This document shows positions 1 through 64,000 of a DNA stretch of 64,000 bases, one piece after another. The notes under the pieces were generated by a model, which was not told the DNA's origin, did not search any database, and was given only the letters and a program-made list of their open reading frames with translations. The first letter of the stretch is position 1. The number at the start of each line of letters is the position of its first letter. The translations under genes were made by a program, and so were the position numbers. Source of the stretch: Prevotella sp. (GTDB lineage Bacteria; Bacteroidota; Bacteroidia; Bacteroidales; Bacteroidaceae); NCBI GenBank assembly GCA_017478025.1, contig JAFVGZ010000003.1, forward strand, positions 301,744 through 365,743, in the 5' to 3' direction.

Positions 1-46
1 TTTTTAACGATAAACAAAATCAATAATTCTCTAAAAAACCAAAACA

Positions 47-1300
47 ATGAAAACAGAACTTATTTCTAAGGCTTATGAGGTAGCCAAGGAGCGCTACGCT
101 GAGATTGGTATCGATACCGAAAAAGTACTCAAGCAGTTGCAGGACTTCCACCTGTCACTCCATTGCTGGCAGGCAGACGACGTAAAGGGCTTTGAGGTAC
201 AGGCAGGCGCAATGTCGGGCGGTATCCAGTCAACCGGTGACTTCCCTGGTGCAGCACGCAATATCGACGAACTCCGTCAGGACATTCTCAAGGCAAAGTC
301 TCTCATCCCAGGTAACCACCGTCTGAACCTCCACGAGATTTACGGTGACTTCAAGGGCAAGGTTGTTGACCGCGACGAGGTAACAGTAGAGTACTTCCAG
401 TCTTGGATTGACTGGGCAAAGGAGAATAACACCAAGCTCGACTTCAACTCTTCTTCTTTCTCTCACCCAAAGTCCGGCTCTCTGTCATTGGCCAACCCAG
501 ACGAGAGCATCCGCAAGTTCTGGGTAGAGCACACAAAGCGTTGCCGTGACATCGCCAATGCTATGGGTGAGGCACAGAATGACCCATGTATCATGAACCT
601 CTGGGTGCACGACGGTTGCAAGGACGTATCCGTGAACCACGCTCTCTATCGCAACACCCTGAAGAAGTCTCTTGACGAGGTATTCGAGAAGAAGCAGCCA
701 ATGATGAAGGATTGTATCGAGGGTAAGGTATTCGGTATCGGTCTTGAGTCATTCACCGTCGGTTCACACGACTTCTACACAGCATACGCAGCACAGAACG
801 ATAAGATTCTGACCATCGACACAGGTCACTATCACCCAACAGAGTCTCCTGCCGACAAGGTTTCTGCCGTTCTGCCATTCATCAAGGAGCTGATGCTTCA
901 CGTATCACGCCCAGTACGTTGGGACTCTGACCACGTAACCATCATGGACGACCCAACACAGGAGCTGTTCTTTGAGATTGTACGTGCCGGCGCACTTGAC
1001 CGCGTACACTACGGTCTTGACTTCTTCGACGGCTCAATCAACCGTATCGGTGCATACGTTATCGGTTCTCGCTCTGCACAGAAGTGCATGCTGCGCGCTC
1101 TGCTCGAGCCAAAGGAGTGCATCTCTCAGCTTGAGCTCGCCGGTGAGGGATACAAGGTGCTCGCACTCATCGAGGAGCAGAAGGCTATGCCTTGGCAGGC
1201 AGTATATGACGAGTTCTGCGTACGCAACAACGTTCCTGTAGGTGCTGACTTCATTGCCGACATTGACAAGTACGTAGCCGACGTAACAAGCAAGAGATAA
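47..1300 (+). CDS. rhaA: L-rhamnose isomerase
   Basis: Interconverts L-rhamnose and L-rhamnulose in the cytoplasm, the first step of rhamnose catabolism. The 417-residue product has the usual family length. It carries the expected metal-site segments: the GHYHP stretch with H261 and H263, and WDSDH with D293 and D295. The ATG at 47 gives the normal N-terminus. It is the first complete gene in the window and is followed by a transporter and an aldolase of the same pathway, so rhaA-rhaT-rhaD form an operon. A kinase and regulator, if present, would lie upstream of base 1. Identification is firm. Confidence 0.97.
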   Translation: MKTELISKAYEVAKERYAEIGIDTEKVLKQLQDFHLSLHCWQADDVKGFEVQAGAMSGGIQSTGDFPGAARNIDELRQDILKAKSLIPGNHRLNLHEIYGDFKGKVVDRDEVTVEYFQSWIDWAKENNTKLDFNSSSFSHPKSGSLSLANPDESIRKFWVEHTKRCRDIANAMGEAQNDPCIMNLWVHDGCKDVSVNHALYRNTLKKSLDEVFEKKQPMMKDCIEGKVFGIGLESFTVGSHDFYTAYAAQNDKILTIDTGHYHPTESPADKVSAVLPFIKELMLHVSRPVRWDSDHVTIMDDPTQELFFEIVRAGALDRVHYGLDFFDGSINRIGAYVIGSRSAQKCMLRALLEPKECISQLELAGEGYKVLALIEEQKAMPWQAVYDEFCVRNNVPVGADFIADIDKYVADVTSKR

Positions 1301-1322
1301 TGCTTCGCTACGCACACAGAGT

Positions 1323-1416
1323 GAATAACCAATAGTGAAAAGTGAATAATACAGATTGCCTGCCTGAATGACAGAAATCATCAAGTGGTGACTTGTATTA
1401 TTCACTATTCGTTATT
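1323..1416. repeat. Inverted repeat between rhaA and rhaT
   Basis: A 12-bp perfect stem (1341-1352 with 1395-1406) extends to roughly 22 bp if a short bulge on the left arm is allowed. It has a loop of about 42 bases and fills the 127-bp gap between the two genes. There is no T-run, so it looks like an intergenic palindrome or mRNA processing or stability structure rather than a terminator. The arms repeat the phrase gtgaataat. Confidence 0.6.
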
Positions 1417-1427
1417 TTTGAAAAACA

Positions 1428-2462
1428 ATGGAATTAATAATAGGATTACTTATCATCGCCATCGGAGCCTTCTGCCAATCCAGCTGCTACGTGCCTATCA
1501 ACAAGATCAAGAACTGGTCCTGGGAGTCGTACTGGATAGTGCAGGGAGTCTTCGCCTGGCTGGTACTACCCTTCCTGGGTGCTCTGCTGGCCGTTCCTGC
1601 CGGTGAGTCGTTGTTCGGACTCTTTGCCGGTGCACCCACGTTTAATCTCTGGATGACAATACTCTTCGGTGTCCTGTGGGGTGTGGGCGGCCTTACCTTC
1701 GGCCTCTCTATGCGCTATCTGGGCGTAGCTCTCGGACAGAGTATCGCCCTCGGCACATGTGCCGGCCTGGGTACGATAATGGGACCTGTGCTGCTCAATA
1801 TCTTCTTCCCTGAGCTCAATGCGCTTGAGTCACTCACCTTCGCCGTAATACTCGGTGTGGTTGTGACGCTGCTCGGTATCGCCATCATCGGTGTTGCGGG
1901 CTCTATGAAGAGCGCGGCACTCTCTGAGGAGGAAAAGAAAGCTGCGGTAAAGGACTTCAACTTCCCAAAGGGATTGGCTATAGCTCTGCTTGCCGGATTC
2001 ATGAGCGGTTGCTTCAACGTAGGCCTTGAGTTTGGTAAGGATATCAACTTCGGCGAGCTGACCGACCCGATGTTCCGCACATTGCCCGCTACGTTCCTGG
2101 TTACATTTGGAGGCTTCATAACAAATATGATATACTGCTTCTATCAGAACCATGTGAACAACACCTGGGGTGACTATAAGAAGGGTGACGTGTGGTTCAA
2201 CAATCTCTTCTTCTGCCTTCTGGCCGGTGCGCTGTGGTACTCACAGTTCTTCGGATTGGCACTCGGCAAGGGATTCCTCGCATCATCGCCAACGCTGATG
2301 ACACTCTCCTTCTGTATCCTCATGGCACTCAACGTGGTGTTCTCTAACGTATGGGGAATCATACTGAAAGAGTGGAAGGGCTGTTCACCAAAGACCATAG
2401 CAGTATTAATCTGCGGCATCATAGTACTGGTAATATCATGCTTCCTGCCACAGCTAATCTAA
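1428..2462 (+). CDS. rhaT: L-rhamnose/proton symporter
   Basis: Inner-membrane carrier that imports L-rhamnose with a proton. The 344-residue protein is almost entirely hydrophobic, with about ten membrane segments. Its N-terminus (GLLIIAIGAFCQSSCYVPINK) is typical of the RhaT family, and its length matches the family. It lies between the isomerase and the aldolase, which confirms the substrate class. Translation starts at the ATG just after the inverted repeat. Confidence 0.95.
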   Translation: MELIIGLLIIAIGAFCQSSCYVPINKIKNWSWESYWIVQGVFAWLVLPFLGALLAVPAGESLFGLFAGAPTFNLWMTILFGVLWGVGGLTFGLSMRYLGVALGQSIALGTCAGLGTIMGPVLLNIFFPELNALESLTFAVILGVVVTLLGIAIIGVAGSMKSAALSEEEKKAAVKDFNFPKGLAIALLAGFMSGCFNVGLEFGKDINFGELTDPMFRTLPATFLVTFGGFITNMIYCFYQNHVNNTWGDYKKGDVWFNNLFFCLLAGALWYSQFFGLALGKGFLASSPTLMTLSFCILMALNVVFSNVWGIILKEWKGCSPKTIAVLICGIIVLVISCFLPQLI

Positions 2463-2540
2463 GGTGAGACAATGTATTACAAATGTCTTACATATGTCTT
2501 AACTCCTAATCTTCTTAACTCCTTAACTTCAAAACAAACT

Positions 2541-3365
2541 ATGAACAAAAGTATATTAGAAGGACGTCCAGAACTGAAAGCCGTCATCGATCAGATTGCA
2601 GAGGTGACGGGATACCTTTGGCAAAAAGGCTGGGCAGAACGTAACGGCGGCAACATAACAGTCAACGTTACAGAGTATATGGACGATGAATGCAAGGCTA
2701 TGCCTGCCATTGCTCCGGTAAAACAGATCGGTATGGTGCTGCCTCAGCTGAAAGGCAAATACTTCTACTGCAAAGGCACAGGCAAGCGTATGCGCGACTT
2801 GGCACGCTGGCCAATGCAGAACGGCTCCATCGTGCGCATCTGTGATGACTGCGCATCATACGAAATCATTGCCGATGAGCCCGTAGCTCCGACATCAGAG
2901 CTGCCTACACACCTCGCTCTGCAGAACTATCTCCTTGAGACCGGTTCGTGCTATAAGGCTACACTCCACACCCACCCCATCGAGCTCGTTGCAATGAGCC
3001 ACATCAAGCGATTCCTCAAGGGCGACGAGATGACAAAGGTGCTGTGGTCAATGATACCAGAGACACTTGCATTTGCTCCTCTTGGCATCGGCATCATACC
3101 TTACGACCTGCCATCATCCGTAGCACTCGCAGAGGCAACTCTAGAGGGCATCAAGAAGCACGACGTAGTGATGTGGGAGAAGCACGGCACCGTAGCCGTA
3201 GGTCAGGACATCATGGATGCCTTTGACCAGACAGACGTGCTCTGCAAGGCCGCAAACATCTACATGTGCGCAAAGTCAATGGGCTCAGAACCAGACGGCA
3301 TGACCGACGCCCAGATGAAAGAAGTGCAGGACGTCTTCAACCTGCCAAAGACCCGTCCCTGCTAA
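2541..3365 (+). CDS. rhaD: Rhamnulose-1-phosphate aldolase
   Basis: Class II zinc aldolase that splits L-rhamnulose 1-phosphate into dihydroxyacetone phosphate and L-lactaldehyde. Zinc-binding histidines are visible in HTHP (H143 and H145) and in WEKHGTV (H215), counted from the start chosen here. The frame is open from 2472, but those 23 codons translate an intergenic repeat-like stretch (repeated cttaact phrases), so the ATG at 2541 is preferred and gives 274 residues. It is the last gene of the rhamnose operon, followed by a terminator. Confidence in the function is high and in the start good. Confidence 0.94.
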   Translation: MNKSILEGRPELKAVIDQIAEVTGYLWQKGWAERNGGNITVNVTEYMDDECKAMPAIAPVKQIGMVLPQLKGKYFYCKGTGKRMRDLARWPMQNGSIVRICDDCASYEIIADEPVAPTSELPTHLALQNYLLETGSCYKATLHTHPIELVAMSHIKRFLKGDEMTKVLWSMIPETLAFAPLGIGIIPYDLPSSVALAEATLEGIKKHDVVMWEKHGTVAVGQDIMDAFDQTDVLCKAANIYMCAKSMGSEPDGMTDAQMKEVQDVFNLPKTRPC

Positions 3366-3458
3366 ACACAAGAACTGTCTTTGCAGATTAAGAGCTGTTC
3401 TGCGAATCAAGAACAACCACAGGAGATAATGATATCTTCTGCCTAATACAATACTAAT

Positions 3459-3497
3459 TCCCGTCGTGACCTCAACACTCACGGCGGGGATTTTTTT
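3459..3497 (+). terminator. Terminator of the rhamnose operon
   Basis: A GC-rich hairpin (cccgtcgtga paired with tcacggcggg, one G-U pair) is followed directly by a run of seven T. It lies about 95 bases after the rhaD stop codon. Confidence 0.85.
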
Positions 3498-4369
3498 AAG
3501 GCTCTTATATGACTGAAGTTTCGGATGTAGGTGTTACTCCAATTGCTCTTGCCATATCTGCATCTTCTTTTTATTATCTCTTTAACTGAAGTTTCGGGAG
3601 TGCGCCCTGCAAGGGCAAAAAGCTTATAGCCCAGGGCCGCTCGGCGACGTAGGAGACACTTGCGGAGCAAAGTGGAGCAAGAACGCCTTGGGTTTGTTTA
3701 CTACTTACGAAACTAAAGTTTCCCACCCTATGAAAGTATGTTATATACGGACGCTGAAGGCGTCACCGCTCAGGACTCGCGCTCGGCTTTGCCACTTTGC
3801 CCCGCAAAGAACTTGTTCGAGTCTTGAGAGGAGACGCTTCTAGCGTCTCGGGCCCAATGATGTTGTAAATGTGGGAAACTTTAGTTACGAAACTTGAAAG
3901 ACTTATATTTATGTCTGCTTATTCCATCAGCGAGCATCCACAGGGGTTTCTGTCCCCCGGGAAACGGGGGCTCCGAACTATGTTCGTCTGAGCTCCGCTA
4001 AAACATATATAATGTGCGAAGAACCGAAGGGGATGAAGGCGTCCTCGCCCGCGATGTCGCGTAAGCGGCAATAACACGGTTAGGGAGGAGAGGATAATGC
4101 ATAATGCATAATGTGTGGGGCAGAGAGGTCAAACTCCCCTCTTGATATTCCTTTTTCGCTTTGACCTCCCCGCAGGGGCAACATCGGTCAGCGAAAATAG
4201 TTATCTCTGCGAGATTTCTTTCTCTGTTTTCACTCCGAAAGCGTCGCTTCGCGCCGAGCGTCGCGGGCGAGGACGCCCACGTCCCTGGCTTCGGTGCTCG
4301 TAATCTGTAAAAGTGAGCACATCATATTCAACAGCCTATTTGGGTATGCGAAATAGAAATGCGTTTTTA
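3498..4369. repeat. Gene-free region of degenerate dispersed repeats
   Basis: No convincing gene is present. The stretch holds a partial copy (about 3588-3636) of the palindromic element found whole at 6699-6945, fused at 3637 to a copy of a second element (3637-3681, from cgctcggc to gtggagcaag). It also holds a 16-bp inverted repeat (3711-3726 with 3871-3886) and a 15-bp phrase (3928-3942) that recurs inverted at 17575-17589. The open frame at 4115-4303 has no recognisable product. Confidence 0.6.
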
Positions 4370-4401
4370 TTTGTATTTCTCATAACTTAATCGTACCTTT
4401 G
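4370..4401 (+). promoter_or_regulatory. Consensus Bacteroidales promoter facing an opposing gene
   Basis: TTTG at 4370-4373 and TACCTTTG at 4394-4401, separated by 20 bp, match the Bacteroidales -33/-7 consensus. The promoter points rightward into the 3' end of the minus-strand outer membrane protein gene, so any transcript would be antisense. Confidence 0.5.
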
Positions 4402-4421
4402 CAAGCAGAAAGAAATCATCA

Positions 4422-6590
4422 TTACATACGTGCTTTCTGCTTGTCTCCTGCGCCGGAGCCGCGATACTTTGAGCGAGCCTCATTGAATTTCCACGTCAGG
4501 TCTAGCATAAAGGTGCGGCGAGCAGGATTGCTGGTTGTCAGTTCGCGATAGCCGTATATGGTGGCCTCGGTCTTATTGGTGTTCAGTGGGTCCATGCAAC
4601 GCAGGTCTGCTGTCAGCGTACCGGCACGGCGAAGGCTGAAGTCACGCTGCACGCCTATGCCGGTGTAGAGACGGGGGGCGGTCATGCGATAGTTTCTCTG
4701 GTCTCCCTTTGATGTCCATTGTGCCGAAACATTGAGACGGAAACCGTGAGGCAGTTCAAAGTCGTTCTGCCAGCCTATGAACAGCCACGGATGGTTGAGG
4801 GTGATGCCCTTGCCGTCTGCCGTAGGCGACTGGTAGTCCTGCACCTGAAGGGCAATGGACCAGGCGGGATGCCAGCAGCCGATTACAGGACGGGCAGAGT
4901 ATTGTATATTGAACTGGTTGAAATCCTTCTGACTGTTGATGGGGCGCACGAGGCTCACAAAAGGATCTGTGGAACCGGGGAAGGGTTCGGTGGACAGGAT
5001 TACGGCATCTCTCACGCGTCCATAAATCATCGTCAGGTTCATCCACTTGTAGGCAGTATTCAGCACGAGGTTGTGGGTGTATGTAGGGCGCAGGTATGGA
5101 TTGCCGCTCTGATAGGTGTAGCGGTTGATGTAAACCGTTGAACTCGTGAGGTTTGAGTAATTCGGGCGTTCGATGTCCCTGCGATAGGACAACGAGAGCT
5201 GCACCTTGCCGATGGGAGCTGATATGACGGCTGTGGGGAACCAGTCACCGTAGTCGCGGCACACCTCGTCCTCTCGCTTGCCGAAATTGAAGTAGTCATT
5301 CGTCAGGTGTTCATAGCGCAACCCCAGCTGGCCAAACACCTTGCCGAACTGACGGCCGTACTCCATAAAGACAGAGGTGGATTTCTCTTTGGTCTTCGTG
5401 TCGGTAGTCTTTACGGGGACGGCATCGGTAGCCATGAAGTCATAGGCATCCGTACGGTGGTTGTTGCTGTATTCCCCGCCAAGCGAGAAATTGCCCTTCC
5501 AGATGGGATAGGACAGGATGAGCTTCATGGCCCAGAAGTTATTGCTGCTTATAGTGTTGCTCTCTATGTGACGGCTGACAGGACAGCCTCCTGCCTCTGT
5601 TGTCAGTTCGCTGGTCTCGCCAGGTGACTGGGTATCGTCAAAGAGACCGTCAATGTTCAGATCGATGCTCAGTTTGCGTATCTTGCCGTTGTAGTAGGCG
5701 TTGAAGATGTGTTTCTTGAACTCATCCTCCTGAATGATGTCGCTCTCTGAGCGCTCCTTGAAGATGCCGTTCTCATAACTGTCCGTGTGGAACCATCCGT
5801 TGAAACTGCCGTTGGGGTGACGGTCATACTTGTAGTATGCCCCGAAGCTGTGGTTTTCATTCACCATATAGTTGATCTGCACCTGTGGAGACCATCCTTT
5901 CCAGATGCTCTTAGACTCCTGCGTGCTGACTCCCTCGATACGGTCTGTTCCTGCGTAATAGGTCAGCGTATTGTCCTGCAATGATTTCCTGTGACCATAG
6001 CGGCCTGCCCAGAATGAGACGGTAACGTCAAGCCCGCCCGTACGATAGTTCACATCGAGGTTGTTGGTCAGCGTATGACCGTACTGGTACATACCGTCAA
6101 AATACTCCTGGAACGAGAATCCCTCGCCCTGTGCCTTTTTCAGGGTGATGCGCACAACGGCCTTCGTCGATGCTGCATAGCGCGCACCGGGATTGTGCAC
6201 CACATCCACATACTGTATCTGGTCGGAACGAAGCCGGGACAGCTCTTTAATGTCCAGCACGCGGCGCCCATTGATATACACCTCTGCCTCGCCGCGTCCA
6301 TACACCTTTACGGCTTCGTCTCGCTCTGCCTCCAGGGACGGTATCTTTCCAAGGGCATCGCTGATGGTTCCGGCTTTTTCCAATATCGTGCCAGCTACAG
6401 TAGTGCGCATAGCGTCGCCCTTCACGCGCGTCTTGGGCAGACGGCCTTTCACCACTATGCCGTCCAGTTGCTGCGACTGGTTGTACCATAGTGCAGAGTC
6501 GGTTGAGATACTGTCGCTTTGAGCAATAGCCGTTACACTCATCATTACGGCTACAGAAAATGTTGCAAGTTTAATACAATTGTTTTTCAT
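4422..6590 (-). CDS. Outer membrane beta-barrel protein, TonB-receptor-like
   Basis: The 722-residue product starts with a signal peptide ending near AIAQ. A plug-like domain follows (about residues 45-150, with SDALGKIPSLEAERDE, an EVYINGRRV strand and YVDVVHNPGARY). The rest is a long beta-barrel of alternating aromatic and polar strands, resembling the Bacteroidota OMP_b-brl_3 family. It probably sits in the outer membrane; the substrate cannot be inferred. No SusD partner is nearby. The frame is open upstream to 6644, but the ATG at 6590 begins the signal peptide directly and lies downstream of a promoter box, so it is preferred. Confidence 0.85.
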   Translation of the reverse strand: MKNNCIKLATFSVAVMMSVTAIAQSDSISTDSALWYNQSQQLDGIVVKGRLPKTRVKGDAMRTTVAGTILEKAGTISDALGKIPSLEAERDEAVKVYGRGEAEVYINGRRVLDIKELSRLRSDQIQYVDVVHNPGARYAASTKAVVRITLKKAQGEGFSFQEYFDGMYQYGHTLTNNLDVNYRTGGLDVTVSFWAGRYGHRKSLQDNTLTYYAGTDRIEGVSTQESKSIWKGWSPQVQINYMVNENHSFGAYYKYDRHPNGSFNGWFHTDSYENGIFKERSESDIIQEDEFKKHIFNAYYNGKIRKLSIDLNIDGLFDDTQSPGETSELTTEAGGCPVSRHIESNTISSNNFWAMKLILSYPIWKGNFSLGGEYSNNHRTDAYDFMATDAVPVKTTDTKTKEKSTSVFMEYGRQFGKVFGQLGLRYEHLTNDYFNFGKREDEVCRDYGDWFPTAVISAPIGKVQLSLSYRRDIERPNYSNLTSSTVYINRYTYQSGNPYLRPTYTHNLVLNTAYKWMNLTMIYGRVRDAVILSTEPFPGSTDPFVSLVRPINSQKDFNQFNIQYSARPVIGCWHPAWSIALQVQDYQSPTADGKGITLNHPWLFIGWQNDFELPHGFRLNVSAQWTSKGDQRNYRMTAPRLYTGIGVQRDFSLRRAGTLTADLRCMDPLNTNKTEATIYGYRELTTSNPARRTFMLDLTWKFNEARSKYRGSGAGDKQKARM

Positions 6591-6613
6591 ACTCGGATGT
6601 ATTTTTCTTGGTG

Positions 6614-6645
6614 CAAAATTAGGCAAAAAGGCCGGTTTCAACAAG
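6614..6645 (-). promoter_or_regulatory. Promoter of the outer membrane protein gene
   Basis: On the minus strand, TAATTTTG (6621-6614) is preceded 20 bp upstream by CTTG (6645-6642), a three-of-four match to the -33 TTTG. The predicted start of transcription lies just before the ATG at 6590. Confidence 0.55.
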
Positions 6646-6698
6646 TTTCTGGGATAATCTGCACGTTTTTGTGACGAACAGCAGGGGGTGTTTTCTGG

Positions 6699-6945
6699 TT
6701 ACTCAAGTATCGTAAGTGCGCCCTGAAGGGGCAAAAGCATATAGCCCAGGGCAGCGCCCTGGGTTTTAATGTGATGTGTAAACACGCCCTGTAGGGGCAG
6801 CAGAAGCAATTTACGAGAATGCCCCATTCGCTTAGGGTTGACGTCTCTGTTGCCCCTTCAGGGCGTTAATTCTATCTGCCTTTATACCCAGGGCGCTGCC
6901 CTGGGCTATAAGCTTTTGCCCTTTCAGGGCGCGAAACTTGAGTAA
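6699..6945. repeat. Large palindromic intergenic element (element A, complete copy)
   Basis: A 247-bp imperfect inverted repeat bounded by TTACTCAAGT at the left and ACTTGAGTAA at the right. Each arm carries the phrases gcgccctga-aggggc, agcccagggc-agcgccctggg and cgccctg-aggggcagcag. A second copy starts at 16799 but lacks the right end, and a fragment lies near 3588-3636. It encodes no protein of its own. The structure suggests a non-autonomous mobile or RNA-forming repeat. Confidence 0.75.
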
Positions 6946-7072
6946 GACAAAAGGAGTCAAAGCAGTAAAAAAACATTCCATTTTATGCAGTTCATGCTTT
7001 GTATTGCATAAAATAGTATGTTTTTTGTGCAATACGCTTGCAAAATTGAATAAAAAGATAAGTCCCATAAGA

Positions 7073-7093
7073 AATTATTGGTGTCCGGTAAAA
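7073..7093. repeat. 21-bp dispersed repeat, copy 1
   Basis: An exact 21-bp match to 48650-48670, ending in ggtgtccggtaaaa. Here it runs directly into the hairpin at 7097-7136; at the other site it runs into agccct repeats. Confidence 0.6.
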
Positions 7094-7096
7094 CAA

Positions 7097-7136
7097 TAAG
7101 CCCCAGAAGCGTTTTGTATTATACTTCTGGGGCTTA
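7097..7136 (-). terminator. Terminator-like hairpin after the DUF3127 gene
   Basis: A 13-bp perfect stem (7097-7109 with 7124-7136, core gccccagaag) with a 14-base AT-rich loop. On the minus strand it lies about 65 bases past the stop codon of the 7200-7616 gene and is followed by a T-rich stretch, consistent with intrinsic termination. Confidence 0.65.
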
Positions 7137-7199
7137 CTTTAGGTCTGGCACATTCTTTTACGAAAGAGGAATGGCACCTCTGCGGTCATAATGATGCTT

Positions 7200-7616
7200 T
7201 TAGAATGGCAGGTCGTCACCATCGTCTGGTGTTGCTGCTGCGGGGGCTGCCGTTGGTGCTGCTGCAGGTGCTGCAGGAGCATCAACTACCGGTGCGGAAA
7301 CGGGAGCTGCCGTTGGTGCTGCGGCAGGTGCGGGAGCTGCTGAGAGATCTACCTGACGAACGTCATAGGCACGAATGGAGTTGTACCAACGTCCGTTATA
7401 TTCGCGTGCATCAATGTCGAATGCTACGTTGACTGTCTGTCCCACCTGAACGTTGAAACGCTGAAGACGATCGGCTCCGAAGACATCGAACACCATCTTG
7501 CGGGGATATTGGGAGTCAACGGTTTCGAGAACGAATTCCTGTACTTTCCACTCACCACGCTGGCTGGTGCCGCTGCGCTCAGGAAGGGCTGCAATAATTT
7601 TTCCTTGTAGTTCCAT
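7200..7616 (-). CDS. DUF3127 protein, single-strand-binding-like
   Basis: 138 residues. The first 85 or so form a small beta-rich domain (KIIAALPERSGTSQRG at the N-terminus, then KMVFDVFG and VNVAFDIDARE) that I recognise as DUF3127, an OB-like family of Bacteroidota. The rest is an Ala/Pro-rich linker of near-identical APAAAPTAAP units ending in DDGDDLPF. That acidic tail resembles the C-terminal peptide of SSB that recruits repair and replication proteins. This suggests, without proving, nucleic-acid binding. It is transcribed divergently from dnaN. Confidence 0.8.
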   Translation of the reverse strand: MELQGKIIAALPERSGTSQRGEWKVQEFVLETVDSQYPRKMVFDVFGADRLQRFNVQVGQTVNVAFDIDAREYNGRWYNSIRAYDVRQVDLSAAPAPAAAPTAAPVSAPVVDAPAAPAAAPTAAPAAATPDDGDDLPF

Positions 7617-7753
7617 TTAAGTTTATGTTTTATGTTTAGTTTATAGTGTTTCTTTTTATACGGCATCATATAGCCACTCCTTTGCCAAGGTATGCAAATT
7701 CTGCTGCGAAATTACAAAAAATGTTGTAAAGTAAGAAATTTTTGAATGTTTTT

Positions 7754-7784
7754 TTTGTCATGTCGTGGGATTTTTGTATTTTTG
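7754..7784 (+). promoter_or_regulatory. dnaN promoter
   Basis: TTTG at 7754-7757 and TATTTTTG at 7777-7784, 19 bp apart, match the Bacteroidales promoter consensus. The dnaN start codon follows 54 bases downstream. Confidence 0.75.
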
Positions 7785-7838
7785 CATGAAGTAATCTAAA
7801 CAACTACTAATACATCATACATTATTATAATAAGGGAT

Positions 7839-8966
7839 ATGAGATTTACATTATCATCTTCTACTTTGGCCAGCAAGCTGGGTACGCTTGCTAAAGTTAT
7901 TAATTCAAAGAACTCTCTGTCCATATTGGACTGTTTCCTGTTTGAAATAGGTGACGGACAGATGACCGTAACTGCAAGTGACAACGCCAACATGATGAAG
8001 TGCTTCTTGCCACTTTACGAGTGTGACGGCGCAGGCGCATTCTGCCTCACAAGTCGCCTGATTTTGGATGCCATGAAGGACCTGCCTGAGCAGCCGCTGA
8101 CATTTGAGATTGACGAAACGACAAATAGCCTTCGCATACTCTATCAGGGCGGTTCGTTCAGACTTACGGCACAGAGTGCAGATGAATATCCACGCATGCA
8201 CGCGCTGGAGGGAGGCTATACAGAGACAACGCTGACAGCAGGTTGTGTTGCTGAGAACATTCAGCGCACACTCTTTGCCACAGCCAACGAAGAACTGAGA
8301 ATGGTGATGAACGGTATCTTCTTTGACCTGCGCGAGGACTCGCTGAATATCGTTGCCAGCGACGGTCACAAGATGGTGCGCAACATGATTCTGACATCCA
8401 AGTCGGAGGTCGGAGCGTCATTCATCCTGCCAAAGAAACCGGCAGGACTGCTGCGCAGCGTTCTGTCAACAGATGATGAGACACCCGTGACGATAAAGTT
8501 TGACACCCAGAACGCAGAGATACAGTTTGCTGACGGCGTGCTGATTTGTCGTCTGATAGAGGGCCGCTACCCTAACTACGCTTCGGTTATCCCTGCAGAC
8601 AATCCAAACATCGTTACCATAGACCGCAAGGGACTGATTAACGCCCTGCGCCGCGTGCTGCACTTTGCAAGTGAGAGCACCATGCTGGTAAAGATACGCA
8701 TGACGCAGAACAATATGGAGCTGAACGCCCAGGACATCGACTTCTCTACTGAGGCTAAGGAGGATGTGGTGTGCGAATATGGCGGAGTGCCTATGACAAT
8801 AGGCTTCAAAGGCTCCGTGCTGGTGGATATCCTGAACAACCTGAACAGCGATGAGGTAATCATAGAGCTCGGAGACCCCAGCAGAGCAGGTGTGATACGC
8901 CCAGAAGAGCAGCCTGACGGAACAGATGTGCTGATGCTCATCATGCCAATGCTGATTAATGACTAA
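7839..8966 (+). CDS. dnaN: DNA polymerase III beta subunit (sliding clamp)
   Basis: Ring-shaped processivity factor that tethers DNA polymerase III to DNA. The 375-residue protein has the standard length and three-domain order. It starts MRFTLSSSTLASKLGTLAKV, contains ASDGHKMVRN and EGRYPNY in the middle, and ends in LMLIMPMLIND, a typical beta-clamp terminus. It has its own promoter and is followed 89 bases later by a DnaQ-like exonuclease gene, so the two may be co-transcribed. dnaA and recF are not adjacent; recF lies 22 kb away. Confidence 0.97.
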   Translation: MRFTLSSSTLASKLGTLAKVINSKNSLSILDCFLFEIGDGQMTVTASDNANMMKCFLPLYECDGAGAFCLTSRLILDAMKDLPEQPLTFEIDETTNSLRILYQGGSFRLTAQSADEYPRMHALEGGYTETTLTAGCVAENIQRTLFATANEELRMVMNGIFFDLREDSLNIVASDGHKMVRNMILTSKSEVGASFILPKKPAGLLRSVLSTDDETPVTIKFDTQNAEIQFADGVLICRLIEGRYPNYASVIPADNPNIVTIDRKGLINALRRVLHFASESTMLVKIRMTQNNMELNAQDIDFSTEAKEDVVCEYGGVPMTIGFKGSVLVDILNNLNSDEVIIELGDPSRAGVIRPEEQPDGTDVLMLIMPMLIND

Positions 8967-9055
8967 TGAAACTTCGACATGTCGATATATCGAAATAACG
9001 ATATGACGACATGTCGAAATAACGAAACCTCGAAATAAAATAACAATTTACCACA

Positions 9056-9907
9056 TTGAAACTGAATTTGACTAAGCCCCTTATCATCTTTGATCTTGAG
9101 ACGACGGGGCTGGACATAGCGCGCGACAGAATCATTCAGATTAGCTATATCAAAGTGACACCTGAGGGTGAGGAGGTGCGCAAGAACTATTACGTAAATC
9201 CTGGAATAGCAATACCCAAGGAGGTGATCGAGCTGACACACATCACCAACGAGATGGTAGCAAATGCGCCAACCTTTAAGGAGCTCGCGCCGACGCTGGC
9301 AGCAGACTTTGAGGGATGTGACTTTGCCGGATATAACTCAAACTTCTTCGACATCCCCCTGCTGTCTGATGAGATGCTGCGCGCAGGAATCGGCTTTGAC
9401 TTCACCAAATGCCGCATGATAGACGCCTGCACCATCTTCAAGAAGATGGAGAGGCGCAACCTTGCAGCTGCATACAAGTTCTACTGTGGCCGCAAGATGG
9501 AGGACGATTTCCAAGCCCACAACGCTATGGGCGATACGGAGGCGACCTACAGAGTGCTGATGGGTGAGCTGGATATGTATGCTCCAGGAAGGCACGAGGA
9601 TCCCGAGAAACAGTTGAACAACGACATGGACGAGCTGCATGCCCTGTGCAACCAGAATGGTTTTGTTGACTTTGCTGGACGCATGGTCTGGGGACCCATA
9701 AAAGGCCCAGACGGCAATCCTCTGCTTGATGCAGACGGAAAGGAGCGCCGACAGGAATACTTCAACTTCGGTAAATATAAGGGAATGGCAGTCGTTGACG
9801 TGATACACAGAGACCCAGGATACGTAAGCTGGATACTCGGAGGTGACTTCACACTCGACACGAAACAGGCTATTACACGCATCCGGCTGAGAGAGGCAAG
9901 GAAGTAG
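9056..9907 (+). CDS. DnaQ-like 3'-5' exonuclease
   Basis: 283 residues with a DEDDh exonuclease fold. Motif I is FDLETTGL (D13, E15), motif II lies around GYNSNFFDIPLL, and motif III is HNAMGD. After a linker, the C-terminal part (FNFGKYKGMAVVDVI with PGYVSWIL) resembles a DUF3820-type domain. It probably acts as a proofreading-type or repair exonuclease. The start is TTG, because no ATG or GTG gives the MKLNLTKPLIIFDLE beginning. Short repeats flank it on both sides: diverged units at about 8975-9035 and a long array after 9974. Confidence 0.88.
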   Translation: MKLNLTKPLIIFDLETTGLDIARDRIIQISYIKVTPEGEEVRKNYYVNPGIAIPKEVIELTHITNEMVANAPTFKELAPTLAADFEGCDFAGYNSNFFDIPLLSDEMLRAGIGFDFTKCRMIDACTIFKKMERRNLAAAYKFYCGRKMEDDFQAHNAMGDTEATYRVLMGELDMYAPGRHEDPEKQLNNDMDELHALCNQNGFVDFAGRMVWGPIKGPDGNPLLDADGKERRQEYFNFGKYKGMAVVDVIHRDPGYVSWILGGDFTLDTKQAITRIRLREARK

Positions 9908-9973
9908 AGCCCCACCCCGGCCCTCTCAAGCCCCACCCCGGCCCTCCCCTAGGGGAGGGAGGGAAATTACAAA

Positions 9974-10250
9974 ATGTCGGTGTATCGGAATAGCGGAATA
10001 TCGACATATCGGCATATCGACATATCGGCATATCGGCATATCGGAATATCGGCATATCGGCATATCGGAATATCGGCATATCGGCATATCGGAATATCGG
10101 CATATCGGCATATCGACATATCAACATATCGGCATATCGGAATATCGGAATATCGGAATATCGACATATCAACATCTCGGAATATCGGCATATCGACATA
10201 TCGACATCTCGGCATATCGACATATCGACATATCGACATAACGAAATTAT
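9974..10250. repeat. Tandem array of about 30 nine-base units
   Basis: Near-perfect repetition of a 9-bp unit (catatcggc, with aatatcgga and catatcgac variants) over about 275 bp. Because the period is a multiple of three, all frames stay open on both strands, which gives spurious open frames. A degraded form of the same unit occurs at about 8975-9035 on the other side of the exonuclease gene. The preceding 60 bases (9908-9965) hold a GC-rich cccaccccggccctc repeat. Confidence 0.9.
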
Positions 10251-10255
10251 GAATT

Positions 10256-11176
10256 ATGAATTATGAATTATTCATTAAAAAACTACTCCTGACGATGCTC
10301 TTTGGGCTGATGTTTATTACCTCATCGGCTCAGGAGCTGAACGCGAAGGTCAACATCAACCACTCTCAGATACAGGGAACCGAAGAAAGTATCTTTGACG
10401 AGTTGCGCGACAGGCTGGAGGAGTTTATAAACGCTCAGCGCTGGACATCCCTGCAGTTCCTTGACCAGGAGCGCATATCATGCAGCTTCAACCTGACGGT
10501 AAAGGAGCTGAAACGCGAGGAAGGAACATGGGGATGCTCATGCATGATACAGGCCAACAGGCCCGTGTTTAACGCATCCTACACAACGACCATCTTTCAG
10601 TATCAGGATAACGAATTCACATTTACATATCATCAGTTTGACCGACTGGAGTATAATCCCGACGTGATAGACAATCAGCTCATTGCGCTGATAGCCTATT
10701 ACGCCTATCTCATCATAGGAATGGATCTGGACACCTTCTCCCTGAAGGGCGGCGAGGATGTGCTGCAAACGTGCATGAACCTAACCAACAATGCCCAGAA
10801 CCTGGATTATCCCGGGTGGAAAGCCTTTGAGAGCTCAAAGAACCGTTTCTCCATCATCAACGACTATCTGGAAGGCTCGATGGAACCGTTGAGGCAACTG
10901 CAGTATGACTATTACCGCAAGGGACTTGACGAGATGGCCAACAACGCAGAACGTGGACGCACGGAAATCAGTACCTCTATAGAGGAGAACCTGAAGAAGG
11001 CACACGAGAACAAGCCTCTGTCTCTGCTGCCGCAGTTGTGGACGGAGTATAAGCGCGACGAGCTGGCTAATATATATAAAGGTAAAGGAACATCAAAAGA
11101 GAAAGAGACTGTTTACGACATACTGTTCAACATCAATCCCTCGCTATCATCTACGTGGGAAAAGATTAAGCAATAG
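10256..11176 (+). CDS. DUF4835 family secreted protein
   Basis: 306 residues with an N-terminal signal peptide (KKLLLTMLFGLMFITSSAQ) followed by the domain I recognise as DUF4835, a Bacteroidota family of unknown function. Visible parts include ELNAKVNINHSQIQGT, an NPDVIDNQLIALIAYYAYLIIGMDLDTFS helix pair with an aromatic cluster (partly quoted), and a WTEYKRDELANI segment near the end. It is likely periplasmic. The start codon falls inside a repeated atgaattatga stretch; the alternative ATG at 10295 would leave a very short signal peptide. It sits 9 bases before recN, as is common in this phylum. Confidence 0.82.
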   Translation: MNYELFIKKLLLTMLFGLMFITSSAQELNAKVNINHSQIQGTEESIFDELRDRLEEFINAQRWTSLQFLDQERISCSFNLTVKELKREEGTWGCSCMIQANRPVFNASYTTTIFQYQDNEFTFTYHQFDRLEYNPDVIDNQLIALIAYYAYLIIGMDLDTFSLKGGEDVLQTCMNLTNNAQNLDYPGWKAFESSKNRFSIINDYLEGSMEPLRQLQYDYYRKGLDEMANNAERGRTEISTSIEENLKKAHENKPLSLLPQLWTEYKRDELANIYKGKGTSKEKETVYDILFNINPSLSSTWEKIKQ

Positions 11177-11185
11177 AAGAAGAAG

Positions 11186-12844
11186 ATGCTGAAACATCTG
11201 AATATAAGCAATTACGCTCTCATCGACACGCTCGACATAGACCTGCATCGCGGCTTCTCGGTCATAACAGGCGAGACGGGAGCCGGCAAGAGTATCATTC
11301 TGGGGGCCATAGGACTGCTGCTGGGGCAGCGTGCTGACGGCAAGGCGCTGAGAGACGCAAGCAAGAAATGTGTCATCGAGGCCAATTTTGACATCTCCCG
11401 ATATGACTTGCAGGCGTGGTTTGACGAGCAGGAACTGGAATATGACGACGAAGACTGCATCATACGGCGCGAGTTATCCCCACAGGGAAAGAGCCGGGGA
11501 TTCATAAACGATACTCCCGTGACACTCACGCAGATGCGCGAACTGGGTGAAAAGCTCATCGACGTACACTCCCAGCACCAGAATCTGCTGCTGCGCAAGG
11601 AGAACTTCCAGCTCAATGTGGTAGATATCATGGCCTCTAACGACAAAGAGCGCAACGAATATGCCGTAGCTTATAACAGGCTGAAGGAAGCCGAGCACGA
11701 GTTGGAGGAGCTGAAGAAGTCCATTGAGGCATCACGCAACGATGAGGAATACATGCGTCATCAGCTCAACGAACTGCAGACGGCTGCACTTCGTGAGGAT
11801 GAGCAGGAGGAACTGGAACAAGAGCAGGAAACCGCCTCGCATACCGAAGATATAAAGGCAGCACTCTATGAGGTCACCACTCTGCTGCTGGGTGAAAACG
11901 GAGCCGCCGTAGAGCAGATAAGACAGGCAGAGGGAAGGCTGGGCTCCGCTGCTGCGATTTATCCCAAGGTAACGGAACTCTCTGAGAGACTGGAGTCGCT
12001 ATATGTGGAACTGAAGGATATTGCTACCGACATCGAATCTGAGACAGAGAACATAGACTTCAATCCGGAGCGGCTGGCTTACGTCACAGAGCGCCTCAAC
12101 ACGATATACTCGTTAGAGCATAAGTATCACACAGACAGCATCGCAGACCTGCTACGCGAACAGGAACGACTTCAGACCCTGCTGAACGGCATAGACAATA
12201 GCGACGAAATGCTGCAGGAGAAGCAGGAAACCGTAAGGCAACTTACTGACATAGCCAATGAGAAAGCCGCAAAACTCTCTGCTACACGCAAGCAGGCAGC
12301 CAAGAAGATAGAGGCAGAGACGAAACGCAGCCTTGAGGCTCTCGGAATGCCAGGAGTAGAGTTTTGCATCGACATCAAATCGACCTCTCTCTCCCCTGAC
12401 GGTCAAGACAAAGTGGCCTACCTCTTCTCTGCCAACAAGGGTATGGCGCTGCGGCCTGTTGCCGAGGTAGCATCAGGAGGCGAGATAGCACGACTCATGC
12501 TCTCGCTGAAAGCCATGATAAGCGGAGCCGTGAAGTTGCCGACTATCATATTCGACGAGATAGACACGGGCGTAAGTGGCCGCATAGCCGAGCAGATGGG
12601 CAACATCATGCACCAGATGGGCCAGGCAGAGAGACAAGTGATCAGCATCACGCACCTGCCACAGATAGCGGCAAGAGGTACATACCACTACAAGGTGGAA
12701 AAGAGGAACCTGTCTGACAGCACCAGCACCATGATGCGACAACTGACTACAGAAGAGCGCATAGACGAGATAGCGCAGATGCTGAGCGGAGCCGACATAA
12801 CTGATGCCGCAAGGCGAAATGCCAAGATGCTGCTTGGGAATTAA
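11186..12844 (+). CDS. recN: DNA repair protein RecN
   Basis: SMC-like ATPase in double-strand-break repair. The 552-residue length is standard. The Walker A motif GETGAGKS is at residues 29-36. Two long Glu/Lys/Gln-rich coiled-coil stretches lie between about 150 and 380. The signature ASGGE and Walker B TIIFDEIDTGVSG follow, then ITHLPQIAARG. It is probably co-transcribed with the DUF4835 gene 9 bases upstream. Confidence 0.97.
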   Translation: MLKHLNISNYALIDTLDIDLHRGFSVITGETGAGKSIILGAIGLLLGQRADGKALRDASKKCVIEANFDISRYDLQAWFDEQELEYDDEDCIIRRELSPQGKSRGFINDTPVTLTQMRELGEKLIDVHSQHQNLLLRKENFQLNVVDIMASNDKERNEYAVAYNRLKEAEHELEELKKSIEASRNDEEYMRHQLNELQTAALREDEQEELEQEQETASHTEDIKAALYEVTTLLLGENGAAVEQIRQAEGRLGSAAAIYPKVTELSERLESLYVELKDIATDIESETENIDFNPERLAYVTERLNTIYSLEHKYHTDSIADLLREQERLQTLLNGIDNSDEMLQEKQETVRQLTDIANEKAAKLSATRKQAAKKIEAETKRSLEALGMPGVEFCIDIKSTSLSPDGQDKVAYLFSANKGMALRPVAEVASGGEIARLMLSLKAMISGAVKLPTIIFDEIDTGVSGRIAEQMGNIMHQMGQAERQVISITHLPQIAARGTYHYKVEKRNLSDSTSTMMRQLTTEERIDEIAQMLSGADITDAARRNAKMLLGN

Positions 12845-12865
12845 TAATTAATAATTCATAATTCG

Positions 12866-12911
12866 CCACTCACGTCCCTCCCTCCAAGGGGGGGAGCTGG
12901 AGGGGGGCTTT
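12866..12911. repeat. GC-rich intergenic palindrome (element C)
   Basis: A G/C-run element (ccctccctccaagg, then ggggagctggagggg) preceded by a taataattcataatt phrase. Related copies occur at about 16639-16690, 16728-16760, 46978-47020 and, more diverged, 9910-9960 and 49138-49180. The two arms are partly complementary, so the RNA could fold. Confidence 0.55.
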
Positions 12912-12924
12912 AATTCGATAGAAT

Positions 12925-14901
12925 TTGACTGTTTGTATTGCTGAGAAACCCGCAGTAGCGCGAGAGATAGCAAGTGTCCTCGGAGCTACAGCACAACATA
13001 CTGGCTATTACGAAGGTAATGGCTATCAGGTGACGTGGACCTATGGACACCTGTGTACGCTCAAAGAGCCCAACGATTATCAGGAGATGTGGAAGCGCTG
13101 GACCCTGGGCATGCTGCCGATGATTCCGCAGCGCTTCCAGATAAAGCTGATTGAGATGGACCACATCAAGAAGCAGTATGCCATCGTGGAGAAACTTTAC
13201 CAGAATGCCGACATGATTATAAACTGCGGCGATGCCGGGCAGGAAGGTGAACTGATACAGCGATGGGTGATGCAAAAGGCGCGAGTGAAGTGTCCCGTGA
13301 AGCGATTGTGGATTTCATCTTTGACAGAGGAGGCCATCAGGGAAGGCTTCAACAACCTGAGAGACCAGAAGGAGTTTGAGCCTCTCTATCTTGCGGGCTT
13401 ATCACGTGCCATAGGTGACTGGCTCCTGGGAATGAATGCCACGAGGCTCTATACAATAAAGTATAAGGACAACAACCGTCAGGACAAGCAACCACTCTCC
13501 ATAGGACGTGTGCAGACACCCACGTTGGCGATGATTGTGAACAGGCAACGGGAGATAGAGAACTTCGTGCCCAAGCAGTCGTGGGTGCTCTCCACTATCT
13601 ATCGCAACACAAAATTCAACGCTATTGCGCACGATGAAGAAGCAGAGGCTGAAGATGCCGCAGAAGTAGAAAAGGCCAAGAAAGAGGGAAAGACGATAAA
13701 GTCAAAGGGGGATATATATAAGCCTTTAGAGTTTCTGACCAAAGAGGAGGGCGAGAAGGTGGTTGAGGAGATAAAGGACCAGCCGCTGCGCGTCATATCC
13801 GTGACAAAGAAGAAAGGAACGGAGAAGCCCCCACAGCTCTTTGACCTCACAACCCTGCAGGTGGAATGCAACAAGAAATTCGCCTATACGGCAGAGCAGA
13901 CGCTGAACCTGATACAGTCCCTCTACGAGAAGAAGTTTACGACCTATCCGCGTGTTGATACCCAGTACCTGACTGATGACATTTACAAGAAGTGTCCACA
14001 GACGCTCAATGGTGTCTATCAGGTGAAGTTCAACGGCACGGCTCCCTACGCAGACCTTATACGCCCCCTTGGTGGCGGTAAGGCGTTGCGCAAAGACAAG
14101 AAGGTCTTTGACAATAGCAAGGTGACTGACCACCACGCCATCATACCGACAGGAGTCATACCCAAGGGACTCTCGGATGCTGAGAGAAATGTGTATGACC
14201 TCATAGCAAGACGGTTCATTGCGGTATTCTATGATGACTGCAAATTTGAAACAACTACGGTTATGGCTGAGGTTAAGCCTACAGCAGAAGATGCATCACC
14301 AATACTGTTCCGCACCTCAGGAAAGGTAATTACCGACGAAGGCTGGAAAGTGGTATTCAAGAAAGAAACCCAAACGCAGGCCGAGAATGCCGATGGTGAG
14401 AACGGCGAGGCTGCTACAGACAACAGCGGAGATGAAAAACTGCTGCCTACATTCAATAAAGGCGAGGAAGGTCCTCATGAGCCCCAGCTCGCAGAGAAGT
14501 GGACCACGCCCCCACCCTACTATACTGAGGCGACATTGCTCCGGGCAATGGAAACTGCCGGCAAGTTCGTGGATAACGACGAGCTGCGTGCAGCAATGAA
14601 GGAGAATGGCATAGGCAGACCGTCATCAAGGGCAAACATCATCGAGACCCTTTTCAAAAGGCAGTACATCAAGCGTGAACGCAAGCGCATCGTGGCTACG
14701 CCGACAGGAAAGGCACTCATAGACGTCATCCACGAAGAGCTGCTGAAGTCGCCTGAGCTCACAGGTATATGGGAAAAGAAACTGCGCGACATCGAAGCAA
14801 GAAAATACGATGCCGCAACATTCATTAATGAACTGAAGCAACAGATAACTGACATAGTAAATCAAGTATTATCCGATAACTCTAACCGAAAACTATTATG
14901 A
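12925..14901 (+). CDS. topB: DNA topoisomerase III
   Basis: Type IA topoisomerase that relaxes and decatenates DNA. The 658-residue protein starts with the Toprim domain (MTVCIAEKPAVAREI, E7). The IMNCGDAGQEGE-like acidic motif appears as INCGDAGQEGE, and the catalytic tyrosine is Y341 in TYPRVDTQYL. The GIGRPSSRANIIETL motif is present. A charged insert (EEAEAEDAAEVEKAKKEG) follows about residue 235. The start codon is TTG, since the protein must begin just before VCIAEKP. The stop codon overlaps the start of the next gene. Confidence 0.95.
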   Translation: MTVCIAEKPAVAREIASVLGATAQHTGYYEGNGYQVTWTYGHLCTLKEPNDYQEMWKRWTLGMLPMIPQRFQIKLIEMDHIKKQYAIVEKLYQNADMIINCGDAGQEGELIQRWVMQKARVKCPVKRLWISSLTEEAIREGFNNLRDQKEFEPLYLAGLSRAIGDWLLGMNATRLYTIKYKDNNRQDKQPLSIGRVQTPTLAMIVNRQREIENFVPKQSWVLSTIYRNTKFNAIAHDEEAEAEDAAEVEKAKKEGKTIKSKGDIYKPLEFLTKEEGEKVVEEIKDQPLRVISVTKKKGTEKPPQLFDLTTLQVECNKKFAYTAEQTLNLIQSLYEKKFTTYPRVDTQYLTDDIYKKCPQTLNGVYQVKFNGTAPYADLIRPLGGGKALRKDKKVFDNSKVTDHHAIIPTGVIPKGLSDAERNVYDLIARRFIAVFYDDCKFETTTVMAEVKPTAEDASPILFRTSGKVITDEGWKVVFKKETQTQAENADGENGEAATDNSGDEKLLPTFNKGEEGPHEPQLAEKWTTPPPYYTEATLLRAMETAGKFVDNDELRAAMKENGIGRPSSRANIIETLFKRQYIKRERKRIVATPTGKALIDVIHEELLKSPELTGIWEKKLRDIEARKYDAATFINELKQQITDIVNQVLSDNSNRKLL

Positions 14902-16622
14902 ACAATAAGATCCTAATCTATCAGGTCTTTACTCGCCTCTACGGCAATCGTAATGAAACACGCAACCAATGGGGCTCGTATTCAGAAAACGGTTCGGGCA
15001 AGTTCAACGACTTTGACCGAGCTACGCTCAAGCATATCAAAGACATGGGCTTCTCCCATATCTGGTTTACCGGCGTGCTGCGTCATGCAACACAGACGGA
15101 TTATTCCAAATACAACATCCCCCGTCAGCATCCCGCTGTGGTGAAAGGCAAGGCCGGCTCACCCTATGCCGTCTGCGACTACTATGACGTAGATCCCGAC
15201 CTGGCTGTCAATGTGGACAAGCGCATGCAGGAGTTTGAAAGCCTCGTAAACCGGGCACACAAACTGGGACTGAAGGTCATCATAGACTTCGTGCCCAATC
15301 ACGTGGCAAGACAATATGAATCCATAGCAAAGCCTGAGGGGGTGAAGGATTTAGGAAGCGACGACAATATCTCAGACGGTTTCAATCCCCAGAACAACTT
15401 CTACTATTGCCCGGGACAACACTTTGACCCATACTTCGACCTGCACTACGGTCCCTGCGGGGCAGAACATTGTGAAGATGCCGCAAGCCTGAAGCCCTAC
15501 AAAGAGTATCCCGCAAAATCTACTGGCAACGACCACTTCGACTCCAGCCCTCATGCCAATGACTGGTACGAGACGGTAAAGCTGAACTATGGCGTAGATT
15601 ACTGGACACATGTAGGACATTTCAACCCTATTCCAGACACTTGGAACAAGATGACAGACATCCTGCTCTTCTGGGCAAAGAAAGGTGTTGACGGTTTCCG
15701 TTGCGATATGGCAGAGATGGTACCTGCCGCTTTCTGGTCTTGGGCTATAGACAAGGTAAAATTCCTTAATCAGGAAATCATCTTCGTCGGTGAGGTCTAT
15801 GACCCCAACCAGTACCGCAACTACCTCAACTCGGGCTTCGACTATCTCTATGACAAAGTGGGAATGTATGACACCATGCGCTCCGTCATTTGCAACACCG
15901 GTTCTGCCTCATACATCACAGGAGCCTGGCAAGCCACGGATGACATCAAGGACCACATGCTCTACTTCCTTGAAAACCATGATGAGCAACGCATCGCATC
16001 TGATTTCTTTGCTGCCTCGGCACGCAAGGGCATCCCAGGACTCGTGGCCTCCGTACTGATGCAGTCCAATCCGTTCATGCTCTATGCCGGCGAGGAATAC
16101 GGAGAAAGAGGAATGGACGCAGAAGGCTTCTCTGGCGTTGACGGACGTACCACCATCTTCGACTATTGGTCAATCGGCACACTCTGCAGGGCAGCAAACG
16201 GCACACTCACCCCGGAGGAGCAGAATATATATGACACACACCTCAAGGTATTGCAGATAGCACGAAACGAGAAAGCCATCGATGGAGATTTCTATGACCT
16301 GATGTACGTAAATCCTGCGTCAGAGGTCTTCGACAACTACAACCAATATGCGTTCTTGCGCAAGAAGGACAATGTCACCCTGCTCATCGTCTGCAACTTC
16401 AGCGACGCCCAAGCCGAGGTAAGCGTCAAGATTCCCCAACATGCCATTGAATTCCTCAACATAAAGGAAAAGAAATACAACACGACCGACCTTCTCACAG
16501 GCGAGAAAATGCAGATGACCGTCAAGGGAGACCAAAGCATCGCCATGACCGTCGCCGCCAACTCAGCCCGCGTATGGAAACTGGCAGTCGCTGCCCCTCG
16601 AAAGAAAAAGACAGAAGAATAA
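14898..16622 (+). CDS. GH13 alpha-amylase family enzyme
   Basis: 574 residues with a TIM-barrel glycosidase core and no signal peptide, so it is probably cytoplasmic and acts on imported or stored alpha-glucans. The family catalytic residues are visible: nucleophile D270 in GFRCDMAE, acid/base E299 in FVGEVYD, and the HD pair H361-D362 in LENHDEQR. The VIIDFVPNH motif is region I. The last 100 residues form a beta-rich C-terminal domain. The start overlaps the topB stop in an ATGA, indicating translational coupling although the functions are unrelated. Substrate specificity is not clear. Confidence 0.9.
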   Translation: MNNKILIYQVFTRLYGNRNETRNQWGSYSENGSGKFNDFDRATLKHIKDMGFSHIWFTGVLRHATQTDYSKYNIPRQHPAVVKGKAGSPYAVCDYYDVDPDLAVNVDKRMQEFESLVNRAHKLGLKVIIDFVPNHVARQYESIAKPEGVKDLGSDDNISDGFNPQNNFYYCPGQHFDPYFDLHYGPCGAEHCEDAASLKPYKEYPAKSTGNDHFDSSPHANDWYETVKLNYGVDYWTHVGHFNPIPDTWNKMTDILLFWAKKGVDGFRCDMAEMVPAAFWSWAIDKVKFLNQEIIFVGEVYDPNQYRNYLNSGFDYLYDKVGMYDTMRSVICNTGSASYITGAWQATDDIKDHMLYFLENHDEQRIASDFFAASARKGIPGLVASVLMQSNPFMLYAGEEYGERGMDAEGFSGVDGRTTIFDYWSIGTLCRAANGTLTPEEQNIYDTHLKVLQIARNEKAIDGDFYDLMYVNPASEVFDNYNQYAFLRKKDNVTLLIVCNFSDAQAEVSVKIPQHAIEFLNIKEKKYNTTDLLTGEKMQMTVKGDQSIAMTVAANSARVWKLAVAAPRKKKTEE

Positions 16623-16798
16623 GCAGAATAAACAGCCCCTCCCCCACAGTACCCTCCAGCTCCCCCCCAAGGGGGAGGGACGTAAGCTACGGACTATGCA
16701 TTATGAATTTAGCATTATGAATTAAAAGCCCCCTCCGGCTCCCCCAAGGGGGAGAGACGTAAGCAACGAACTATGCATTATGAATTTTGCATTATGAA
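16623..16798. repeat. Element C copies and attatgaatt repeats
   Basis: Two copies of the GC-rich element (ccccctccggctccccc type) alternate with the phrases cgtaagc-acg-actatgcattatgaattttgcattatga-type in short direct repetition. No gene is visible. Confidence 0.6.
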
Positions 16799-16993
16799 TT
16801 ACTCAAGTTTCGCGCCCTGAAGGGGCAAAAGCATATAGCCCAGGGCAGCGCCCTGGGTTTTTACGCGGTGTGTAGTCACGCCCTGTAAGGGCAGCAGAGT
16901 CATTTGCCTGTTGTTCTGCTGCCCTTACAGGGCGTAATTTCTATTTGCCTTTATACCCAGGGCGCTGCCCTGGACTATATGCTTTTGCCCTTT
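16799..16993. repeat. Element A, truncated copy
   Basis: It starts with TTACTCAAGT and follows the 6699-6945 element closely through both arms, then stops within gcttttgccctttc. There it switches into element B instead of finishing with ACTTGAGTAA. Confidence 0.7.
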
Positions 16994-17036
16994 CTTGCTC
17001 CACGTTGTTACGCAAGCGTCCTTTTGGGCCGAGCGG
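16994..17036. repeat. Element B copy
   Basis: A 43-bp phrase beginning cttgctccac, with acgcaagcgtc in the middle and ending gccgagcgg. Other copies are at 21134-21175 (same direction) and 3637-3681, 48250-48292, 48320-48362, 30131-30170 (diverged) and 49376-49414 (diverged) in the opposite direction. Confidence 0.65.
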
Positions 17037-17175
17037 CAAATCCGCCTGAGCGGGGAACGGGGCGGCGATGTTGCATAAGTCCTATGCATGATTTTGTATC
17101 AACTCCCTATAAAAAAACCTCTAAAAAATCGCGAAAAACCTTTCTCAGGAGCTAAAATGATGCTTTATCTGGTCG

Positions 17176-17255
17176 CGAAGTAACTTTAAGGGGGTTAAAG
17201 TTACTCAGCGACACCCATAAAGTTACTCGGCGACACCCTTAAAGTTACTCGCGGA
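17176..17255. repeat. Repeat cluster of taaagttactc units
   Basis: Three direct copies of a roughly 23-bp unit (taaagttactc followed by rgcgacaccc) lie at about 17195-17255. One inverted copy of the core (gcgaagtaacttta) lies just upstream at 17176-17190, so the left half forms an inverted repeat around ggggg. The rest of the gap to 17683 shows no gene; a 60-bp palindrome (catccacatgg paired with ccatgtggatg) lies at about 17524-17584. Confidence 0.6.
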
Positions 17256-17683
17256 TAACGCCAAAATTCGCCTATCGTGCGGTTCTGTTGTTCCATATTC
17301 ACCCTTCGAAAGCCCGTATTTTTGACCCTTTAAGCGGTAACAGTCACTATGACAGAGAGTTACGCAAATCGCAAATTTTTGCGAATATACGCGATCAGCA
17401 GATTTTTCGTGGAAAATATGCGACTGTAGAGCACGAATAATTATGCAAAATCTGCATAAATGTCGTTTCTGTCCTATTGCCATGTAAGTAGGTGTTCAAA
17501 ATGATGTACTCATTTTTACGCATGCATCCACATGGGATTTCTTTCCTCTGGGAAACTGGGCAACAGAAAAACCATGTGGATGCTCGCTGATACGGTGGGG
17601 TTACTTTACGATAATTTGGGTGGTGCAAAGTTACTAATTACATCAGGTCATCGCCATTTCGTACCGGCCATAGTCTGACTGAG

Positions 17684-19333
17684 TCAATTAATAGAGCCCG
17701 CCTTTATTTCAAAGCAAATGGTCTTACCAGTATTCTCTACATCCGGCATTGTTATTGTGAGGTTTTCGTTCGTCTGTCTGAAGTTTACCTTCTGGGACGT
17801 GCCGAGCATACGGACGTTTCTCACCCTTTTGCCGTTCATTTGCGGAGACTTCTTGCCTAACGCCTTTATCACGACCTCTTTTGTAGAAGGGAAGCCAAGC
17901 ACGAAGGCATAGAGCTTGCCATTCTTCTGTGTGAAGCGGATGTCCTTCTCACCGAGTGCGCTCTGCAATTTCTCGTTGGCATGAAAGTCACCATTGGTCG
18001 TAACAACATCTCCCTCGCCGTATATCTTCCAGGGACGAGAACCGAAGATGGCCTCTCTGTGAACGTCAAGCCACGCCTTGAACTCTGTAAGGAATGCTCT
18101 CTCTTTCTCGTCTATGCTGCCGTCACCCCTGACGGGGATGCTGAGTAGCAGGTTGCCGTTCTTTGATACGATATCAACAAAAGTCTTTACTATTCGCTCA
18201 ACGGTCTTATAGCCATTCTTCTCGTAAAGGCTACGGCTGTAATGCCAGCTGCCGATGCACATACATGTCTGCCAGGGACGAGGCGAGATGTCAGAGAATG
18301 CTCCACGCTCACAATCCATCACCACGCCTTTCTGCTTCTCCTCTGAGAGGCGCTTGGCATTCACCACAGCCTCATTATGACCTTTCTCTTTTATGCTCTT
18401 GTTATACATGTGGGCGGTAATCTCTAAACCGTAATGACCGAGAGGCAGATCTATTTCATCATCGAAATAGAGAAGATCAGGACTGTAGTCGTCTATAAGT
18501 TGCTTGCAACGGTTGAACCATGTCTTGGCGAACTGCGGATTCATCTCAGGGATGCGCTCCGTCCAGACACGGTCATTTGCCTCATGCCACTGGGCCATGG
18601 AATCCAGACTGGTGAAACCGTCGGGAATAACGATGTTGTAACCACCATAGAACTGCTGCGGGTCATAGCCTTCCCACCATTTCCCCTTGCCGTCCTCTTT
18701 GGTCAGGTTGTAGGCATCGTAGCGAACACCAGCCTTGTCGCCAATAGCATCATATCCGTATGCCGTCTGAAACCAATGCCAGGCGTGAGAAGAGTGATTG
18801 CTCACGCCAAAGCGAAGTCCATTGGCACGTGCTGCCTTGGCAAAGTCACCCACGATGTCACGCTTAGGGCCCATGTTCACAGAGTTCCACGGCTGGTACT
18901 TTGAGTTGTAGTTGTCGAAATTATCATGATGGTTGGCCATACATACGAAGTATCGTGCGCCAACACTTTTGTACAGGCTTACCAACTCTTCAGGATTGAA
19001 TTTCTCTGCCTTCCACATCGGAATGAAATCTTTCATGCCAAACTCAGAAGGGTGACCGAATCTCTTGACGTGCTCACGATATTTTCCCTGCTCCTGCTGA
19101 TACATACTGCGTGCATACCAATCGCCAGCCTCTGGTACACATTGTATTCCCCAATGTGCCCAGATGCCGAGTTTTGCATCGGCAAACCAATCAGGTGCCT
19201 GATAATTCCGGGATAGAGATTCCCATGTAGGTTCGAAAACGCCTGTTTCAATCTGCTCCTGGGAATTAGCCACATTGCCTGTGAAAAACAACAAACAGAA
19301 TGTCGTAATGAATGAAGTGATATTATTCTTCAT
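17684..19333 (-). CDS. Alpha-L-fucosidase, GH29
   Basis: Exported glycosidase that removes alpha-L-fucose from glycans. The 549-residue protein starts with a signal peptide (MKNNITSFITTFCLLFFTGNVANS, partly quoted). The GH29 barrel follows, with WFADAKLGIWAHWG, CMANHHDNFDNYNSKYQPW (active-site HH) and the nucleophile region PDLLYFDDEIDL. A C-terminal beta-sandwich ends near KTICFEIKAG. The frame is open to 19498, but those codons translate a repeated gtgagagcag stretch, so the ATG at 19333 is used. It lies about 200 bp from manA and near no transporter genes. Confidence 0.9.
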   Translation of the reverse strand: MKNNITSFITTFCLLFFTGNVANSQEQIETGVFEPTWESLSRNYQAPDWFADAKLGIWAHWGIQCVPEAGDWYARSMYQQEQGKYREHVKRFGHPSEFGMKDFIPMWKAEKFNPEELVSLYKSVGARYFVCMANHHDNFDNYNSKYQPWNSVNMGPKRDIVGDFAKAARANGLRFGVSNHSSHAWHWFQTAYGYDAIGDKAGVRYDAYNLTKEDGKGKWWEGYDPQQFYGGYNIVIPDGFTSLDSMAQWHEANDRVWTERIPEMNPQFAKTWFNRCKQLIDDYSPDLLYFDDEIDLPLGHYGLEITAHMYNKSIKEKGHNEAVVNAKRLSEEKQKGVVMDCERGAFSDISPRPWQTCMCIGSWHYSRSLYEKNGYKTVERIVKTFVDIVSKNGNLLLSIPVRGDGSIDEKERAFLTEFKAWLDVHREAIFGSRPWKIYGEGDVVTTNGDFHANEKLQSALGEKDIRFTQKNGKLYAFVLGFPSTKEVVIKALGKKSPQMNGKRVRNVRMLGTSQKVNFRQTNENLTITMPDVENTGKTICFEIKAGSIN

Positions 19334-19527
19334 AATTGTAGTAATATATTCAGGTTTCGCTTTGTGCTCAACTATTGGAGTTTGAAGGAGTTCTTGTTTA
19401 GGAAAGCGGCACGAGTGCCGAGTGGGAAATCCGACCGAGCAAGAAAATCCGACCGAGCGTGAGAGCAGGCTCTGAGCGTGAGAGCAGACTCGGAGCATGG
19501 TCCTGTTTACTCTCCCTAAGTGGGTGC

Positions 19528-20583
19528 TTATTTTTTCCGGATCTTCAGGGCTCTGAGGACTTTTGCAGTAAGGGATCGGTTTTTGCGGTCGATATGCGTT
19601 TCGAGGATACGCGTGTTGGGATGACAGGGGATGAGGTCGTAGTCAGCCAGGCATGCGGGAATAAGACAGGCATGACCTTCGCGAAGATAGACCTCCTCTT
19701 GTCCGGGCATGAGGTTCTCGTTGGGACGGATGATGAGGCGACAGCTGCCGGTGATGCATACGGAGATTACGAAAGAGTCGTACTTGATGAGGTTGCGATG
19801 GAAGGTCTTACCTCTTCCGTTGCGGCGCTTTGCCGACTGAGGGCTCAGGAAGGACTGCCTGTGAAGGTCTATGATGCGCACATCAAAGAAGGGAGTGTCT
19901 ATGACGCGTGCAGCATGGTTCAGGGTGGAGCCGTAGTAGGTCTTGTAGTGTGGTGAGACGGAGAAGTCTATGGCATCGAGCGCCAGTTCCGTGTGCAGCT
20001 GTCTGGGCTTTCCGTCGAGGCCGGGACGGTTGTAGTCGAAGATGCGATAGGTGACGTCGCTTGTCTGCTGCACTTCGGCAAGCGTTATGCCCCCGCCTAT
20101 GGCATGCACTCTGCCTGCGGGGATGTAGAAGACATCTCCGGGATGCACCTCGTGGCGTGCCAGGACATCGCAGATGGTGCCGTCCTTTACGCGGCGACAG
20201 TATTCGTCTCTGGAGATGTGGTGGCTGAAACCGGAGAAGAGCGTCGCTCCGGGCTCGGCATCTATGATGTACCACATTTCCGTCTTGCCGAAGGTGTTGT
20301 GGCGCTCTGCCGCGAGGGTGTCGTTGGGGTGAACCTGTATGGAGAGGTCGCGATTGGCCTGAATGAACTTTACGAAGAGGGGCATCTTGCCGCCATACTC
20401 ATTGTAAACGGCTTCGCCCAGAAGAGAGGCTCCCTCCTGAGAGATGATGCTTGCAAGGTCTTTGCCTGCAAGAGGTCCGTTGGACACAACAGAGACGCTG
20501 GAAGGCACCGTAGATGCCTCCCAACGTTCCGTTCCCCACACAAGGGTGTGAAGGTTTGTTTCAAATAGTAGGGGGTAGAGCAA
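19528..20583 (-). CDS. manA: Mannose-6-phosphate isomerase, class I
   Basis: Zinc enzyme that interconverts mannose 6-phosphate and fructose 6-phosphate, linking mannose metabolism and GDP-sugar synthesis to glycolysis. The 351-residue cupin protein shows the zinc-site motif SIQVHPND, then KTEMWYIIDAEPGA, and the HPGDVFYIPAGRVHAIGGG segment. Length fits the short class I form common in Firmicutes and Bacteroidota. It is followed by the fucosidase on the same strand with an intergenic repeat between them. Confidence 0.95.
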   Translation of the reverse strand: MLYPLLFETNLHTLVWGTERWEASTVPSSVSVVSNGPLAGKDLASIISQEGASLLGEAVYNEYGGKMPLFVKFIQANRDLSIQVHPNDTLAAERHNTFGKTEMWYIIDAEPGATLFSGFSHHISRDEYCRRVKDGTICDVLARHEVHPGDVFYIPAGRVHAIGGGITLAEVQQTSDVTYRIFDYNRPGLDGKPRQLHTELALDAIDFSVSPHYKTYYGSTLNHAARVIDTPFFDVRIIDLHRQSFLSPQSAKRRNGRGKTFHRNLIKYDSFVISVCITGSCRLIIRPNENLMPGQEEVYLREGHACLIPACLADYDLIPCHPNTRILETHIDRKNRSLTAKVLRALKIRKK

Positions 20584-20627
20584 ATTAACGAATTAACGAA
20601 TTAATAAGTTAACGAATTAACGAATTA
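20584..20627. repeat. Short tandem repeat, unit cgaattaa
   Basis: Five or six copies of an 8-bp unit (cgaattaa) fill the whole gap between manA and the HIT gene. Confidence 0.7.
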
Positions 20628-21053
20628 TCAGAGGGCAGCTTTGATTTTTTCTATCATGTCCTGATATTCTGCATCAGAGAGATATACCTCTCCTGGATTC
20701 ATGCGGAACAGTCCGGGGTAGTCAGGGCCGCCCTTGTATTTTGGTACGAGGTGGAAATGCAGGTGTGAGAGAGTGTCAGAGAAAGCGCCATAGTTGATTT
20801 TCTCTGGGTTGAACACTTTCTGCATAGCACGTGTAGCCTGAGCCACATCGGCCATGAAGTTATTGCGTTCCTCATCGGAGAGCTCGTTGAGGTCGTTGAC
20901 GTGCTCGTCATAAGACACGAGGCAACGGCCGTGATAGGTCTGCTCCTTGAAGAGGAAGAGGCGTGAAACACGAAGATGACAGATTTCAATCATCAGGTTG
21001 TGAAGGGTCTCATTGTTGGTGCAATAGAGACAGTCTTTTGGATCGCTGTACAT
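20628..21053 (-). CDS. HIT family hydrolase
   Basis: 141-residue histidine-triad protein, probably a nucleotidyl hydrolase acting on AMP or dinucleoside substrates. The triad motif HLHFHLVPK lies near residue 95. An N-terminal CLYC with a second conserved CTN suggests a zinc site as in some HIT enzymes. The start chosen (MYSDPKDCLYC) is the only one that keeps these cysteines. Tandem cgaattaa-type repeats fill the gaps on both sides. Confidence 0.88.
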   Translation of the reverse strand: MYSDPKDCLYCTNNETLHNLMIEICHLRVSRLFLFKEQTYHGRCLVSYDEHVNDLNELSDEERNNFMADVAQATRAMQKVFNPEKINYGAFSDTLSHLHFHLVPKYKGGPDYPGLFRMNPGEVYLSDAEYQDMIEKIKAAL

Positions 21054-21189
21054 AACAAATTAACAAATTAACGAATTAACAAATTAACGAATTAACAAAT
21101 TAACGAATTAACGAGTTAACGAATTAACAAATTCTTGCTCCACCTTGTTACGCAAGCGTCACAGAGTGCCGAGCGAACAAGTTAACAAA
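21054..21189. repeat. Tandem aattaac repeats with an element B copy
   Basis: About ten copies of an 8-bp unit (caaattaa or cgaattaa) followed by an element B copy at 21134-21175 and one more unit. It fills the gap between the HIT and MerR genes. Confidence 0.7.
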
Positions 21190-21537
21190 TTATCTCATCA
21201 GTTCGAGAGATTCTTTGAGTTCTTTGAGCTGGGAGCGTATCTCATAGAGTCGCTCCAATACCTGGGTTGTCTTATCTACTCCTGAGGGGTTCAGGCGCAT
21301 CATCTTTCTCGCAGATTCTATTTTGAATCCACGCACCTTTACAAGGCTATAGATGAGGCGGATGGTTGCAATATCGGATTCCGTGTACATGCGTTTCTTA
21401 TTGCCAAGGGTTCTTGGACGCAACATAGGGAACTGCTTTTCCCAAAAACGCAATGTTGTGGCATTGATGTCAAACATTTCTGCTACCTCAGTTATGGAGT
21501 AGTATGCCTTGAGGTTTTTATTGAGATTAAGAGACAT
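21190..21537 (-). CDS. MerR family transcriptional regulator
   Basis: 115 residues with an N-terminal winged helix-turn-helix of MerR type (YYSITEVAEMFDINATTLRF, then WEKQFPMLRPRT and RMYTESDIATI). A C-terminal helix (VLERLYEIRSQLKELKESL) probably forms the dimer coiled coil. There are no cysteines or obvious effector domain, so the signal is unknown. Small MerR proteins of this type are common in Bacteroidota. Confidence 0.9.
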   Translation of the reverse strand: MSLNLNKNLKAYYSITEVAEMFDINATTLRFWEKQFPMLRPRTLGNKKRMYTESDIATIRLIYSLVKVRGFKIESARKMMRLNPSGVDKTTQVLERLYEIRSQLKELKESLELMR

Positions 21538-21595
21538 ATGTATATGGGGTTAAAGGGTTTAAGAAGTTCAAGGGGTTAAAGGGTTTTAGATCAAA

Positions 21596-23860
21596 CTATA
21601 TCTCGGTGGCTAGACGTTTCACATCACGTTCCTCTCCTACTATCCACAGGATATCTCCCACGCAGAAGTTGTATCTTGGATTGACTTTGGAAAGGTTCTC
21701 ATCGCCCTCTTCCAGTCCTACAAGCATACAGTTGTAAATGTCTCGCAGACGAAGAGTTATGAGAGAGTTGCCAATGAATGGGCTATCAGGACGCAGGACA
21801 AAGCGCCGCAGCTTCATATCGCGGCCTTCATAGTCTTCCACCTCGGGATAGACCTCCTGTTTCATCACATTATTCAGGTTCTGCAGTTGCTCGTCGTTAC
21901 CGATGACATTGAGCTGGTCAAGCGGGAAGATGACATCGCTGCCAGAAGGTATATTTATCTTACGGTCGCCACGCATGATGCTGCTGACGTGGACATTGAA
22001 GCGGCTGCCCAAGTCAAGCTCCTTCAGCGTCTTGCCAGCCCACAGGGACCTCTGTGGCACCTCGATGAGTGAGATGTGTATGTCTCGGTCCAAGAGATGT
22101 CCCTCAAACAATGGGCGACGCTTTCCTGATGCGCGCTCAGCATAGTCCTTGGAGCGCAGGTTCTGGATGAAGAGACGCTCCAGGCGTATGGAGATGTATT
22201 TGATGAAGTCAGACTTGTATATGAGATGATTGATAATGAACGCCAGAACTACCGCCACGATTACAGGCAGCTGGGTAGTGGTGGATATTGCCGCAAAGAT
22301 AAAGGCTATGGAAAGGATGTCACGGGCTATTATCGTGGCTATCAGAGGTGCTCTGTTGCCGCGACTCTTGAGCCAAAGGTGTTTGAACTCATCGCTTTTA
22401 TTCTTCTTCATCAAGATGGCACGCAGGAAGGGTGACATCAGGAGTATTGTGACAATAGCACATCCGTATTGTACCCATTGCCGGGCCTCTGGCACAGACA
22501 TATCGATGATTGCCGGATTGACAAACGACACCATTATTACTAATACCGCAGTTGTGAGGCAGGAGTAAATGAGCACATTGACCAGCATTTCGATCAGCAA
22601 CGGCTTCCAATACTCCTTTGACTCATCATCTTCAGAGGTATCAAGGCTTCCTGTCATGCGGTCAATACGACGTATGACGGAGCGAGGTATCACTTTCTCC
22701 ACAAATCCATAGGCCGGAACGGCTCCGCGTATCATGTAGGGCGTAAGGAAGGTGGTGATGACAGAAACGGTAACAACGACGGGATAAAGGAAGTCACTTA
22801 TCACGCCCAGTTCCAGTCCGAGAGTGGCGATGATAAAGGAGAACTCGCCTATCTGAGCCATCGAGAATCCGCAACGCATTGCCGCCTTCAGCGACTGGCC
22901 GGAAATGAGATAGCCGAACGTGCCGAACAGACTCTGTCCGATGAGGATGGCGAGCGTGAGGACAACGATAGCAAGCCATTGCTCTGCTATGATGCTCACG
23001 TCCACCAGCATGCCTACAGACACGAAGAAGATTGCGCCGAAGAGATCTTTTACCGGCTTGACAATCTTTTCTATGCGCTTTGCATCGACGGTCTCAGCAA
23101 GTATGCTACCCATGACGAATGCCCCGAAGGCGCTACTGAAGCCTACAAGCGTGGCAAAGACGGCCATGAAGCAGCAAAGACCGAGGGAGAAGATGAGCAA
23201 CACCTCGTCATTCATCAGTTTGCGGGTCTCGCGAAGGATTGTGGGAACAAGGAACAGGCCTACGACAAACCAAAGAATGAGGAAGAAGCCGATGGACATT
23301 ACGGAACTGAAGAGCTGGCTGTTGTCCGAGTTGCCTCCCTTGCCTATGGTGCCGAGCATCACCATCAGCACGATGGCGAGAATGTCCTCCAGTATGAGCA
23401 CACTCATGACGAGCGAAGTGAATTTCTGCTGCATGAGCCCCAAGTCATCAAAGGCCTTATATATGATTGTGGTAGAGGACATTGCGAGCATTCCCGCAAG
23501 GAAAAGTCCATTCATCTCTGACCAGCCGAACGACATGGCAACGCTATAGCCTATCACCATCATACAGAAGACGATGGTGAGGGCTGCCACAATAGGCGCA
23601 AAGCCCATCTTCAGGATTTTCTTAAAGGAGAAATCCAAGCCAAGCGTAAAGAGAAGGAACATCACGCCAAGTGACGACCATGTTTCTATGTCCTCATGAT
23701 CTACGACAGACATAGTTATGGGCAGGTTGGGCGACACGATGACGCCAGCCATGATGTAACCCAACACAAGCGGCTGTTTGAGTTTCTTGAAAATCAACGT
23801 CACAACACCCGCCACCATAAGGATGAGCGCAAGGTCTTGTATAAGTGAAGGAATACCCAT
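21596..23860 (-). CDS. Cation/proton antiporter of the CPA2 family with RCK_C domains
   Basis: 754-residue inner-membrane antiporter. Residues 1 to about 400 form a Na/H exchanger core of some 12 membrane segments (LVLGYIMAGVIVSP, FTLGLDFSFKK, FSSAFGAFVMGSILAET and FSMAQIGEFSFI are typical of KefB-like proteins). Several more hydrophobic segments follow at about 430-560. The cytoplasmic tail (about 590-754) shows two TrkA_C-like regulatory folds (LKELDLGSRFNVHVSSI and IGNSLITLRLRDIYN). It probably exchanges K+ or Na+ for protons. It precedes no partner gene; pepT lies upstream. Confidence 0.88.
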   Translation of the reverse strand: MGIPSLIQDLALILMVAGVVTLIFKKLKQPLVLGYIMAGVIVSPNLPITMSVVDHEDIETWSSLGVMFLLFTLGLDFSFKKILKMGFAPIVAALTIVFCMMVIGYSVAMSFGWSEMNGLFLAGMLAMSSTTIIYKAFDDLGLMQQKFTSLVMSVLILEDILAIVLMVMLGTIGKGGNSDNSQLFSSVMSIGFFLILWFVVGLFLVPTILRETRKLMNDEVLLIFSLGLCCFMAVFATLVGFSSAFGAFVMGSILAETVDAKRIEKIVKPVKDLFGAIFFVSVGMLVDVSIIAEQWLAIVVLTLAILIGQSLFGTFGYLISGQSLKAAMRCGFSMAQIGEFSFIIATLGLELGVISDFLYPVVVTVSVITTFLTPYMIRGAVPAYGFVEKVIPRSVIRRIDRMTGSLDTSEDDESKEYWKPLLIEMLVNVLIYSCLTTAVLVIMVSFVNPAIIDMSVPEARQWVQYGCAIVTILLMSPFLRAILMKKNKSDEFKHLWLKSRGNRAPLIATIIARDILSIAFIFAAISTTTQLPVIVAVVLAFIINHLIYKSDFIKYISIRLERLFIQNLRSKDYAERASGKRRPLFEGHLLDRDIHISLIEVPQRSLWAGKTLKELDLGSRFNVHVSSIMRGDRKINIPSGSDVIFPLDQLNVIGNDEQLQNLNNVMKQEVYPEVEDYEGRDMKLRRFVLRPDSPFIGNSLITLRLRDIYNCMLVGLEEGDENLSKVNPRYNFCVGDILWIVGEERDVKRLATEI

Positions 23861-23883
23861 TTATATCTTTATATCTGAAGAAG

Positions 23884-25023
23884 TTAAGGAGTCTTTACTA
23901 TATTTACGATTGTCATCATAGCCTTTTGCATGACGGATATGGCTACGTGCTCATCAGGTCCGTGGAAGTCGATGGCTCCAGTAAAGATATTGGGACACGG
24001 AAGTCCCTTGAACGACAGTTGTGCCCCGTCTGTACCGCCACGAATGGGCTGCACCTTGGGGGTCACGCCGGCATCGCGCATCGCTTTCTTGGCACGCTCC
24101 ACGATGTGCATCACGGGCTCTATCTTGTTGAGCATGTTGTAATACTGGTCACGTATCTCAATACTGCATGTGCCGGCACCATACTTGTCATTTATCCTCT
24201 GTACCATAGAGCGCATGAAGGCCTTGCGTTGCTCAAAGAGCTTGCTGTCGTGGTCGCGTATGATATAGGTAAGCTGTGCCGACTCGCAGGTTCCGCTAAG
24301 TGACGTGAGGTGATAGAAGCCCTCATAGCCCTCCGTTGTCTCCGGTGTCTCGTCTTCAGGCATCATGCGTGAGAACTCCGCAGCTATGCGAGCAGCATTC
24401 AGCATCCTGTCTTTGGCGTATCCGGGATGGATGACAAAGCCCTTAATCTTGATCTGTGCTGAGGCGGCATTGAAGTTCTCATATTCCAACTCGCCCTCGT
24501 CACCTCCGTCTATGGTGTAAGCGAAATCACACCCGAAGCGCTCCACGTCAAAATTGTCGGCTCCGCGACCTATCTCCTCATCAGGATTGAAGGCTACTCT
24601 GACGGTACCATGCTGTATCTCAGGATGGTCGCGGAGATAGCACATCGCCTGCATTATCTCGGCTATGCCCGCCTTATCGTCTGCCCCGAGAAGGGTCGTG
24701 CCGTCGGTTTTAATGATGCGCTCCCCACCCTGCTCCACTATCTGTGCCTTGATGTTGGCTCCGGAACAGTCGGGCGAGGTGTCATAATGCGATATAAATC
24801 CTATGACCGGCTGGCTGGCGGCATCGACGCCGTTGGCTGGCATAGTGGCATAGAGATACCCCTGTTCGGTCAAAACGACATCTTGCAGCCCCTCTTCTAT
24901 CATCTCATCCCGCAGGAAGCGGGCAAAGACGAGTTGCTTGGCCGTAGAAGGAACAGTATCTGACTCATCGCATGACTGGGTGTCAAACTGAGTGTAGCGT
25001 ATGAACCTATCCTCTATCTTCAT
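23884..25023 (-). CDS. pepT: Peptidase T (tripeptidase)
   Basis: Zinc-dependent M20 aminopeptidase that removes N-terminal residues from tripeptides. Motifs include [10 protein letters not shown] (metal-binding His and Asp), [15 protein letters not shown] (bridging Asp), [15 protein letters not shown] and [19 protein letters not shown], followed by the [19 protein letters not shown] segment. At 379 residues it is slightly shorter than many PepT proteins, mainly at the start. Its first 17 bases overlap the end of recA, so the two are co-transcribed. Confidence 0.93.
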
Positions 25024-26014
25024 TTATCTTTTCGCGCACCTTGGTCTCTATTTCCTCAAGAAGCTCCTGATTATCTTTCAGCAGAGTCAGTACGGCATCA
25101 CGTCCCTGTGCCAGTTTCGTGCTTTCGTAAGAGAACCATGAGCCGCTCTTCTTGACAATCTCCATACTGACAGCCAAATCAAGAATCTCACCTATCTTTG
25201 AGATACCCGTGCCGAACATGATGTCAAACTCGCACTTGCGGAACGGAGGTGCCACCTTGTTCTTCACAACCTTCACCTTTGTGAGCTTGCCCAATATCTC
25301 TTCACCATTCTTGATAGGAGTGGAAGGTCTTACGTCAATACGTACGGAGGCATAGTATTTCAGGGCATTACCACCTGTCGTTGTCTCAGGATTGCCAAAC
25401 ATGACGCCTATCTTCTCACGCATCTGGTTGATGAAGATACAGGTCGTATTGGTCTTGGAGATAGTAGAGGTGAGTTTTCTCAGAGCCTGCGACATGAGGC
25501 GTGCCTGCAAGCCCACCTTGTTCTCGCCCATATCTCCTTCTATCTCCGCCTTTGGCGTAAGCGCGGCAACGGAGTCGATAACGATGATGTCAATGGCTGC
25601 TGATGAAATCAGCTGCTCTGCTATGGCCAGGGCCTGCTCACCATTGTCAGGCTGCGAGATGAGGAGATCGTCGATGTCCACCCCGAGGTTCTCGGCATAG
25701 AAACGGTCAAACGCATGCTCGGCATCGATAAAGGCTGCTATGCCTCCCATCTTCTGCGCTTCGGCTATGGCATGAAGGGCAAGGGTCGTCTTACCTGATG
25801 ACTCAGGGCCGTAAATCTCGATGATACGTCCGCGGGGATATCCTCCTACGCCAAGAGCCAGGTCAAGTCCCAGGGAGCCTGTGGGGATTACCTCCACATT
25901 GTCCACCTTGTCGTCACCGAGCTTCATGATGGAGCCCTTACCGTAATCTTTCTCTATCTTTTGCATCGCCATCTGAAGGGCTTTCGCCTTCGCGGCTTTT
26001 TCTTCTGCTGTCAT
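25007..26014 (-). CDS. recA: RecA recombinase
   Basis: ATP-dependent strand-exchange protein of homologous recombination and the SOS response. The 335-residue protein has the Walker A motif GPESSGKT at 69-76, [21 protein letters not shown] (Walker B region, partly quoted) and [15 protein letters not shown]. The C-terminal acidic tail is short. I saw no clear LexA-type operator in the 105 bases upstream. The pepT start overlaps its end. Confidence 0.98.
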
Positions 26015-26119
26015 TTATTCTGAGTATTATGAGATTAAAAAATTGTGTCTCGTTTTGTTGCTCTTTATTTCTTTTAAGGGGGTAAACTTTTAATGGGGTA
26101 GAAATCATGGAAAACCGTA

Positions 26120-27388
26120 CTACAGCTCCAGGTCTTCGTTGAACACTTCTACCCAAGGTAAGCCCTGCTTGTTCAGCTGCTCCATGAACGGATCGGGATC
26201 AAAGTTCTCCACGTTCCAGACGCCTGGCTTTCGCCACAGTCCTTTCACGAACATCATAGCGCCGATCATAGCCGGAACACCTGTGGTGTAAGACACGCCC
26301 TGCATGCCCGTTTCCTTATAGGCCTCCTGGTGCTTGCAGTTGTTATATACGTAGTATGTCTTCTCCTTACCGTCTTTCACACCCCTGATGCGGCATCCTA
26401 TGGATGTCTCGCCGTCATAGTTCTCGCCGAGGTCTTGCGGATTGGGCAGTACGGCCTTCAGGAACTGAAGCGGAACAATCTTCACCTTTGCGGTTGTTGG
26501 GTGTCCCGGCGGGAGAGTCTTTCCCTCTTCTATGACCAACGGAGCCTCATACTCTATCTCGTCGATGCGGCTCATGCCGATATTCTGTATCACATCAAGG
26601 TAGGTGAGATATTGCTGTCCGAAGGTCATCCAGAAGCGAGCCTGACGTATGGTGGGATAGTTCTTGACAAGAGACTCCAGCTCCTCATGATGCATCAGGT
26701 AAGACTCACGTGGGCCTATCTCCGGATATGTCAGAGATTTATGTATCTCCAAGGGCTCCGTCTCTATCCACTTGCCATCCTTATAATATAGTCCCTTCTG
26801 CGTTATCTCGCGGATGTTTATCTCAGGGTTGAAGTTTGTTGCGAATGCCTTATGGTGATTTCCTCCGTTACAATCCACGATGTCCAGATTGTGTATCTCG
26901 TCAAAGTGGTGCTTAGCAGCGTACGCGGTATAGATGCCGCTCACTCCCGGGTCAAAGCCGCAGCCGAGGATTGCCGTGAGTCCTGCCTCGCGGAAACGGT
27001 CAGCATATGCCCATTGCCATGAGTACTCGAAGTGTGCCTCGTCGCGCGGCTCATAGTTGGCTGTGTCCAGATAGTTCACGCCACAAGCCAGGCAGGCATC
27101 CATTATCGTCAGGTCCTGATAAGGCAGCGCAAGATTGATGCACAGCTCAGGACGGAAGTCGCTGAACAGGGCCTTCAGCTGCTCTACGTCATCAGCATCC
27201 ACCTGTGCCGTAGAGATATTCATGTGCTGGCCTATGCCTTTGGCATTCAGGCTTTTTACGATTTCGTCACACTTCTCCTTACGACGGCTTGCTATCATGA
27301 AGTCGCTGAACACGTCTTCGTTCTGTGCTATCTTGTGAGCACATACGGTGGCAACACCACCTGCTCCTATCATTATTATTCTTGCCAT
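26120..27388 (-). CDS. Carboxynorspermidine synthase (saccharopine dehydrogenase family)
   Basis: NADPH-dependent enzyme of the alternative spermidine pathway that joins a diamine and aspartate semialdehyde before decarboxylation. The 422-residue protein starts with a Rossmann fold (MARIIMIGAGGVATVCAHKI). It shows the family signatures CGVNYLDTANYEP, GLTAILGCGFDPGVSGIYT and DCNGGNHHKAFATNFNPEIN, which fit carboxynorspermidine synthase better than lysine-pathway saccharopine dehydrogenases. The partner decarboxylase is not in the window. A lipoprotein gene ends 1 base upstream. Confidence 0.88.
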   Translation of the reverse strand: MARIIMIGAGGVATVCAHKIAQNEDVFSDFMIASRRKEKCDEIVKSLNAKGIGQHMNISTAQVDADDVEQLKALFSDFRPELCINLALPYQDLTIMDACLACGVNYLDTANYEPRDEAHFEYSWQWAYADRFREAGLTAILGCGFDPGVSGIYTAYAAKHHFDEIHNLDIVDCNGGNHHKAFATNFNPEINIREITQKGLYYKDGKWIETEPLEIHKSLTYPEIGPRESYLMHHEELESLVKNYPTIRQARFWMTFGQQYLTYLDVIQNIGMSRIDEIEYEAPLVIEEGKTLPPGHPTTAKVKIVPLQFLKAVLPNPQDLGENYDGETSIGCRIRGVKDGKEKTYYVYNNCKHQEAYKETGMQGVSYTTGVPAMIGAMMFVKGLWRKPGVWNVENFDPDPFMEQLNKQGLPWVEVFNEDLEL

Positions 27389-27389
27389 T

Positions 27390-28265
27390 TTACTCTTTAT
27401 TTGTTTTGTTCTTTTGTTCGTCTATCTTAGCTTGGGCTTTCGCAGCTGCGGCATTTGCCACAATAGCGTTAGCTTTTCTATGAAAACCGTATGTCGTTCC
27501 ATTAAGAGACATTATGAGCGAGTCATCATCCAGGTGCACGAAGTTCATCGTATCTACCTCTACGACAGGCTTCGCCGTAACGTCTGGATTGTTGCCTCCC
27601 GATGCGGGACGCTTGGCACTCACAAGGAGCAGATGTCCGTTCCACACATGCCACTTCACGTAGTTCTTCACTTCTGGGTAAACTACGGGAGAATCATCCT
27701 CCAGCGTGTTGTTGCGCATCACTCGTCCTACCGCTTGCGCCTGACTTGACCTCTTCAACGTGAAACCATACTCTCTCGGCACAAAGAAGGTCTGCTTGAT
27801 AGAGTCAGACATAGAGGCCATCATGCGTCGCTGCATGCGCCGGCTCATGTTCTGCAACTCTTTCATCACGGGCAAAACAGGATATGTCCACGTACCTTTG
27901 AGCAGATCAAGGTTGATGATGAACGTTGCCTCAAGCGTGTCACTCGGATTTCTCATCACAGCAATCCAGTCGCCTATCTGAGGTTTTCCTATGATGTTCC
28001 CCTGCTGCTTGGCATCAATACAGTTCAGCGTTATAGGGTCGCCGCTGAAAGGCCAGATGATTACGGTAGAATCACCTGTACCGTCACACGTCAGACCATA
28101 GAGCATCGAGTCACCCTTCAACTCTATATCCACATCATAGGAAGAGGCATGACTGGCAGCCTGTTCCGCTTCTCCGCCGCGCTTGCCGCATCCGCAGACA
28201 AGCATCGCAGAGAGCAACATCATCATACATCTTCCAAGCATCTTTATAATCTTATAGTTCTGCAA
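27390..28265 (-). CDS. Lipoprotein of unknown function
   Basis: 291 residues. A hydrophobic signal (CMMMLLSAMLVCGC) ends in a plausible lipobox with the modified cysteine at C26. The mature part is mostly beta-rich (YDVDIELKGDSMLYGLTCDG, TVIIWPFSGDPITLN). A Met/Arg/Ser-rich helix (MKELQNMSRRMQRRMMASMS) follows near the middle. The tail (AAAAKAQAKIDEQKNK) is Ala/Lys-rich. The middle part resembles lipocalin-like Bacteroidales proteins, but I do not recognise the family. It lies 1 base before the carboxynorspermidine synthase gene and 13 bases after the GH28 gene, so the three are probably one operon. Confidence 0.75.
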   Translation of the reverse strand: MQNYKIIKMLGRCMMMLLSAMLVCGCGKRGGEAEQAASHASSYDVDIELKGDSMLYGLTCDGTGDSTVIIWPFSGDPITLNCIDAKQQGNIIGKPQIGDWIAVMRNPSDTLEATFIINLDLLKGTWTYPVLPVMKELQNMSRRMQRRMMASMSDSIKQTFFVPREYGFTLKRSSQAQAVGRVMRNNTLEDDSPVVYPEVKNYVKWHVWNGHLLLVSAKRPASGGNNPDVTAKPVVEVDTMNFVHLDDDSLIMSLNGTTYGFHRKANAIVANAAAAKAQAKIDEQKNKTNKE

Positions 28266-28278
28266 TTTTCCTTATATC

Positions 28279-29649
28279 TTATTTTGATACGTTCAGACCC
28301 TTGTAGGTAAATCCCTCCACAACCTCAGGATGGAATGATGTGTCAGAGGCCTTGATGTTCAGGTTCTCAAAATGGAAATTAGACAGATGATACACTTCCT
28401 CCTGCTGCTTTACGTTGAAGAAGGTGTTGCACTCCACATTACAGTTCTTCATCGTGATATGGTCAGAGTATGACAAAGGACTGTCCTGACGTCCCTTCAG
28501 ATCATAGAACTGTTTCCATGGAGCCACGAGGATGAAGTTCTTCACCTTACCGCGTATATCCTCTACCGTAATATACTCATACAACTGCGGAGTATCTGGA
28601 CGCATCTTGAGCCACAGAAGATTGTTGCCCTGACGCGAAATGTTTATCCTGCGCAGAATGACGTTGCGTGTATGTACAGACTCCGAACCAATCGTGAGGC
28701 ATCCGTGTGAGAAGCCATACTCGCAATCCTCTATCAGTACGCGCTCGTTCATACCGTTACCCACGCTCTCATCGGGGATTTTCACTCCGGGATAGTCCTT
28801 CTCAAATGCGTCGGCATAAGGACCTTTACCGCCCTTCAGCACTACGGCATCATCGTTTACCGCCATAAAGCAGTCCTTCACCAGCACATCCTTTACCACG
28901 TCAAGGTCTATGGCATCGGTGGAAGGTCCCTTGCTGTCATCGGGCTTGGCGAGCGAGCAGATATGCAGGCCTATCAGCTTCACGCGCTCTGAGTTATAGA
29001 AATGTGTTGTCCAGAAGGCAGAGTTCTGAAGGTTCACACCCTCCACCTGCACATTCTTACAGTTGGAGACGTACAGTAGGCGTGGACGCTGCTCATCCTT
29101 GTTCGTACATTGGCGGTTCCACTTTCTGCGCAGCCAGAACTGCTTGTGATACTTCAAGCCGTTGCCATCGATAGTGCCGCTTCCGGAGATAGTAAATCCA
29201 TCAAGGCCGTCAGCATTTATCAGAGCGCCAAAGTATGTGCATGTCTCACCCTCTATTCGCGTCTTGCCCAAAGGATAGTCGCCGATAAAGTCTGAGCCCA
29301 TAAGTATAGCACCCTCTTCGAGATGCAGGTGAGTGCCCTGCTTGAATATCAGGCCGCCCGTCATGTATATGCCCTGAGGCACCACGATCACGCCGCCGCC
29401 CTCCTGAGCCGCACGGTCTATAAGTGCCTGTATCTCAGCCGTATGAACACGACCGTCTGCAAAGATGTTGTAATCTGTCAGACGATACTGCTTGCCCAGA
29501 CTGCTCACATCTACCGGCTTTACTTCCTTAAACCATGCAGACATTTCGGTACCGTCTGGCCAAAATTCCTTCACTTCCTTCTTCTTTGCTGCAGAGCCTT
29601 GCAGCATTCCCAATGTCAAAAGTAATGACATTACAAGAAATTTTCTCAT
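28279..29649 (-). CDS. GH28 family polygalacturonase-like glycosidase
   Basis: 456-residue secreted enzyme with a right-handed beta-helix, probably cleaving galacturonan or a rhamnogalacturonan side group. The signal peptide is MRKFLVMSLLLTLGMLQGSA. Family residues are visible in STDAIDLD, VNDDAVVLKGGKG (paired Asp) and FSHGCLTIGSE (His). A VIVVPQGIYMTGGL strand is typical of pectate-lyase-type helices. It has a promoter just upstream. With the rhamnose operon and fucosidase it suggests plant-polysaccharide use, though the loci are not linked. Confidence 0.88.
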   Translation of the reverse strand: MRKFLVMSLLLTLGMLQGSAAKKKEVKEFWPDGTEMSAWFKEVKPVDVSSLGKQYRLTDYNIFADGRVHTAEIQALIDRAAQEGGGVIVVPQGIYMTGGLIFKQGTHLHLEEGAILMGSDFIGDYPLGKTRIEGETCTYFGALINADGLDGFTISGSGTIDGNGLKYHKQFWLRRKWNRQCTNKDEQRPRLLYVSNCKNVQVEGVNLQNSAFWTTHFYNSERVKLIGLHICSLAKPDDSKGPSTDAIDLDVVKDVLVKDCFMAVNDDAVVLKGGKGPYADAFEKDYPGVKIPDESVGNGMNERVLIEDCEYGFSHGCLTIGSESVHTRNVILRRINISRQGNNLLWLKMRPDTPQLYEYITVEDIRGKVKNFILVAPWKQFYDLKGRQDSPLSYSDHITMKNCNVECNTFFNVKQQEEVYHLSNFHFENLNIKASDTSFHPEVVEGFTYKGLNVSK

Positions 29650-29689
29650 AGTGCGTGCTGTTATATTTCAAAAAAGTTCATTCTGATTG

Positions 29690-29721
29690 CAAAATTACGA
29701 AAACTTTTCCGTTTGCGCAAT
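29690..29721 (-). promoter_or_regulatory. Promoter of the GH28 gene
   Basis: On the minus strand, TAATTTTG (29697-29690) is preceded 20 bp upstream by ATTG (29721-29718), a three-of-four match to the -33 box. The start codon lies about 40 bases downstream. Confidence 0.6.
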
Positions 29722-29812
29722 AGCATAACAGATTAAATTTCATTTATTTTCGCATAAAGAAAGTGAAGGTTCCTGTTACAGACCTATCAATGGGGTCTGT
29801 CTAACTGTTTGC

Positions 29813-30103
29813 TTAGCGCAGGATAATGTCGGAAATGATGAAAGCCCCTACCCTTTTATTCAGGGCATCCTTCAGGGCTGTCCTCTTCATCTGGAGGTCT
29901 GCACGTAAGGCAGAATTGCTAATCTTTACTATCAGTTTCTGATTCTTGACAGTCTTTTCCTCGGTATATTTCGCAACGGTATCGCCGGCTACCTCCTCCC
30001 AGACGTTCAGCAAGCGCTGCTGCAACATGGGAGTCTCTAAGCAGTTGTCACGGAGAAACTGCTGCAATAAAACTGATATGTCTTTCGGTCGATTGCGAAA
30101 CAT
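29813..30103 (-). CDS. DUF721 (DciA-like) protein
   Basis: 96-residue protein of the DUF721 family, which includes DciA, a loader or partner of the replicative helicase in many bacteria. Visible signatures are LNVWEEVAGDTVAKYT and KLIVKISNSALRADLQMKR. It follows recF on the same strand with about 135 bp of repeats between them, an arrangement usual in Bacteroidota. The helicase-loading role is from family knowledge, not shown here. Confidence 0.88.
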   Translation of the reverse strand: MFRNRPKDISVLLQQFLRDNCLETPMLQQRLLNVWEEVAGDTVAKYTEEKTVKNQKLIVKISNSALRADLQMKRTALKDALNKRVGAFIISDIILR

Positions 30104-30238
30104 GGTAGCTGTATGTTAATGTCCCCTACTGAGCGCTCGGCACTTGTGACGCTTTGCTCAGCAAAGAACGACAGGACACAGGGGCGGCATTATGAATTAT
30201 GAATTATGAATTATACATTATACATTATACATTATGCA
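30104..30238. repeat. Element B fragment and attatgaatt repeats
   Basis: A diverged element B copy (about 30131-30170) followed by about seven copies of a 10-bp unit (attatgaatt, attatacatt, attatgcatt) that run up to the recF stop codon. Confidence 0.65.
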
Positions 30239-31351
30239 TTATGCATTATGAATTAAGAACTTACCGTCTTTTACGTGATATAACCTATAATCTGTATTTG
30301 CCGTAGAAAGGATCCTGTCCAGGTGCTCGCGATTGGTGTCAGTTATGAATATCTGTCCATAGTCATCTCCGGCTACGATGTTTACTATGTTCTCCACTCT
30401 GTCGGCATCCAGTTTGTCAAAGATGTCATCGAGCAACAGTATGGGCGTGGAGGAATGTTTTTTTAATAGCTCAAAGAGGGCCAGCCGTAGTGCTATGACG
30501 AATGTCTTTGACTGTCCCTGCGAGGCTTCCCGCTTCATGGGATAGTTGCCTATGAGCATTTCCATATCATCCCTGTGAACACCATGCAGAGAATATCCCA
30601 CAGCAAAGTCCTTTGCCCTGTCTCGCTGTATGACATCAAGCAGAGGGCCGCGGCTGCAATGCGACACGTACCGGAGAGACACCTCTTCCTTCTCTCCTGA
30701 TATCCTGCGATTTATCTCGCTGAATATCGGTATTATCTCGTCCACAAAGTCCTTGCGCCTTCTATACAATTCCTCGCCGCTGCGCGCCATTTCCTCTTCC
30801 CACAACTCCATGAGGCTCATATCAACCTCCCCGCCGTTCTCCGCCATCTTCAGCAGGGCGTTGCGCGACTGCAGAGCCCGGTTATAGCGGTTCAGGTGAT
30901 TGATATACGTGTTGTCATATTGCGAGATACCGATGTCCAGAAACCTCCGCCTGTCCTCCGAACCGCCCGTGATAAGCACCACATCCCCAGGCGACACTAT
31001 TATAAGAGGTATCAATCCGATATGCTCGGAGAGCCGTGTGTAGGCTTTGCCGTTCTTTCGGAATATCTTCTTGTTGCCTCGCTTCATGCTGGCATTGACA
31101 GAGATTTCCTGAGATGTCACATCATCCAGAAATTCGCCGCCTATCATGAAGAAGTCAGCATCATGGCGTATGGCAAGGGAATCCATCGTGGAGCTTGCCG
31201 AATGGCAGAAGGACAGAAAATAAACTGCGTCGAGCAAGTTTGTCTTACCCTCGCCGTTATTACCGATAAAGCAGTTGACCTTGGGCGAAAACTCAAGGTC
31301 AGCTGCTTCTATGTTCTTATAATTCAGTATGGATAAAGACTGCAGGATCAT
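30239..31351 (-). CDS. recF: DNA replication and repair protein RecF
   Basis: SMC-like ATPase that helps load RecA at gaps. The 370-residue protein has the Walker A motif GNNGEGKT at 30-37, the signature region [18 protein letters not shown] and the Walker B motif [13 protein letters not shown]. Its start codon overlaps the stop of the methylmalonyl-CoA mutase large subunit (ATGA), so translation is probably coupled to that metabolic gene. DUF721 follows. Confidence 0.97.
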
Positions 31352-33498
31352 TCCTCACCCATGAGAATCTTCATCATTTCAACGGCAGACTTGGCTACCG
31401 GTGTTCCAGGGCCGAAGATGGCGGCCACGCCGGCCTTGTAGAGGAAGTCATAATCCTGAGCCGGTATCACACCACCGGCTATCACCATGATGTCCTCACG
31501 TCCCAGTTTCTTCAGTTCCTCGAAGAGCTGTGGTATGAGGGTCTTATGACCTGCTGCGAGTGACGATACGCCTACGATGTGCACATCGTTCTCCACGGCC
31601 TCGCGTGCTGCCTCTGCCGGTGTCTGGAACAGAGGTCCCATATCCACGTCATATCCACAGTCAGCATAGCCTGTGGCTACCACCTTTGCTCCACGGTCGT
31701 GACCGTCCTGACCCATCTTGGCAATGAAGATACGCGGACGGCGGCCTTCCTTCTTAGCGAACTTCTCTGTCAGTCGGCAAGCCTCCTTGAAGAGCTCGTC
31801 GTTCTTTGCTTCTGCGCTATACACTCCTGATATTGTTCTGATTACTGCTTTATAACGTCCTACTACTTTCTCGCACGCGTCTGAGATTTCTCCCAACGTG
31901 CAGCGCACCTTGGCGCACTCTACGGCTGCTGCCAGCAGATTACCCTCGCCTGTTTCCACAACGCGTGTCAGAGCGTCGAGCGTCTCCTTCACCTTTGCTT
32001 CGTCACGGTTAGCCCTGAGCTCTGCGAGAGCCTCCTGCTGCTGCTTGCGAACGGCTGAGTTATCTACCTCAAGGATATCAATCGGGTCCTCATGATCCAG
32101 ACGATACTTGTTGGTACCGACAATGGTCTGCTGACCTGAGTCGATACGTGCCTGAGTACGTGCTGCTGCCTCCTCGATACGCATCTTGGGCACACCGGTC
32201 TCAATGGCCTTTGCCATTCCGCCGAGGCTTTCTATCTCCTGAATGAGTGCCCAAGCCTTGTGTACCAGTTCGTTGGTCAGAGTCTCTACATAGTATGAGC
32301 CTGCCCAAGGGTCTATCTGCTTGCATACCTTCGTCTCGTTCTGTATGTAAATCTGCGTGTTACGCGCAATACGTGCAGAAAAATCGGTAGGCAGGGCGAT
32401 AGCCTCATCAAGCGAGTTGGTGTGCAGAGACTGCGTGTGACCCAGTACGGCTGCCATAGCCTCTATCGCCGTGCGGCCCACATTGTTGAATGGATCCTGC
32501 TCCGTCAGAGACCATCCGGATGTCTGAGAGTGGGTACGCAGAGCCATTGACTTAGGATTCTTCGCTCCGAAACTCTTCACTATCTTTGCCCACAGCAGAC
32601 GGCCTGCACGCATCTTTGCTATCTCCATGAAGTGATTGGTACCTATAGCCCAGAAGAATGACAGGCGTGGTGCGAAGGCATCAATATCGATGCCTGCATT
32701 CACGCCGGCACGGAGGTACTCCAGACCGTCAGCAAGAGTATAAGCAAGCTCGATATCTGCCGTAGCACCAGCCTCTTGCATGTGATAGCCTGAGATGGAG
32801 ATTGAATTGAACTTAGGCATGTTCTGTGAGGTGTACTCAAAGATGTCTGCGATAATCTTCATAGAGAAGGCAGGTGGGTAGATATACGTGTTACGCACCA
32901 TGAACTCCTTCAGGATATCGTTCTGAATCGTTCCTGCCATCTCCTCCAGCTTGGCACCCTGCTCCAAGCCTGCCACGATATAGAAGGCCATGATAGGCAG
33001 CACGGCACCGTTCATCGTCATTGAGACAGACATCTTATTAAGAGGTATGCCGTCAAAGAGCACCTTCATGTTCTCAACCGAGCAGATTGAAACACCAGCC
33101 TTACCCACATCACCTACCACACGCAGGTTGTCCGGGTCGTATCCGCGGTGTGTTGGCAGGTCAAAGGCTACTGAAAGACCTTTCTGACCCGATGCCAGGT
33201 TGCGGCGATAGAACGCGTTTGACTCCTCTGCCGTCGAGAAGCCCGCATACTGACGGATGGTCCAAGGGCGGAATGGGTACATCATGGAGTAAGGGCCACG
33301 CAGGAACGGAGGAATACCAGCGGTAAAGTCCAGGTGTTCCATACCCTCAAGGTCTTCCTTCGTATATACAGGCTTTACCTCTATATGCTCAGGGGTCTTC
33401 CAAACATACTGTATGTTATTCTCTTTCTGCCAAGCAGAACCGTCTTTCTTCTCTATGCCAGAGAAGATGTTGATATTGTTGAAATCTTTTCTAGCCAT
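31348..33498 (-). CDS. mutB: Methylmalonyl-CoA mutase, large (alpha) subunit
   Basis: Adenosylcobalamin enzyme that interconverts succinyl-CoA and (R)-methylmalonyl-CoA in the succinate-propionate pathway. The 716-residue protein holds the catalytic barrel in its first 550 residues ([34 protein letters not shown]). The C-terminal B12-binding domain shows DGHDRG at 598-603, where H600 is the lower cobalt ligand. The small subunit gene lies 4 bases upstream and recF overlaps downstream. Confidence 0.97.
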
Positions 33499-33502
33499 AG
33501 TA

Positions 33503-35368
33503 TTACTTTATTCCGAGTTTTTCGTTATACTCCTTCAATGTCTCCAACTGATTTACCTTCACGTGGATGAAATTCTCTATGCCTTCCTTCTTCAGGTCTT
33601 CGGCACATGCTGGAGCTCCTGCCACGACAAACATTGCACGTCCGTTGAGGTACTTGTAAGCCGGAATAGCATACTCTGCATATTCGTCATCTGATGAGCA
33701 TATCACCACGATGTCGGCACCTGCCTCAAGTGCAGCATCTACACCCTCCTCTACTGTCTGGAATCCGAGGTTATCAATAACCTTATATCCTGCAGATGCG
33801 AGGAAGTTACAAGAGAATTGTGCACGTGCCTGACGCCATACGAGGTTACCGATGGTCAGCATGAACGCAACAGGCTGCTTCTCTGCCTGCTCGGTAGCTA
33901 TGCGCAGCAGCTCAAAGTCCTCTGCCATGCGTGTAGCATGAATGGCCTTCAGCTCGCCCTGCTCCTCCTCAGCCTTCTTGCCACAGCAGCAGCACTTGTC
34001 AAGAGGACGCTTGCCCTCGCTCTTCTCGTTGAAGTTCGGGAACTGGTTGGTACCCAGTATGAACTCCCTACGCTGGGCAGCCAGCGTGTGGCGCTTCTCG
34101 TTGGTAGCGTTTACCGCATCCTGCACGGAACCTGCCTTTACGGCTGCGAGGAAACCGCCCTCACCCTCTACTGAGAGGAACAGCTGCCAAGCCTGCTGAG
34201 CGAGGCTCTCGGTCAGAGTCTCTATGTAGTAAGAGCCGGCAGATGGATCCACGATGGTATTGAAGTGACACTCCTCCTTCAGCAGCAACTGCTGATTGCG
34301 TGCTATGCGCTCTGAGAAGTCATCAGGAGTCTCGTATGCAGCATCAAACGGAGTCACAACGATAGAGTGCACACCGCCCAGGGATGCCGACATCGTCTCT
34401 GTCTGAGAGCGCAGCAGGTTCACATGAGCATCAAAGAGTGTCATGTTGTATGTAGAAGTGACAGCATTGACGCACATCTGGCAAGACTTGTCGTCCTTAG
34501 GCCCGTACTGCTTCACCACATGAGCCCACAGCATTCTTCCGGCACGGAACTTGGCTATCTCCATGAAGTAGTTCTCTGAGATACCCATATTGAACTTTAT
34601 CTTGCTTGCAGCCAGGTCAGCATCCACGCCGGCATCTGTCAGCAGCTGCATATACTCGTTGCCCCATGCCAGAGCGTAACCCAGTTCCTGCATGCAGTAG
34701 GTGCCCGAATTGCTCAGCGAGAGCGCGTTGACCGCGATGCAACGGAAGTGAGGATAGTCCTTCAGCGTGTTCACCAGAGCCGGAGCGAAGGCCAGCAGCG
34801 GCTCTACGTTCTTGCCGTCCATCACCATCTTCTCCATCGGGTCCCAGTCAATGGAACCCACAACCTTCGACTTGTCGTAGCCCTTCTTCTCAAAGTACTC
34901 CACCAATATCTCTGCCAGCTCGAGCGAATGCCTCTTGCAGGTGCTGAAGTTTACCTCCACGATGTCGCAGTATATACCGTCGAGCAGCTGCTCTACGAAC
35001 TCCTTGGACACCGCCTTTCCGGGTATCTTGAATGACAGCGAGTCGATGCCCTTGTTGAGCACATCCAAGGCTTTCTTGTTTGCCTCAGCAGCATCGTCGG
35101 CCATGATCTCCTGACGTATGTACCAGGTGTTGTCATCTTTCTTGTTGCCCCTCACAAACGGGTACTCACCCGGCAGGGCATTAGGGGTTGAAAGCTTTTC
35201 CACATCCTCTCGCATGTAGAAAGGCTGCACACTGAAACCCTCGGGCGTTTTCCACACCAAGCGCTTCTGGAAGTCTGCTCCCTTCAGGTCCACCTCAATC
35301 TTGTCGAGCCATTCCTGACGGCTTGGAGCCTTAAATTCCTCGAAGAGTTTTTCTTTCGTGTTACTCAT
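33503..35368 (-). CDS. mutA: Methylmalonyl-CoA mutase, small (beta) subunit
   Basis: 621-residue partner of the large subunit, related to it but without catalysis. The barrel part shows [36 protein letters not shown] and [19 protein letters not shown]. The C-terminal flavodoxin-like domain lacks the DxHxxG cobalamin motif. A short [14 protein letters not shown] insert near residue 465 has four consecutive cysteines, which is unusual. It is the first gene of a mutA-mutB-recF operon with its own promoter. Confidence 0.95.
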
Positions 35369-35472
35369 AATTTAGTTCTTGTATCGTATGATTAGTTCTT
35401 GTATTGTCTAAGTAATCGTATCTGCAATGCCGGTAAAGATGCCTGCATCTGCTGTGGTTTACAAATTTTGCA

Positions 35473-35504
35473 CAAAGGTATGAAAAATTCGTGACATGCA
35501 CAAG
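35473..35504 (-). promoter_or_regulatory. mutA promoter
   Basis: On the minus strand, TACCTTTG (35480-35473) is preceded 20 bp upstream by CTTG (35504-35501). This leaves a leader of about 100 bases before the mutA start. Confidence 0.65.
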
Positions 35505-35629
35505 CTATTTATACTTATTAACAAATAGTCATCTCTCAAATATGCCAACCATTACCTCCCTGCGTTTGAAAAAGTGCCCAAGGACCCAATAGTATATTGA
35601 ACACCTTATTATATACATGCTCGCGCGTA

Positions 35630-35774
35630 CATTAATACAGAAGAATTCTTAATTCTACATTATGCACTCTTAATTTTGCATTACGCACTCTTAATTTTGC
35701 ATTTTGCATTCTTAATTATGCATTATGCATTTTGCATTCATAATTATGCATTATGCATTTTGCATTCTTAATTC
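35630..35774. repeat. Tandem attatgcatt-type repeats
   Basis: About ten copies of a 10- to 11-bp unit (attatgcatt, attttgcatt, cttaattttg) fill the gap between the mutA upstream region and the end of rarA. Nothing else is visible in 35505-35774. Confidence 0.65.
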
Positions 35775-37103
35775 TTAATTAAACCTCTCTCCCCAAAGGC
35801 GTAGCATCTGCTGGTAGAGTTTTTCTTCTGCGGGGGTATGTTGTGGATGCCACAGTCTTTGGTCTGTGAGCGCATCGGGCATGTACTGCTGCTGACAGAA
35901 GTTTCCGTCGTAGTCGTGAGGGTATTTGTAGCCATCGCTATATCCCAGCTGTTTCATCAGCTCCGTAGGCGCGTTCCTCAAGTGCAGGGGCACGGGTTGG
36001 TTGCCAGTAGCTTTGACCGTCTCTAATGCGGCACCGATGCCCATGTAGGCAGAGTTGCTCTTGGGCGATGCAGCCAGATAGACACAGGCCTCGGCCAATG
36101 CTATGCGTGCCTCGGGCCATCCTATCTTCATCACGGTATCAAAGGCGGCGTTGGCCAGCAATAAGGCATTTGGGTTAGCCAGACCGATGTCCTCAGAGGC
36201 ACTGATGACGAGTCGGCGAGCGATGAATTCAGGGTCCTCCCCTCCCTCTATCATGCGAGCCATCCAGTAAAGAGCAGCATCGGGGTCGCTGCCGCGAATG
36301 CTTTTGATGAAGGCAGAGATGATGTCATAGTGCATCTCACCCTGCTTGTCGTATGCCAACGGGTTCTGCTGTATGCGCTCTGCCACGAGGGTGTCTGTTA
36401 TCTCTATGGGGTCAGAGGAGGATGATTCTACTACAAGCTGCAGAATGTTGAGCAGTTTTCGGGCATCACCGCCAGAGTATCTCAAAAGGGCATCTGTCTC
36501 TTTCAGCCTGATATCGTGTGCTTTCAGCTCTGCATCGGTAGCGATGGCTCGCTTGAGCAGCTGTTCAAGGTCATCCTTCTCGAGGCTTTTCAGCGTAAAC
36601 AGCTGACAGCGAGAGAGCAATGGTCGAATGACCTCAAAGGAGGGGTTTTCGGTGGTTGCACCAATGAGCGTCACAATGCCTCGCTCTACAGCCCCGAGGA
36701 GGGAGTCTTGTTGCGACTTGGAGAAACGGTGTATCTCGTCTATAAACAGTATAGGTGACACTTGGTTTCTTGTCTGTGTCTCTGTATTACCTCCATTAGC
36801 AGCAGAGAAAAGGTTACCGCTGTGCATGGCTGTATATTGCCGCGCTTTCTCGATGACATCTCTCACATCCTTCACTCCGCTGGTTACGGCAGAAAGAGTG
36901 TAGAACGGAGTCTCAAGTCGGTGAGCAATGATTTGTGCCAGAGTAGTCTTGCCCACCCCGGGAGGTCCCCACAGAATAAAGGAGGTGATGTTGCCCGAGT
37001 CTATCATCTTGCGCAGCACAGCACCCTCGCCGACAAGGTGGCGCTGACCGATGTAATCATCCAGCGTCGTGGGGCGTAATCGTTCTGCTAATGGCTTGTT
37101 CAT
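35775..37103 (-). CDS. rarA: Replication-associated recombination protein RarA (MgsA)
   Basis: 442-residue AAA+ ATPase acting at stalled forks. It starts PLAERLRPTTLDDYIGQRHL, with Walker A GPPGVGKT at 46-53, Walker B ILFIDEIHRFSKSQQD and sensor TLIGATTENPSFE. The C-terminal tetramerisation part (DIISAFIKSIRGSDPDAALY, partly quoted) is present, so the protein is full length. Its start overlaps the stop of the YgiQ-type gene. Confidence 0.96.
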   Translation of the reverse strand: MNKPLAERLRPTTLDDYIGQRHLVGEGAVLRKMIDSGNITSFILWGPPGVGKTTLAQIIAHRLETPFYTLSAVTSGVKDVRDVIEKARQYTAMHSGNLFSAANGGNTETQTRNQVSPILFIDEIHRFSKSQQDSLLGAVERGIVTLIGATTENPSFEVIRPLLSRCQLFTLKSLEKDDLEQLLKRAIATDAELKAHDIRLKETDALLRYSGGDARKLLNILQLVVESSSSDPIEITDTLVAERIQQNPLAYDKQGEMHYDIISAFIKSIRGSDPDAALYWMARMIEGGEDPEFIARRLVISASEDIGLANPNALLLANAAFDTVMKIGWPEARIALAEACVYLAASPKSNSAYMGIGAALETVKATGNQPVPLHLRNAPTELMKQLGYSDGYKYPHDYDGNFCQQQYMPDALTDQRLWHPQHTPAEEKLYQQMLRLWGERFN

Positions 37104-39004
37104 TTCTTTCTGCGTTTCGGAGGGTTAGAGTTGTTATTTGAATGCTTTGATTTGGGGGCGTTATATGGGGCTGAATGCTTTGATTTGGAAGCGTCGTATG
37201 GGTTTGAACGCTTTTGTTTGTTGGTATTGTATGGGTTGCCCGGTCTTGGCGGAGTGGACGCGGGAGTGTCCTTGTACCAGAAGAAGTGCCGGTTTTGTGC
37301 TAACTTCTCTTCGGGTGTCTTTGCCGTGAATACCGGCTCCATCGTGTAAGGGTCAAGGCCTGTGTAGAACATCTCCGTCGCCGTTGTCATAGGTGTGGGA
37401 GTAAAGTCCTGCACCTGTTCCAGCTTATACCCCATCCTCTTCGTTATGTCAGCTAAGTTTATCATGTCTGCCTCAGTACATCCCGGATGCGAAGAGATAA
37501 AGTAAGGTATCAATTGCTGCCTCAGTCCGCACTCTCTGTTGACACGGTCAAAGATTTTCTTGAAATCAAAGAACAGTTGGAATGACGGCTTACGCATATA
37601 GTTCAGAACCTTGTCTGAAGTATGCTCGGGAGCAACCTTCAGTCTGCCTGACACGTGACGGGAAATCAGTTCCCGGGCATAGTCGTATGCTGCAGCCTGT
37701 TCCTGCTGAGAACCGCTCCTCATAGAGTGAAGCAGTAGGTCATATCTGACACCGGAGCCGATGAAACTCTTCTTTATCTCAGGAAGGGCATCAACGGCGT
37801 GATAGATTTCCAGCAGAGACGAGTGGTCAGTATTCAGGTTTGCACATATCTTTGGGTGCAGACATGATGGTCTCTTGCACACGCTGCAGGCCTTGGGGTT
37901 CTTGCCATGCATGCCATACATGTTTGCCGAAGGTCCGCCAAGGTCAGACAAATAACCTTTGAAGTCATCGAGCTTTACGATTTCGCGGACTTCTCGCAGT
38001 ATGCTTTCCTTAGACCTGCAGGAGATGAACTTACCCTGATGGGCTGAGATGGTACAGAAGGCACATCCCCCGAAACAGCCTCGGTGAATGTTGACCGAGA
38101 ATTTTATCATGTCATAAGCCGGTATGCGCTTGCCTTTATACTTTGGATGAGGTACGCGCTGATACGGCAAATCAAAGGAGGCGTCTATCTCGGCTGTGGT
38201 GGGTGGAGGATATGGCGGATTGACCACGATGCACCTGTTGCCGACATTTTGCAACAGACGTGAGGCGTGGAGTTTGTTTGACTCTTCCTCGATGTGGCGG
38301 AAATTCTCAGCCTGTGAGCGCTTGCTCTGCAGGCATTCCTCATGCGAGTGCAGCAAGATATCATCTGAGGTGGGGCTTAGCGATGCCTTGTCGGCAAGAT
38401 ATACTATCTGAGGAATGTCGTACAAATCACTCAGCGCTTTACCCTCTGCCAGCCTCTTGGCTATCTCTATTGTTACCTTTTCACCCATGCCGTAGGTTAT
38501 CATGTCGGCTCCTGAGGAAACGAGGATGGAGGGCATGAGTTTGTCCTGCCAATAGTCGTAATGGGTAAGCCTTCTCAACGATGCTTCGATGCCTCCCAGA
38601 ATGACGGGGACATCAGGGAACAGCTGCTTCAGAATGTGGGTGTAAACAATCGTGGGATATTCCGGCCTGCAATCGTGGCGCCCATCGGGGGAATAGGCAT
38701 CTTCGGAACGCAGTCGCTTGCGAGCCGTATATTTGTTGACCATTGAGTCCATGCACCCTGGCGAGATACCGAAGAAGAGCCGGGGGCGTCCCAACTTCTT
38801 AAAGTCTCTGTAGTCCCCGTGCCAGTCCGGTTGTGGCACGATGGCAACCCTAAAGCCCGCAGCCTCCAGGGTACGACCAATGACAGCGGCGCCGAATGAA
38901 GGATGATCCACATAGGCATCGCCGGAAAAGAGAATGACATCGAGCTCATCCCAGCCGCGGAGCTCGCACTCTTTTTTGGTTGTTGGAAGGAAGTCTGTGA
39001 GCAA
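37100..39004 (-). CDS. YgiQ family radical SAM protein
   Basis: 634 residues. The N-terminal domain (DVILFSGDAYVDHPSFGAAV) is the YgiQ/UPF0313 domain. The radical SAM cluster motif CFGGCAFC (C310, C314, C317) is followed by TISAHQGKFISCRSKESIL. The substrate is unknown. The last 50 residues are a low-complexity tail of near-repeats (PYDASKSKHS, PYNAPKSKHS) rich in Asn, Lys and Ser, ending PKRRKK, which is longer than in most homologues. It is co-transcribed with rarA (4-base overlap). Confidence 0.92.
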   Translation of the reverse strand: MLTDFLPTTKKECELRGWDELDVILFSGDAYVDHPSFGAAVIGRTLEAAGFRVAIVPQPDWHGDYRDFKKLGRPRLFFGISPGCMDSMVNKYTARKRLRSEDAYSPDGRHDCRPEYPTIVYTHILKQLFPDVPVILGGIEASLRRLTHYDYWQDKLMPSILVSSGADMITYGMGEKVTIEIAKRLAEGKALSDLYDIPQIVYLADKASLSPTSDDILLHSHEECLQSKRSQAENFRHIEEESNKLHASRLLQNVGNRCIVVNPPYPPPTTAEIDASFDLPYQRVPHPKYKGKRIPAYDMIKFSVNIHRGCFGGCAFCTISAHQGKFISCRSKESILREVREIVKLDDFKGYLSDLGGPSANMYGMHGKNPKACSVCKRPSCLHPKICANLNTDHSSLLEIYHAVDALPEIKKSFIGSGVRYDLLLHSMRSGSQQEQAAAYDYARELISRHVSGRLKVAPEHTSDKVLNYMRKPSFQLFFDFKKIFDRVNRECGLRQQLIPYFISSHPGCTEADMINLADITKRMGYKLEQVQDFTPTPMTTATEMFYTGLDPYTMEPVFTAKTPEEKLAQNRHFFWYKDTPASTPPRPGNPYNTNKQKRSNPYDASKSKHSAPYNAPKSKHSNNNSNPPKRRKK

Positions 39005-39085
39005 TGGTTACAGTATTTCGGTTTAATATGTTGTACTCAATTTTACGCATAATACGCGCATCTGAGGCCGGGGACGTCTTCAGGT

Positions 39086-41923
39086 TTATCTTACCAGGAA
39101 TGCCATAATGCCCTGCATGATCAGTTCTCGCTGCGAGGGGCTATTGATACATTCCAACGGGAATCCCATCGAGAAGGTTCTGAATCCACTGTCCCATGCT
39201 ACGGCAGCAGGTCGTTTGTCTGCATATTGCATGGCGACAAAGGCACTGCCTATAGGCATGAGGACATCACTCTGGACGGTAGCATAGTGCTCATCGTTCA
39301 GGGTGTTGGTGAGGCTGACGTTTTGCTGCAGGCCTGAAGCGGCATAGTTGTATTGGCGTATCGTGCCGCCCCATTGCAAGTGTAGCAATCTCTCAAGGAA
39401 TGACACCTCTTTCGGCTCCCGCATATCCTGTGCTATGTATGAGCCGCTGACGAGCAATGCCCCTCTGCCGCCGCGCTGATAGTCGAGCAAACGCTTCTGC
39501 ATGGAGGTCGAGAATGTCTTGTAGGGCTTCAGGGAGTGACGGTCATCACGCTCATTTCCCAGCAGGAGGTCAACGGCATCAAAGTCTGTAAGGTTATAAC
39601 CACCCCACTCCACTATGGATTTTGTTGTGCTGACAACATTATACCGACCTGCTGACAGGAGTGCCCGTGCATGTTCGGCGACATAGTCAAAGGTGTTGCC
39701 AGAGATAAACCGTCCCGCCAACGAACCGTCCTGTCCTGCCCATCCGGCTGTCAGTCCGTATGTCAGTCCTGGATCTTCGTTAAGGTCAAAGGTGCAGCCC
39801 CCGAGAGAGTCTGTCCTCACGATGGCAGGAGATGAGAGTCGCTGAAAACCGTTGATGATGAGAACCGTTGGCGCATCCTCACCGTGCCATATCACGCAGA
39901 GCTCCTCTGTGGGGAAGCTCTCGCCTCCGGCATTGACTGCCGTGATGCGAAAACGATATAGCAAGTCGGGAATCAGCCTAACAGAGTGGAAGGTGTGATT
40001 GGTGTTTGTTCCGTTGTCATATCCCACTGCTCCCATAGCGGTATATATATTATAAGAGGTGGGAGTGGCAGTTGATTCCAGTTCGTCTTTCTGTGGCATC
40101 CATCCCAGGTCGGCACGCCCGTCCTTTGTCAGCATGATATGGAAGCCCTGCGGAGCCAAAGGCTGAACGACAGCCTTTTCTCCATGGGCTTCAGCCTCAA
40201 AACGCAGTATCGTTTTATATATGGAACGCGCGAGGTTGAACTGGAAATTCGGGTCTTGTCCCATGCGCATATCCGGGAAGCTCTGATGTGACATCGTCTC
40301 AAAGATAGCAGACGGAACGGCGGGGAGTCGTGTCTCAGAGTAGTTACGGTCCCACAGATACCTCCAGTTCCACTCTCCATACAGGCGCGTGATGTCTTTC
40401 TTTGAGTTTTCAAGCAGCGATCTTGCGAAAGTCGTAGAGTGCTGTCGTGAGGGACCTGCAGCAAGTTTCCCGTTGTTATAGTCTGTGGTGCTTATGGCTA
40501 ACGAGCCATAGATGCTCTTCATATCGGGATTGAAGCCGGCATCAGAGTGTATGGCTAATGAGAGGTCTATAGGTACGCGTTTGCCCGTAGCGCTCTCTTC
40601 TGCCGTTTGCGCGGGATTGTAAGGAGATCCCTTGCTGAGCCAGTTGGTCATGAGCGAGCGTACGTTGATATCGTCCTTGTAATCATCCTCGCCGCCATAT
40701 CCGCCATAGATATTGTATGGCGCACCTGCCCATTGCGCATAGTATCGTGCTCCCTCCAGACATCGGGGCATACCGCTGGTGGTGCCGCCGCGGACTATGT
40801 TGCCCATGCCGCCACCGAAACGCACGGCATCGGTGGTTATTATCCCCTTGCTGCCCGAACCGGCAGACACGATGACTCTGTTTTGGTCAGAGTTGCCCGC
40901 ATCAAAGTTGAATGTTCCAAGATAGACCCATGTACCGCCACCCATTTGCTGATTTACGAGGATATTGGTACGCACGCCCTGATGCACCACGCTATAGACC
41001 ACACCGTCGGAGCTGCCGGGCAGAGTGGCATAGCTGACATACACGGCATATCGGCCAGACTTTCTCAATGTGGGCTGATAGACAGCCTGTCCCGCCATAC
41101 CGCTACGCTCTGCCATTATCTGCCTCACCGTTCCGGCCTCAAAGGGATTATAATTATCATAGATAGCCCCTCGTGGCATAGCAAATCCCCTGACGGGCGC
41201 GGTGGTCCAAGATGTGGAGCCGTTGGTCTCTTGGTAACCGTTGCCGCCATTGTCTATTATGACCTCCTCGGTCTGCCAGTCACGCTCACGCGGAGTGAAC
41301 ACCACGGCGCCTGAGTTCTCAAGCATCGGGATGAGATATGGCACCACGATAGTCTGGGTAAACAAATCCTCTGTGGTAGAGAAGAGCAGTGGTCGCTGCC
41401 ATTTCCAGAACCCCTTGGCTCCGTCATAATATCTGCCGTGACTCTGCCATAGAGCGATATGTTTTCCGTTGAGGGCGCTGACGGGCTGCACAGGGCGCGA
41501 GATATTGGATGTCCAGGGCTGGCCGTCATAGGCAATGCTCCCCCACCATCCTCCATGATGCTTCTCTTTCTTCTTTGCTATGATTATTTCTTCACGCTCA
41601 CGCTTCTCCTGCTCTCCCACGGTCTCGAGCAGACCCTCTATGGGCAGACCGTTGACATAGATTCTTACCTCGTACTTGCGATATTCCTTGGGCAATGCCT
41701 TGCGCACTCCCTTGGTGGTCTGTTTATAGATTTTGCGGATAGACTTCTCTGTAAACTTTTCCTGGGTTACTGCTTCGTCCATTACGACGGTGATAGTATG
41801 AGAACTGTCATCTATCTTCATCTCCCTGACATAATCATCATAGCGACCTGCAGAGACATACGCAACATTGCACCACAAGAGTAGTGCAATGACAATGCGG
41901 GGAATAAGTATAAAGTTTTTCAC
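39086..41923 (-). CDS. Secreted amidase-like protein with golvesin/Xly domain
   Basis: 945 residues, often labelled xanthan lyase in Bacteroidota. After a signal peptide come: a conserved N-terminal region (to about 140); the first part of an N-acetylmuramoyl-L-alanine amidase fold (KHIALWQSHGRYYDG, VVFTPRERD); an inserted beta domain of golvesin/Xly-CBD type (about 235-375, RYAVYVSYATLPGS); the rest of the amidase fold (DLSLAIHSDAGFNPD, AIFETMSHQSFPDM); a fibronectin-III-like part (VRLIPDLLYRFRITAVNAGG); and a C-terminal domain. The probable role is cell-wall remodelling outside the cytoplasm. It overlaps the acyltransferase gene by 4 bases. Confidence 0.82.
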   Translation of the reverse strand: MKNFILIPRIVIALLLWCNVAYVSAGRYDDYVREMKIDDSSHTITVVMDEAVTQEKFTEKSIRKIYKQTTKGVRKALPKEYRKYEVRIYVNGLPIEGLLETVGEQEKREREEIIIAKKKEKHHGGWWGSIAYDGQPWTSNISRPVQPVSALNGKHIALWQSHGRYYDGAKGFWKWQRPLLFSTTEDLFTQTIVVPYLIPMLENSGAVVFTPRERDWQTEEVIIDNGGNGYQETNGSTSWTTAPVRGFAMPRGAIYDNYNPFEAGTVRQIMAERSGMAGQAVYQPTLRKSGRYAVYVSYATLPGSSDGVVYSVVHQGVRTNILVNQQMGGGTWVYLGTFNFDAGNSDQNRVIVSAGSGSKGIITTDAVRFGGGMGNIVRGGTTSGMPRCLEGARYYAQWAGAPYNIYGGYGGEDDYKDDINVRSLMTNWLSKGSPYNPAQTAEESATGKRVPIDLSLAIHSDAGFNPDMKSIYGSLAISTTDYNNGKLAAGPSRQHSTTFARSLLENSKKDITRLYGEWNWRYLWDRNYSETRLPAVPSAIFETMSHQSFPDMRMGQDPNFQFNLARSIYKTILRFEAEAHGEKAVVQPLAPQGFHIMLTKDGRADLGWMPQKDELESTATPTSYNIYTAMGAVGYDNGTNTNHTFHSVRLIPDLLYRFRITAVNAGGESFPTEELCVIWHGEDAPTVLIINGFQRLSSPAIVRTDSLGGCTFDLNEDPGLTYGLTAGWAGQDGSLAGRFISGNTFDYVAEHARALLSAGRYNVVSTTKSIVEWGGYNLTDFDAVDLLLGNERDDRHSLKPYKTFSTSMQKRLLDYQRGGRGALLVSGSYIAQDMREPKEVSFLERLLHLQWGGTIRQYNYAASGLQQNVSLTNTLNDEHYATVQSDVLMPIGSAFVAMQYADKRPAAVAWDSGFRTFSMGFPLECINSPSQRELIMQGIMAFLVR

Positions 41924-42471
41924 TTTGGAATCTCGAAATTATCTGGGTGTTTGCCTTTGTAATCTTTGAAATACTGCTGTATCTCGGGCAGGTGCTTGTC
42001 AATATCGCCCGATGGTTCAATGACTTTCGTGCATTCTATCAGCTTTCGCTCATAGTCCAGTCCATAGAGCAGGATGGGAATGCCAGCCTTCTGGGCAATG
42101 AAATAGAATCCCTTCTTCCACTGCGAATTGGCCTTTCGGGTCCCCTCCGGAGTCACACAGAGCCTGAAAGACGGGCTCGATGCGGCACTCTCGGCCAACG
42201 TGTCTGTCAGATTGGTGTTCTTGTCGCGGAACACAGGAATTCCTCCTGTCTTATGAAAGAAATACTTGAGCGGCCAGAAGAACCACTCCTTTTTCATAAG
42301 ATAGTTTATGCGCACCCCCTCCGCGCGCGAATAGAGCAGACCCATGATGAAATCCCAGTTGCTGGTGTGCGGAGCCAGGCAGATGATACACTTATCAGGT
42401 ATCGATACGGTGATATGTTTCTTATAACCCATAACACCGTACAAAATCCAGTTGCAAAACCGTTGTAACAT
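41920..42471 (-). CDS. PlsC-like acyltransferase
   Basis: 183-residue membrane-associated glycerolipid acyltransferase-like protein. The HX4D motif is APHTSNWDF and the later block is TGGIPVFRDK, with CVTPEGTRKANSQWKKGF (EGTR) as the third. It is short compared with classical PlsC. It lies between a 90-residue unknown (abutting, no gap) and the amidase-like gene (4-base overlap). The lipid substrate is not clear. Confidence 0.87.
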   Translation of the reverse strand: MLQRFCNWILYGVMGYKKHITVSIPDKCIICLAPHTSNWDFIMGLLYSRAEGVRINYLMKKEWFFWPLKYFFHKTGGIPVFRDKNTNLTDTLAESAASSPSFRLCVTPEGTRKANSQWKKGFYFIAQKAGIPILLYGLDYERKLIECTKVIEPSGDIDKHLPEIQQYFKDYKGKHPDNFEIPK

Positions 42472-42744
42472 TTAGTGCAAGTTCTTGATGGCATCAACGA
42501 GTTCATTGACGTCATCGTTAAAACTGGATATGAGAATCTGATAATACTTCTTCGCCTTCAACCCGGGTTCGGGGTGAGAGATGCGCATGATGTAGTCTGA
42601 ATGGGTGTGCAGTATGCTCTTCAGCAATGTGTCAACATTCTGCATGTCGCAGTTGTTGCTATATGCGCTGGCTGCTATACACTCCGCAAACAATTCGCTG
42701 CAGATGTAATTGACGCCACGTTTTAAGCTACGTTTATTTGCCAT
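42472..42744 (-). CDS. Small protein of unknown function
   Basis: 90 residues, predicted mostly alpha-helical, with no signal peptide (MANKRSLKRGVNYICSELFA). Cysteines are at 15, 22 and 33. I do not recognise the family, but the codon use and the position directly against the acyltransferase start make it a real gene. Confidence 0.75.
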   Translation of the reverse strand: MANKRSLKRGVNYICSELFAECIAASAYSNNCDMQNVDTLLKSILHTHSDYIMRISHPEPGLKAKKYYQILISSFNDDVNELVDAIKNLH

Positions 42745-42891
42745 AGGTTATGATTTTTGTTATTGTGTGTCAGAGGTTAATTCTGTTAAATCCCAACTTT
42801 TTGCGTGAAATGCAAGTAAATTGAAATGCAAGGTCAAAGGTATATAAAAAAATAGGAACACGCAAAGGATTTAGCATTTTTTTTGTTTTTC

Positions 42892-42923
42892 TTTGGTTGT
42901 TAATCAAAAATTATGTAATTTTG
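42892..42923 (+). promoter_or_regulatory. proS promoter
   Basis: TTTG at 42892-42895 and TAATTTTG at 42916-42923, 20 bp apart. The proS ATG follows 34 bases downstream. Confidence 0.75.
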
Positions 42924-42957
42924 CATCGCAGAAAAAACAGTTTCAACAAAGTATTAA

Positions 42958-44436
42958 ATGGCAAAAGAACTAAAAGAACTGACAAAACGTGCTGACAATT
43001 ACAGTCAGTGGTATAATGACCTCGTAGTAAAGGCAGACCTGGCAGAACAGTCTGCTGTGCGCGGATGTATGGTGATAAAGCCGTATGGCTATGCTATATG
43101 GGAGAAGATGCAGCGCGAGCTGGACCGCATGTTCAAGGAGACAGGTGCGCAGAATGCATATTTCCCTCTTCTTATCCCAAAGAGCTTCCTGTCCCGTGAG
43201 GCAGAGCATGTGGAGGGCTTCGCAAAGGAGTGTGCCGTTGTTACACACTACCGTCTGAAGACCAATGACACCCACGACGGCGTTGTTGTTGATCCATCAG
43301 CAAAGCTCGAGGAAGAGCTGATTATACGTCCTACATCTGAGACAATCATCTGGAACACCTACAAGAACTGGATACACTCATGGCGCGACCTGCCTTTGAT
43401 GTGCAACCAGTGGTGCAACGTGATGCGCTGGGAAATGCGCACCCGTCCATTCCTTCGCACCTCAGAGTTCCTGTGGCAGGAGGGTCACACCGCTCATGCT
43501 ACCCGTGAGGAGGCAGAGGCAGAGGCACAGAAGATGCTGAAGGTTTATGCCACATTCGCAGAGGAATGGATGGCTGTCCCTGTGATGCAGGGCGTGAAGA
43601 GCGAAACAGAGCGTTTTGCCGGAGCATTAGACACTTACACCATCGAGGCCATGATGCAGGACGGCAAGTCGCTGCAGGCTGGCACATCGCATTTCCTCGG
43701 CCAGAACTTTGCCAAGGCTTTTGATGTGACCTATCTCACCAAAGAGAACAAGCAGGAGTATGTATGGGCTACATCATGGGGCGTTTCAACCCGACTGATA
43801 GGTGCCCTCATCATGACCCATTCTGACGACAACGGCCTCGTGCTGCCACCGCGCCTGGCTCCGCTCCAGGTTGTCATCATCCCTATAGGAAAAGGCGACC
43901 AGCAGTCACAGATAGCAGAGAAGTTCCAGCCTGTCATCGAGGGGCTCAGACAGAAGGGCATCAGCGTGAAATATGACGATGCCGACAACAAGCGCCCTGG
44001 CTTCAAGTTTGCTGACTACGAGCTGAAGGGTGTGCCTGTGCGTATCGTTATGGGCGGACGTGACCTGGAGGCCGGCACAGTGGAAATCATGCGTCGTGAT
44101 ACGCTCGAGAAAGAGACAGTAAGCTTCGACGGACTGGTAGAGCGTGTGGAGAACCTTTTGGAGGATATACAGAGCAATATCTTCAAGAAAGCCAAGGACT
44201 TCCGCGATGCTCATATCTACGAGTGCGAGTCGTACGACGAGTTCAAGGAGCGCGTGAAGGACGGAGGCTTCTTCCTCTGCCATTGGGACGGCACAGCCGA
44301 GACCGAGGCAAAGATCAAGGAGGAGACACAGGCCACCATTCGCTGCGTGCCGTTTGCCTTTGAGCAGACCCCTGGCGTAGATATGGTCACAGGCAAGCCT
44401 GCAAAGCATCGTGTGCTCATTGCAAGAAGCTATTAA
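42958..44436 (+). CDS. proS: Prolyl-tRNA synthetase
   Basis: Class II synthetase that charges tRNA-Pro. At 492 residues and without the large editing insert of the E. coli type, it belongs to the archaeal/eukaryotic-like ProRS form. Motif 2 region [20 protein letters not shown] and motif 3 region [20 protein letters not shown] are present. The C-terminal anticodon-binding and zinc-type domain ends with HRVLIARSY, the tyrosine terminus typical of this form. It has its own promoter. Confidence 0.96.
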
Positions 44437-44460
44437 TCCAAACCCCTAACACCTAAGAAT

Positions 44461-44721
44461 ATGAAAAACGAGGAGCAACATAACACGGAACACCACCACC
44501 ATCACCATCATCATCACCACCACTCAGATGAAGAAAAGGTGACGTGGAAAGACTTGTTTTCTAAACCTAAGTACTCTGACGATACATCTCAGATGCGTTT
44601 CTACATGGAGAAGAATCGTAAGCTGCGAGGGTTCAAACAACGCATCATATTTTCGTGCGTGGCGACTGCTGCCCTCGTGGTCTTAGCGTGTGTATTCTTT
44701 GCCTATTTCATAGACAGGTAA
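44461..44721 (+). CDS. Small membrane protein with an 11-histidine run
   Basis: 86 residues. Residues 11-21 are eleven consecutive histidines, encoded by a mix of CAC and CAT. A charged part follows, then one membrane helix near the C-terminus (IIFSCVATAALVVLACVFFAYF). The N-terminus is therefore probably cytoplasmic. I do not recognise the family. A metal-binding role is only an inference from the histidines. It lies 24 bases after proS. Confidence 0.8.
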   Translation: MKNEEQHNTEHHHHHHHHHHHSDEEKVTWKDLFSKPKYSDDTSQMRFYMEKNRKLRGFKQRIIFSCVATAALVVLACVFFAYFIDR

Positions 44722-44797
44722 ATACTGGAACTTCACAAACTCAACAATAAAGGACTGACAAACAGTAAGTCCCGTAGAACTAAAAAACTAAAGAATT

Positions 44798-45481
44798 ATG
44801 AAAAAGTATTTTGCTGAAGCTATCGGCACCTTCGTGCTGACATTTCTTGGTTGCGGCGCTGCCGTATCTCTTGGCTGCGCTGAGTCTAACACCGCAGCAG
44901 TTGTAGGAACAGCAATCGCTTTTGGTCTTGCTGTCGTTGCAATGGCCTACACCATCGGTGGCGTCTCCGGCTGTCACATCAATCCAGCCATCACGCTGGG
45001 CTGCCTGCTCGACAAGCGCATGACCGTTAAGGATGCTTGCGGCTATTGGTGTGGCCAGATTGTTGGCGGCATCATCGCAGGTGCCCTCCTCGTTGCCATC
45101 TACGGTTGCGAGTCAGGCCTCGGAGCCAATGGTCTTGGCGGCGTTGACGGCAGTGCCACCTGTGGTCTCATCGTAGAGGCAGTCCTGACCGCTCTCTTCG
45201 TACTCGTAGTGCTCGGTACCACCGACGCCAAGGTAGGTGCAGGCAACTTTGCAGGCCTTGCCATCGGTCTGTCTCTCATCCTCATCCACCTCGTAGGAAT
45301 CCACTTCACCGGCACCTCCGTCAACCCGGCACGCTCCATCGGCCCAGCACTCTTCTCTGCCAACGCCGATGCACTCAGCAGCCTCTGGGTATTCATCGTA
45401 GGTCCGCTCATCGGCTCAGTCATCGCTGTCATCCTTTGGAAGATAGCAGGCCCATGCGGATGCGACAACTGCGAAAAGTAA
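44798..45481 (+). CDS. Aquaporin (MIP family channel)
   Basis: 227-residue inner-membrane channel for water or small neutral solutes with six membrane segments. Both half-helix motifs are present: HINPAITLG (NPA at 62-64) and TSVNPARSIGPALF (NPA at 176-178). The sequence resembles AqpZ-type more than glycerol facilitators. The C-terminus (AGPCGCDNCEK) has three cysteines. It has an independent gap of 76 bases from the preceding gene. Confidence 0.93.
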   Translation: MKKYFAEAIGTFVLTFLGCGAAVSLGCAESNTAAVVGTAIAFGLAVVAMAYTIGGVSGCHINPAITLGCLLDKRMTVKDACGYWCGQIVGGIIAGALLVAIYGCESGLGANGLGGVDGSATCGLIVEAVLTALFVLVVLGTTDAKVGAGNFAGLAIGLSLILIHLVGIHFTGTSVNPARSIGPALFSANADALSSLWVFIVGPLIGSVIAVILWKIAGPCGCDNCEK

Positions 45482-45554
45482 TAATAACGGATTGACATAC
45501 ATTAAGAAATTTATCGCTTTCGCTTTATAGCCTTATAATAAAGGCGGTGTAAAG

Positions 45555-45585
45555 TTTGCTAATTAAAAGAATATTAGTACCTTTG
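45555..45585 (+). promoter_or_regulatory. Promoter of the S6-S18-L9 operon
   Basis: TTTG at 45555-45558 and TACCTTTG at 45578-45585, 19 bp apart, match the consensus perfectly. The leader of about 70 bases could hold the S6:S18 autoregulatory site known in other bacteria, but I could not identify it with confidence. Confidence 0.8.
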
Positions 45586-45661
45586 CACCGCTTTTTGCGT
45601 TATTTTATGCCGCAATGAGCTACACATTATTAATTATTTACTATTATTCATTCACAAAACA

Positions 45662-46012
45662 ATGATGAATCATTACGAAACCGTTTTCATTTTGACTCCC
45701 GTTTTGTCTGATGATCAGGCAAAGGAAACGGTCGCTAAGTTCACAAAGGTACTGAAAGACAACGGTGCCGAAATCTTGAACGAGGAGGCTTGGGGACTCA
45801 AGAAGATGGCTTATGCTATTGACAAGAAGTCCACAGGTTTTTACAACCTCGTTGAGTTCAAGGCTGAGCCAACAGTTATTGACAAGCTCGAGACTGCTTA
45901 TCGTCGCGAGGAGAAAGTAATCCGTTTTATGACCGTCAAGCTCGACAAGTATGCATCTGCCTACGCAGAGAAGCGTCGCAACAAGCTTGCTAAAAAAGAA
46001 GAGGAGGCTTAA
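45662..46012 (+). CDS. rpsF: 30S ribosomal protein S6
   Basis: 116 residues with the standard S6 fold ([16 protein letters not shown] at the start, [20 protein letters not shown] in the middle, [13 protein letters not shown] near the end). First gene of the S6-S18-L9 operon. Two in-frame ATG codons (45662 and 45665) are adjacent and either may be used. Confidence 0.96.
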
Positions 46013-46015
46013 GAC

Positions 46016-46282
46016 ATGGCAGAGAATACAGAAATCCGTTTCCTGAACGCACCGAGCATCGACACTCGCAAGAAGAAGTATTGCCGTTTCAAGAAGAGTG
46101 GCATCAAGTACATTGACTATAAGGATCCAGAGTTCCTGAAGAAGTTCCTCAACGAGCAGGGTAAGATTCTCCCACGCCGTATCACCGGAACATCTCTGAA
46201 GTATCAGCGCCGCGTCGCACAGGCTGTTAAGCGTGCACGCCAGATTGCGCTCCTTCCTTATGTAACCGACATGATGAAGTAA
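46016..46282 (+). CDS. rpsR: 30S ribosomal protein S18
   Basis: 88 residues, binds beside S6 on the small subunit. [20 protein letters not shown] and [20 protein letters not shown] are characteristic. It follows rpsF by 3 bases. Confidence 0.97.
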
Positions 46283-46305
46283 TTTAAAGAAAGGAGGATT
46301 ACACA

Positions 46306-46878
46306 ATGGAAATCATACTGAAAGAAGATATCATTGGTCTTGGATTCAAGAACGATATAGTAAACGTAAAGTCTGGCTACGGTCGTAACTACCTCATCCC
46401 TTCTGGTAAGGGTGTTATAGCATCTGAGTCAGCAAAGAAAGTATTGGCAGAGAACCTGAAGCAGCAGGCTCACAAGCTGGCAGCTATCCTTGCTGCAGCT
46501 GAGAAGGAGGCTGAGGCACTCAACGGCGTAAGCCTTGAGATTCCTGCTAAGGTCAGCGCTACAGGCGTCCTCTACGGCTCAGTAAACGCAGGCATCGTTG
46601 CCGAGGAACTGGCTAAGAAGGGCATCAACGTAGATCGCAAGCAGATCCTCATGAAGGATATCAAGACCGTTGGCGAGTATGTTGCAACAGTCGTATATCA
46701 CAAAGAGGTAAAGGTAGAGATACCTGTAACCGTTCTTGCTGAGAACGACAGCGCTGCTGAGAAGCCAGCAGAAGAGGTAAAGGCAGAGGCTGAAAGCGCT
46801 GCTGAGGCTTTTGACTCTCAGGCTTCTACCGTAGAGGCAGTAGTAGAGGAAGAAACAGAAACACCCGCTGCAGAGTAA
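46306..46878 (+). CDS. rplI: 50S ribosomal protein L9
   Basis: 190 residues. The first 148 are a normal L9 (MEIILKEDIIGLGFKNDIV, GYGRNYLIPSGKGV, then a central helix and the C-terminal domain ending near VKVEIPVTVLA). A further 40 residues form an acidic Ala/Glu-rich tail (AAEKPAEEVKAEAESAAEA), an extension beyond the usual length of about 150. A good Shine-Dalgarno-like aaaggagg precedes the ATG. Confidence 0.96.
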   Translation: MEIILKEDIIGLGFKNDIVNVKSGYGRNYLIPSGKGVIASESAKKVLAENLKQQAHKLAAILAAAEKEAEALNGVSLEIPAKVSATGVLYGSVNAGIVAEELAKKGINVDRKQILMKDIKTVGEYVATVVYHKEVKVEIPVTVLAENDSAAEKPAEEVKAEAESAAEAFDSQASTVEAVVEEETETPAAE

Positions 46879-47082
46879 ATCGTAATATAATTAGCAAATT
46901 AGCGAATTAACAATCAAACCTTGTTAGTTCGCTAATTTGCTGATTTGCAATTTGTAAATAGGTAAATTTGCTCTCTCACGTCCCTCATCCTCTTCAGGGG
47001 GGGGAGCTGGTGGGGGGCTTAATTTTGCATTTTGAATTCTTAATTTTTAATTTCCCCTCAGGGGGCTTTTAATTCGTCAGAC

Positions 47083-47979
47083 ATGAAAGCATTTGTATTC
47101 CCCGGTCAGGGAGCCCAGTTCCCCGGAATGGGCAAAGACCTTTACGATACCAATCCTAAAGCAAAAGAACTGTTTGACAAAGCCAACGAAATCCTTGGCT
47201 TTGAGATAACCAAGATAATGTTCGAAGGAACAGCCGAAGAGCTGAAGCAGACCAAGGTCACTCAGCCCGCTGTGTTCCTCCACTCTGTCATCAAGGCAAT
47301 CTGCCTGGGTGATGAGTTTGACGCCGAGATGACTGCTGGTCACTCCCTCGGTGAGTTCTCCGCACTCGTAGCAGCTGGTGCGCTGTCCTTCGAGGACGGT
47401 CTGAAGCTTGTCAGCAAGCGTGCTATGGCCATGCAGAAAGCATGTGAGGCAGCACCATCAACAATGGCAGCCATCATCGGACTCAAGGACGAGCAGATAG
47501 AAGAGATCTGCGCCGGTATCAACAAGCCCGGACACGTCGTTGTCTGCGCTAACTACAACAACCCCGGACAGCTCGTCATCTCAGGAAACGTAGAGGCCAT
47601 CAACGAAGCCTGTGAGGCCATGAAAGAGGCAGGTGCCAAGCGTGCCCTCGTGCTCCCCGTAGGCGGTGCCTTCCACTCACCCCTCATGCAGCCCGCAAAA
47701 GACGAGCTGCAGGCAGCAATAGAGGCAACAGAGTTCCACACACCACGCATCCCTGTATATCAGAACGTAGATGCAAAGGCCCACACCGATGCGGCAGAGA
47801 TAAAGCAGAACCTTATAGCTCAGCTCACCGCTCCGGTACGTTGGACCTATGAGGTACAGCAGATGATGGCAGACGGTGCCACCCACTTCACAGAGTGCGG
47901 CCCCGGCAAAGCCCTTCAGGGCATGATACTCAAGATTGCCAAAGGCATCGAGGGCATCACCATCGAAGGAATACAGTAA
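47083..47979 (+). CDS. fabD: Malonyl-CoA:ACP transacylase
   Basis: Loads malonyl groups onto acyl carrier protein for fatty-acid synthesis. The 298-residue protein shows the oxyanion motif FPGQGAQFPGMG, the nucleophile S88 in GHSLGE and the catalytic H198 in GGAFHSPLM. Length is normal. Repeat elements precede it (including element C at about 46978-47020), and a terminator follows. Confidence 0.97.
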   Translation: MKAFVFPGQGAQFPGMGKDLYDTNPKAKELFDKANEILGFEITKIMFEGTAEELKQTKVTQPAVFLHSVIKAICLGDEFDAEMTAGHSLGEFSALVAAGALSFEDGLKLVSKRAMAMQKACEAAPSTMAAIIGLKDEQIEEICAGINKPGHVVVCANYNNPGQLVISGNVEAINEACEAMKEAGAKRALVLPVGGAFHSPLMQPAKDELQAAIEATEFHTPRIPVYQNVDAKAHTDAAEIKQNLIAQLTAPVRWTYEVQQMMADGATHFTECGPGKALQGMILKIAKGIEGITIEGIQ

Positions 47980-47992
47980 TAGAAGGAGTTAA

Positions 47993-48067
47993 CGCTTCGC
48001 TCGAAGTTAGAGAAGTTAGCGAAGTTAGAGAAGTTAGAGAAGTTAGAGAAGTTAGCGAAGTTAGCTT
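47993..48067. repeat. Tandem gttagagaa repeat
   Basis: Seven or so copies of a 9-bp unit (gttagagaa or gttagcgaa) directly after the fabD stop codon. Confidence 0.7.
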
Positions 48068-48072
48068 CTAAA

Positions 48073-48118
48073 AAGAACAATCCCGAAAACCTCCGTGGCT
48101 TTCGGGATTATTCTTTTT
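48073..48118 (+). terminator. fabD terminator
   Basis: A hairpin of at least 10 bp (aatcccgaaa paired with tttcgggatt) is followed by a T-rich run (attctttttatt), about 100 bases after the fabD stop codon. Confidence 0.85.
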
Positions 48119-48649
48119 ATTCCCCTCCCTCCCCTACAGGGCGTTAATTTTGCATTTTGAATTTTGAATTTTGCATTTTGAATTTTGAATTTTGCATTTT
48201 GAATTTTGCATTTTGAATTCTCAACTCTCAATGGTCAATCGTCAATGGTCCGCTCGGCCCTATGGGACGCTTGCGTAGTATAACGGAGCAAGAATGTTCA
48301 ATCCTCAATGCTCAATGGTCCGCTCGGCCCTATGGGACGCTTGCGTAACAAAGTGGAGCAAGAATTTTCAATTTACAATTTTCGTTGCCGTTTCGGAAAT
48401 AAATTCGCGGGGTGTTTTTTTGAAAGAAATTGGCATAATTAGAATAATTTTCGTTGTCAGACAGCCCAACTGCGCGAGCCTATTATTCCTATTCTTCGCT
48501 CATTTCTTTCTTTTCATAGGTGCTCAGGCGCTTCGCGGAGTCTTCCAATTTCTTTCAATCCCTCCTCCGATTTCTTTCCGTAGGAGGGGCTGATTCTTCG
48601 CTCTTCTCTTCACTCTTCACTTTTCACTCTTCCATAATTCTGCATTTTG
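48119..48649. repeat. Repeat-filled gap with two element B copies
   Basis: It holds about seven copies of gaattttgcattttga-type units (48140-48220), then two copies of element B in the minus direction (48250-48292 and 48320-48362), each preceded by a caatg-gtc phrase. The open frame 48294-48593 spans element B and low-complexity sequence and shows no recognisable protein. Confidence 0.65.
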
Positions 48650-48857
48650 AATTATTGGTGTCCGGTAAAAAGCCCTAAAGGGGCGAAAGACCACAGACGG
48701 GGGTATTAGCCCCCGTATCATTATGATTGCGTATTACGCAGAAGCCCTAAAGGGGCGACAGACCACAGGCGGGGGTGAAAGACCTGCTATTAGGGTCTAA
48801 TAGAGTAACTTTTAGAGGGTAAAAGACCTACTATTAGGAGGTAAAAGACCTGCTATT
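48650..48857. repeat. Cluster of three repeat types
   Basis: It begins with the 21-bp sequence shared with 7073-7093. Two copies of a roughly 34-bp unit (agccctaaaggggcga, then gaccacag and gcgggggt) start at 48671 and 48743. Three copies of a 16- to 17-bp unit (aaaagacctgctatta) lie near 48778, 48820 and 48842. No gene is visible. Confidence 0.65.
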
Positions 48858-49032
48858 ACAACACGCTGATTATCTGACGATTACGAGGTATACAATCGGC
48901 ACCTTTCTTAATGCAAAGGTACTAAATTATTCTGAATAATTCGTGATTTTGAAAAATAATTTTGCATTTTTCAAAATATATACACCTATTTTGACTTATA
49001 TCATTGTAATTCAGCTGTTTAAGCCTTTTTAG

Positions 49033-49087
49033 ATATACACCTATAACTACACTAGATATACACTAGATATACACTAAAAGTACACCT
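49033..49087. repeat. Iteron-like array, left arm
   Basis: Four units of about 11 bp (atatacacta type) ending gtacacct. The first 22 bp are exactly the reverse complement of 49574-49595. Together the two arrays form an inverted repeat around 442 bp of gene-free sequence. The flanks (about 48970-49032 and 49597-49660) also show weaker inverted similarity. Confidence 0.7.
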
Positions 49088-49242
49088 GGTCAAAGCCCTT
49101 GCCCAGAGGGCATCTCTCCCCCTAAGAGGAAAGAGGGAAGCCCCACCCCGTCCCTCCCCTGGGGAGGGGGAAGGGGCATTACAGGACACCTATCAGATTG
49201 AAGATTAAACTGTACTAGTGAGCCACTTTGGTCGCGCGTGCA

Positions 49243-49344
49243 AGTAACTTAGCTTACGCATGTGAGTAATTTCCGTTACGCTTGTAAGTAACTTCGCTTA
49301 TGCTTGTGAGTAACTTCGCCTACGCTTGTGAGTAACTTCGCCTG
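49243..49344. repeat. Tandem 22-bp repeat
   Basis: Four complete and one partial copy of a 22-bp unit (agtaacttcgcctacgcttg and variants) start at 49243, 49265, 49287, 49309 and 49331. It is related in its agtaactt core to the 17176-17255 cluster. It lies inside the iteron-flanked segment. Diverged element B copies follow at 49376-49414 and about 49477-49505. Confidence 0.75.
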
Positions 49345-49529
49345 TAGCCAGACAAGACACGAGAGGCAATTCGTTCGCTCGGCACTTTGTGACGCTTGCG
49401 TAAAGTATTGGAGCATTTAGAGCCCCTTGATAAGGGGCGGCTATAATGCAGGGTTAAAACGTAATTTGTCAATTTGTTCGCTCGGCTCTTAAAGAGACGC
49501 TTTTTTCTAAAGATAAAAAGAATTCGCTC

Positions 49530-49596
49530 AGGTGTATATTTGGTGTATATTTAGTGTATATTTAGTGTATATTTAGTGTAGTTATAGGTGTATATT
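49530..49596. repeat. Iteron-like array, right arm
   Basis: Five to six 11-bp units (gtgtatattta) with an interrupting gttatag, in inverted orientation to 49033-49087 but one unit longer. Confidence 0.7.
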
Positions 49597-49663
49597 AAAA
49601 ATGGGTTAATCCGTTTATTTTCTTGCAGTTACGGTATTGTTTGTGTATATATTTAAAAAAAAC

Positions 49664-49826
49664 TATGCCAAAATTATTTGAAAACAACGAGGAAAACTCT
49701 GTTCCAAACAGAGGAGCAGAAAAGAATCCAACCGCTTTTCGACTTGGAGAAACTCGTGAGGTGTATTGGGTGACGCATCGACAAGGTCAGGAAAAGGACA
49801 AGGACGACGAGAAAATAGAAGTATAA
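49664..49826 (+). CDS. Possible 54-residue protein
   Basis: A short charged product (starting MPKLFENNEENSVPNRG, ending DKDDEKIEV) with a plausible EVYWVTHRQG strand. There is no clear ribosome-binding site and no recognisable domain. The frame extends to 49623, but the ATG at 49664 is more likely. It could be a small gene at the edge of the defence operon or chance. Confidence 0.35.
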
Positions 49827-49977
49827 GAATTTTAATTTAAGAATATCAATACACATCAACTAACGAAACTCGCCAGCATGACCATTTTATCCCCTTCACT
49901 TAAAGCCTTCCACCTTCGTTATACATTAAAATAGGTAAAAATCGCGTTAAAGTATTACATGTTTCGATTTTTTTTGT

Positions 49978-49985
49978 TACCTTTG
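49978..49985 (+). promoter_or_regulatory. Putative -7 box of the defence operon
   Basis: TACCTTTG is identical to the -7 boxes of the S6 operon and mutA. A TTTG at the ideal -33 distance is not present. Transcription would begin near 49992, giving a leader of about 285 bases before the first gene of the operon. Confidence 0.5.
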
Positions 49986-50068
49986 CTCCCGCATTGTGGC
50001 TATTGCCTGAGTTTTTTTGACGAAAGGTGATGTAGATTGCTGCGATGTGAAGTATTTTATTGGCAAAG

Positions 50069-50270
50069 TTGATAGTATCAACTATCTGACAAGGTTCCAT
50101 ACTGCAAAGTCCTGGAAAAACTTTATTGGAACGAACCTTCGAGGAAGTTCGGTACGCCGTAATAGGCGTACCCTTTCTCTGTATTTCGTTCCAGCCTATT
50201 TTTCCAGGACAGGCGCAGTAAGGAAGTACGGTAAGAAGAGGGTACGTTCTTTTTTGCCTATTACGGAACT
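50069..50270 (+). ncRNA. Structured 5' leader RNA of the defence operon
   Basis: A 12-bp perfect stem (50109-50120 with 50199-50210) encloses a 9-bp stem (50127-50135 with 50185-50193). Inside lie a short hairpin (50137-50147) and an 8-bp hairpin with six-base loop (50151-50172, ggtacgcc paired with ggcgtacc). Downstream, 50256-50266 is an 11-base complement of 50157-50167, and 50240-50246 complements 50167-50173. These pairings would break the last hairpin, so two folds compete. A small palindrome (gttgat-atcaac) lies at 50069-50083. It could be a regulatory leader or a separate small RNA. Confidence 0.5.
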
Positions 50271-50277
50271 TAAATCA

Positions 50278-51147
50278 ATGAAGAAGATAAATAAGTACAC
50301 ATTTTCTGGGCACGAGTCATTTCCCTGCAAGTCATTGTGGCTGAAAAAGGGTTATGATTTTATAGTTGCTGGCAACGAGTTTAACAAACCTGATGCCGTA
50401 ATAGGTTTGGGAGTTGGTAAAAACATGGTATCATCCATTCGTTATTGGCTGAAAGTTTTCGGAATAACAGAAAATGATGAGATTACTTGGATGGGTAGCT
50501 ACCTATTCAATGAAAATGGCGGAAAGGACCAGTACCTTGAAGATATTGCTACGTTATGGTTATTGCACTTTACATTAGCATTCTCAGCCGAGGCAAGTCT
50601 ATACAACATGTTCTTTTGCGGATTGCAAAGAGAAAGAGCGCGTTTCGATAGAGAGCAAGTTGTAAATTATGTAAAACGAAAAATGATAGAGGCTGGAAAG
50701 GCTACAATGTTTAATGCGAATACTGTCAAAAAGGATGTAGCAGTATTGTTACAGAATTACGCATTACCCCGTAAACCTCAATCAAACGAAGATTACTCTT
50801 CTCTGCTGATAGATCTTGACTTGATAAGACAAGACCCTGAAGGAAAATCTTATTACTTCAATGTTGATGGAAAAAGGAAGGTCACGAATGAAATCTTTCT
50901 CTATGCTCTTTTAAAGTTAAGAGAACAAGAGCAAGATAACACCATTTCATATGAGACTATACAAGACAAAATAGGACTGATATTCTGCATGCAAGACTAT
51001 GAGACAATAGAAATGCTTAAGGCATTGTCTGATAAGTATAAGAAATACTTTACCTATAGTGATGTTGCAGGCATAAAACAAGTTCAGTTTACAGCAGACT
51101 TGGATAGTAAGAAAATTTTAGACAAATATTATGGTACGGACATTTAG
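50278..51147 (+). CDS. sspB: DUF4007 protein, SspB-like phosphorothioation nickase
   Basis: 289 residues. The N-terminus (KYTFSGHESFPCKSLWLKKG) with AVIGLGVGKNMVSSIRYW and WLLHFTLAFS is characteristic of DUF4007. In published Ssp systems, SspB has this domain and nicks DNA so that sulfur can replace a backbone oxygen on one strand. The order with the next two genes matches sspB-sspC-sspD. The frame is open from 50017, but those codons lie in the structured leader, so the ATG at 50278 is preferred. The stop overlaps the next gene by 17 bases. DNA here is clearly more AT-rich than in the flanks. Confidence 0.82.
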   Translation: MKKINKYTFSGHESFPCKSLWLKKGYDFIVAGNEFNKPDAVIGLGVGKNMVSSIRYWLKVFGITENDEITWMGSYLFNENGGKDQYLEDIATLWLLHFTLAFSAEASLYNMFFCGLQRERARFDREQVVNYVKRKMIEAGKATMFNANTVKKDVAVLLQNYALPRKPQSNEDYSSLLIDLDLIRQDPEGKSYYFNVDGKRKVTNEIFLYALLKLREQEQDNTISYETIQDKIGLIFCMQDYETIEMLKALSDKYKKYFTYSDVAGIKQVQFTADLDSKKILDKYYGTDI

Positions 51148-54100
51148 TTTATCCGCAAATATAGAAAATGGTTTTGCTGAGGGTACACATTATCTTGTAA
51201 CGCCCAATGCCCAAAAAGCAATACACAACATAGTAAATGATTTCCAATCCGGAATACATGCATTTACTATTATAGGTTCATATGGCACAGGTAAATCAAG
51301 TTTTCTTCTGGCATTAGAGGAAGATTTGAAGAAATCAAGCAAGAAGAAGATACTGTTTGACTCTAAAAACCTATCAAAGGCTAAAGACTATGAAATACTG
51401 AATATTGTAGGTGACTATTCGGAGTTATCTTCTTTGCTAAGCAAGGCATTAAATGTAGAAGGAAGTTCAACAAGCATACTTGATGAACTGAAAGCCTATT
51501 ACAATAAATGTCAAAAGAAAGGGAAATTTTGCGTTATTGTTATAGACGAGTTTGGCAAAGTGCTGGAGCATGCAGCCAAGAACAATCCAGAGAAGGAGCT
51601 ATACTTCTTGCAGAAGCTTGCGGAATACATTAATCTTCCATCACGCAATATTCTTCTTCTTACCACCTTGCATCAGAATTTTAGTGCTTATGCAAAAGGA
51701 CTTACAGAAGAACAAGCAAACGAATGGACTAAAGTTAAGGGGCGTTTCAAAGAGATTACTTTCGTAGAACCTGTAGAGCAGCTTCTGCATCTTGCATCTA
51801 TTCAACTTCAGGAAGGTAATAACAAACCAAATTTGGAGGATATTGATACCTTGTATGATTTGGCAAAAGATACTCAATTCGTATCTTCTACATTCTCCAA
51901 AGAAACAGCTCAGCAGCTTTATCCGTTAGACTTGTTTGCTGCATACTCTATTACAACAGCAATACAACGGTATGGTCAAAATGAGCGTTCACTCTTTACT
52001 TTTCTCGCATCAAAGGGAAGTAACTCAATAAGCGAATTTGAACCGGCAGAGCACCTTACTTATAATTTGTCAAAAGTCTATGACTATGTTCTGTATAATT
52101 TCTATTCATACCTGAAAGATGCGAATGCTGACTCTTTGAGTTGGAGCACAATGCAGCTTTCTATAGAAAGAGTAGAAGGTCAAAGCTGGGATAGCAAGGA
52201 AGAAATGTATCAGGCTGTAAACATCATAAAAGCCATAGGACTGCTTAATCTTTTCGGTACGGCATCCTTCAAGCTGACAGCTGAGCAATTGGCAACGTAT
52301 GCTAAGAATGCTATGACAATTGCCAACCCGGAATCTGTCATACAGAAACTTGTTTCCAAAAAGATTATAAGGTTTGCTGTCTATAAAGAGCGACTGATGT
52401 TGTTTGAGGGTACAGATGTTGACCTTGAGGCAGAAATCCGTGAGGCAGGAATGATGGTTGCCCGTCCTGTTGCCTTTGTTGACGAACTGAACTTATTCTT
52501 TAACAAGAGAATCTCTCCAGTTAAAGCTCATTTCTATCAAAAAGGCACGCCAAGATTCTTTGATTATATGATAAGAGAAGAGGCTTTGGACGCAGTTCCT
52601 ACAGGAGACACAGATGGATTTATTGAATTGATATTCTCAACACGAAAAAATGCTTTAGCAGAAATAAAGAAGGTAAGTGCTGAATGGGAACACGCATTAG
52701 TATTTGCTTACTTTACAAATACTGAAGACATAATAGATCACCTATACAACATCAAGAAGTATATGTATCTATTAGACAAGGTAATAGATAAGAATGATAA
52801 GGTTGCAGTCAATGAGATAAAGAAACTGAGGGAATATGAAGAGGATTTGCTGAACAAAGCGATAAGTGATAACTTGTTTGCATATAAGAATAGAGTCGTT
52901 TGGGTTTACAACGGCAAGGAGCAGAAGGTTGAGTCACATCGTGATTTCAACAAACTGCTTTCAAGAGTATGTAATGAGGTGTATCATAAAACGCCTGTAA
53001 TGAACAACGAACTGTTCAATAAGCACAAACTTAGCGGAACTATCTCATCTGCAAAAAAGAGCTATCTTACAAATCTAATAGAAAAATATACAGATGAAGG
53101 ACTTGGTTTCCCCGCAGATAAGTTTCCTCCAGAGAAGACAATCTATTCCTCTCTGTTATTGAATACTGGCTTGCATCGTGATGGAGAATTTTCAGATGCC
53201 CCTACAGATAAAGGCTTTATGCCTCTTTGGGATGCTTGTGAAGAATTCTTGAAGAGTACAGAAAATAAAGCTAGAAAGATATCTGAACTGATTAAGATAC
53301 TTTCTGCACAACCATATAAGATAAAACAAGGTTTCCTTGACTTCTGGATACCAACATACCTTTTTATCAAACGTCAGGATTTTGCGCTATATGATGCATC
53401 AAAGAAAGCATTCATGCCCAACGTGAATATGGAGTTCTTTGAGTTGCTGCAAAAACACCCATCAGATTTCGAAATTAAGAAGTTTGCAGTAGATGGCGTA
53501 AAACTTGGATTCTTCAATCAATATCGCAAATTTATAAACTTAGGTGATGAGTTTACTATCACTAGTGCAAGTTTTATTGAGACAATAAAACCTTTCCTTA
53601 GTTTCTATCTACGTCTTGATGAATATACGAAGAATACGAGGAAGTTTGATCACGAATCTACTATGAGGTTCCGTGATGTTCTTGCTAAGGCTAAAGACCC
53701 AGAGAAGGCTTTCTTTGAAGATTTGCCTGAAGCACTCGGTTTTGATAAAGCAAAACTTAAGGAAGAGGCATTCATTAACGAGTATGGCCAGATTATCCAA
53801 AGAGCCATTAGAGAATTGCGTTCCTGCTATTCACAACTGATAGACAGGATAGAAGCAAGACTCGTGGAAGAGTTTGGCTTGAACAGTTATGACTATAACG
53901 AGTATATACTGGAGATAAGACAAAGGTTGTCTAATGTGAAGTCATACCTCTTGACGGGCAAACAACGTGAGTTCTATCATCATGTAATGACAGAATATGA
54001 TAATAGGACACAATGGTATCAATCTATCTGTTATACCATCCTTGAACAACGCTTGGATTCTCTTCGTGACGAACAAGAAGATAAACTTGCTGATGACTTA

Positions 54101-54358
54101 GTTTATCTCTTTAGAGAGTGTGAGAAGTATTCTTCTATCTCTGCAAAAGAAGGTGCCTCAAGCAATAATGAGGCATATTCGTTTGACATGGTTACGAATA
54201 GAGGAACTAATGTAAGGACGCAAACCTATGTGCTTCCAGAAAAGGATAAGTCAAAGGCAGACGAACTGGAGAAGAAGATTAGCAAACTGCTCTCTGGAGA
54301 CAATAATGTTGATGTTTGCACTCTCTTGTCAATATTAAATAAGAAGATAAACAAATGA
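51131..54358 (+). CDS. sspC: Large P-loop ATPase, SspC-like
   Basis: 1075 residues. Walker A is GSYGTGKSS at 49-57 and Walker B is CVIVIDEFGK at about 134-143, followed by ILLLTTLHQNFSAYA. The rest (about 300-1075) is long, helical and charged, without further known motifs. Size, position after DUF4007 and the start (MVRTFSLSANIENGFAEGTH) fit the ATPase of single-strand phosphorothioation systems, which supports the nickase and sulfur transferase. It overlaps the genes on both sides (17 and 4 bases), so expression is tightly coupled. BrxC/PglY-type ATPases are an alternative relative, but PglZ is absent. Confidence 0.78.
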   Translation: MVRTFSLSANIENGFAEGTHYLVTPNAQKAIHNIVNDFQSGIHAFTIIGSYGTGKSSFLLALEEDLKKSSKKKILFDSKNLSKAKDYEILNIVGDYSELSSLLSKALNVEGSSTSILDELKAYYNKCQKKGKFCVIVIDEFGKVLEHAAKNNPEKELYFLQKLAEYINLPSRNILLLTTLHQNFSAYAKGLTEEQANEWTKVKGRFKEITFVEPVEQLLHLASIQLQEGNNKPNLEDIDTLYDLAKDTQFVSSTFSKETAQQLYPLDLFAAYSITTAIQRYGQNERSLFTFLASKGSNSISEFEPAEHLTYNLSKVYDYVLYNFYSYLKDANADSLSWSTMQLSIERVEGQSWDSKEEMYQAVNIIKAIGLLNLFGTASFKLTAEQLATYAKNAMTIANPESVIQKLVSKKIIRFAVYKERLMLFEGTDVDLEAEIREAGMMVARPVAFVDELNLFFNKRISPVKAHFYQKGTPRFFDYMIREEALDAVPTGDTDGFIELIFSTRKNALAEIKKVSAEWEHALVFAYFTNTEDIIDHLYNIKKYMYLLDKVIDKNDKVAVNEIKKLREYEEDLLNKAISDNLFAYKNRVVWVYNGKEQKVESHRDFNKLLSRVCNEVYHKTPVMNNELFNKHKLSGTISSAKKSYLTNLIEKYTDEGLGFPADKFPPEKTIYSSLLLNTGLHRDGEFSDAPTDKGFMPLWDACEEFLKSTENKARKISELIKILSAQPYKIKQGFLDFWIPTYLFIKRQDFALYDASKKAFMPNVNMEFFELLQKHPSDFEIKKFAVDGVKLGFFNQYRKFINLGDEFTITSASFIETIKPFLSFYLRLDEYTKNTRKFDHESTMRFRDVLAKAKDPEKAFFEDLPEALGFDKAKLKEEAFINEYGQIIQRAIRELRSCYSQLIDRIEARLVEEFGLNSYDYNEYILEIRQRLSNVKSYLLTGKQREFYHHVMTEYDNRTQWYQSICYTILEQRLDSLRDEQEDKLADDLVYLFRECEKYSSISAKEGASSNNEAYSFDMVTNRGTNVRTQTYVLPEKDKSKADELEKKISKLLSGDNNVDVCTLLSILNKKINK

Positions 54359-55455
54359 AAGTTAGACACATATTAGGTATCTCTGGCGGTAAAGATAGCG
54401 CAGCTTTAGCCATCTATCTGAAGAAAACATACCCTTCGCTAAAGATTGAGTATTACAATTCAGATACTGGATGTGAATTGGCTGAGACCGAAACACTCAT
54501 CAATCGTCTTGAGGCATACTTAGGAAAGATAGAACGCTTGAGGGCTGCCGAAGGTAGTCCTGAGCCAACTCCATTCCATCATTTCCTTAAAGCTATGGGT
54601 GGTTTCTTGCCATCTCCACAAGCAAGGTGGTGCACAAAGAAGATGAAGCTGGATAAGTTTGAGGAATATGTTGGTGATGACTATGCCGTTTCATACGTAG
54701 GTATAAGAGGTGACGAGGATAGAGATGGATACATTTCATCAAAGCCAAATATACAAGCGGTATTCCCATTCCGAAAAAACATATGGAGTATAGATGTCAT
54801 CAACAAGTTTCTTCATAAAGAAAATCTTGATCAGATAGTCAGCATCTATGAAAAACTTTGTCCAGAAGGTTTCCTGCGTGATGAGATTATAGAAGCCGTG
54901 AAGAAGCCTATCACGAAGCAGTTCTATTATTCAAAGAAACTGAATATGCTGCTCGATTATGATATTAAGTTGTTTAATCATGCGGTATTCGAGTTTCTGA
55001 AAACAACAGATTATCCTGTCGGGAAACTCGATGATTTCCCCTTACTGGATAATACAGATGTTCTCGTAAAGGAAGATATATTCAGACTTCTCCGAGAAAG
55101 TGGTGTGGGCGTTCCAGCTTATTACGAAGAGATTCCTTTCGAGGTTGATGGTGAGACAGGAACATACTGCAGAAGTCGCTCTGGTTGCTATTTCTGTTTC
55201 TTCCAGCAAAAGATAGAATGGATATGGCTCTACGAACAACACCCAGACCTTTATGAGAAGGCTATGGAGTTTGAGAAAGATGGTTATACATGGAACCAAA
55301 GCGAGAGTCTTGCTGACTTGATAAAACCTGAACGTGTACGCCAAATAAAGTTGGATATAATTCGCCGCCAAAAGGAGAGTCAGAAGAACAATAAGGGTAC
55401 AACCCTTGTTGACATCCTTGGTGACGATATAATGTGTACGAACTGTTTTATATAA
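54355..55455 (+). CDS. sspD: PAPS-reductase-like sulfur-transfer enzyme, SspD/DndC-like
   Basis: 366 residues of the PP-loop ATP pyrophosphatase superfamily. The PP-loop is SGGKDS at 10-15, with YYNSDTGCELAET following. Cysteines C93 (RWCTKKMK), C272, C278 and C281 (CRSRSGCYFC) are placed to bind a 4Fe-4S cluster as in DndC. A C-terminal CTNC adds two more. In known systems this enzyme activates the DNA backbone with ATP and inserts sulfur. Start and end overlap or closely abut the neighbours (4-base overlap, 10-base gap). Confidence 0.83.
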   Translation: MKVRHILGISGGKDSAALAIYLKKTYPSLKIEYYNSDTGCELAETETLINRLEAYLGKIERLRAAEGSPEPTPFHHFLKAMGGFLPSPQARWCTKKMKLDKFEEYVGDDYAVSYVGIRGDEDRDGYISSKPNIQAVFPFRKNIWSIDVINKFLHKENLDQIVSIYEKLCPEGFLRDEIIEAVKKPITKQFYYSKKLNMLLDYDIKLFNHAVFEFLKTTDYPVGKLDDFPLLDNTDVLVKEDIFRLLRESGVGVPAYYEEIPFEVDGETGTYCRSRSGCYFCFFQQKIEWIWLYEQHPDLYEKAMEFEKDGYTWNQSESLADLIKPERVRQIKLDIIRRQKESQKNNKGTTLVDILGDDIMCTNCFI

Positions 55456-55465
55456 GAAATGAGGT

Positions 55466-57691
55466 ATGCTATACGAAGTAGAATGGGCACTTGATGGAAC
55501 TTACAGGCCTGGCGAGGAAAACTCACCAGAGAAGTTCTTTAACGACTGTCTGGAAAATAGTAAAGAATTTGATTTGCAGTTGGGCTATTTTAGTTCAGCA
55601 ACGATAAGCGTGCTTGCTGATGGATTTGCTTCGTTCATAGCAAAAGGAGGAAAGATGCGATTGGTTATTAACCATATCGTTTCAGATAAGGACAAAGATG
55701 CTATAAGTAAAGGTGTTAATGGTGGGTATATTGATTGTTTTGATTTGACTGATTTTGAATCATTAAAGAACACCTTTGATGAATATCAGCAACAATTCTT
55801 TGATTGCCTTGCTTTCCTGATATACGAAAAACGAATAGAAATACGCATAATAAAACCTCGGAACAAAAAGGGTATTGCCCATACTAAATCTGGGCAGTTC
55901 CGTGATGGTGACAGCACTACATCTTTTACGGGGTCTGCCAACTTTACCATAAACGGTCTTTTCAATAATCTTGAAGAAATAAAGATTGACAGAAGCGATT
56001 CTGTTGATAAGATGGTTCAGAACCGGATAAAGAGCCAAAAGGAGGATTTTGACTCCATCATGATGTGTAAGAAACGCAATATTGAATACCTGTCACCAGA
56101 TAATTTGGTTTCTGCTATTACCACCAATTTTGGAGATAAGGACATAGAAGAGCTGCTTGATGTAGAGAACAAACTTCGTGAGATAAAGAGACGCAAGCAA
56201 GCAGAAGCAAAAGAGCGTGAAGGTCTTGTAACCGAACCTTGGGAAGATATAGAGCCACATTTCCCTTATCCATCTGGACCTCGTGAATACCAGAAGAAAG
56301 CCTTTGAGAATTGGAAAAACAATGGGCAGAGAGGCTTGTTTGCTATGGCTACTGGTACAGGTAAGACAATAACATCCTTGAATTGCCTTTACGAAATTTA
56401 CAAACGCAAAGGATATTATAAGGCTATAATACTTGTTCCTACCATCACCCTTGTCAACCAATGGGAGCAAGAATGTAGGAAATTTCAGTTCACGAATATC
56501 ACAAAGGTATATTCGAAGAATCCTAATTGGCGTGACGAGGTGGAACAAATAAGCTTTAAGGAGAAATATAAAAGTCCTAAAGAACCAGAGGTTTCATATA
56601 TTATTATTTCTACTTACGCATCCTATACGAGAGAAAAGGTCTTTAAGATTCTTAACAGCTTTGATAAGAAACGCCTGCTAATGATTGCAGACGAATGCCA
56701 CAATATGGCTTCAGGCTCATTAAGAAAGCGTCTCAAAGACATTCCATATCTAAGAAGGATAGGACTTTCTGCAACTCCAGAACGTCAGTTTGATGAAGAA
56801 GGTAATAAAAAATTGCGATATTTCTTCGGTTCAGAAGACCACTACACATATGAGTATAGTATGGAGGAAGCAATACATAATGGAGTCCTCTGTAAATATA
56901 TGTATTACCCACATTTGGTAAAGTTAATGCCGGAAGAGATGGATGAGTATGTGCGGTTATCAAATAAAATTGCGAGGTACTATAACTTTAATAAAGAGTG
57001 CTTTGATAATATTGATGAAGAACTTAAGAAATTATTATTAATAAGGAAGAAGATTGTTCATAAAGCTGCCCGAAAACTTGAAGCCTTCAAAGATATTGTA
57101 GAAAAGCGGTACCAAGAGAAAGGAAATTTGAAATTTACTCTAGTATATGTGCCAGAGGGCAATAAGCCTGACTATTTGGGTGAAAATGATGAGTTTGACG
57201 AATATGAAGATATTAAAGATGACAAAGAAGCAGAACACCTGATAGATCAATTTACCCAAGTCGTTGCGGACGTTGATGATCATATCACAGTCAGGAAATT
57301 CGTGTCCGGTCAAAAAGACAGAGAAGAAATTCTTGGTGATTTCGCTAGCGGAAAGCTCCAAGTACTCACTTCTATGAAATGTTTGGATGAAGGCGTAGAT
57401 GTTCCAAGGAGTGAACTTGCAATCTTTTGTTCTAGTACAGGTAATCCGCGCCAATTTATTCAGCGAAGAGGTCGTGTATTAAGGACACATCCTGACAAGA
57501 ACATGGCGGAACTCCATGACCTCGTAGTAGTTCCAGAAGTTAATCCTTATAGCGACTGTTACAGAATGGAACAATCATTGTTAAAAGGAGAACTCGCTCG
57601 TGTAAATAATTTTGCTCAACTATCAGAGAATCCTTCTTATTCAGAAATAGAGTTACGAGAAGTGTTAGATCATTATGGCCTAAATTTATAA
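55466..57691 (+). CDS. PLD-nuclease/DEAD-box helicase fusion
   Basis: 741 residues. The N-terminal part (1 to about 180) resembles a phospholipase-D nuclease: LQLGYFSSATISVLADGF, then HTKSGQFRDG and FTGSANFTINGL. The spacing from HxK to Asp is one residue longer than the usual HxK(x)4D. The helicase part has REYQKKAFENW (Q-motif-like), Walker A ATGTGKT at 295-301, ADECHNMASG (DECH at 409-412), GLSATPERQFD and motif VI FIQRRGRVLRTHP. It probably unwinds or cuts invading DNA. It stands where an SspF-, SspG- or SspH-type effector is expected; I do not assign the letter. Confidence 0.82.
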   Translation: MLYEVEWALDGTYRPGEENSPEKFFNDCLENSKEFDLQLGYFSSATISVLADGFASFIAKGGKMRLVINHIVSDKDKDAISKGVNGGYIDCFDLTDFESLKNTFDEYQQQFFDCLAFLIYEKRIEIRIIKPRNKKGIAHTKSGQFRDGDSTTSFTGSANFTINGLFNNLEEIKIDRSDSVDKMVQNRIKSQKEDFDSIMMCKKRNIEYLSPDNLVSAITTNFGDKDIEELLDVENKLREIKRRKQAEAKEREGLVTEPWEDIEPHFPYPSGPREYQKKAFENWKNNGQRGLFAMATGTGKTITSLNCLYEIYKRKGYYKAIILVPTITLVNQWEQECRKFQFTNITKVYSKNPNWRDEVEQISFKEKYKSPKEPEVSYIIISTYASYTREKVFKILNSFDKKRLLMIADECHNMASGSLRKRLKDIPYLRRIGLSATPERQFDEEGNKKLRYFFGSEDHYTYEYSMEEAIHNGVLCKYMYYPHLVKLMPEEMDEYVRLSNKIARYYNFNKECFDNIDEELKKLLLIRKKIVHKAARKLEAFKDIVEKRYQEKGNLKFTLVYVPEGNKPDYLGENDEFDEYEDIKDDKEAEHLIDQFTQVVADVDDHITVRKFVSGQKDREEILGDFASGKLQVLTSMKCLDEGVDVPRSELAIFCSSTGNPRQFIQRRGRVLRTHPDKNMAELHDLVVVPEVNPYSDCYRMEQSLLKGELARVNNFAQLSENPSYSEIELREVLDHYGLNL

Positions 57692-57706
57692 AAAAACAAA
57701 TAAACT

Positions 57707-57943
57707 ATGACAAACAAAGAAAGAATGTTGCATATGGTTCTTGACGATCCGAAATTGCAAGAACTATACGATTATGACAAATCTGAATACGAGGACTTAT
57801 ATCAGGCCCTAAATTCAGAAAATGTCGTCGTTGTTGCAGTAGCTCGTATTATAAAAGATTTAAACGGTTCTACAGAAGATAGCGACCAGAAGAAAGTTTA
57901 TATGACCGTGTTTAACTACATAAATGAGAATTACATACTATGA
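57707..57943 (+). CDS. 78-residue acidic protein of the defence operon
   Basis: A small helical protein (MTNKERMLHMVLDDPKLQEL, ending VFNYINENYIL) rich in Asp, Glu and Tyr. I do not recognise a family. It starts 15 bases after the helicase gene and its stop overlaps the start of the SMC-like gene (ATGA), so it is a real member of the operon and perhaps a subunit or adaptor of one of the two ATPases. Confidence 0.7.
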   Translation: MTNKERMLHMVLDDPKLQELYDYDKSEYEDLYQALNSENVVVVAVARIIKDLNGSTEDSDQKKVYMTVFNYINENYIL

Positions 57944-60066
57944 TTATACAAAAGATTGATATAGAGAATTTTCGAAGTTATTATAAAAAAAACACTTTCG
58001 AATTTATCAATGGACTCAACCTCATCATTGGATCAAATGGTGATGGTAAGACTACATTCTATGAAGCTCTTGAATGGTTATTCCGTACCGATGGTACAAA
58101 TAGAATGGATACCAAATTTATATCAAAGAAAAGAATAGATGAACTATTTGCCAATGAATCAGATGATGTTAGGGTATCAATGACATATGAGCATAAAGGT
58201 AAAACAAAGATTCTTGAGAAAATGTTCCACTTCACAAAGTCTTTTGATGGAGAAGTGAGTACATCTAATTATACCTTTAACCTTTTTGAAGATAATGGAG
58301 TAGAAAGAATTGCGAAAGATGGAATCCGTTTTGATTATGACTTACCCTCCGAAATCAGAAAATTCACGATGTTCAAAGGAGAAAGCGATCTTGATGTATT
58401 TCAAAATAGCAATTCCTTAAAATTACTTGTTGAAACCTTTAGTGATGTAAAAGACTTTGAGGCGTATTTCTCTTTCATGAAATATGCTTCAGAAAAGGCA
58501 GAACAAGCTCGCGAAAACGCTCAAAGATTAGACAAGAAAAATTCTGATAAAATTAAACAACTCAACAGAACAATTGAATTAGAAGTTGGTGCTCTGTCAG
58601 ATATTGAGCGCGAATTAAAGATAAAAGAAAATGAGGTTGTGAATTTTGAAAGTTTAATCAAAAACATTGAACAAAGTAAAGAAGCATCAAAACTTCTTAA
58701 TGCTGTTAATCGTAGAATTGAGACTATATCCAATAAACGTACGCAGACACAATCAAAAATAGACGAGAATTACACAATCAATTTATTAGACGATATGTGG
58801 ATTCTTATGGGTTTTAGTGATATTGCAGAAGAGTATTCAACTAAAGTTAACGATATTGATAAGAAACGAAGAAAGTTAGAGCAGAATTATCTTTATACTG
58901 CTGGCCAGGAAAAAGCCATCAAGAAAATGCAAACTGACTTTGTTCCACTACCTGTACATATTCCAGGACAGAAGATAATGCAGGAAATGCTAGATGAGGA
59001 AGTTTGTAAAATATGTGGACGTCCCGCAAAAAAACATTCTGAGGCATGGGAATTCATGCAGCACCGCTTGGAAGAATATAAAGAATCACTTAAGGTTCCT
59101 GAGGAGGATGAAATAGCTCCGTATTATGTTAATAATTATGTAGTGGAACTTCAAAAGCGTGATACAACTCTGAATGACAACTTATCAGAAATCACGAAAC
59201 TTCGTCATAAGATTCAGGAGGTTATGGCGTTTAACAACCGTATGCATAATGAGGTAAAGAAAATAGATACTAATCTAAATATTGAACTCGAACATAAAAA
59301 AAGAATATTAGCTCAAGCCGATGGTCTTTCAGAAGAACAACTCTTAGCTAATTTTGAGAACATTTCTAACTGGTTTGATCAAAAAAGTAATGCAGAAAAC
59401 AGAATCGGAACATTAAAACGTAAGAGAGAAGAGCATCGAGCTACTCTTGAAGAAGCTCAAGAGGCGCGTACAAAGTTAGCAGAAGGCACTTCTGCTGCTA
59501 TATATGCGAAGACTGCTATGATAATTGGTCACATATCAGATGCTTTCAAGAATGCAAAAGAAACAAACAAGAAGAATCTCCTTCATGCCATTGAAGATGA
59601 ATCTAATATCTTCCTTGAAAAATTGAATACCAATGATTTCAAGGGTACAATTAGAATACTGGAGAAGCCTAATGGACAGGGAGAAGCTGTATTGATGAAT
59701 AGTGATAATACTAGAATCTTTACGCCCAATACTGCATTACGTACAACTTATTTGATGTCTGTTCTATTTGCTATTGGAAAACTTTCAAGCGAAAGAGACG
59801 AAACTGAGTTCCCCCTTTTATTTGATGCTCCAACATCTTCGTTTACAGATGCAAAGGAGAGTGAGTTCTTTAATGTAATAGGCAAACTTAACAAACAAGT
59901 TGTTATTGTAACAAAGAGTTTCCTGAAAGAAAAAAATGGGGAAGTTATACTTGATACAGAAAAGACAGATGGCATTAAAGGTCGTGTATTCCGCATAGAA
60001 AAAAAGAAACCTTTTGATGACAAAAATCTGGCTACAATTCAAACTACAATTACTAAAATTAAGTAA
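57940..60066 (+). CDS. DndD/SMC-like ATPase with zinc hook
   Basis: 708 residues. It starts like Rad50, RecF and DndD proteins (MIIQKIDIENFRSYYKKNTF), with Walker A GSNGDGKTT at 31-39. Coiled coils lie at about 165-350 and 370-520, on either side of a CxxC hook (C356 and C359 in VCKICGRPAKKH). Walker B is FPLLFDAPTSSF (F628, D629). Such proteins in Dnd systems drive backbone sulfur modification with ATP, and in other systems act in restriction. Its position after the helicase fits the effector half. Confidence 0.78.
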   Translation: MIIQKIDIENFRSYYKKNTFEFINGLNLIIGSNGDGKTTFYEALEWLFRTDGTNRMDTKFISKKRIDELFANESDDVRVSMTYEHKGKTKILEKMFHFTKSFDGEVSTSNYTFNLFEDNGVERIAKDGIRFDYDLPSEIRKFTMFKGESDLDVFQNSNSLKLLVETFSDVKDFEAYFSFMKYASEKAEQARENAQRLDKKNSDKIKQLNRTIELEVGALSDIERELKIKENEVVNFESLIKNIEQSKEASKLLNAVNRRIETISNKRTQTQSKIDENYTINLLDDMWILMGFSDIAEEYSTKVNDIDKKRRKLEQNYLYTAGQEKAIKKMQTDFVPLPVHIPGQKIMQEMLDEEVCKICGRPAKKHSEAWEFMQHRLEEYKESLKVPEEDEIAPYYVNNYVVELQKRDTTLNDNLSEITKLRHKIQEVMAFNNRMHNEVKKIDTNLNIELEHKKRILAQADGLSEEQLLANFENISNWFDQKSNAENRIGTLKRKREEHRATLEEAQEARTKLAEGTSAAIYAKTAMIIGHISDAFKNAKETNKKNLLHAIEDESNIFLEKLNTNDFKGTIRILEKPNGQGEAVLMNSDNTRIFTPNTALRTTYLMSVLFAIGKLSSERDETEFPLLFDAPTSSFTDAKESEFFNVIGKLNKQVVIVTKSFLKEKNGEVILDTEKTDGIKGRVFRIEKKKPFDDKNLATIQTTITKIK

Positions 60067-60068
60067 CT

Positions 60069-60677
60069 ATGACTGATATTCTAAATAATATAGAGGAACG
60101 TATTGAAAAAGACGAAAAGCTTATTGACATCTGGGGACGCAGGAATCCAAGGCTTGAGAAAAAATACGAACAGAGTGTCATTAGAGTTATATCAGACTAT
60201 GGTGTTGGTGCCTCTAAATACACTAATGCCAAAGGTAAAATCTTAGGTGCAGGGTATGAACCATATATTATGGCTTTTTTTATTGGTTTATATGCTAATA
60301 AAAGATTGCCATTGACAGATGAAAACGAAGAATTAAAAGTATTAGGGCAACCTATACAGTATTGGGGAAACCTTGATTCAAAAAAATCCAGAAAGGCCTA
60401 TTCAGGTTTGAGGTCATATATATTCATTGCTCTTGTAGCAAAAACGGATATAGACTGGATTGCACTTGACAAGGGCGAAATAAAAGTAAGTACTGTCATA
60501 ACTAGTCTAATTGAAACGATGGAAGAGTATGCAAATTATGGTTTCTCTATAATGGAAGAGAAATTAAAAGAAGATCCTGGATATTTCTTTTCTCATCGAT
60601 CCTTCCTTGATATATTTCTACAATTAACAGATAAACAAACTATAGAAGATAATTCAGAAGAACTCGAGGACTTATAA
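60069..60677 (+). CDS. 202-residue protein of unknown function in the defence operon
   Basis: Predicted mostly helical. It has an N-terminal charged part (NNIEERIEKDEKLIDIWGRR), an aromatic segment (GAGYEPYIMAFFIGLYANKR) and an acidic C-terminus (DNSEELEDL). I recognise no domain; it is not a DndE by length or sequence. The start lies 2 bases after the SMC-like gene and the stop 10 bases before the next gene, so it belongs to the operon. The near-constant spacing in this operon argues for a stable complex. Confidence 0.7.
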   Translation: MTDILNNIEERIEKDEKLIDIWGRRNPRLEKKYEQSVIRVISDYGVGASKYTNAKGKILGAGYEPYIMAFFIGLYANKRLPLTDENEELKVLGQPIQYWGNLDSKKSRKAYSGLRSYIFIALVAKTDIDWIALDKGEIKVSTVITSLIETMEEYANYGFSIMEEKLKEDPGYFFSHRSFLDIFLQLTDKQTIEDNSEELEDL

Positions 60678-60687
60678 TATATAGGGT

Positions 60688-62877
60688 ATGGACTACATCG
60701 AAACTTTCAAAAATTTACGAACAAATAATAAATATGGACGCAAATCGCCCCATAAGGCGGTTTTAATGCTGACTGTCATAGAGCTCTATGAGCAAAACAT
60801 ATTGACAGAGAATGAAATATGTTACGATGATAAGTTAAAAAAAATGTTTTTGAAAGTATGGAATAAAGTTCTGCCCTATGAGCAGAAATTTCATCCTGAT
60901 GCATATTTACCTTATTGGTATCTACAGAATGATAGTTTCTGGCATATTGTACCTAAAAGAGATAAGGAAGCAATTCTTTCATCAATGCGTGACAATAGAG
61001 TAAAGCCTTCGGAAACGAGCCTGTATGATTCTGTAAAATATGCAGAACTTGATGAAGATTTGTATTTTCTAATGACTTTATCTTCCGGTCGTTCATCTTT
61101 GAAAAGAGTTTTGCTTGAAACTTATTTTGACTTGACAGATGAACAGATAGATAAATTATCAGAAAGCGTGGATAATTCGGTAGATTATTCTCTTTCTGCT
61201 ATTGCTGATTACGAACAAATACTTTCAAAAAAGCAAGACGAGACGAAGGTATATATTAACGAACCAGATAAAGAACTTACACGTCAATTCCATAGCTTTA
61301 ATGAAGACATACAGATTGTCCTTAATATACAATATTACACTTTCTTAAAGTCTCATCGCAATGAAAGGGAAGTATTCAAAGAACTCTTTCCAACAGTTTA
61401 TGACTTGCTTGATAAGATAATAAACGAACCCATTAAGCAAAGAGATATCTCACCATCATTTGCTTTTGTGTACGATAATTTCCTGTCAGATTTGAAGATA
61501 TCCTTGATGTCTGAAGATGATGCTATGTGTATAATTGATAAGATTACAGAAGCTATTGATTTATTGCGTGGCAATAATATTAAAGAAGTTAATTTAGGAA
61601 CTGTAGATGTAGCATCTAAAGACTCTTATTCAGATTCAAATCTTGATAACAACATCATATCTACTTCACAAAATGTCATTTTAGAAGAGGATTCTACAGA
61701 AACCAGGAAAGGTCAACCTTGGACGCAATACGAGGAGGAATTGATTTCTCTATATTATAATAAAGGTATGGATGTAAAATCAATTGCCGAAAGACAGGGA
61801 CGTACTGAAATCGCAATAAAATCACGTCTGGCTAAACTTGGCTTAATCGAATATACTTATCAAGCGGAAGAAGAAACAAATCATAATAATGATAACGAGT
61901 ATGAAATAAAGAATTATTCAACGAAATGCTTTATTCTTAATCAAGAGGGGAATATAGTATTTTCAGATGAGGGCATATTAATCAAAATAAATGGGGAGAT
62001 TTACAGATGTAAGTTGCAAAAAGTGTGTTTCACTATCAAGAAACTATTTGAAAAAGATGGTAACTGGTCAAAGGGGGGAAAGGTGATTGTTGCGTATTCT
62101 TCATCTGATTTGTATCCGGTTATTGACAATGACTCTATTGAAAAAATAGAAGATATTGTTTATACGCCAAATTTTGTTGGTAGTAAAATTAAAGTTGATG
62201 GTATATGGTATAATAATGAAGGTAATAGAATTTTTGTAGAAGATGAAGATAAGGGTTATTCCGAAGAAAACTCTTCATACAGGACAGAAAGAACTTCAGA
62301 GATCTATGTGCCCAAAGGCAAACTCAAGGCAATATCAGATATAGCAGAATGTTCATATGACTTTTTGTGGGTTATGGCTATCGTTGAATTTATGCAATTA
62401 AAACCACAACCTTCGGTACTTACATATGATAGAATGGCCTGCATGATGATTGCTATCGCATGGGAGCTAATGAATAACGAGGTAATAATAAAAGATACTG
62501 AAGATGAATTGTTGAAATGTGTCGAATTCTTGATAGAAGAGAATAAAGATAAACTTTCATGGAATTCGTCTCGTAGAGAAGTGTACAAAGCTATTGAGAA
62601 GTTTCCTATGTATGATGTCTTTGAGGATACTGTAGATAGCATTCTTGAAGTGTCTCCGTTAAATGTATTGAGAGCATGGTTTAAAGATGAAAACAAAGAG
62701 GAGATTATAGAGCTTTCTAAAGATTTTGAGAAGGCTTGTCTCTATGCGATTTATTCAGACAAGCGTGAACCTTATATAGTGGTTAATAAAAAATGGCAAC
62801 GCTCTTTGTTTCTTGAATATGACAATCTAATGAATTATTTTAAGAATGAGTATCTGGATTTCCTTGAAAATTGCTGA
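60688..62877 (+). CDS. Sulfur-binding-domain protein with Myb-like helix-turn-helix
   Basis: 729 residues in several parts. The first 150 or so match the ScoMcrA-type DNA sulfur-binding domain: GRKSPHKAVLMLTVIELY (residues 17-34), HPDAYLPYWYLQNDSFW (69-85) and LKRVLLETYFDLT. A linker region follows. At about 342-387 is a Myb/SANT-like helix-turn-helix (QPWTQYEEELISLYY, SIAERQGRTEIAIKSRLAKL). The last 180 residues (IVEFMQLKPQP, RMACMMIAIAWEL, SPLNVLRAWF) resemble tails I associate with Bacteroidota DNA-acting proteins. No HNH nuclease motif is visible. It probably reads phosphorothioate DNA. Confidence 0.75.
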   Translation: MDYIETFKNLRTNNKYGRKSPHKAVLMLTVIELYEQNILTENEICYDDKLKKMFLKVWNKVLPYEQKFHPDAYLPYWYLQNDSFWHIVPKRDKEAILSSMRDNRVKPSETSLYDSVKYAELDEDLYFLMTLSSGRSSLKRVLLETYFDLTDEQIDKLSESVDNSVDYSLSAIADYEQILSKKQDETKVYINEPDKELTRQFHSFNEDIQIVLNIQYYTFLKSHRNEREVFKELFPTVYDLLDKIINEPIKQRDISPSFAFVYDNFLSDLKISLMSEDDAMCIIDKITEAIDLLRGNNIKEVNLGTVDVASKDSYSDSNLDNNIISTSQNVILEEDSTETRKGQPWTQYEEELISLYYNKGMDVKSIAERQGRTEIAIKSRLAKLGLIEYTYQAEEETNHNNDNEYEIKNYSTKCFILNQEGNIVFSDEGILIKINGEIYRCKLQKVCFTIKKLFEKDGNWSKGGKVIVAYSSSDLYPVIDNDSIEKIEDIVYTPNFVGSKIKVDGIWYNNEGNRIFVEDEDKGYSEENSSYRTERTSEIYVPKGKLKAISDIAECSYDFLWVMAIVEFMQLKPQPSVLTYDRMACMMIAIAWELMNNEVIIKDTEDELLKCVEFLIEENKDKLSWNSSRREVYKAIEKFPMYDVFEDTVDSILEVSPLNVLRAWFKDENKEEIIELSKDFEKACLYAIYSDKREPYIVVNKKWQRSLFLEYDNLMNYFKNEYLDFLENC

Positions 62878-63048
62878 ATTGTTACAAGAACGAAAATGAA
62901 TTGATAATTTAATGAATTAGGTGATATGAATATGAAGTCTTTTCTTTTGGGTGTTGTTGAGTTTCCTGGGGTCGCCAGTCCTTATTGCTATCATACTGCT
63001 GATTGTGGGCAATAACGAGAAGGGGACATTGACCATTGACGATTGAAC

Positions 63049-63224
63049 ATGCCACAGGGGACAGCCCCTTGTTATACAGAGTTGGTTAGTGCCACTAACC
63101 AACTGAAATGGAGTGCTGCCCTTGAAGCCAAGATAGACCAGACGCTTTCGGAAACATTGACAATTGAACATTGAGCATTGACCATTGACGATTGACCATT
63201 GAGGATTGACCATTGATTAAGATT
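63049..63224. repeat. Fragment and attgacc tandem repeats after the operon
   Basis: A short open stretch (from ATG 63049, with ATNQLKWSAALEAKIDQTLS) looks like the end of a broken gene I do not recognise. It is followed by about seven copies of a 9- to 10-bp unit (attgaccattgacg) at about 63155-63218. The same unit is present once at about 63027-63048. Between 62878 and 63048 nothing else is visible. Confidence 0.5.
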
Positions 63225-63458
63225 ATGGCAGAGAAAGAAAATAAGATTATACTTTATAAGGATGAAGAGGGGAAATTGAGTATAAACACCCTGTTCGCCG
63301 ACGAAGATGTATGACTGACACAAGAGCAACTTGCAGCTGTTTACCAGACTACTCAGGAAAATGTATCTATGCATCTCTCCAACATCTATAAGGATGGAGA
63401 ACTTGATATAGGTGGAACTTATAAGAAATTCTTATTAGTTCGTCAGATGATGCCACAG
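63225..63458 (+). pseudogene. RhuM family remnant
   Basis: From the ATG at 63225 the translation (KIILYKDEEGKLSINTLFAD) follows the RhuM-like family start. Codon TGA at 63312-63314 stands where the family has Trp before LTQEQLAAVYQTTQENV. The match continues to about KKFLLVRQ and then runs into unrelated sequence, so both a nonsense change and a truncation are present. It marks old gene decay at the edge of the defence operon. Confidence 0.7.
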
Positions 63459-63480
63459 GGACGGGGTTCCGGGCATGATA

Positions 63481-63513
63481 GAGCTCACTCTTCGCGAGTG
63501 GGCTTTTTTTTGC
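63481..63513 (+). terminator. Terminator before the last gene
   Basis: Hairpin gagctcactc-ttcg-cgagtgggct (with a G-U pair) followed by eight T. It could end transcription of the remnant or of the whole upstream operon. Confidence 0.75.
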
Positions 63514-63577
63514 TTGTTTTTTGGCGATAAGGATTTTTATTCGTAATTTTGCCGAAAGAACTCTAAACCCTAAAGAT

Positions 63578-63877
63578 ATGAAGAAACTTATTACAATACT
63601 TATTATTGTTGTTGTTTTAGCTACGTTGGTGTTGACATGTCCTGATAAGCAGAGGCATGTGGAGGCTATTAATGATGAGTTTATTACTGCTGTTGACCAC
63701 CAGATGAATGAATCGTATTCATCTGAAGAAGATGGTGATGAGGAGGATGGTAGTTTTGAGGAGGGGATGAGGCTTGTGACGTCTTCCGTTGTTGGTGGGC
63801 TTTTCAAAGGGGTGATGGAGCAGCAACTCATGGTGAAGAATTATGCCGTTTTCAGTTTAGGACAGATACTGTTTTAA
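63578..63877 (+). CDS. Small membrane-anchored protein, DUF4359-like
   Basis: 99 residues with an N-terminal membrane anchor (KKLITILIIVVVLATLVLTC) and a short acidic extracytoplasmic part (EEDGDEEDGSFEEG), ending KNYAVFSLGQILF. The start of the soluble part (CPDKQRHVEAINDEF) resembles DUF4359 proteins. The function is unknown. The ATG at 63578 is preferred over the in-frame start at 63521, which would lie in a non-coding leader. Nothing further is visible in 63878-64000. Confidence 0.65.
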   Translation: MKKLITILIIVVVLATLVLTCPDKQRHVEAINDEFITAVDHQMNESYSSEEDGDEEDGSFEEGMRLVTSSVVGGLFKGVMEQQLMVKNYAVFSLGQILF

Positions 63878-64000
63878 AAACCAAACTTTTTGGATTAAAA
63901 GTGAGGCATTTTAACAATTCTTGTCTATTGATTGCATTTACACGCAGCATTCATGCCCTGTTTTCAATGTAAATTGCGACAGGGCTCTGCTGTGATGTGA

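Follow-up and report, generated by a model that had tools for sequence, protein, structure and literature searches.

Which effector genes accompany Ssp-type sulfur-marking genes in an operon of Prevotella sp. in which SspE is not found? The question is raised by the window, the whole stretch of 64,000 nucleotides that was analyzed here. It carries eight open reading frames in series on the + strand from 50278 to 62877 (Table 1). The distances between neighboring genes are -17, -4, +10, +15, -4, +2, and +10 nt, and thus the description of the initial annotation, that all eight genes overlap or lie within 15 bases, is correct. GC content is low in the operon block: 2-kb windows between 50 and 63 kb have values of 0.33-0.39, and those up to 49 kb have values of 0.47-0.53. 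The family matches of the encoded proteins are far beyond chance, including DUF4007 (6.6e-81) and the PADLOC models for SspC (1245 bits) and PbeA (1049 bits). Judged from these sequences, the operon is one tight unit composed of Ssp sulfur-marking genes and Pbe, a known virus-blocking cassette.

Table 1. Features of the operon and its upstream region (positions are those of the window).
Feature	Position	Strand	Size and basis
Candidate promoter-like -7 motif TACCTTTG, Bacteroidales type	49978-49985	+	read in sequence
Structured leader before sspB	49986-50277	+	292 nt; fold z, covariation, homologous leaders
Gene 1, sspB (DUF4007)	50278-51147	+	289 aa; PF13182 6.6e-81; PADLOC SspB 1.2e-90
Gene 2, sspC, P-loop ATPase	51131-54358	+	1075 aa; PADLOC SspC 1245 bits; Walker A/B intact
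Gene 3, sspD, PP-loop sulfurtransferase (PAPS-reductase-like)	54355-55455	+	366 aa; PADLOC SspD 1.7e-86; SGGKDS intact
Gene 4, pbeA, fusion of HKD/PLD nuclease and SF2 helicase	55466-57691	+	741 aa; PADLOC PbeA 1049 bits
Gene 5, small protein in pbeB position	57707-57943	+	78 aa; assigned by position and size
Gene 6, pbeC, ABC/SMC-like ATPase carrying a CxxC motif of zinc-hook type	57940-60066	+	708 aa
Gene 7, pbeD (dnd_assoc_4 group)	60069-60677	+	202 aa; linked through relatives to TIGR04062
Gene 8, modular reader protein	60688-62877	+	729 aa; SBD ~1-150, middle ~330-515, C-terminal ~545-729

The first three genes had been recognized as sspB-sspC-sspD from their order, and the profile matches agree. 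In the search against Ssp, Dnd, and BREX families, Ssp models score best, ahead of those for BREX and Dnd, and the sequence result that would have refuted the assignment was not obtained. The sspB frame stays open upstream of ATG 50278 (TTG at 50017); the protein that starts at this ATG is spanned end to end by the DUF4007 model (residues 9-285). Gene 3 matches the DndC-type sulfurtransferase at 3e-6 vs 1.7e-86 for SspD (PADLOC), and a DndC-type enzyme is thus not seen in the operon. No cysteine desulfurase (SspA) is encoded by the eight genes; two desulfurase homologues, candidates for an IscS-type substitute, are present elsewhere in the genome (1.9e-30 and 2.4e-29; 28-30% identity). In the known Ssp cases, single-stranded phosphorothioate (PT) is found at 5'-C(PS)CA in host DNA. 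The SspE effector had been described as missing, and SspE is not among the PADLOC matches listed for the eight proteins (the best 25 each for PbeA and PbeC). Two GmrSD_N proteins are encoded elsewhere in the genome in frames of 608 and 415 aa.

Genes 4 to 7 were initially read as a PLD-helicase, a 78-aa protein, a DndD/SMC-like ATPase, and a 202-aa unknown. Based on profile matches and gene order, they form one known four-gene cassette, PbeABCD, with the small PbeB placed by position only; the order pbeA-B-C-D is identical in dnd-linked plasmids. PbeA also matches TIGR04095 dnd_restrict_1 (2.9e-117, 392 bits, under the model cut-off of 600), and its motifs HxK...GSAN, GTGKT, DECH, and QRRGRVLR are intact. 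PbeB proteins are small and evolve fast. The 78-aa protein showed no family match in profile searches; its relatives are of similar size and occupy the same place in the cassette. PbeC matches the PADLOC PbeC model weakly (8.4e-20), with LmuB a close second (5.2e-19). Its GSNGDGKT and CKIC motifs are intact, and CxxCxRxA is invariant in all seven aligned sequences. Relatives of PbeC were not found in viral contigs, nor were matches found in plasmids. The 202-aa protein, once annotated as unknown, scores only 0.035 by itself against TIGR04062, below the cut-off. This model is matched by 16 of 47 aligned relatives (best 9.3e-9) and by 16 of 24 sequences in a wider set of relatives (best 2.9e-49), and this link through relatives identifies the family as PbeD. 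The match of PbeD to DndE, a double-RHH fold, is weak (hhalign probability 3-5%, P 0.014 and 0.008), and a search of solved structures returned nothing credible (best E 0.057).

The last gene was annotated as encoding a sulfur-binding domain (SBD), and the match to SBDHga (PDB 8h0l, 2.9e-18) bears this out. Residues 3-148 also match NF045808 at 6.3e-9, below the model cut-off. The middle module shows a weak HTH match. Six relatives (L090, L092, L093, L094, L097, and L104) carry this module as a fusion with PbeD. Module sharing among relatives indicates that the C-terminal module is exchangeable.

The 292-nt leader is probably a cis-regulatory RNA of the operon. Its fold z is -7.4 (49986-50300 folded), and two-sided changes are seen in 13 of 74 pairs, a number higher than in shuffles (3.6) or slid controls (1-8). 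Homologous leaders precede sspB in 8 of the 80 loci described below (E<=1e-8), and all eight of these relatives carry TANNTTTG upstream of sspB. The motif TACCTTTG is presumably a -7 element of the Bacteroidales consensus type. The leader matches no Rfam family; searches found neither its core in viral contigs (exact match) nor the leader in plasmids.

The pairing of ssp and pbe is a conserved, real unit. In the genome scan, the best 80 of 444 confirmed PbeA loci were retained, and thus the counts that follow speak for the nearest relatives. The ssp genes adjoin pbe in 76 of these 80 loci, and in each of the remaining four, the sequence that precedes pbeA is shorter than 2 kb. One order and one strand are kept in all 66 loci having the six long core genes, which rejects a chance neighborhood. 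The gap between sspD and pbeA is shorter than 100 nt in 43 of the 76 loci and longer than 1 kb in 30, where the slot is filled by other defense-like cargo. A homologue of SspE lies in this slot in 4 of the 80 loci (PADLOC scoring covered two of these). SBD genes are present in 20 of the 80, some loci being truncated, and 17 of the 20 are downstream on the same strand. Gene 8 is thus considered to be accessory. Among 395 genomes of the class, PbeA was found in 5, DUF4007 in 15, and both in 4 (hypergeometric 6.7e-6), in each case on one contig and within 15 kb.

A second Bacteroidota sample of 375 genomes, which overlaps the earlier samples and whose center (G730) was picked for having the operon, includes 10 genomes with PbeA: 7 with ssp, 2 with dnd, and 1 without partner, the partners of several being read from loci matched by contig number and position. 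Sixteen of 24 plasmid PbeA records were inspected; 6 have dnd, 2 ssp, 4 methyltransferase genes, and 4 are labeled "none"; near one of these last four (L168), a DNA adenine methylase is annotated. The ssp-pbe pairing is seen on two alphaproteobacterial plasmids, as sspABCD-pbeABCD in one row in Sphingomonadaceae and as adjacent genes in Rhizobium. A single origin of the pairing in one clade was rejected on a small sample (AU test, p-AU 1e-7), in which the long-branch rows L171 and L189 had been removed beforehand, L167 remains a long branch, and non-ssp rows are thin (15 of 54). The pairing probably arose more than once.

It is rather likely that the operon is a PT-guided anti-phage system. 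Host DNA would receive single-stranded PT marks from SspB, SspC, and SspD, acting with a cysteine desulfurase from another locus. The CxxC-hook ATPase PbeC would scan DNA together with PbeD, and PbeA would block or damage DNA without the marks. Against this reading, cleavage of viral DNA by PbeABCD was not observed in the available part of Xiong et al. (2019, PMC6459918). The SBD of the eighth protein would bind PT, and the middle module may couple this protein to PbeD; it is therefore proposed to be an adaptor for self-recognition or a brake. The structured leader RNA would limit expression of the operon.

The polarity could be the opposite, with PT marks turning PbeABCD on, as they do SspE, and the SBD protein sensing the marks for activation. 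The SBD in the operon and the SspE homologues in the slot of four loci are compatible with such activation, and Xiong et al. (PMC6459918, available text) left it possible that Pbe proteins sense PT in order to act. The same text reports, however, that a PT-modified virus escapes DndCDEA-PbeABCD. Pbe cassettes also stand beside methyltransferase genes or without an annotated modification gene nearby, and an SBD gene is present in just a quarter of the loci, some of them incomplete. Activation by PT is considered unlikely.

Two independent defense modules could also share one operon, with Pbe not reading PT here. The distances among 40 loci, left after near copies were dropped from 60 complete ones, are in line with this. 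SspB/C/D distances show no correlation with those of PbeC or PbeD, with r between -0.03 and -0.09 and a Mantel p of 0.71-0.92; with those of PbeA, the correlation is weak (r 0.19-0.21, p 0.001-0.002). Because the PbeC/PbeD distances are uncorrelated, tight coupling or co-evolution of Ssp and Pbe is unsupported. The other cargo in the slot and the Pbe cassettes without a recognized modification gene nearby fit independence as well. Against it stand the constant order, the short gaps in 43 loci, the probably repeated origin of the pairing, and the partnership of Pbe elsewhere with Dnd, another PT writer. Independence is considered improbable. A further reading, in which Ssp marks serve chiefly gene regulation or redox and Pbe scans or repairs DNA instead of acting in defense, is very improbable. 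Redox and transcription roles are attributed to PT that lacks restriction partners (PMC8053081, in part), but PbeA carries nuclease-helicase motifs, and antiviral activity is published for systems containing each module (PMC8092258 and PMC6459918, in the portions available).

Beyond the PT-guided reading, it is possible, if doubtful, that Ssp-Pbe represents a class of PT defense in its own right that has been assembled repeatedly. A scanning complex of Pbe (CxxC-ATPase and PbeD) would read single-stranded PT, and a dedicated SBD adaptor would dock to PbeD by way of the module that some relatives carry fused to it. In one Prevotella-type branch, the leader, a new structured RNA, would gate the entire operon as an attenuator through alternative folds. 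Modification and effector modules could be exchanged freely because the shared interface would be the mark, as a common currency, rather than protein contact.

Such operons could account for a part of two puzzling sets of genes. Of the 2,678 sspBCD clusters reported by Wang et al. (2021), with BLAST from two reference strains, 196 have sspFGH nearby, 199 have sspE, and a further 36 have both; thus most have no known effector. Xiong et al. (PMC6459918) list Dnd or methyltransferase, both, or none as partners of pbe; in the text available, 320 of 553 pbeAC lack dndCD, and 165 of these have no modification gene nearby. The Ssp-Pbe operons place a Pbe cassette next to a non-Dnd PT writer and link a modular SBD protein to PbeD. 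Some relatives have two effectors, and the leader is a candidate new regulatory RNA.

Known systems share parts of this composition. BREX type 4 (brxPCZL) has SspB/SspC/SspD-like proteins, but BrxC, the top non-Ssp family for SspC, scores 219 bits vs 1245 (PADLOC), and PglZ and BrxL are absent among the matches listed for the eight proteins. BREX type 4 was thus rejected. SspABCD-SspE shares SspBCD and differs in its effector, SspE being absent from the operon of the window; the four relatives with SspE hold it together with Pbe. SspBCD-SspFGH of Vibrio anguillarum FF-93 (PMC8092258) has the same modification module, and its effector SspFGH damages unmodified DNA. In the part of that paper available, a Walker A in SspF is the only motif described, and SspH is similar to FtsK/SpoIIIE. 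SspF, SspG, and SspH are not named among the PADLOC matches listed for the eight proteins. The operon was initially proposed to be a variant of sspBCD-sspFGH, perhaps new. The novelty holds in that no ssp-pbe pairing is described in the portions of the literature searched, while the SspFGH reading is disfavored. As genes 4 to 7 are the known PbeABCD, an Ssp writer with a Pbe effector fits better than sspFGH with extra genes, SspFGH being set apart by its description, not by sequence. The CxC ABC-ATPase/DndE-anchored systems (Rakesh, Aravind, and Krishnan 2024, PMC10853773) have the PbeA/B/C/D composition and the hook-cysteine ATPase. They were described with Dnd, and Ssp was described without a DndE cognate, with sspB in the place of DndE; here, in contrast, a PbeD gene lies inside an ssp operon. 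The closest likeness in the effector is to DndCDEA-PbeABCD of archaea, in which PbeABCD was published (Haloterrigena jeotgali A29, available part of PMC6459918). It shows the same pbeA-B-C-D order with PT genes alongside; the writer is Dnd there and SspBCD here, and the SBD protein and the structured leader are extra here.

The eight genes of the operon comprise a predicted phosphorothioate (PT)-writing Ssp module (genes 1 to 3), a Pbe effector cassette (genes 4 to 7), and a gene for a modular protein with a sulfur-binding domain (SBD, gene 8). All lie on the + strand, and the successive gaps are -17, -4, 10, 15, -4, 2, and 10 nt. The block is AT-rich, with a GC content of 0.33–0.39 versus 0.47–0.53 up to 49 kb. 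The window end (64000) is the end of the contig, and the genome assembly of 2.93 Mb is 84.7% complete in 43 contigs.

Features of the operon region (window coordinates unless residues are indicated)
Feature	Position	Remarks
Short interspersed repeats	48000-50000 and 62900-63220	Some inverted; on both flanks of the AT-rich operon
-7 motif	49978-49985	Promoter-like, of the Bacteroidales type; upstream of sspB
Structured leader RNA	49986-50277	Before sspB; covariation support, possible alternative folds
Hairpin apex CCGTAATAGGC	50157-50167	In the leader
Complement GCCTATTACGG	50256-50266	Directly 5' of sspB
Eight-gene operon	50278-62877	+ strand
Gene 8	60688-62877	+ strand; 729 aa
SBD	Gene 8 residues 1-150	Profile of 11 aligned sequences vs SBDHga (PDB 8h0l), 2.9e-18
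Middle module	Gene 8 residues about 330-515	Weak HTH matches: Pfam 0.016, PDB 2lvs 0.0033
C-terminal module	Gene 8	Exchangeable (comparison of relatives)
Putative RhuM-type gene fragment	63200-63500	3' of gene 8; by-eye reading, in-frame stop

Gene 1 encodes SspB (PF13182, 6.6e-81; PADLOC, 1.2e-90), gene 2 SspC (PADLOC, 1245 bits, with a likeness to BrxC at 219 bits), and gene 3 SspD (PADLOC, 1.7e-86). Two cysteine desulfurase homologues are encoded elsewhere in the genome, and the sulfur source for Ssp would be a desulfurase encoded outside the operon. Gene 4 encodes PbeA, with 1049 bits against the PADLOC PbeA model. Its match to TIGR04095, a model titled "DNA phosphorothioation system restriction enzyme", has 2.9e-117 and 392 bits, below the model cut-off of 600. 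The motifs HxK...GSAN, GTGKT, DECH, and QRRGRVLR are present. Gene 5 (78 aa) occupies the PbeB position, and its assignment rests on position and size. Gene 6 encodes an ABC/SMC-like ATPase, whose top match, PbeC of PADLOC, is weak (8.4e-20; runner-up LmuB, 5.2e-19). Gene 7 is taken as PbeD, because its relatives match TIGR04062 and because dnd-linked plasmids show the same four-gene order, annotated as restriction enzyme, small protein, AAA ATPase, and "DNA phosphorothioation-associated protein 4". The match of gene 7 alone to TIGR04062 is marginal (0.035); the model is matched by 16 of 47 aligned relatives (best 9.3e-9) and by 16 of 24 in a wider set (best 2.9e-49). In PbeD alignment A5, many of the Bacteroidales sequences have a short acidic stretch at the C-terminus (for example PESLD, PEEL, or EDL), which is a possible docking motif.

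With the PbeA alignment as query, named genomes of bacteria and archaea yielded at least 444 confirmed relatives, and the loci of the best 80 were analyzed. Among these best 80, whose closest matches carry titles of Prevotella and other Bacteroidales and suggest a Bacteroidales host, ssp genes lie beside pbe in 76 loci; the other four (L108, L113, L121, and L137) have less than 2 kb of sequence upstream of pbeA. A full set of the six long core genes occurs in 66 loci, with identical order and strand in 66/66. SspA-type desulfurases were found by a seed-based search in 3 of the 80. Two further samples are less biased than this set. In the first, 395 class genomes, 5 have PbeA (E ≤ 1e-40), 15 have DUF4007 (E ≤ 1e-10), and 4 have both (hypergeometric 6.7e-6), each pair on one contig within 15 kb. 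A second Bacteroidota sample, which overlaps the first and includes the centre genome G730, picked for having the operon, contains PbeA in 10 of 375 genomes, 7 of them beside ssp.

One of the four genomes with both genes (G199, from the genus of the window) has a degraded ssp-pbe copy (L065), in which the sspC frame is interrupted and PbeA is shortened; this stretch has no pbeC or pbeD match. The record title "Clostridium sp." of L145, the locus of G730, is probably wrong, because its phylum search returned contigs of the class of the window. The same caution applies to L134 and L135, whose titles name Bacilli/Erysipelotrichaceae.

The pairing is also seen outside Bacteroidota. The 16 inspected of 24 plasmid PbeA records include 6 with dnd, 2 with ssp, 4 with methyltransferase genes, and 4 labelled none; both ssp-linked cases are annotated. 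A Sphingomonadaceae plasmid has a row of cysteine desulfurase, DUF4007, SspC homologue, PAPS reductase, PbeA, small protein, AAA ATPase, and 148-aa protein. In Rhizobium indigoferae, ssp adjoins pbe on opposite strands. PbeA also occurs in four unverified human faecal clones titled "Bacteriophage sp."; three of them carry ssp genes, and SspD is recognised in only one of these three.

Of the 76 ssp-linked loci (best 80 of 444), 43 have a gap of less than 100 nt between sspD and pbeA, 3 have 100–1000 nt, and 30 have more than 1 kb. Gaps over 1 kb contain cargo. In the same best 80, the slot holds SspE homologues at 4 loci, DndB homologues at 5 (two further loci have DndB downstream of pbeA), and a GHKL ATPase at 9. 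SspE lies inside the ssp-pbe operons at L098:7708-9993 and L139:6790-9099, the two of these four loci that were scored against PADLOC SspE (1e-269 and 3e-266), and such operons combine two effectors. Across L077–L156, insert sizes cluster near 1.8, 2.1, 2.3, 3.6, 4.0, and 4.8 kb, and the contents include DndB with a 180-aa protein, SspE, GHKL ATPase with unknowns, a BrxD-like ATPase, and others.

The PbeA tree has 56 rows, of which 39 are ssp-linked; on it the ssp label requires 4 changes, and well-supported branches force at least 2; the tree rebuilt without two long-branch rows needs 5. A single clade of all ssp-linked PbeA was rejected (p-AU 1.1e-7), in a tree with few other-partner rows and with L167 still on a long branch. 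At 40 non-redundant loci, distances correlate strongly within modules (SspB-SspC 0.92, SspC-SspD 0.93, PbeC-PbeD 0.89; PbeA versus PbeC 0.60 and versus PbeD 0.56), weakly between Ssp and PbeA (0.19–0.21), and not between Ssp and PbeC/D (-0.03 to -0.09). Because distances correlate within modules and weakly or not between them, we read this as exchange of Ssp and Pbe modules, with the mark as the shared interface. The same weak or absent between-module correlation is equally the best evidence for the rival view that Ssp and Pbe are independent modules. A similarly low value, 0.107, is reported for DndCD versus PbeAC by Xiong et al. (PMC6459918).

SBD genes are observed in 20 of the best 80 of 444 loci, 17 of them on the same strand and downstream of pbeA. 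Residues 3-148 of gene 8 match NF045808 with 6.3e-9, below its cut-off. In six relatives (L090, L092, L093, L094, L097, and L104), PbeD carries the middle module as a C-terminal fusion; in L090 and L092, a stand-alone SBD gene follows 3' of it. At L104, a relative of the C-terminal module is a separate gene. A Pfam search of gene 8 gave no nuclease domain; the SBD gene of L122 carries an HNH domain. Two consecutive SBD genes, one gene-8-like and one stand-alone (179–189 aa), lie 3' of pbeD in L077, L079, and L080. At another Ssp-like locus (L067:7501-8766, - strand; genome G188), an SBD is joined to DUF4007 and adjoins an SspD-like gene.

The -7 motif is separated from the sspB start by 292 nt. 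The fold of 49986-50300 has -114 kcal/mol (z -7.4), and 0 of 100 shuffles were as low. Homologous leaders precede sspB in 8 of the best 80 of 444 loci (E ≤ 1e-8). In an alignment of nine rows, two-sided compensatory change affects 13 of the 74 consensus pairs, versus 3.6 ± 1.5 in shuffles. Sliding the partner lowers pairing from 96% to 41–49% and leaves 1–8 two-sided pairs, with 8 at slide +3. The covariation is strong but not final, because the aligned sequences are close relatives and also served to derive the structure. The leader may be an attenuator, since the hairpin apex is complementary to GCCTATTACGG, and a GGGTACG that precedes a T-rich run is the complement of CGTACCC in the hairpin arm. 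The leader has no match in Rfam, and none in its own genome except its own inverted repeat.

In the putative scheme that we consider the most likely, with moderate confidence, Ssp would put single-stranded PT on host DNA, Pbe would act against unmarked DNA, and gene 8 would read the mark and contact PbeD. The literature search found no description of ssp paired with pbe; because figures, supplements, and most subscription papers were outside its reach, this pairing may already have been published. The accessible part of PMC7464106 counts pbeA-D with "PT-modifying genes" and does not set ssp apart. The PADLOC PbeA model closely fits the PbeA group of ssp-pbe operons; therefore, PbeA proteins like these had been known before. 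Rakesh et al. (PMC10853773) describe PbeD as the DndE cognate, which the profile comparison of PbeD and DndE neither confirmed nor excluded. They name an ATPase with hook cysteines CxC and equate it with PbeC. The CxxCxRxA motif of gene 6, invariant in 7/7 aligned homologues, is consistent with this CxC ATPase.
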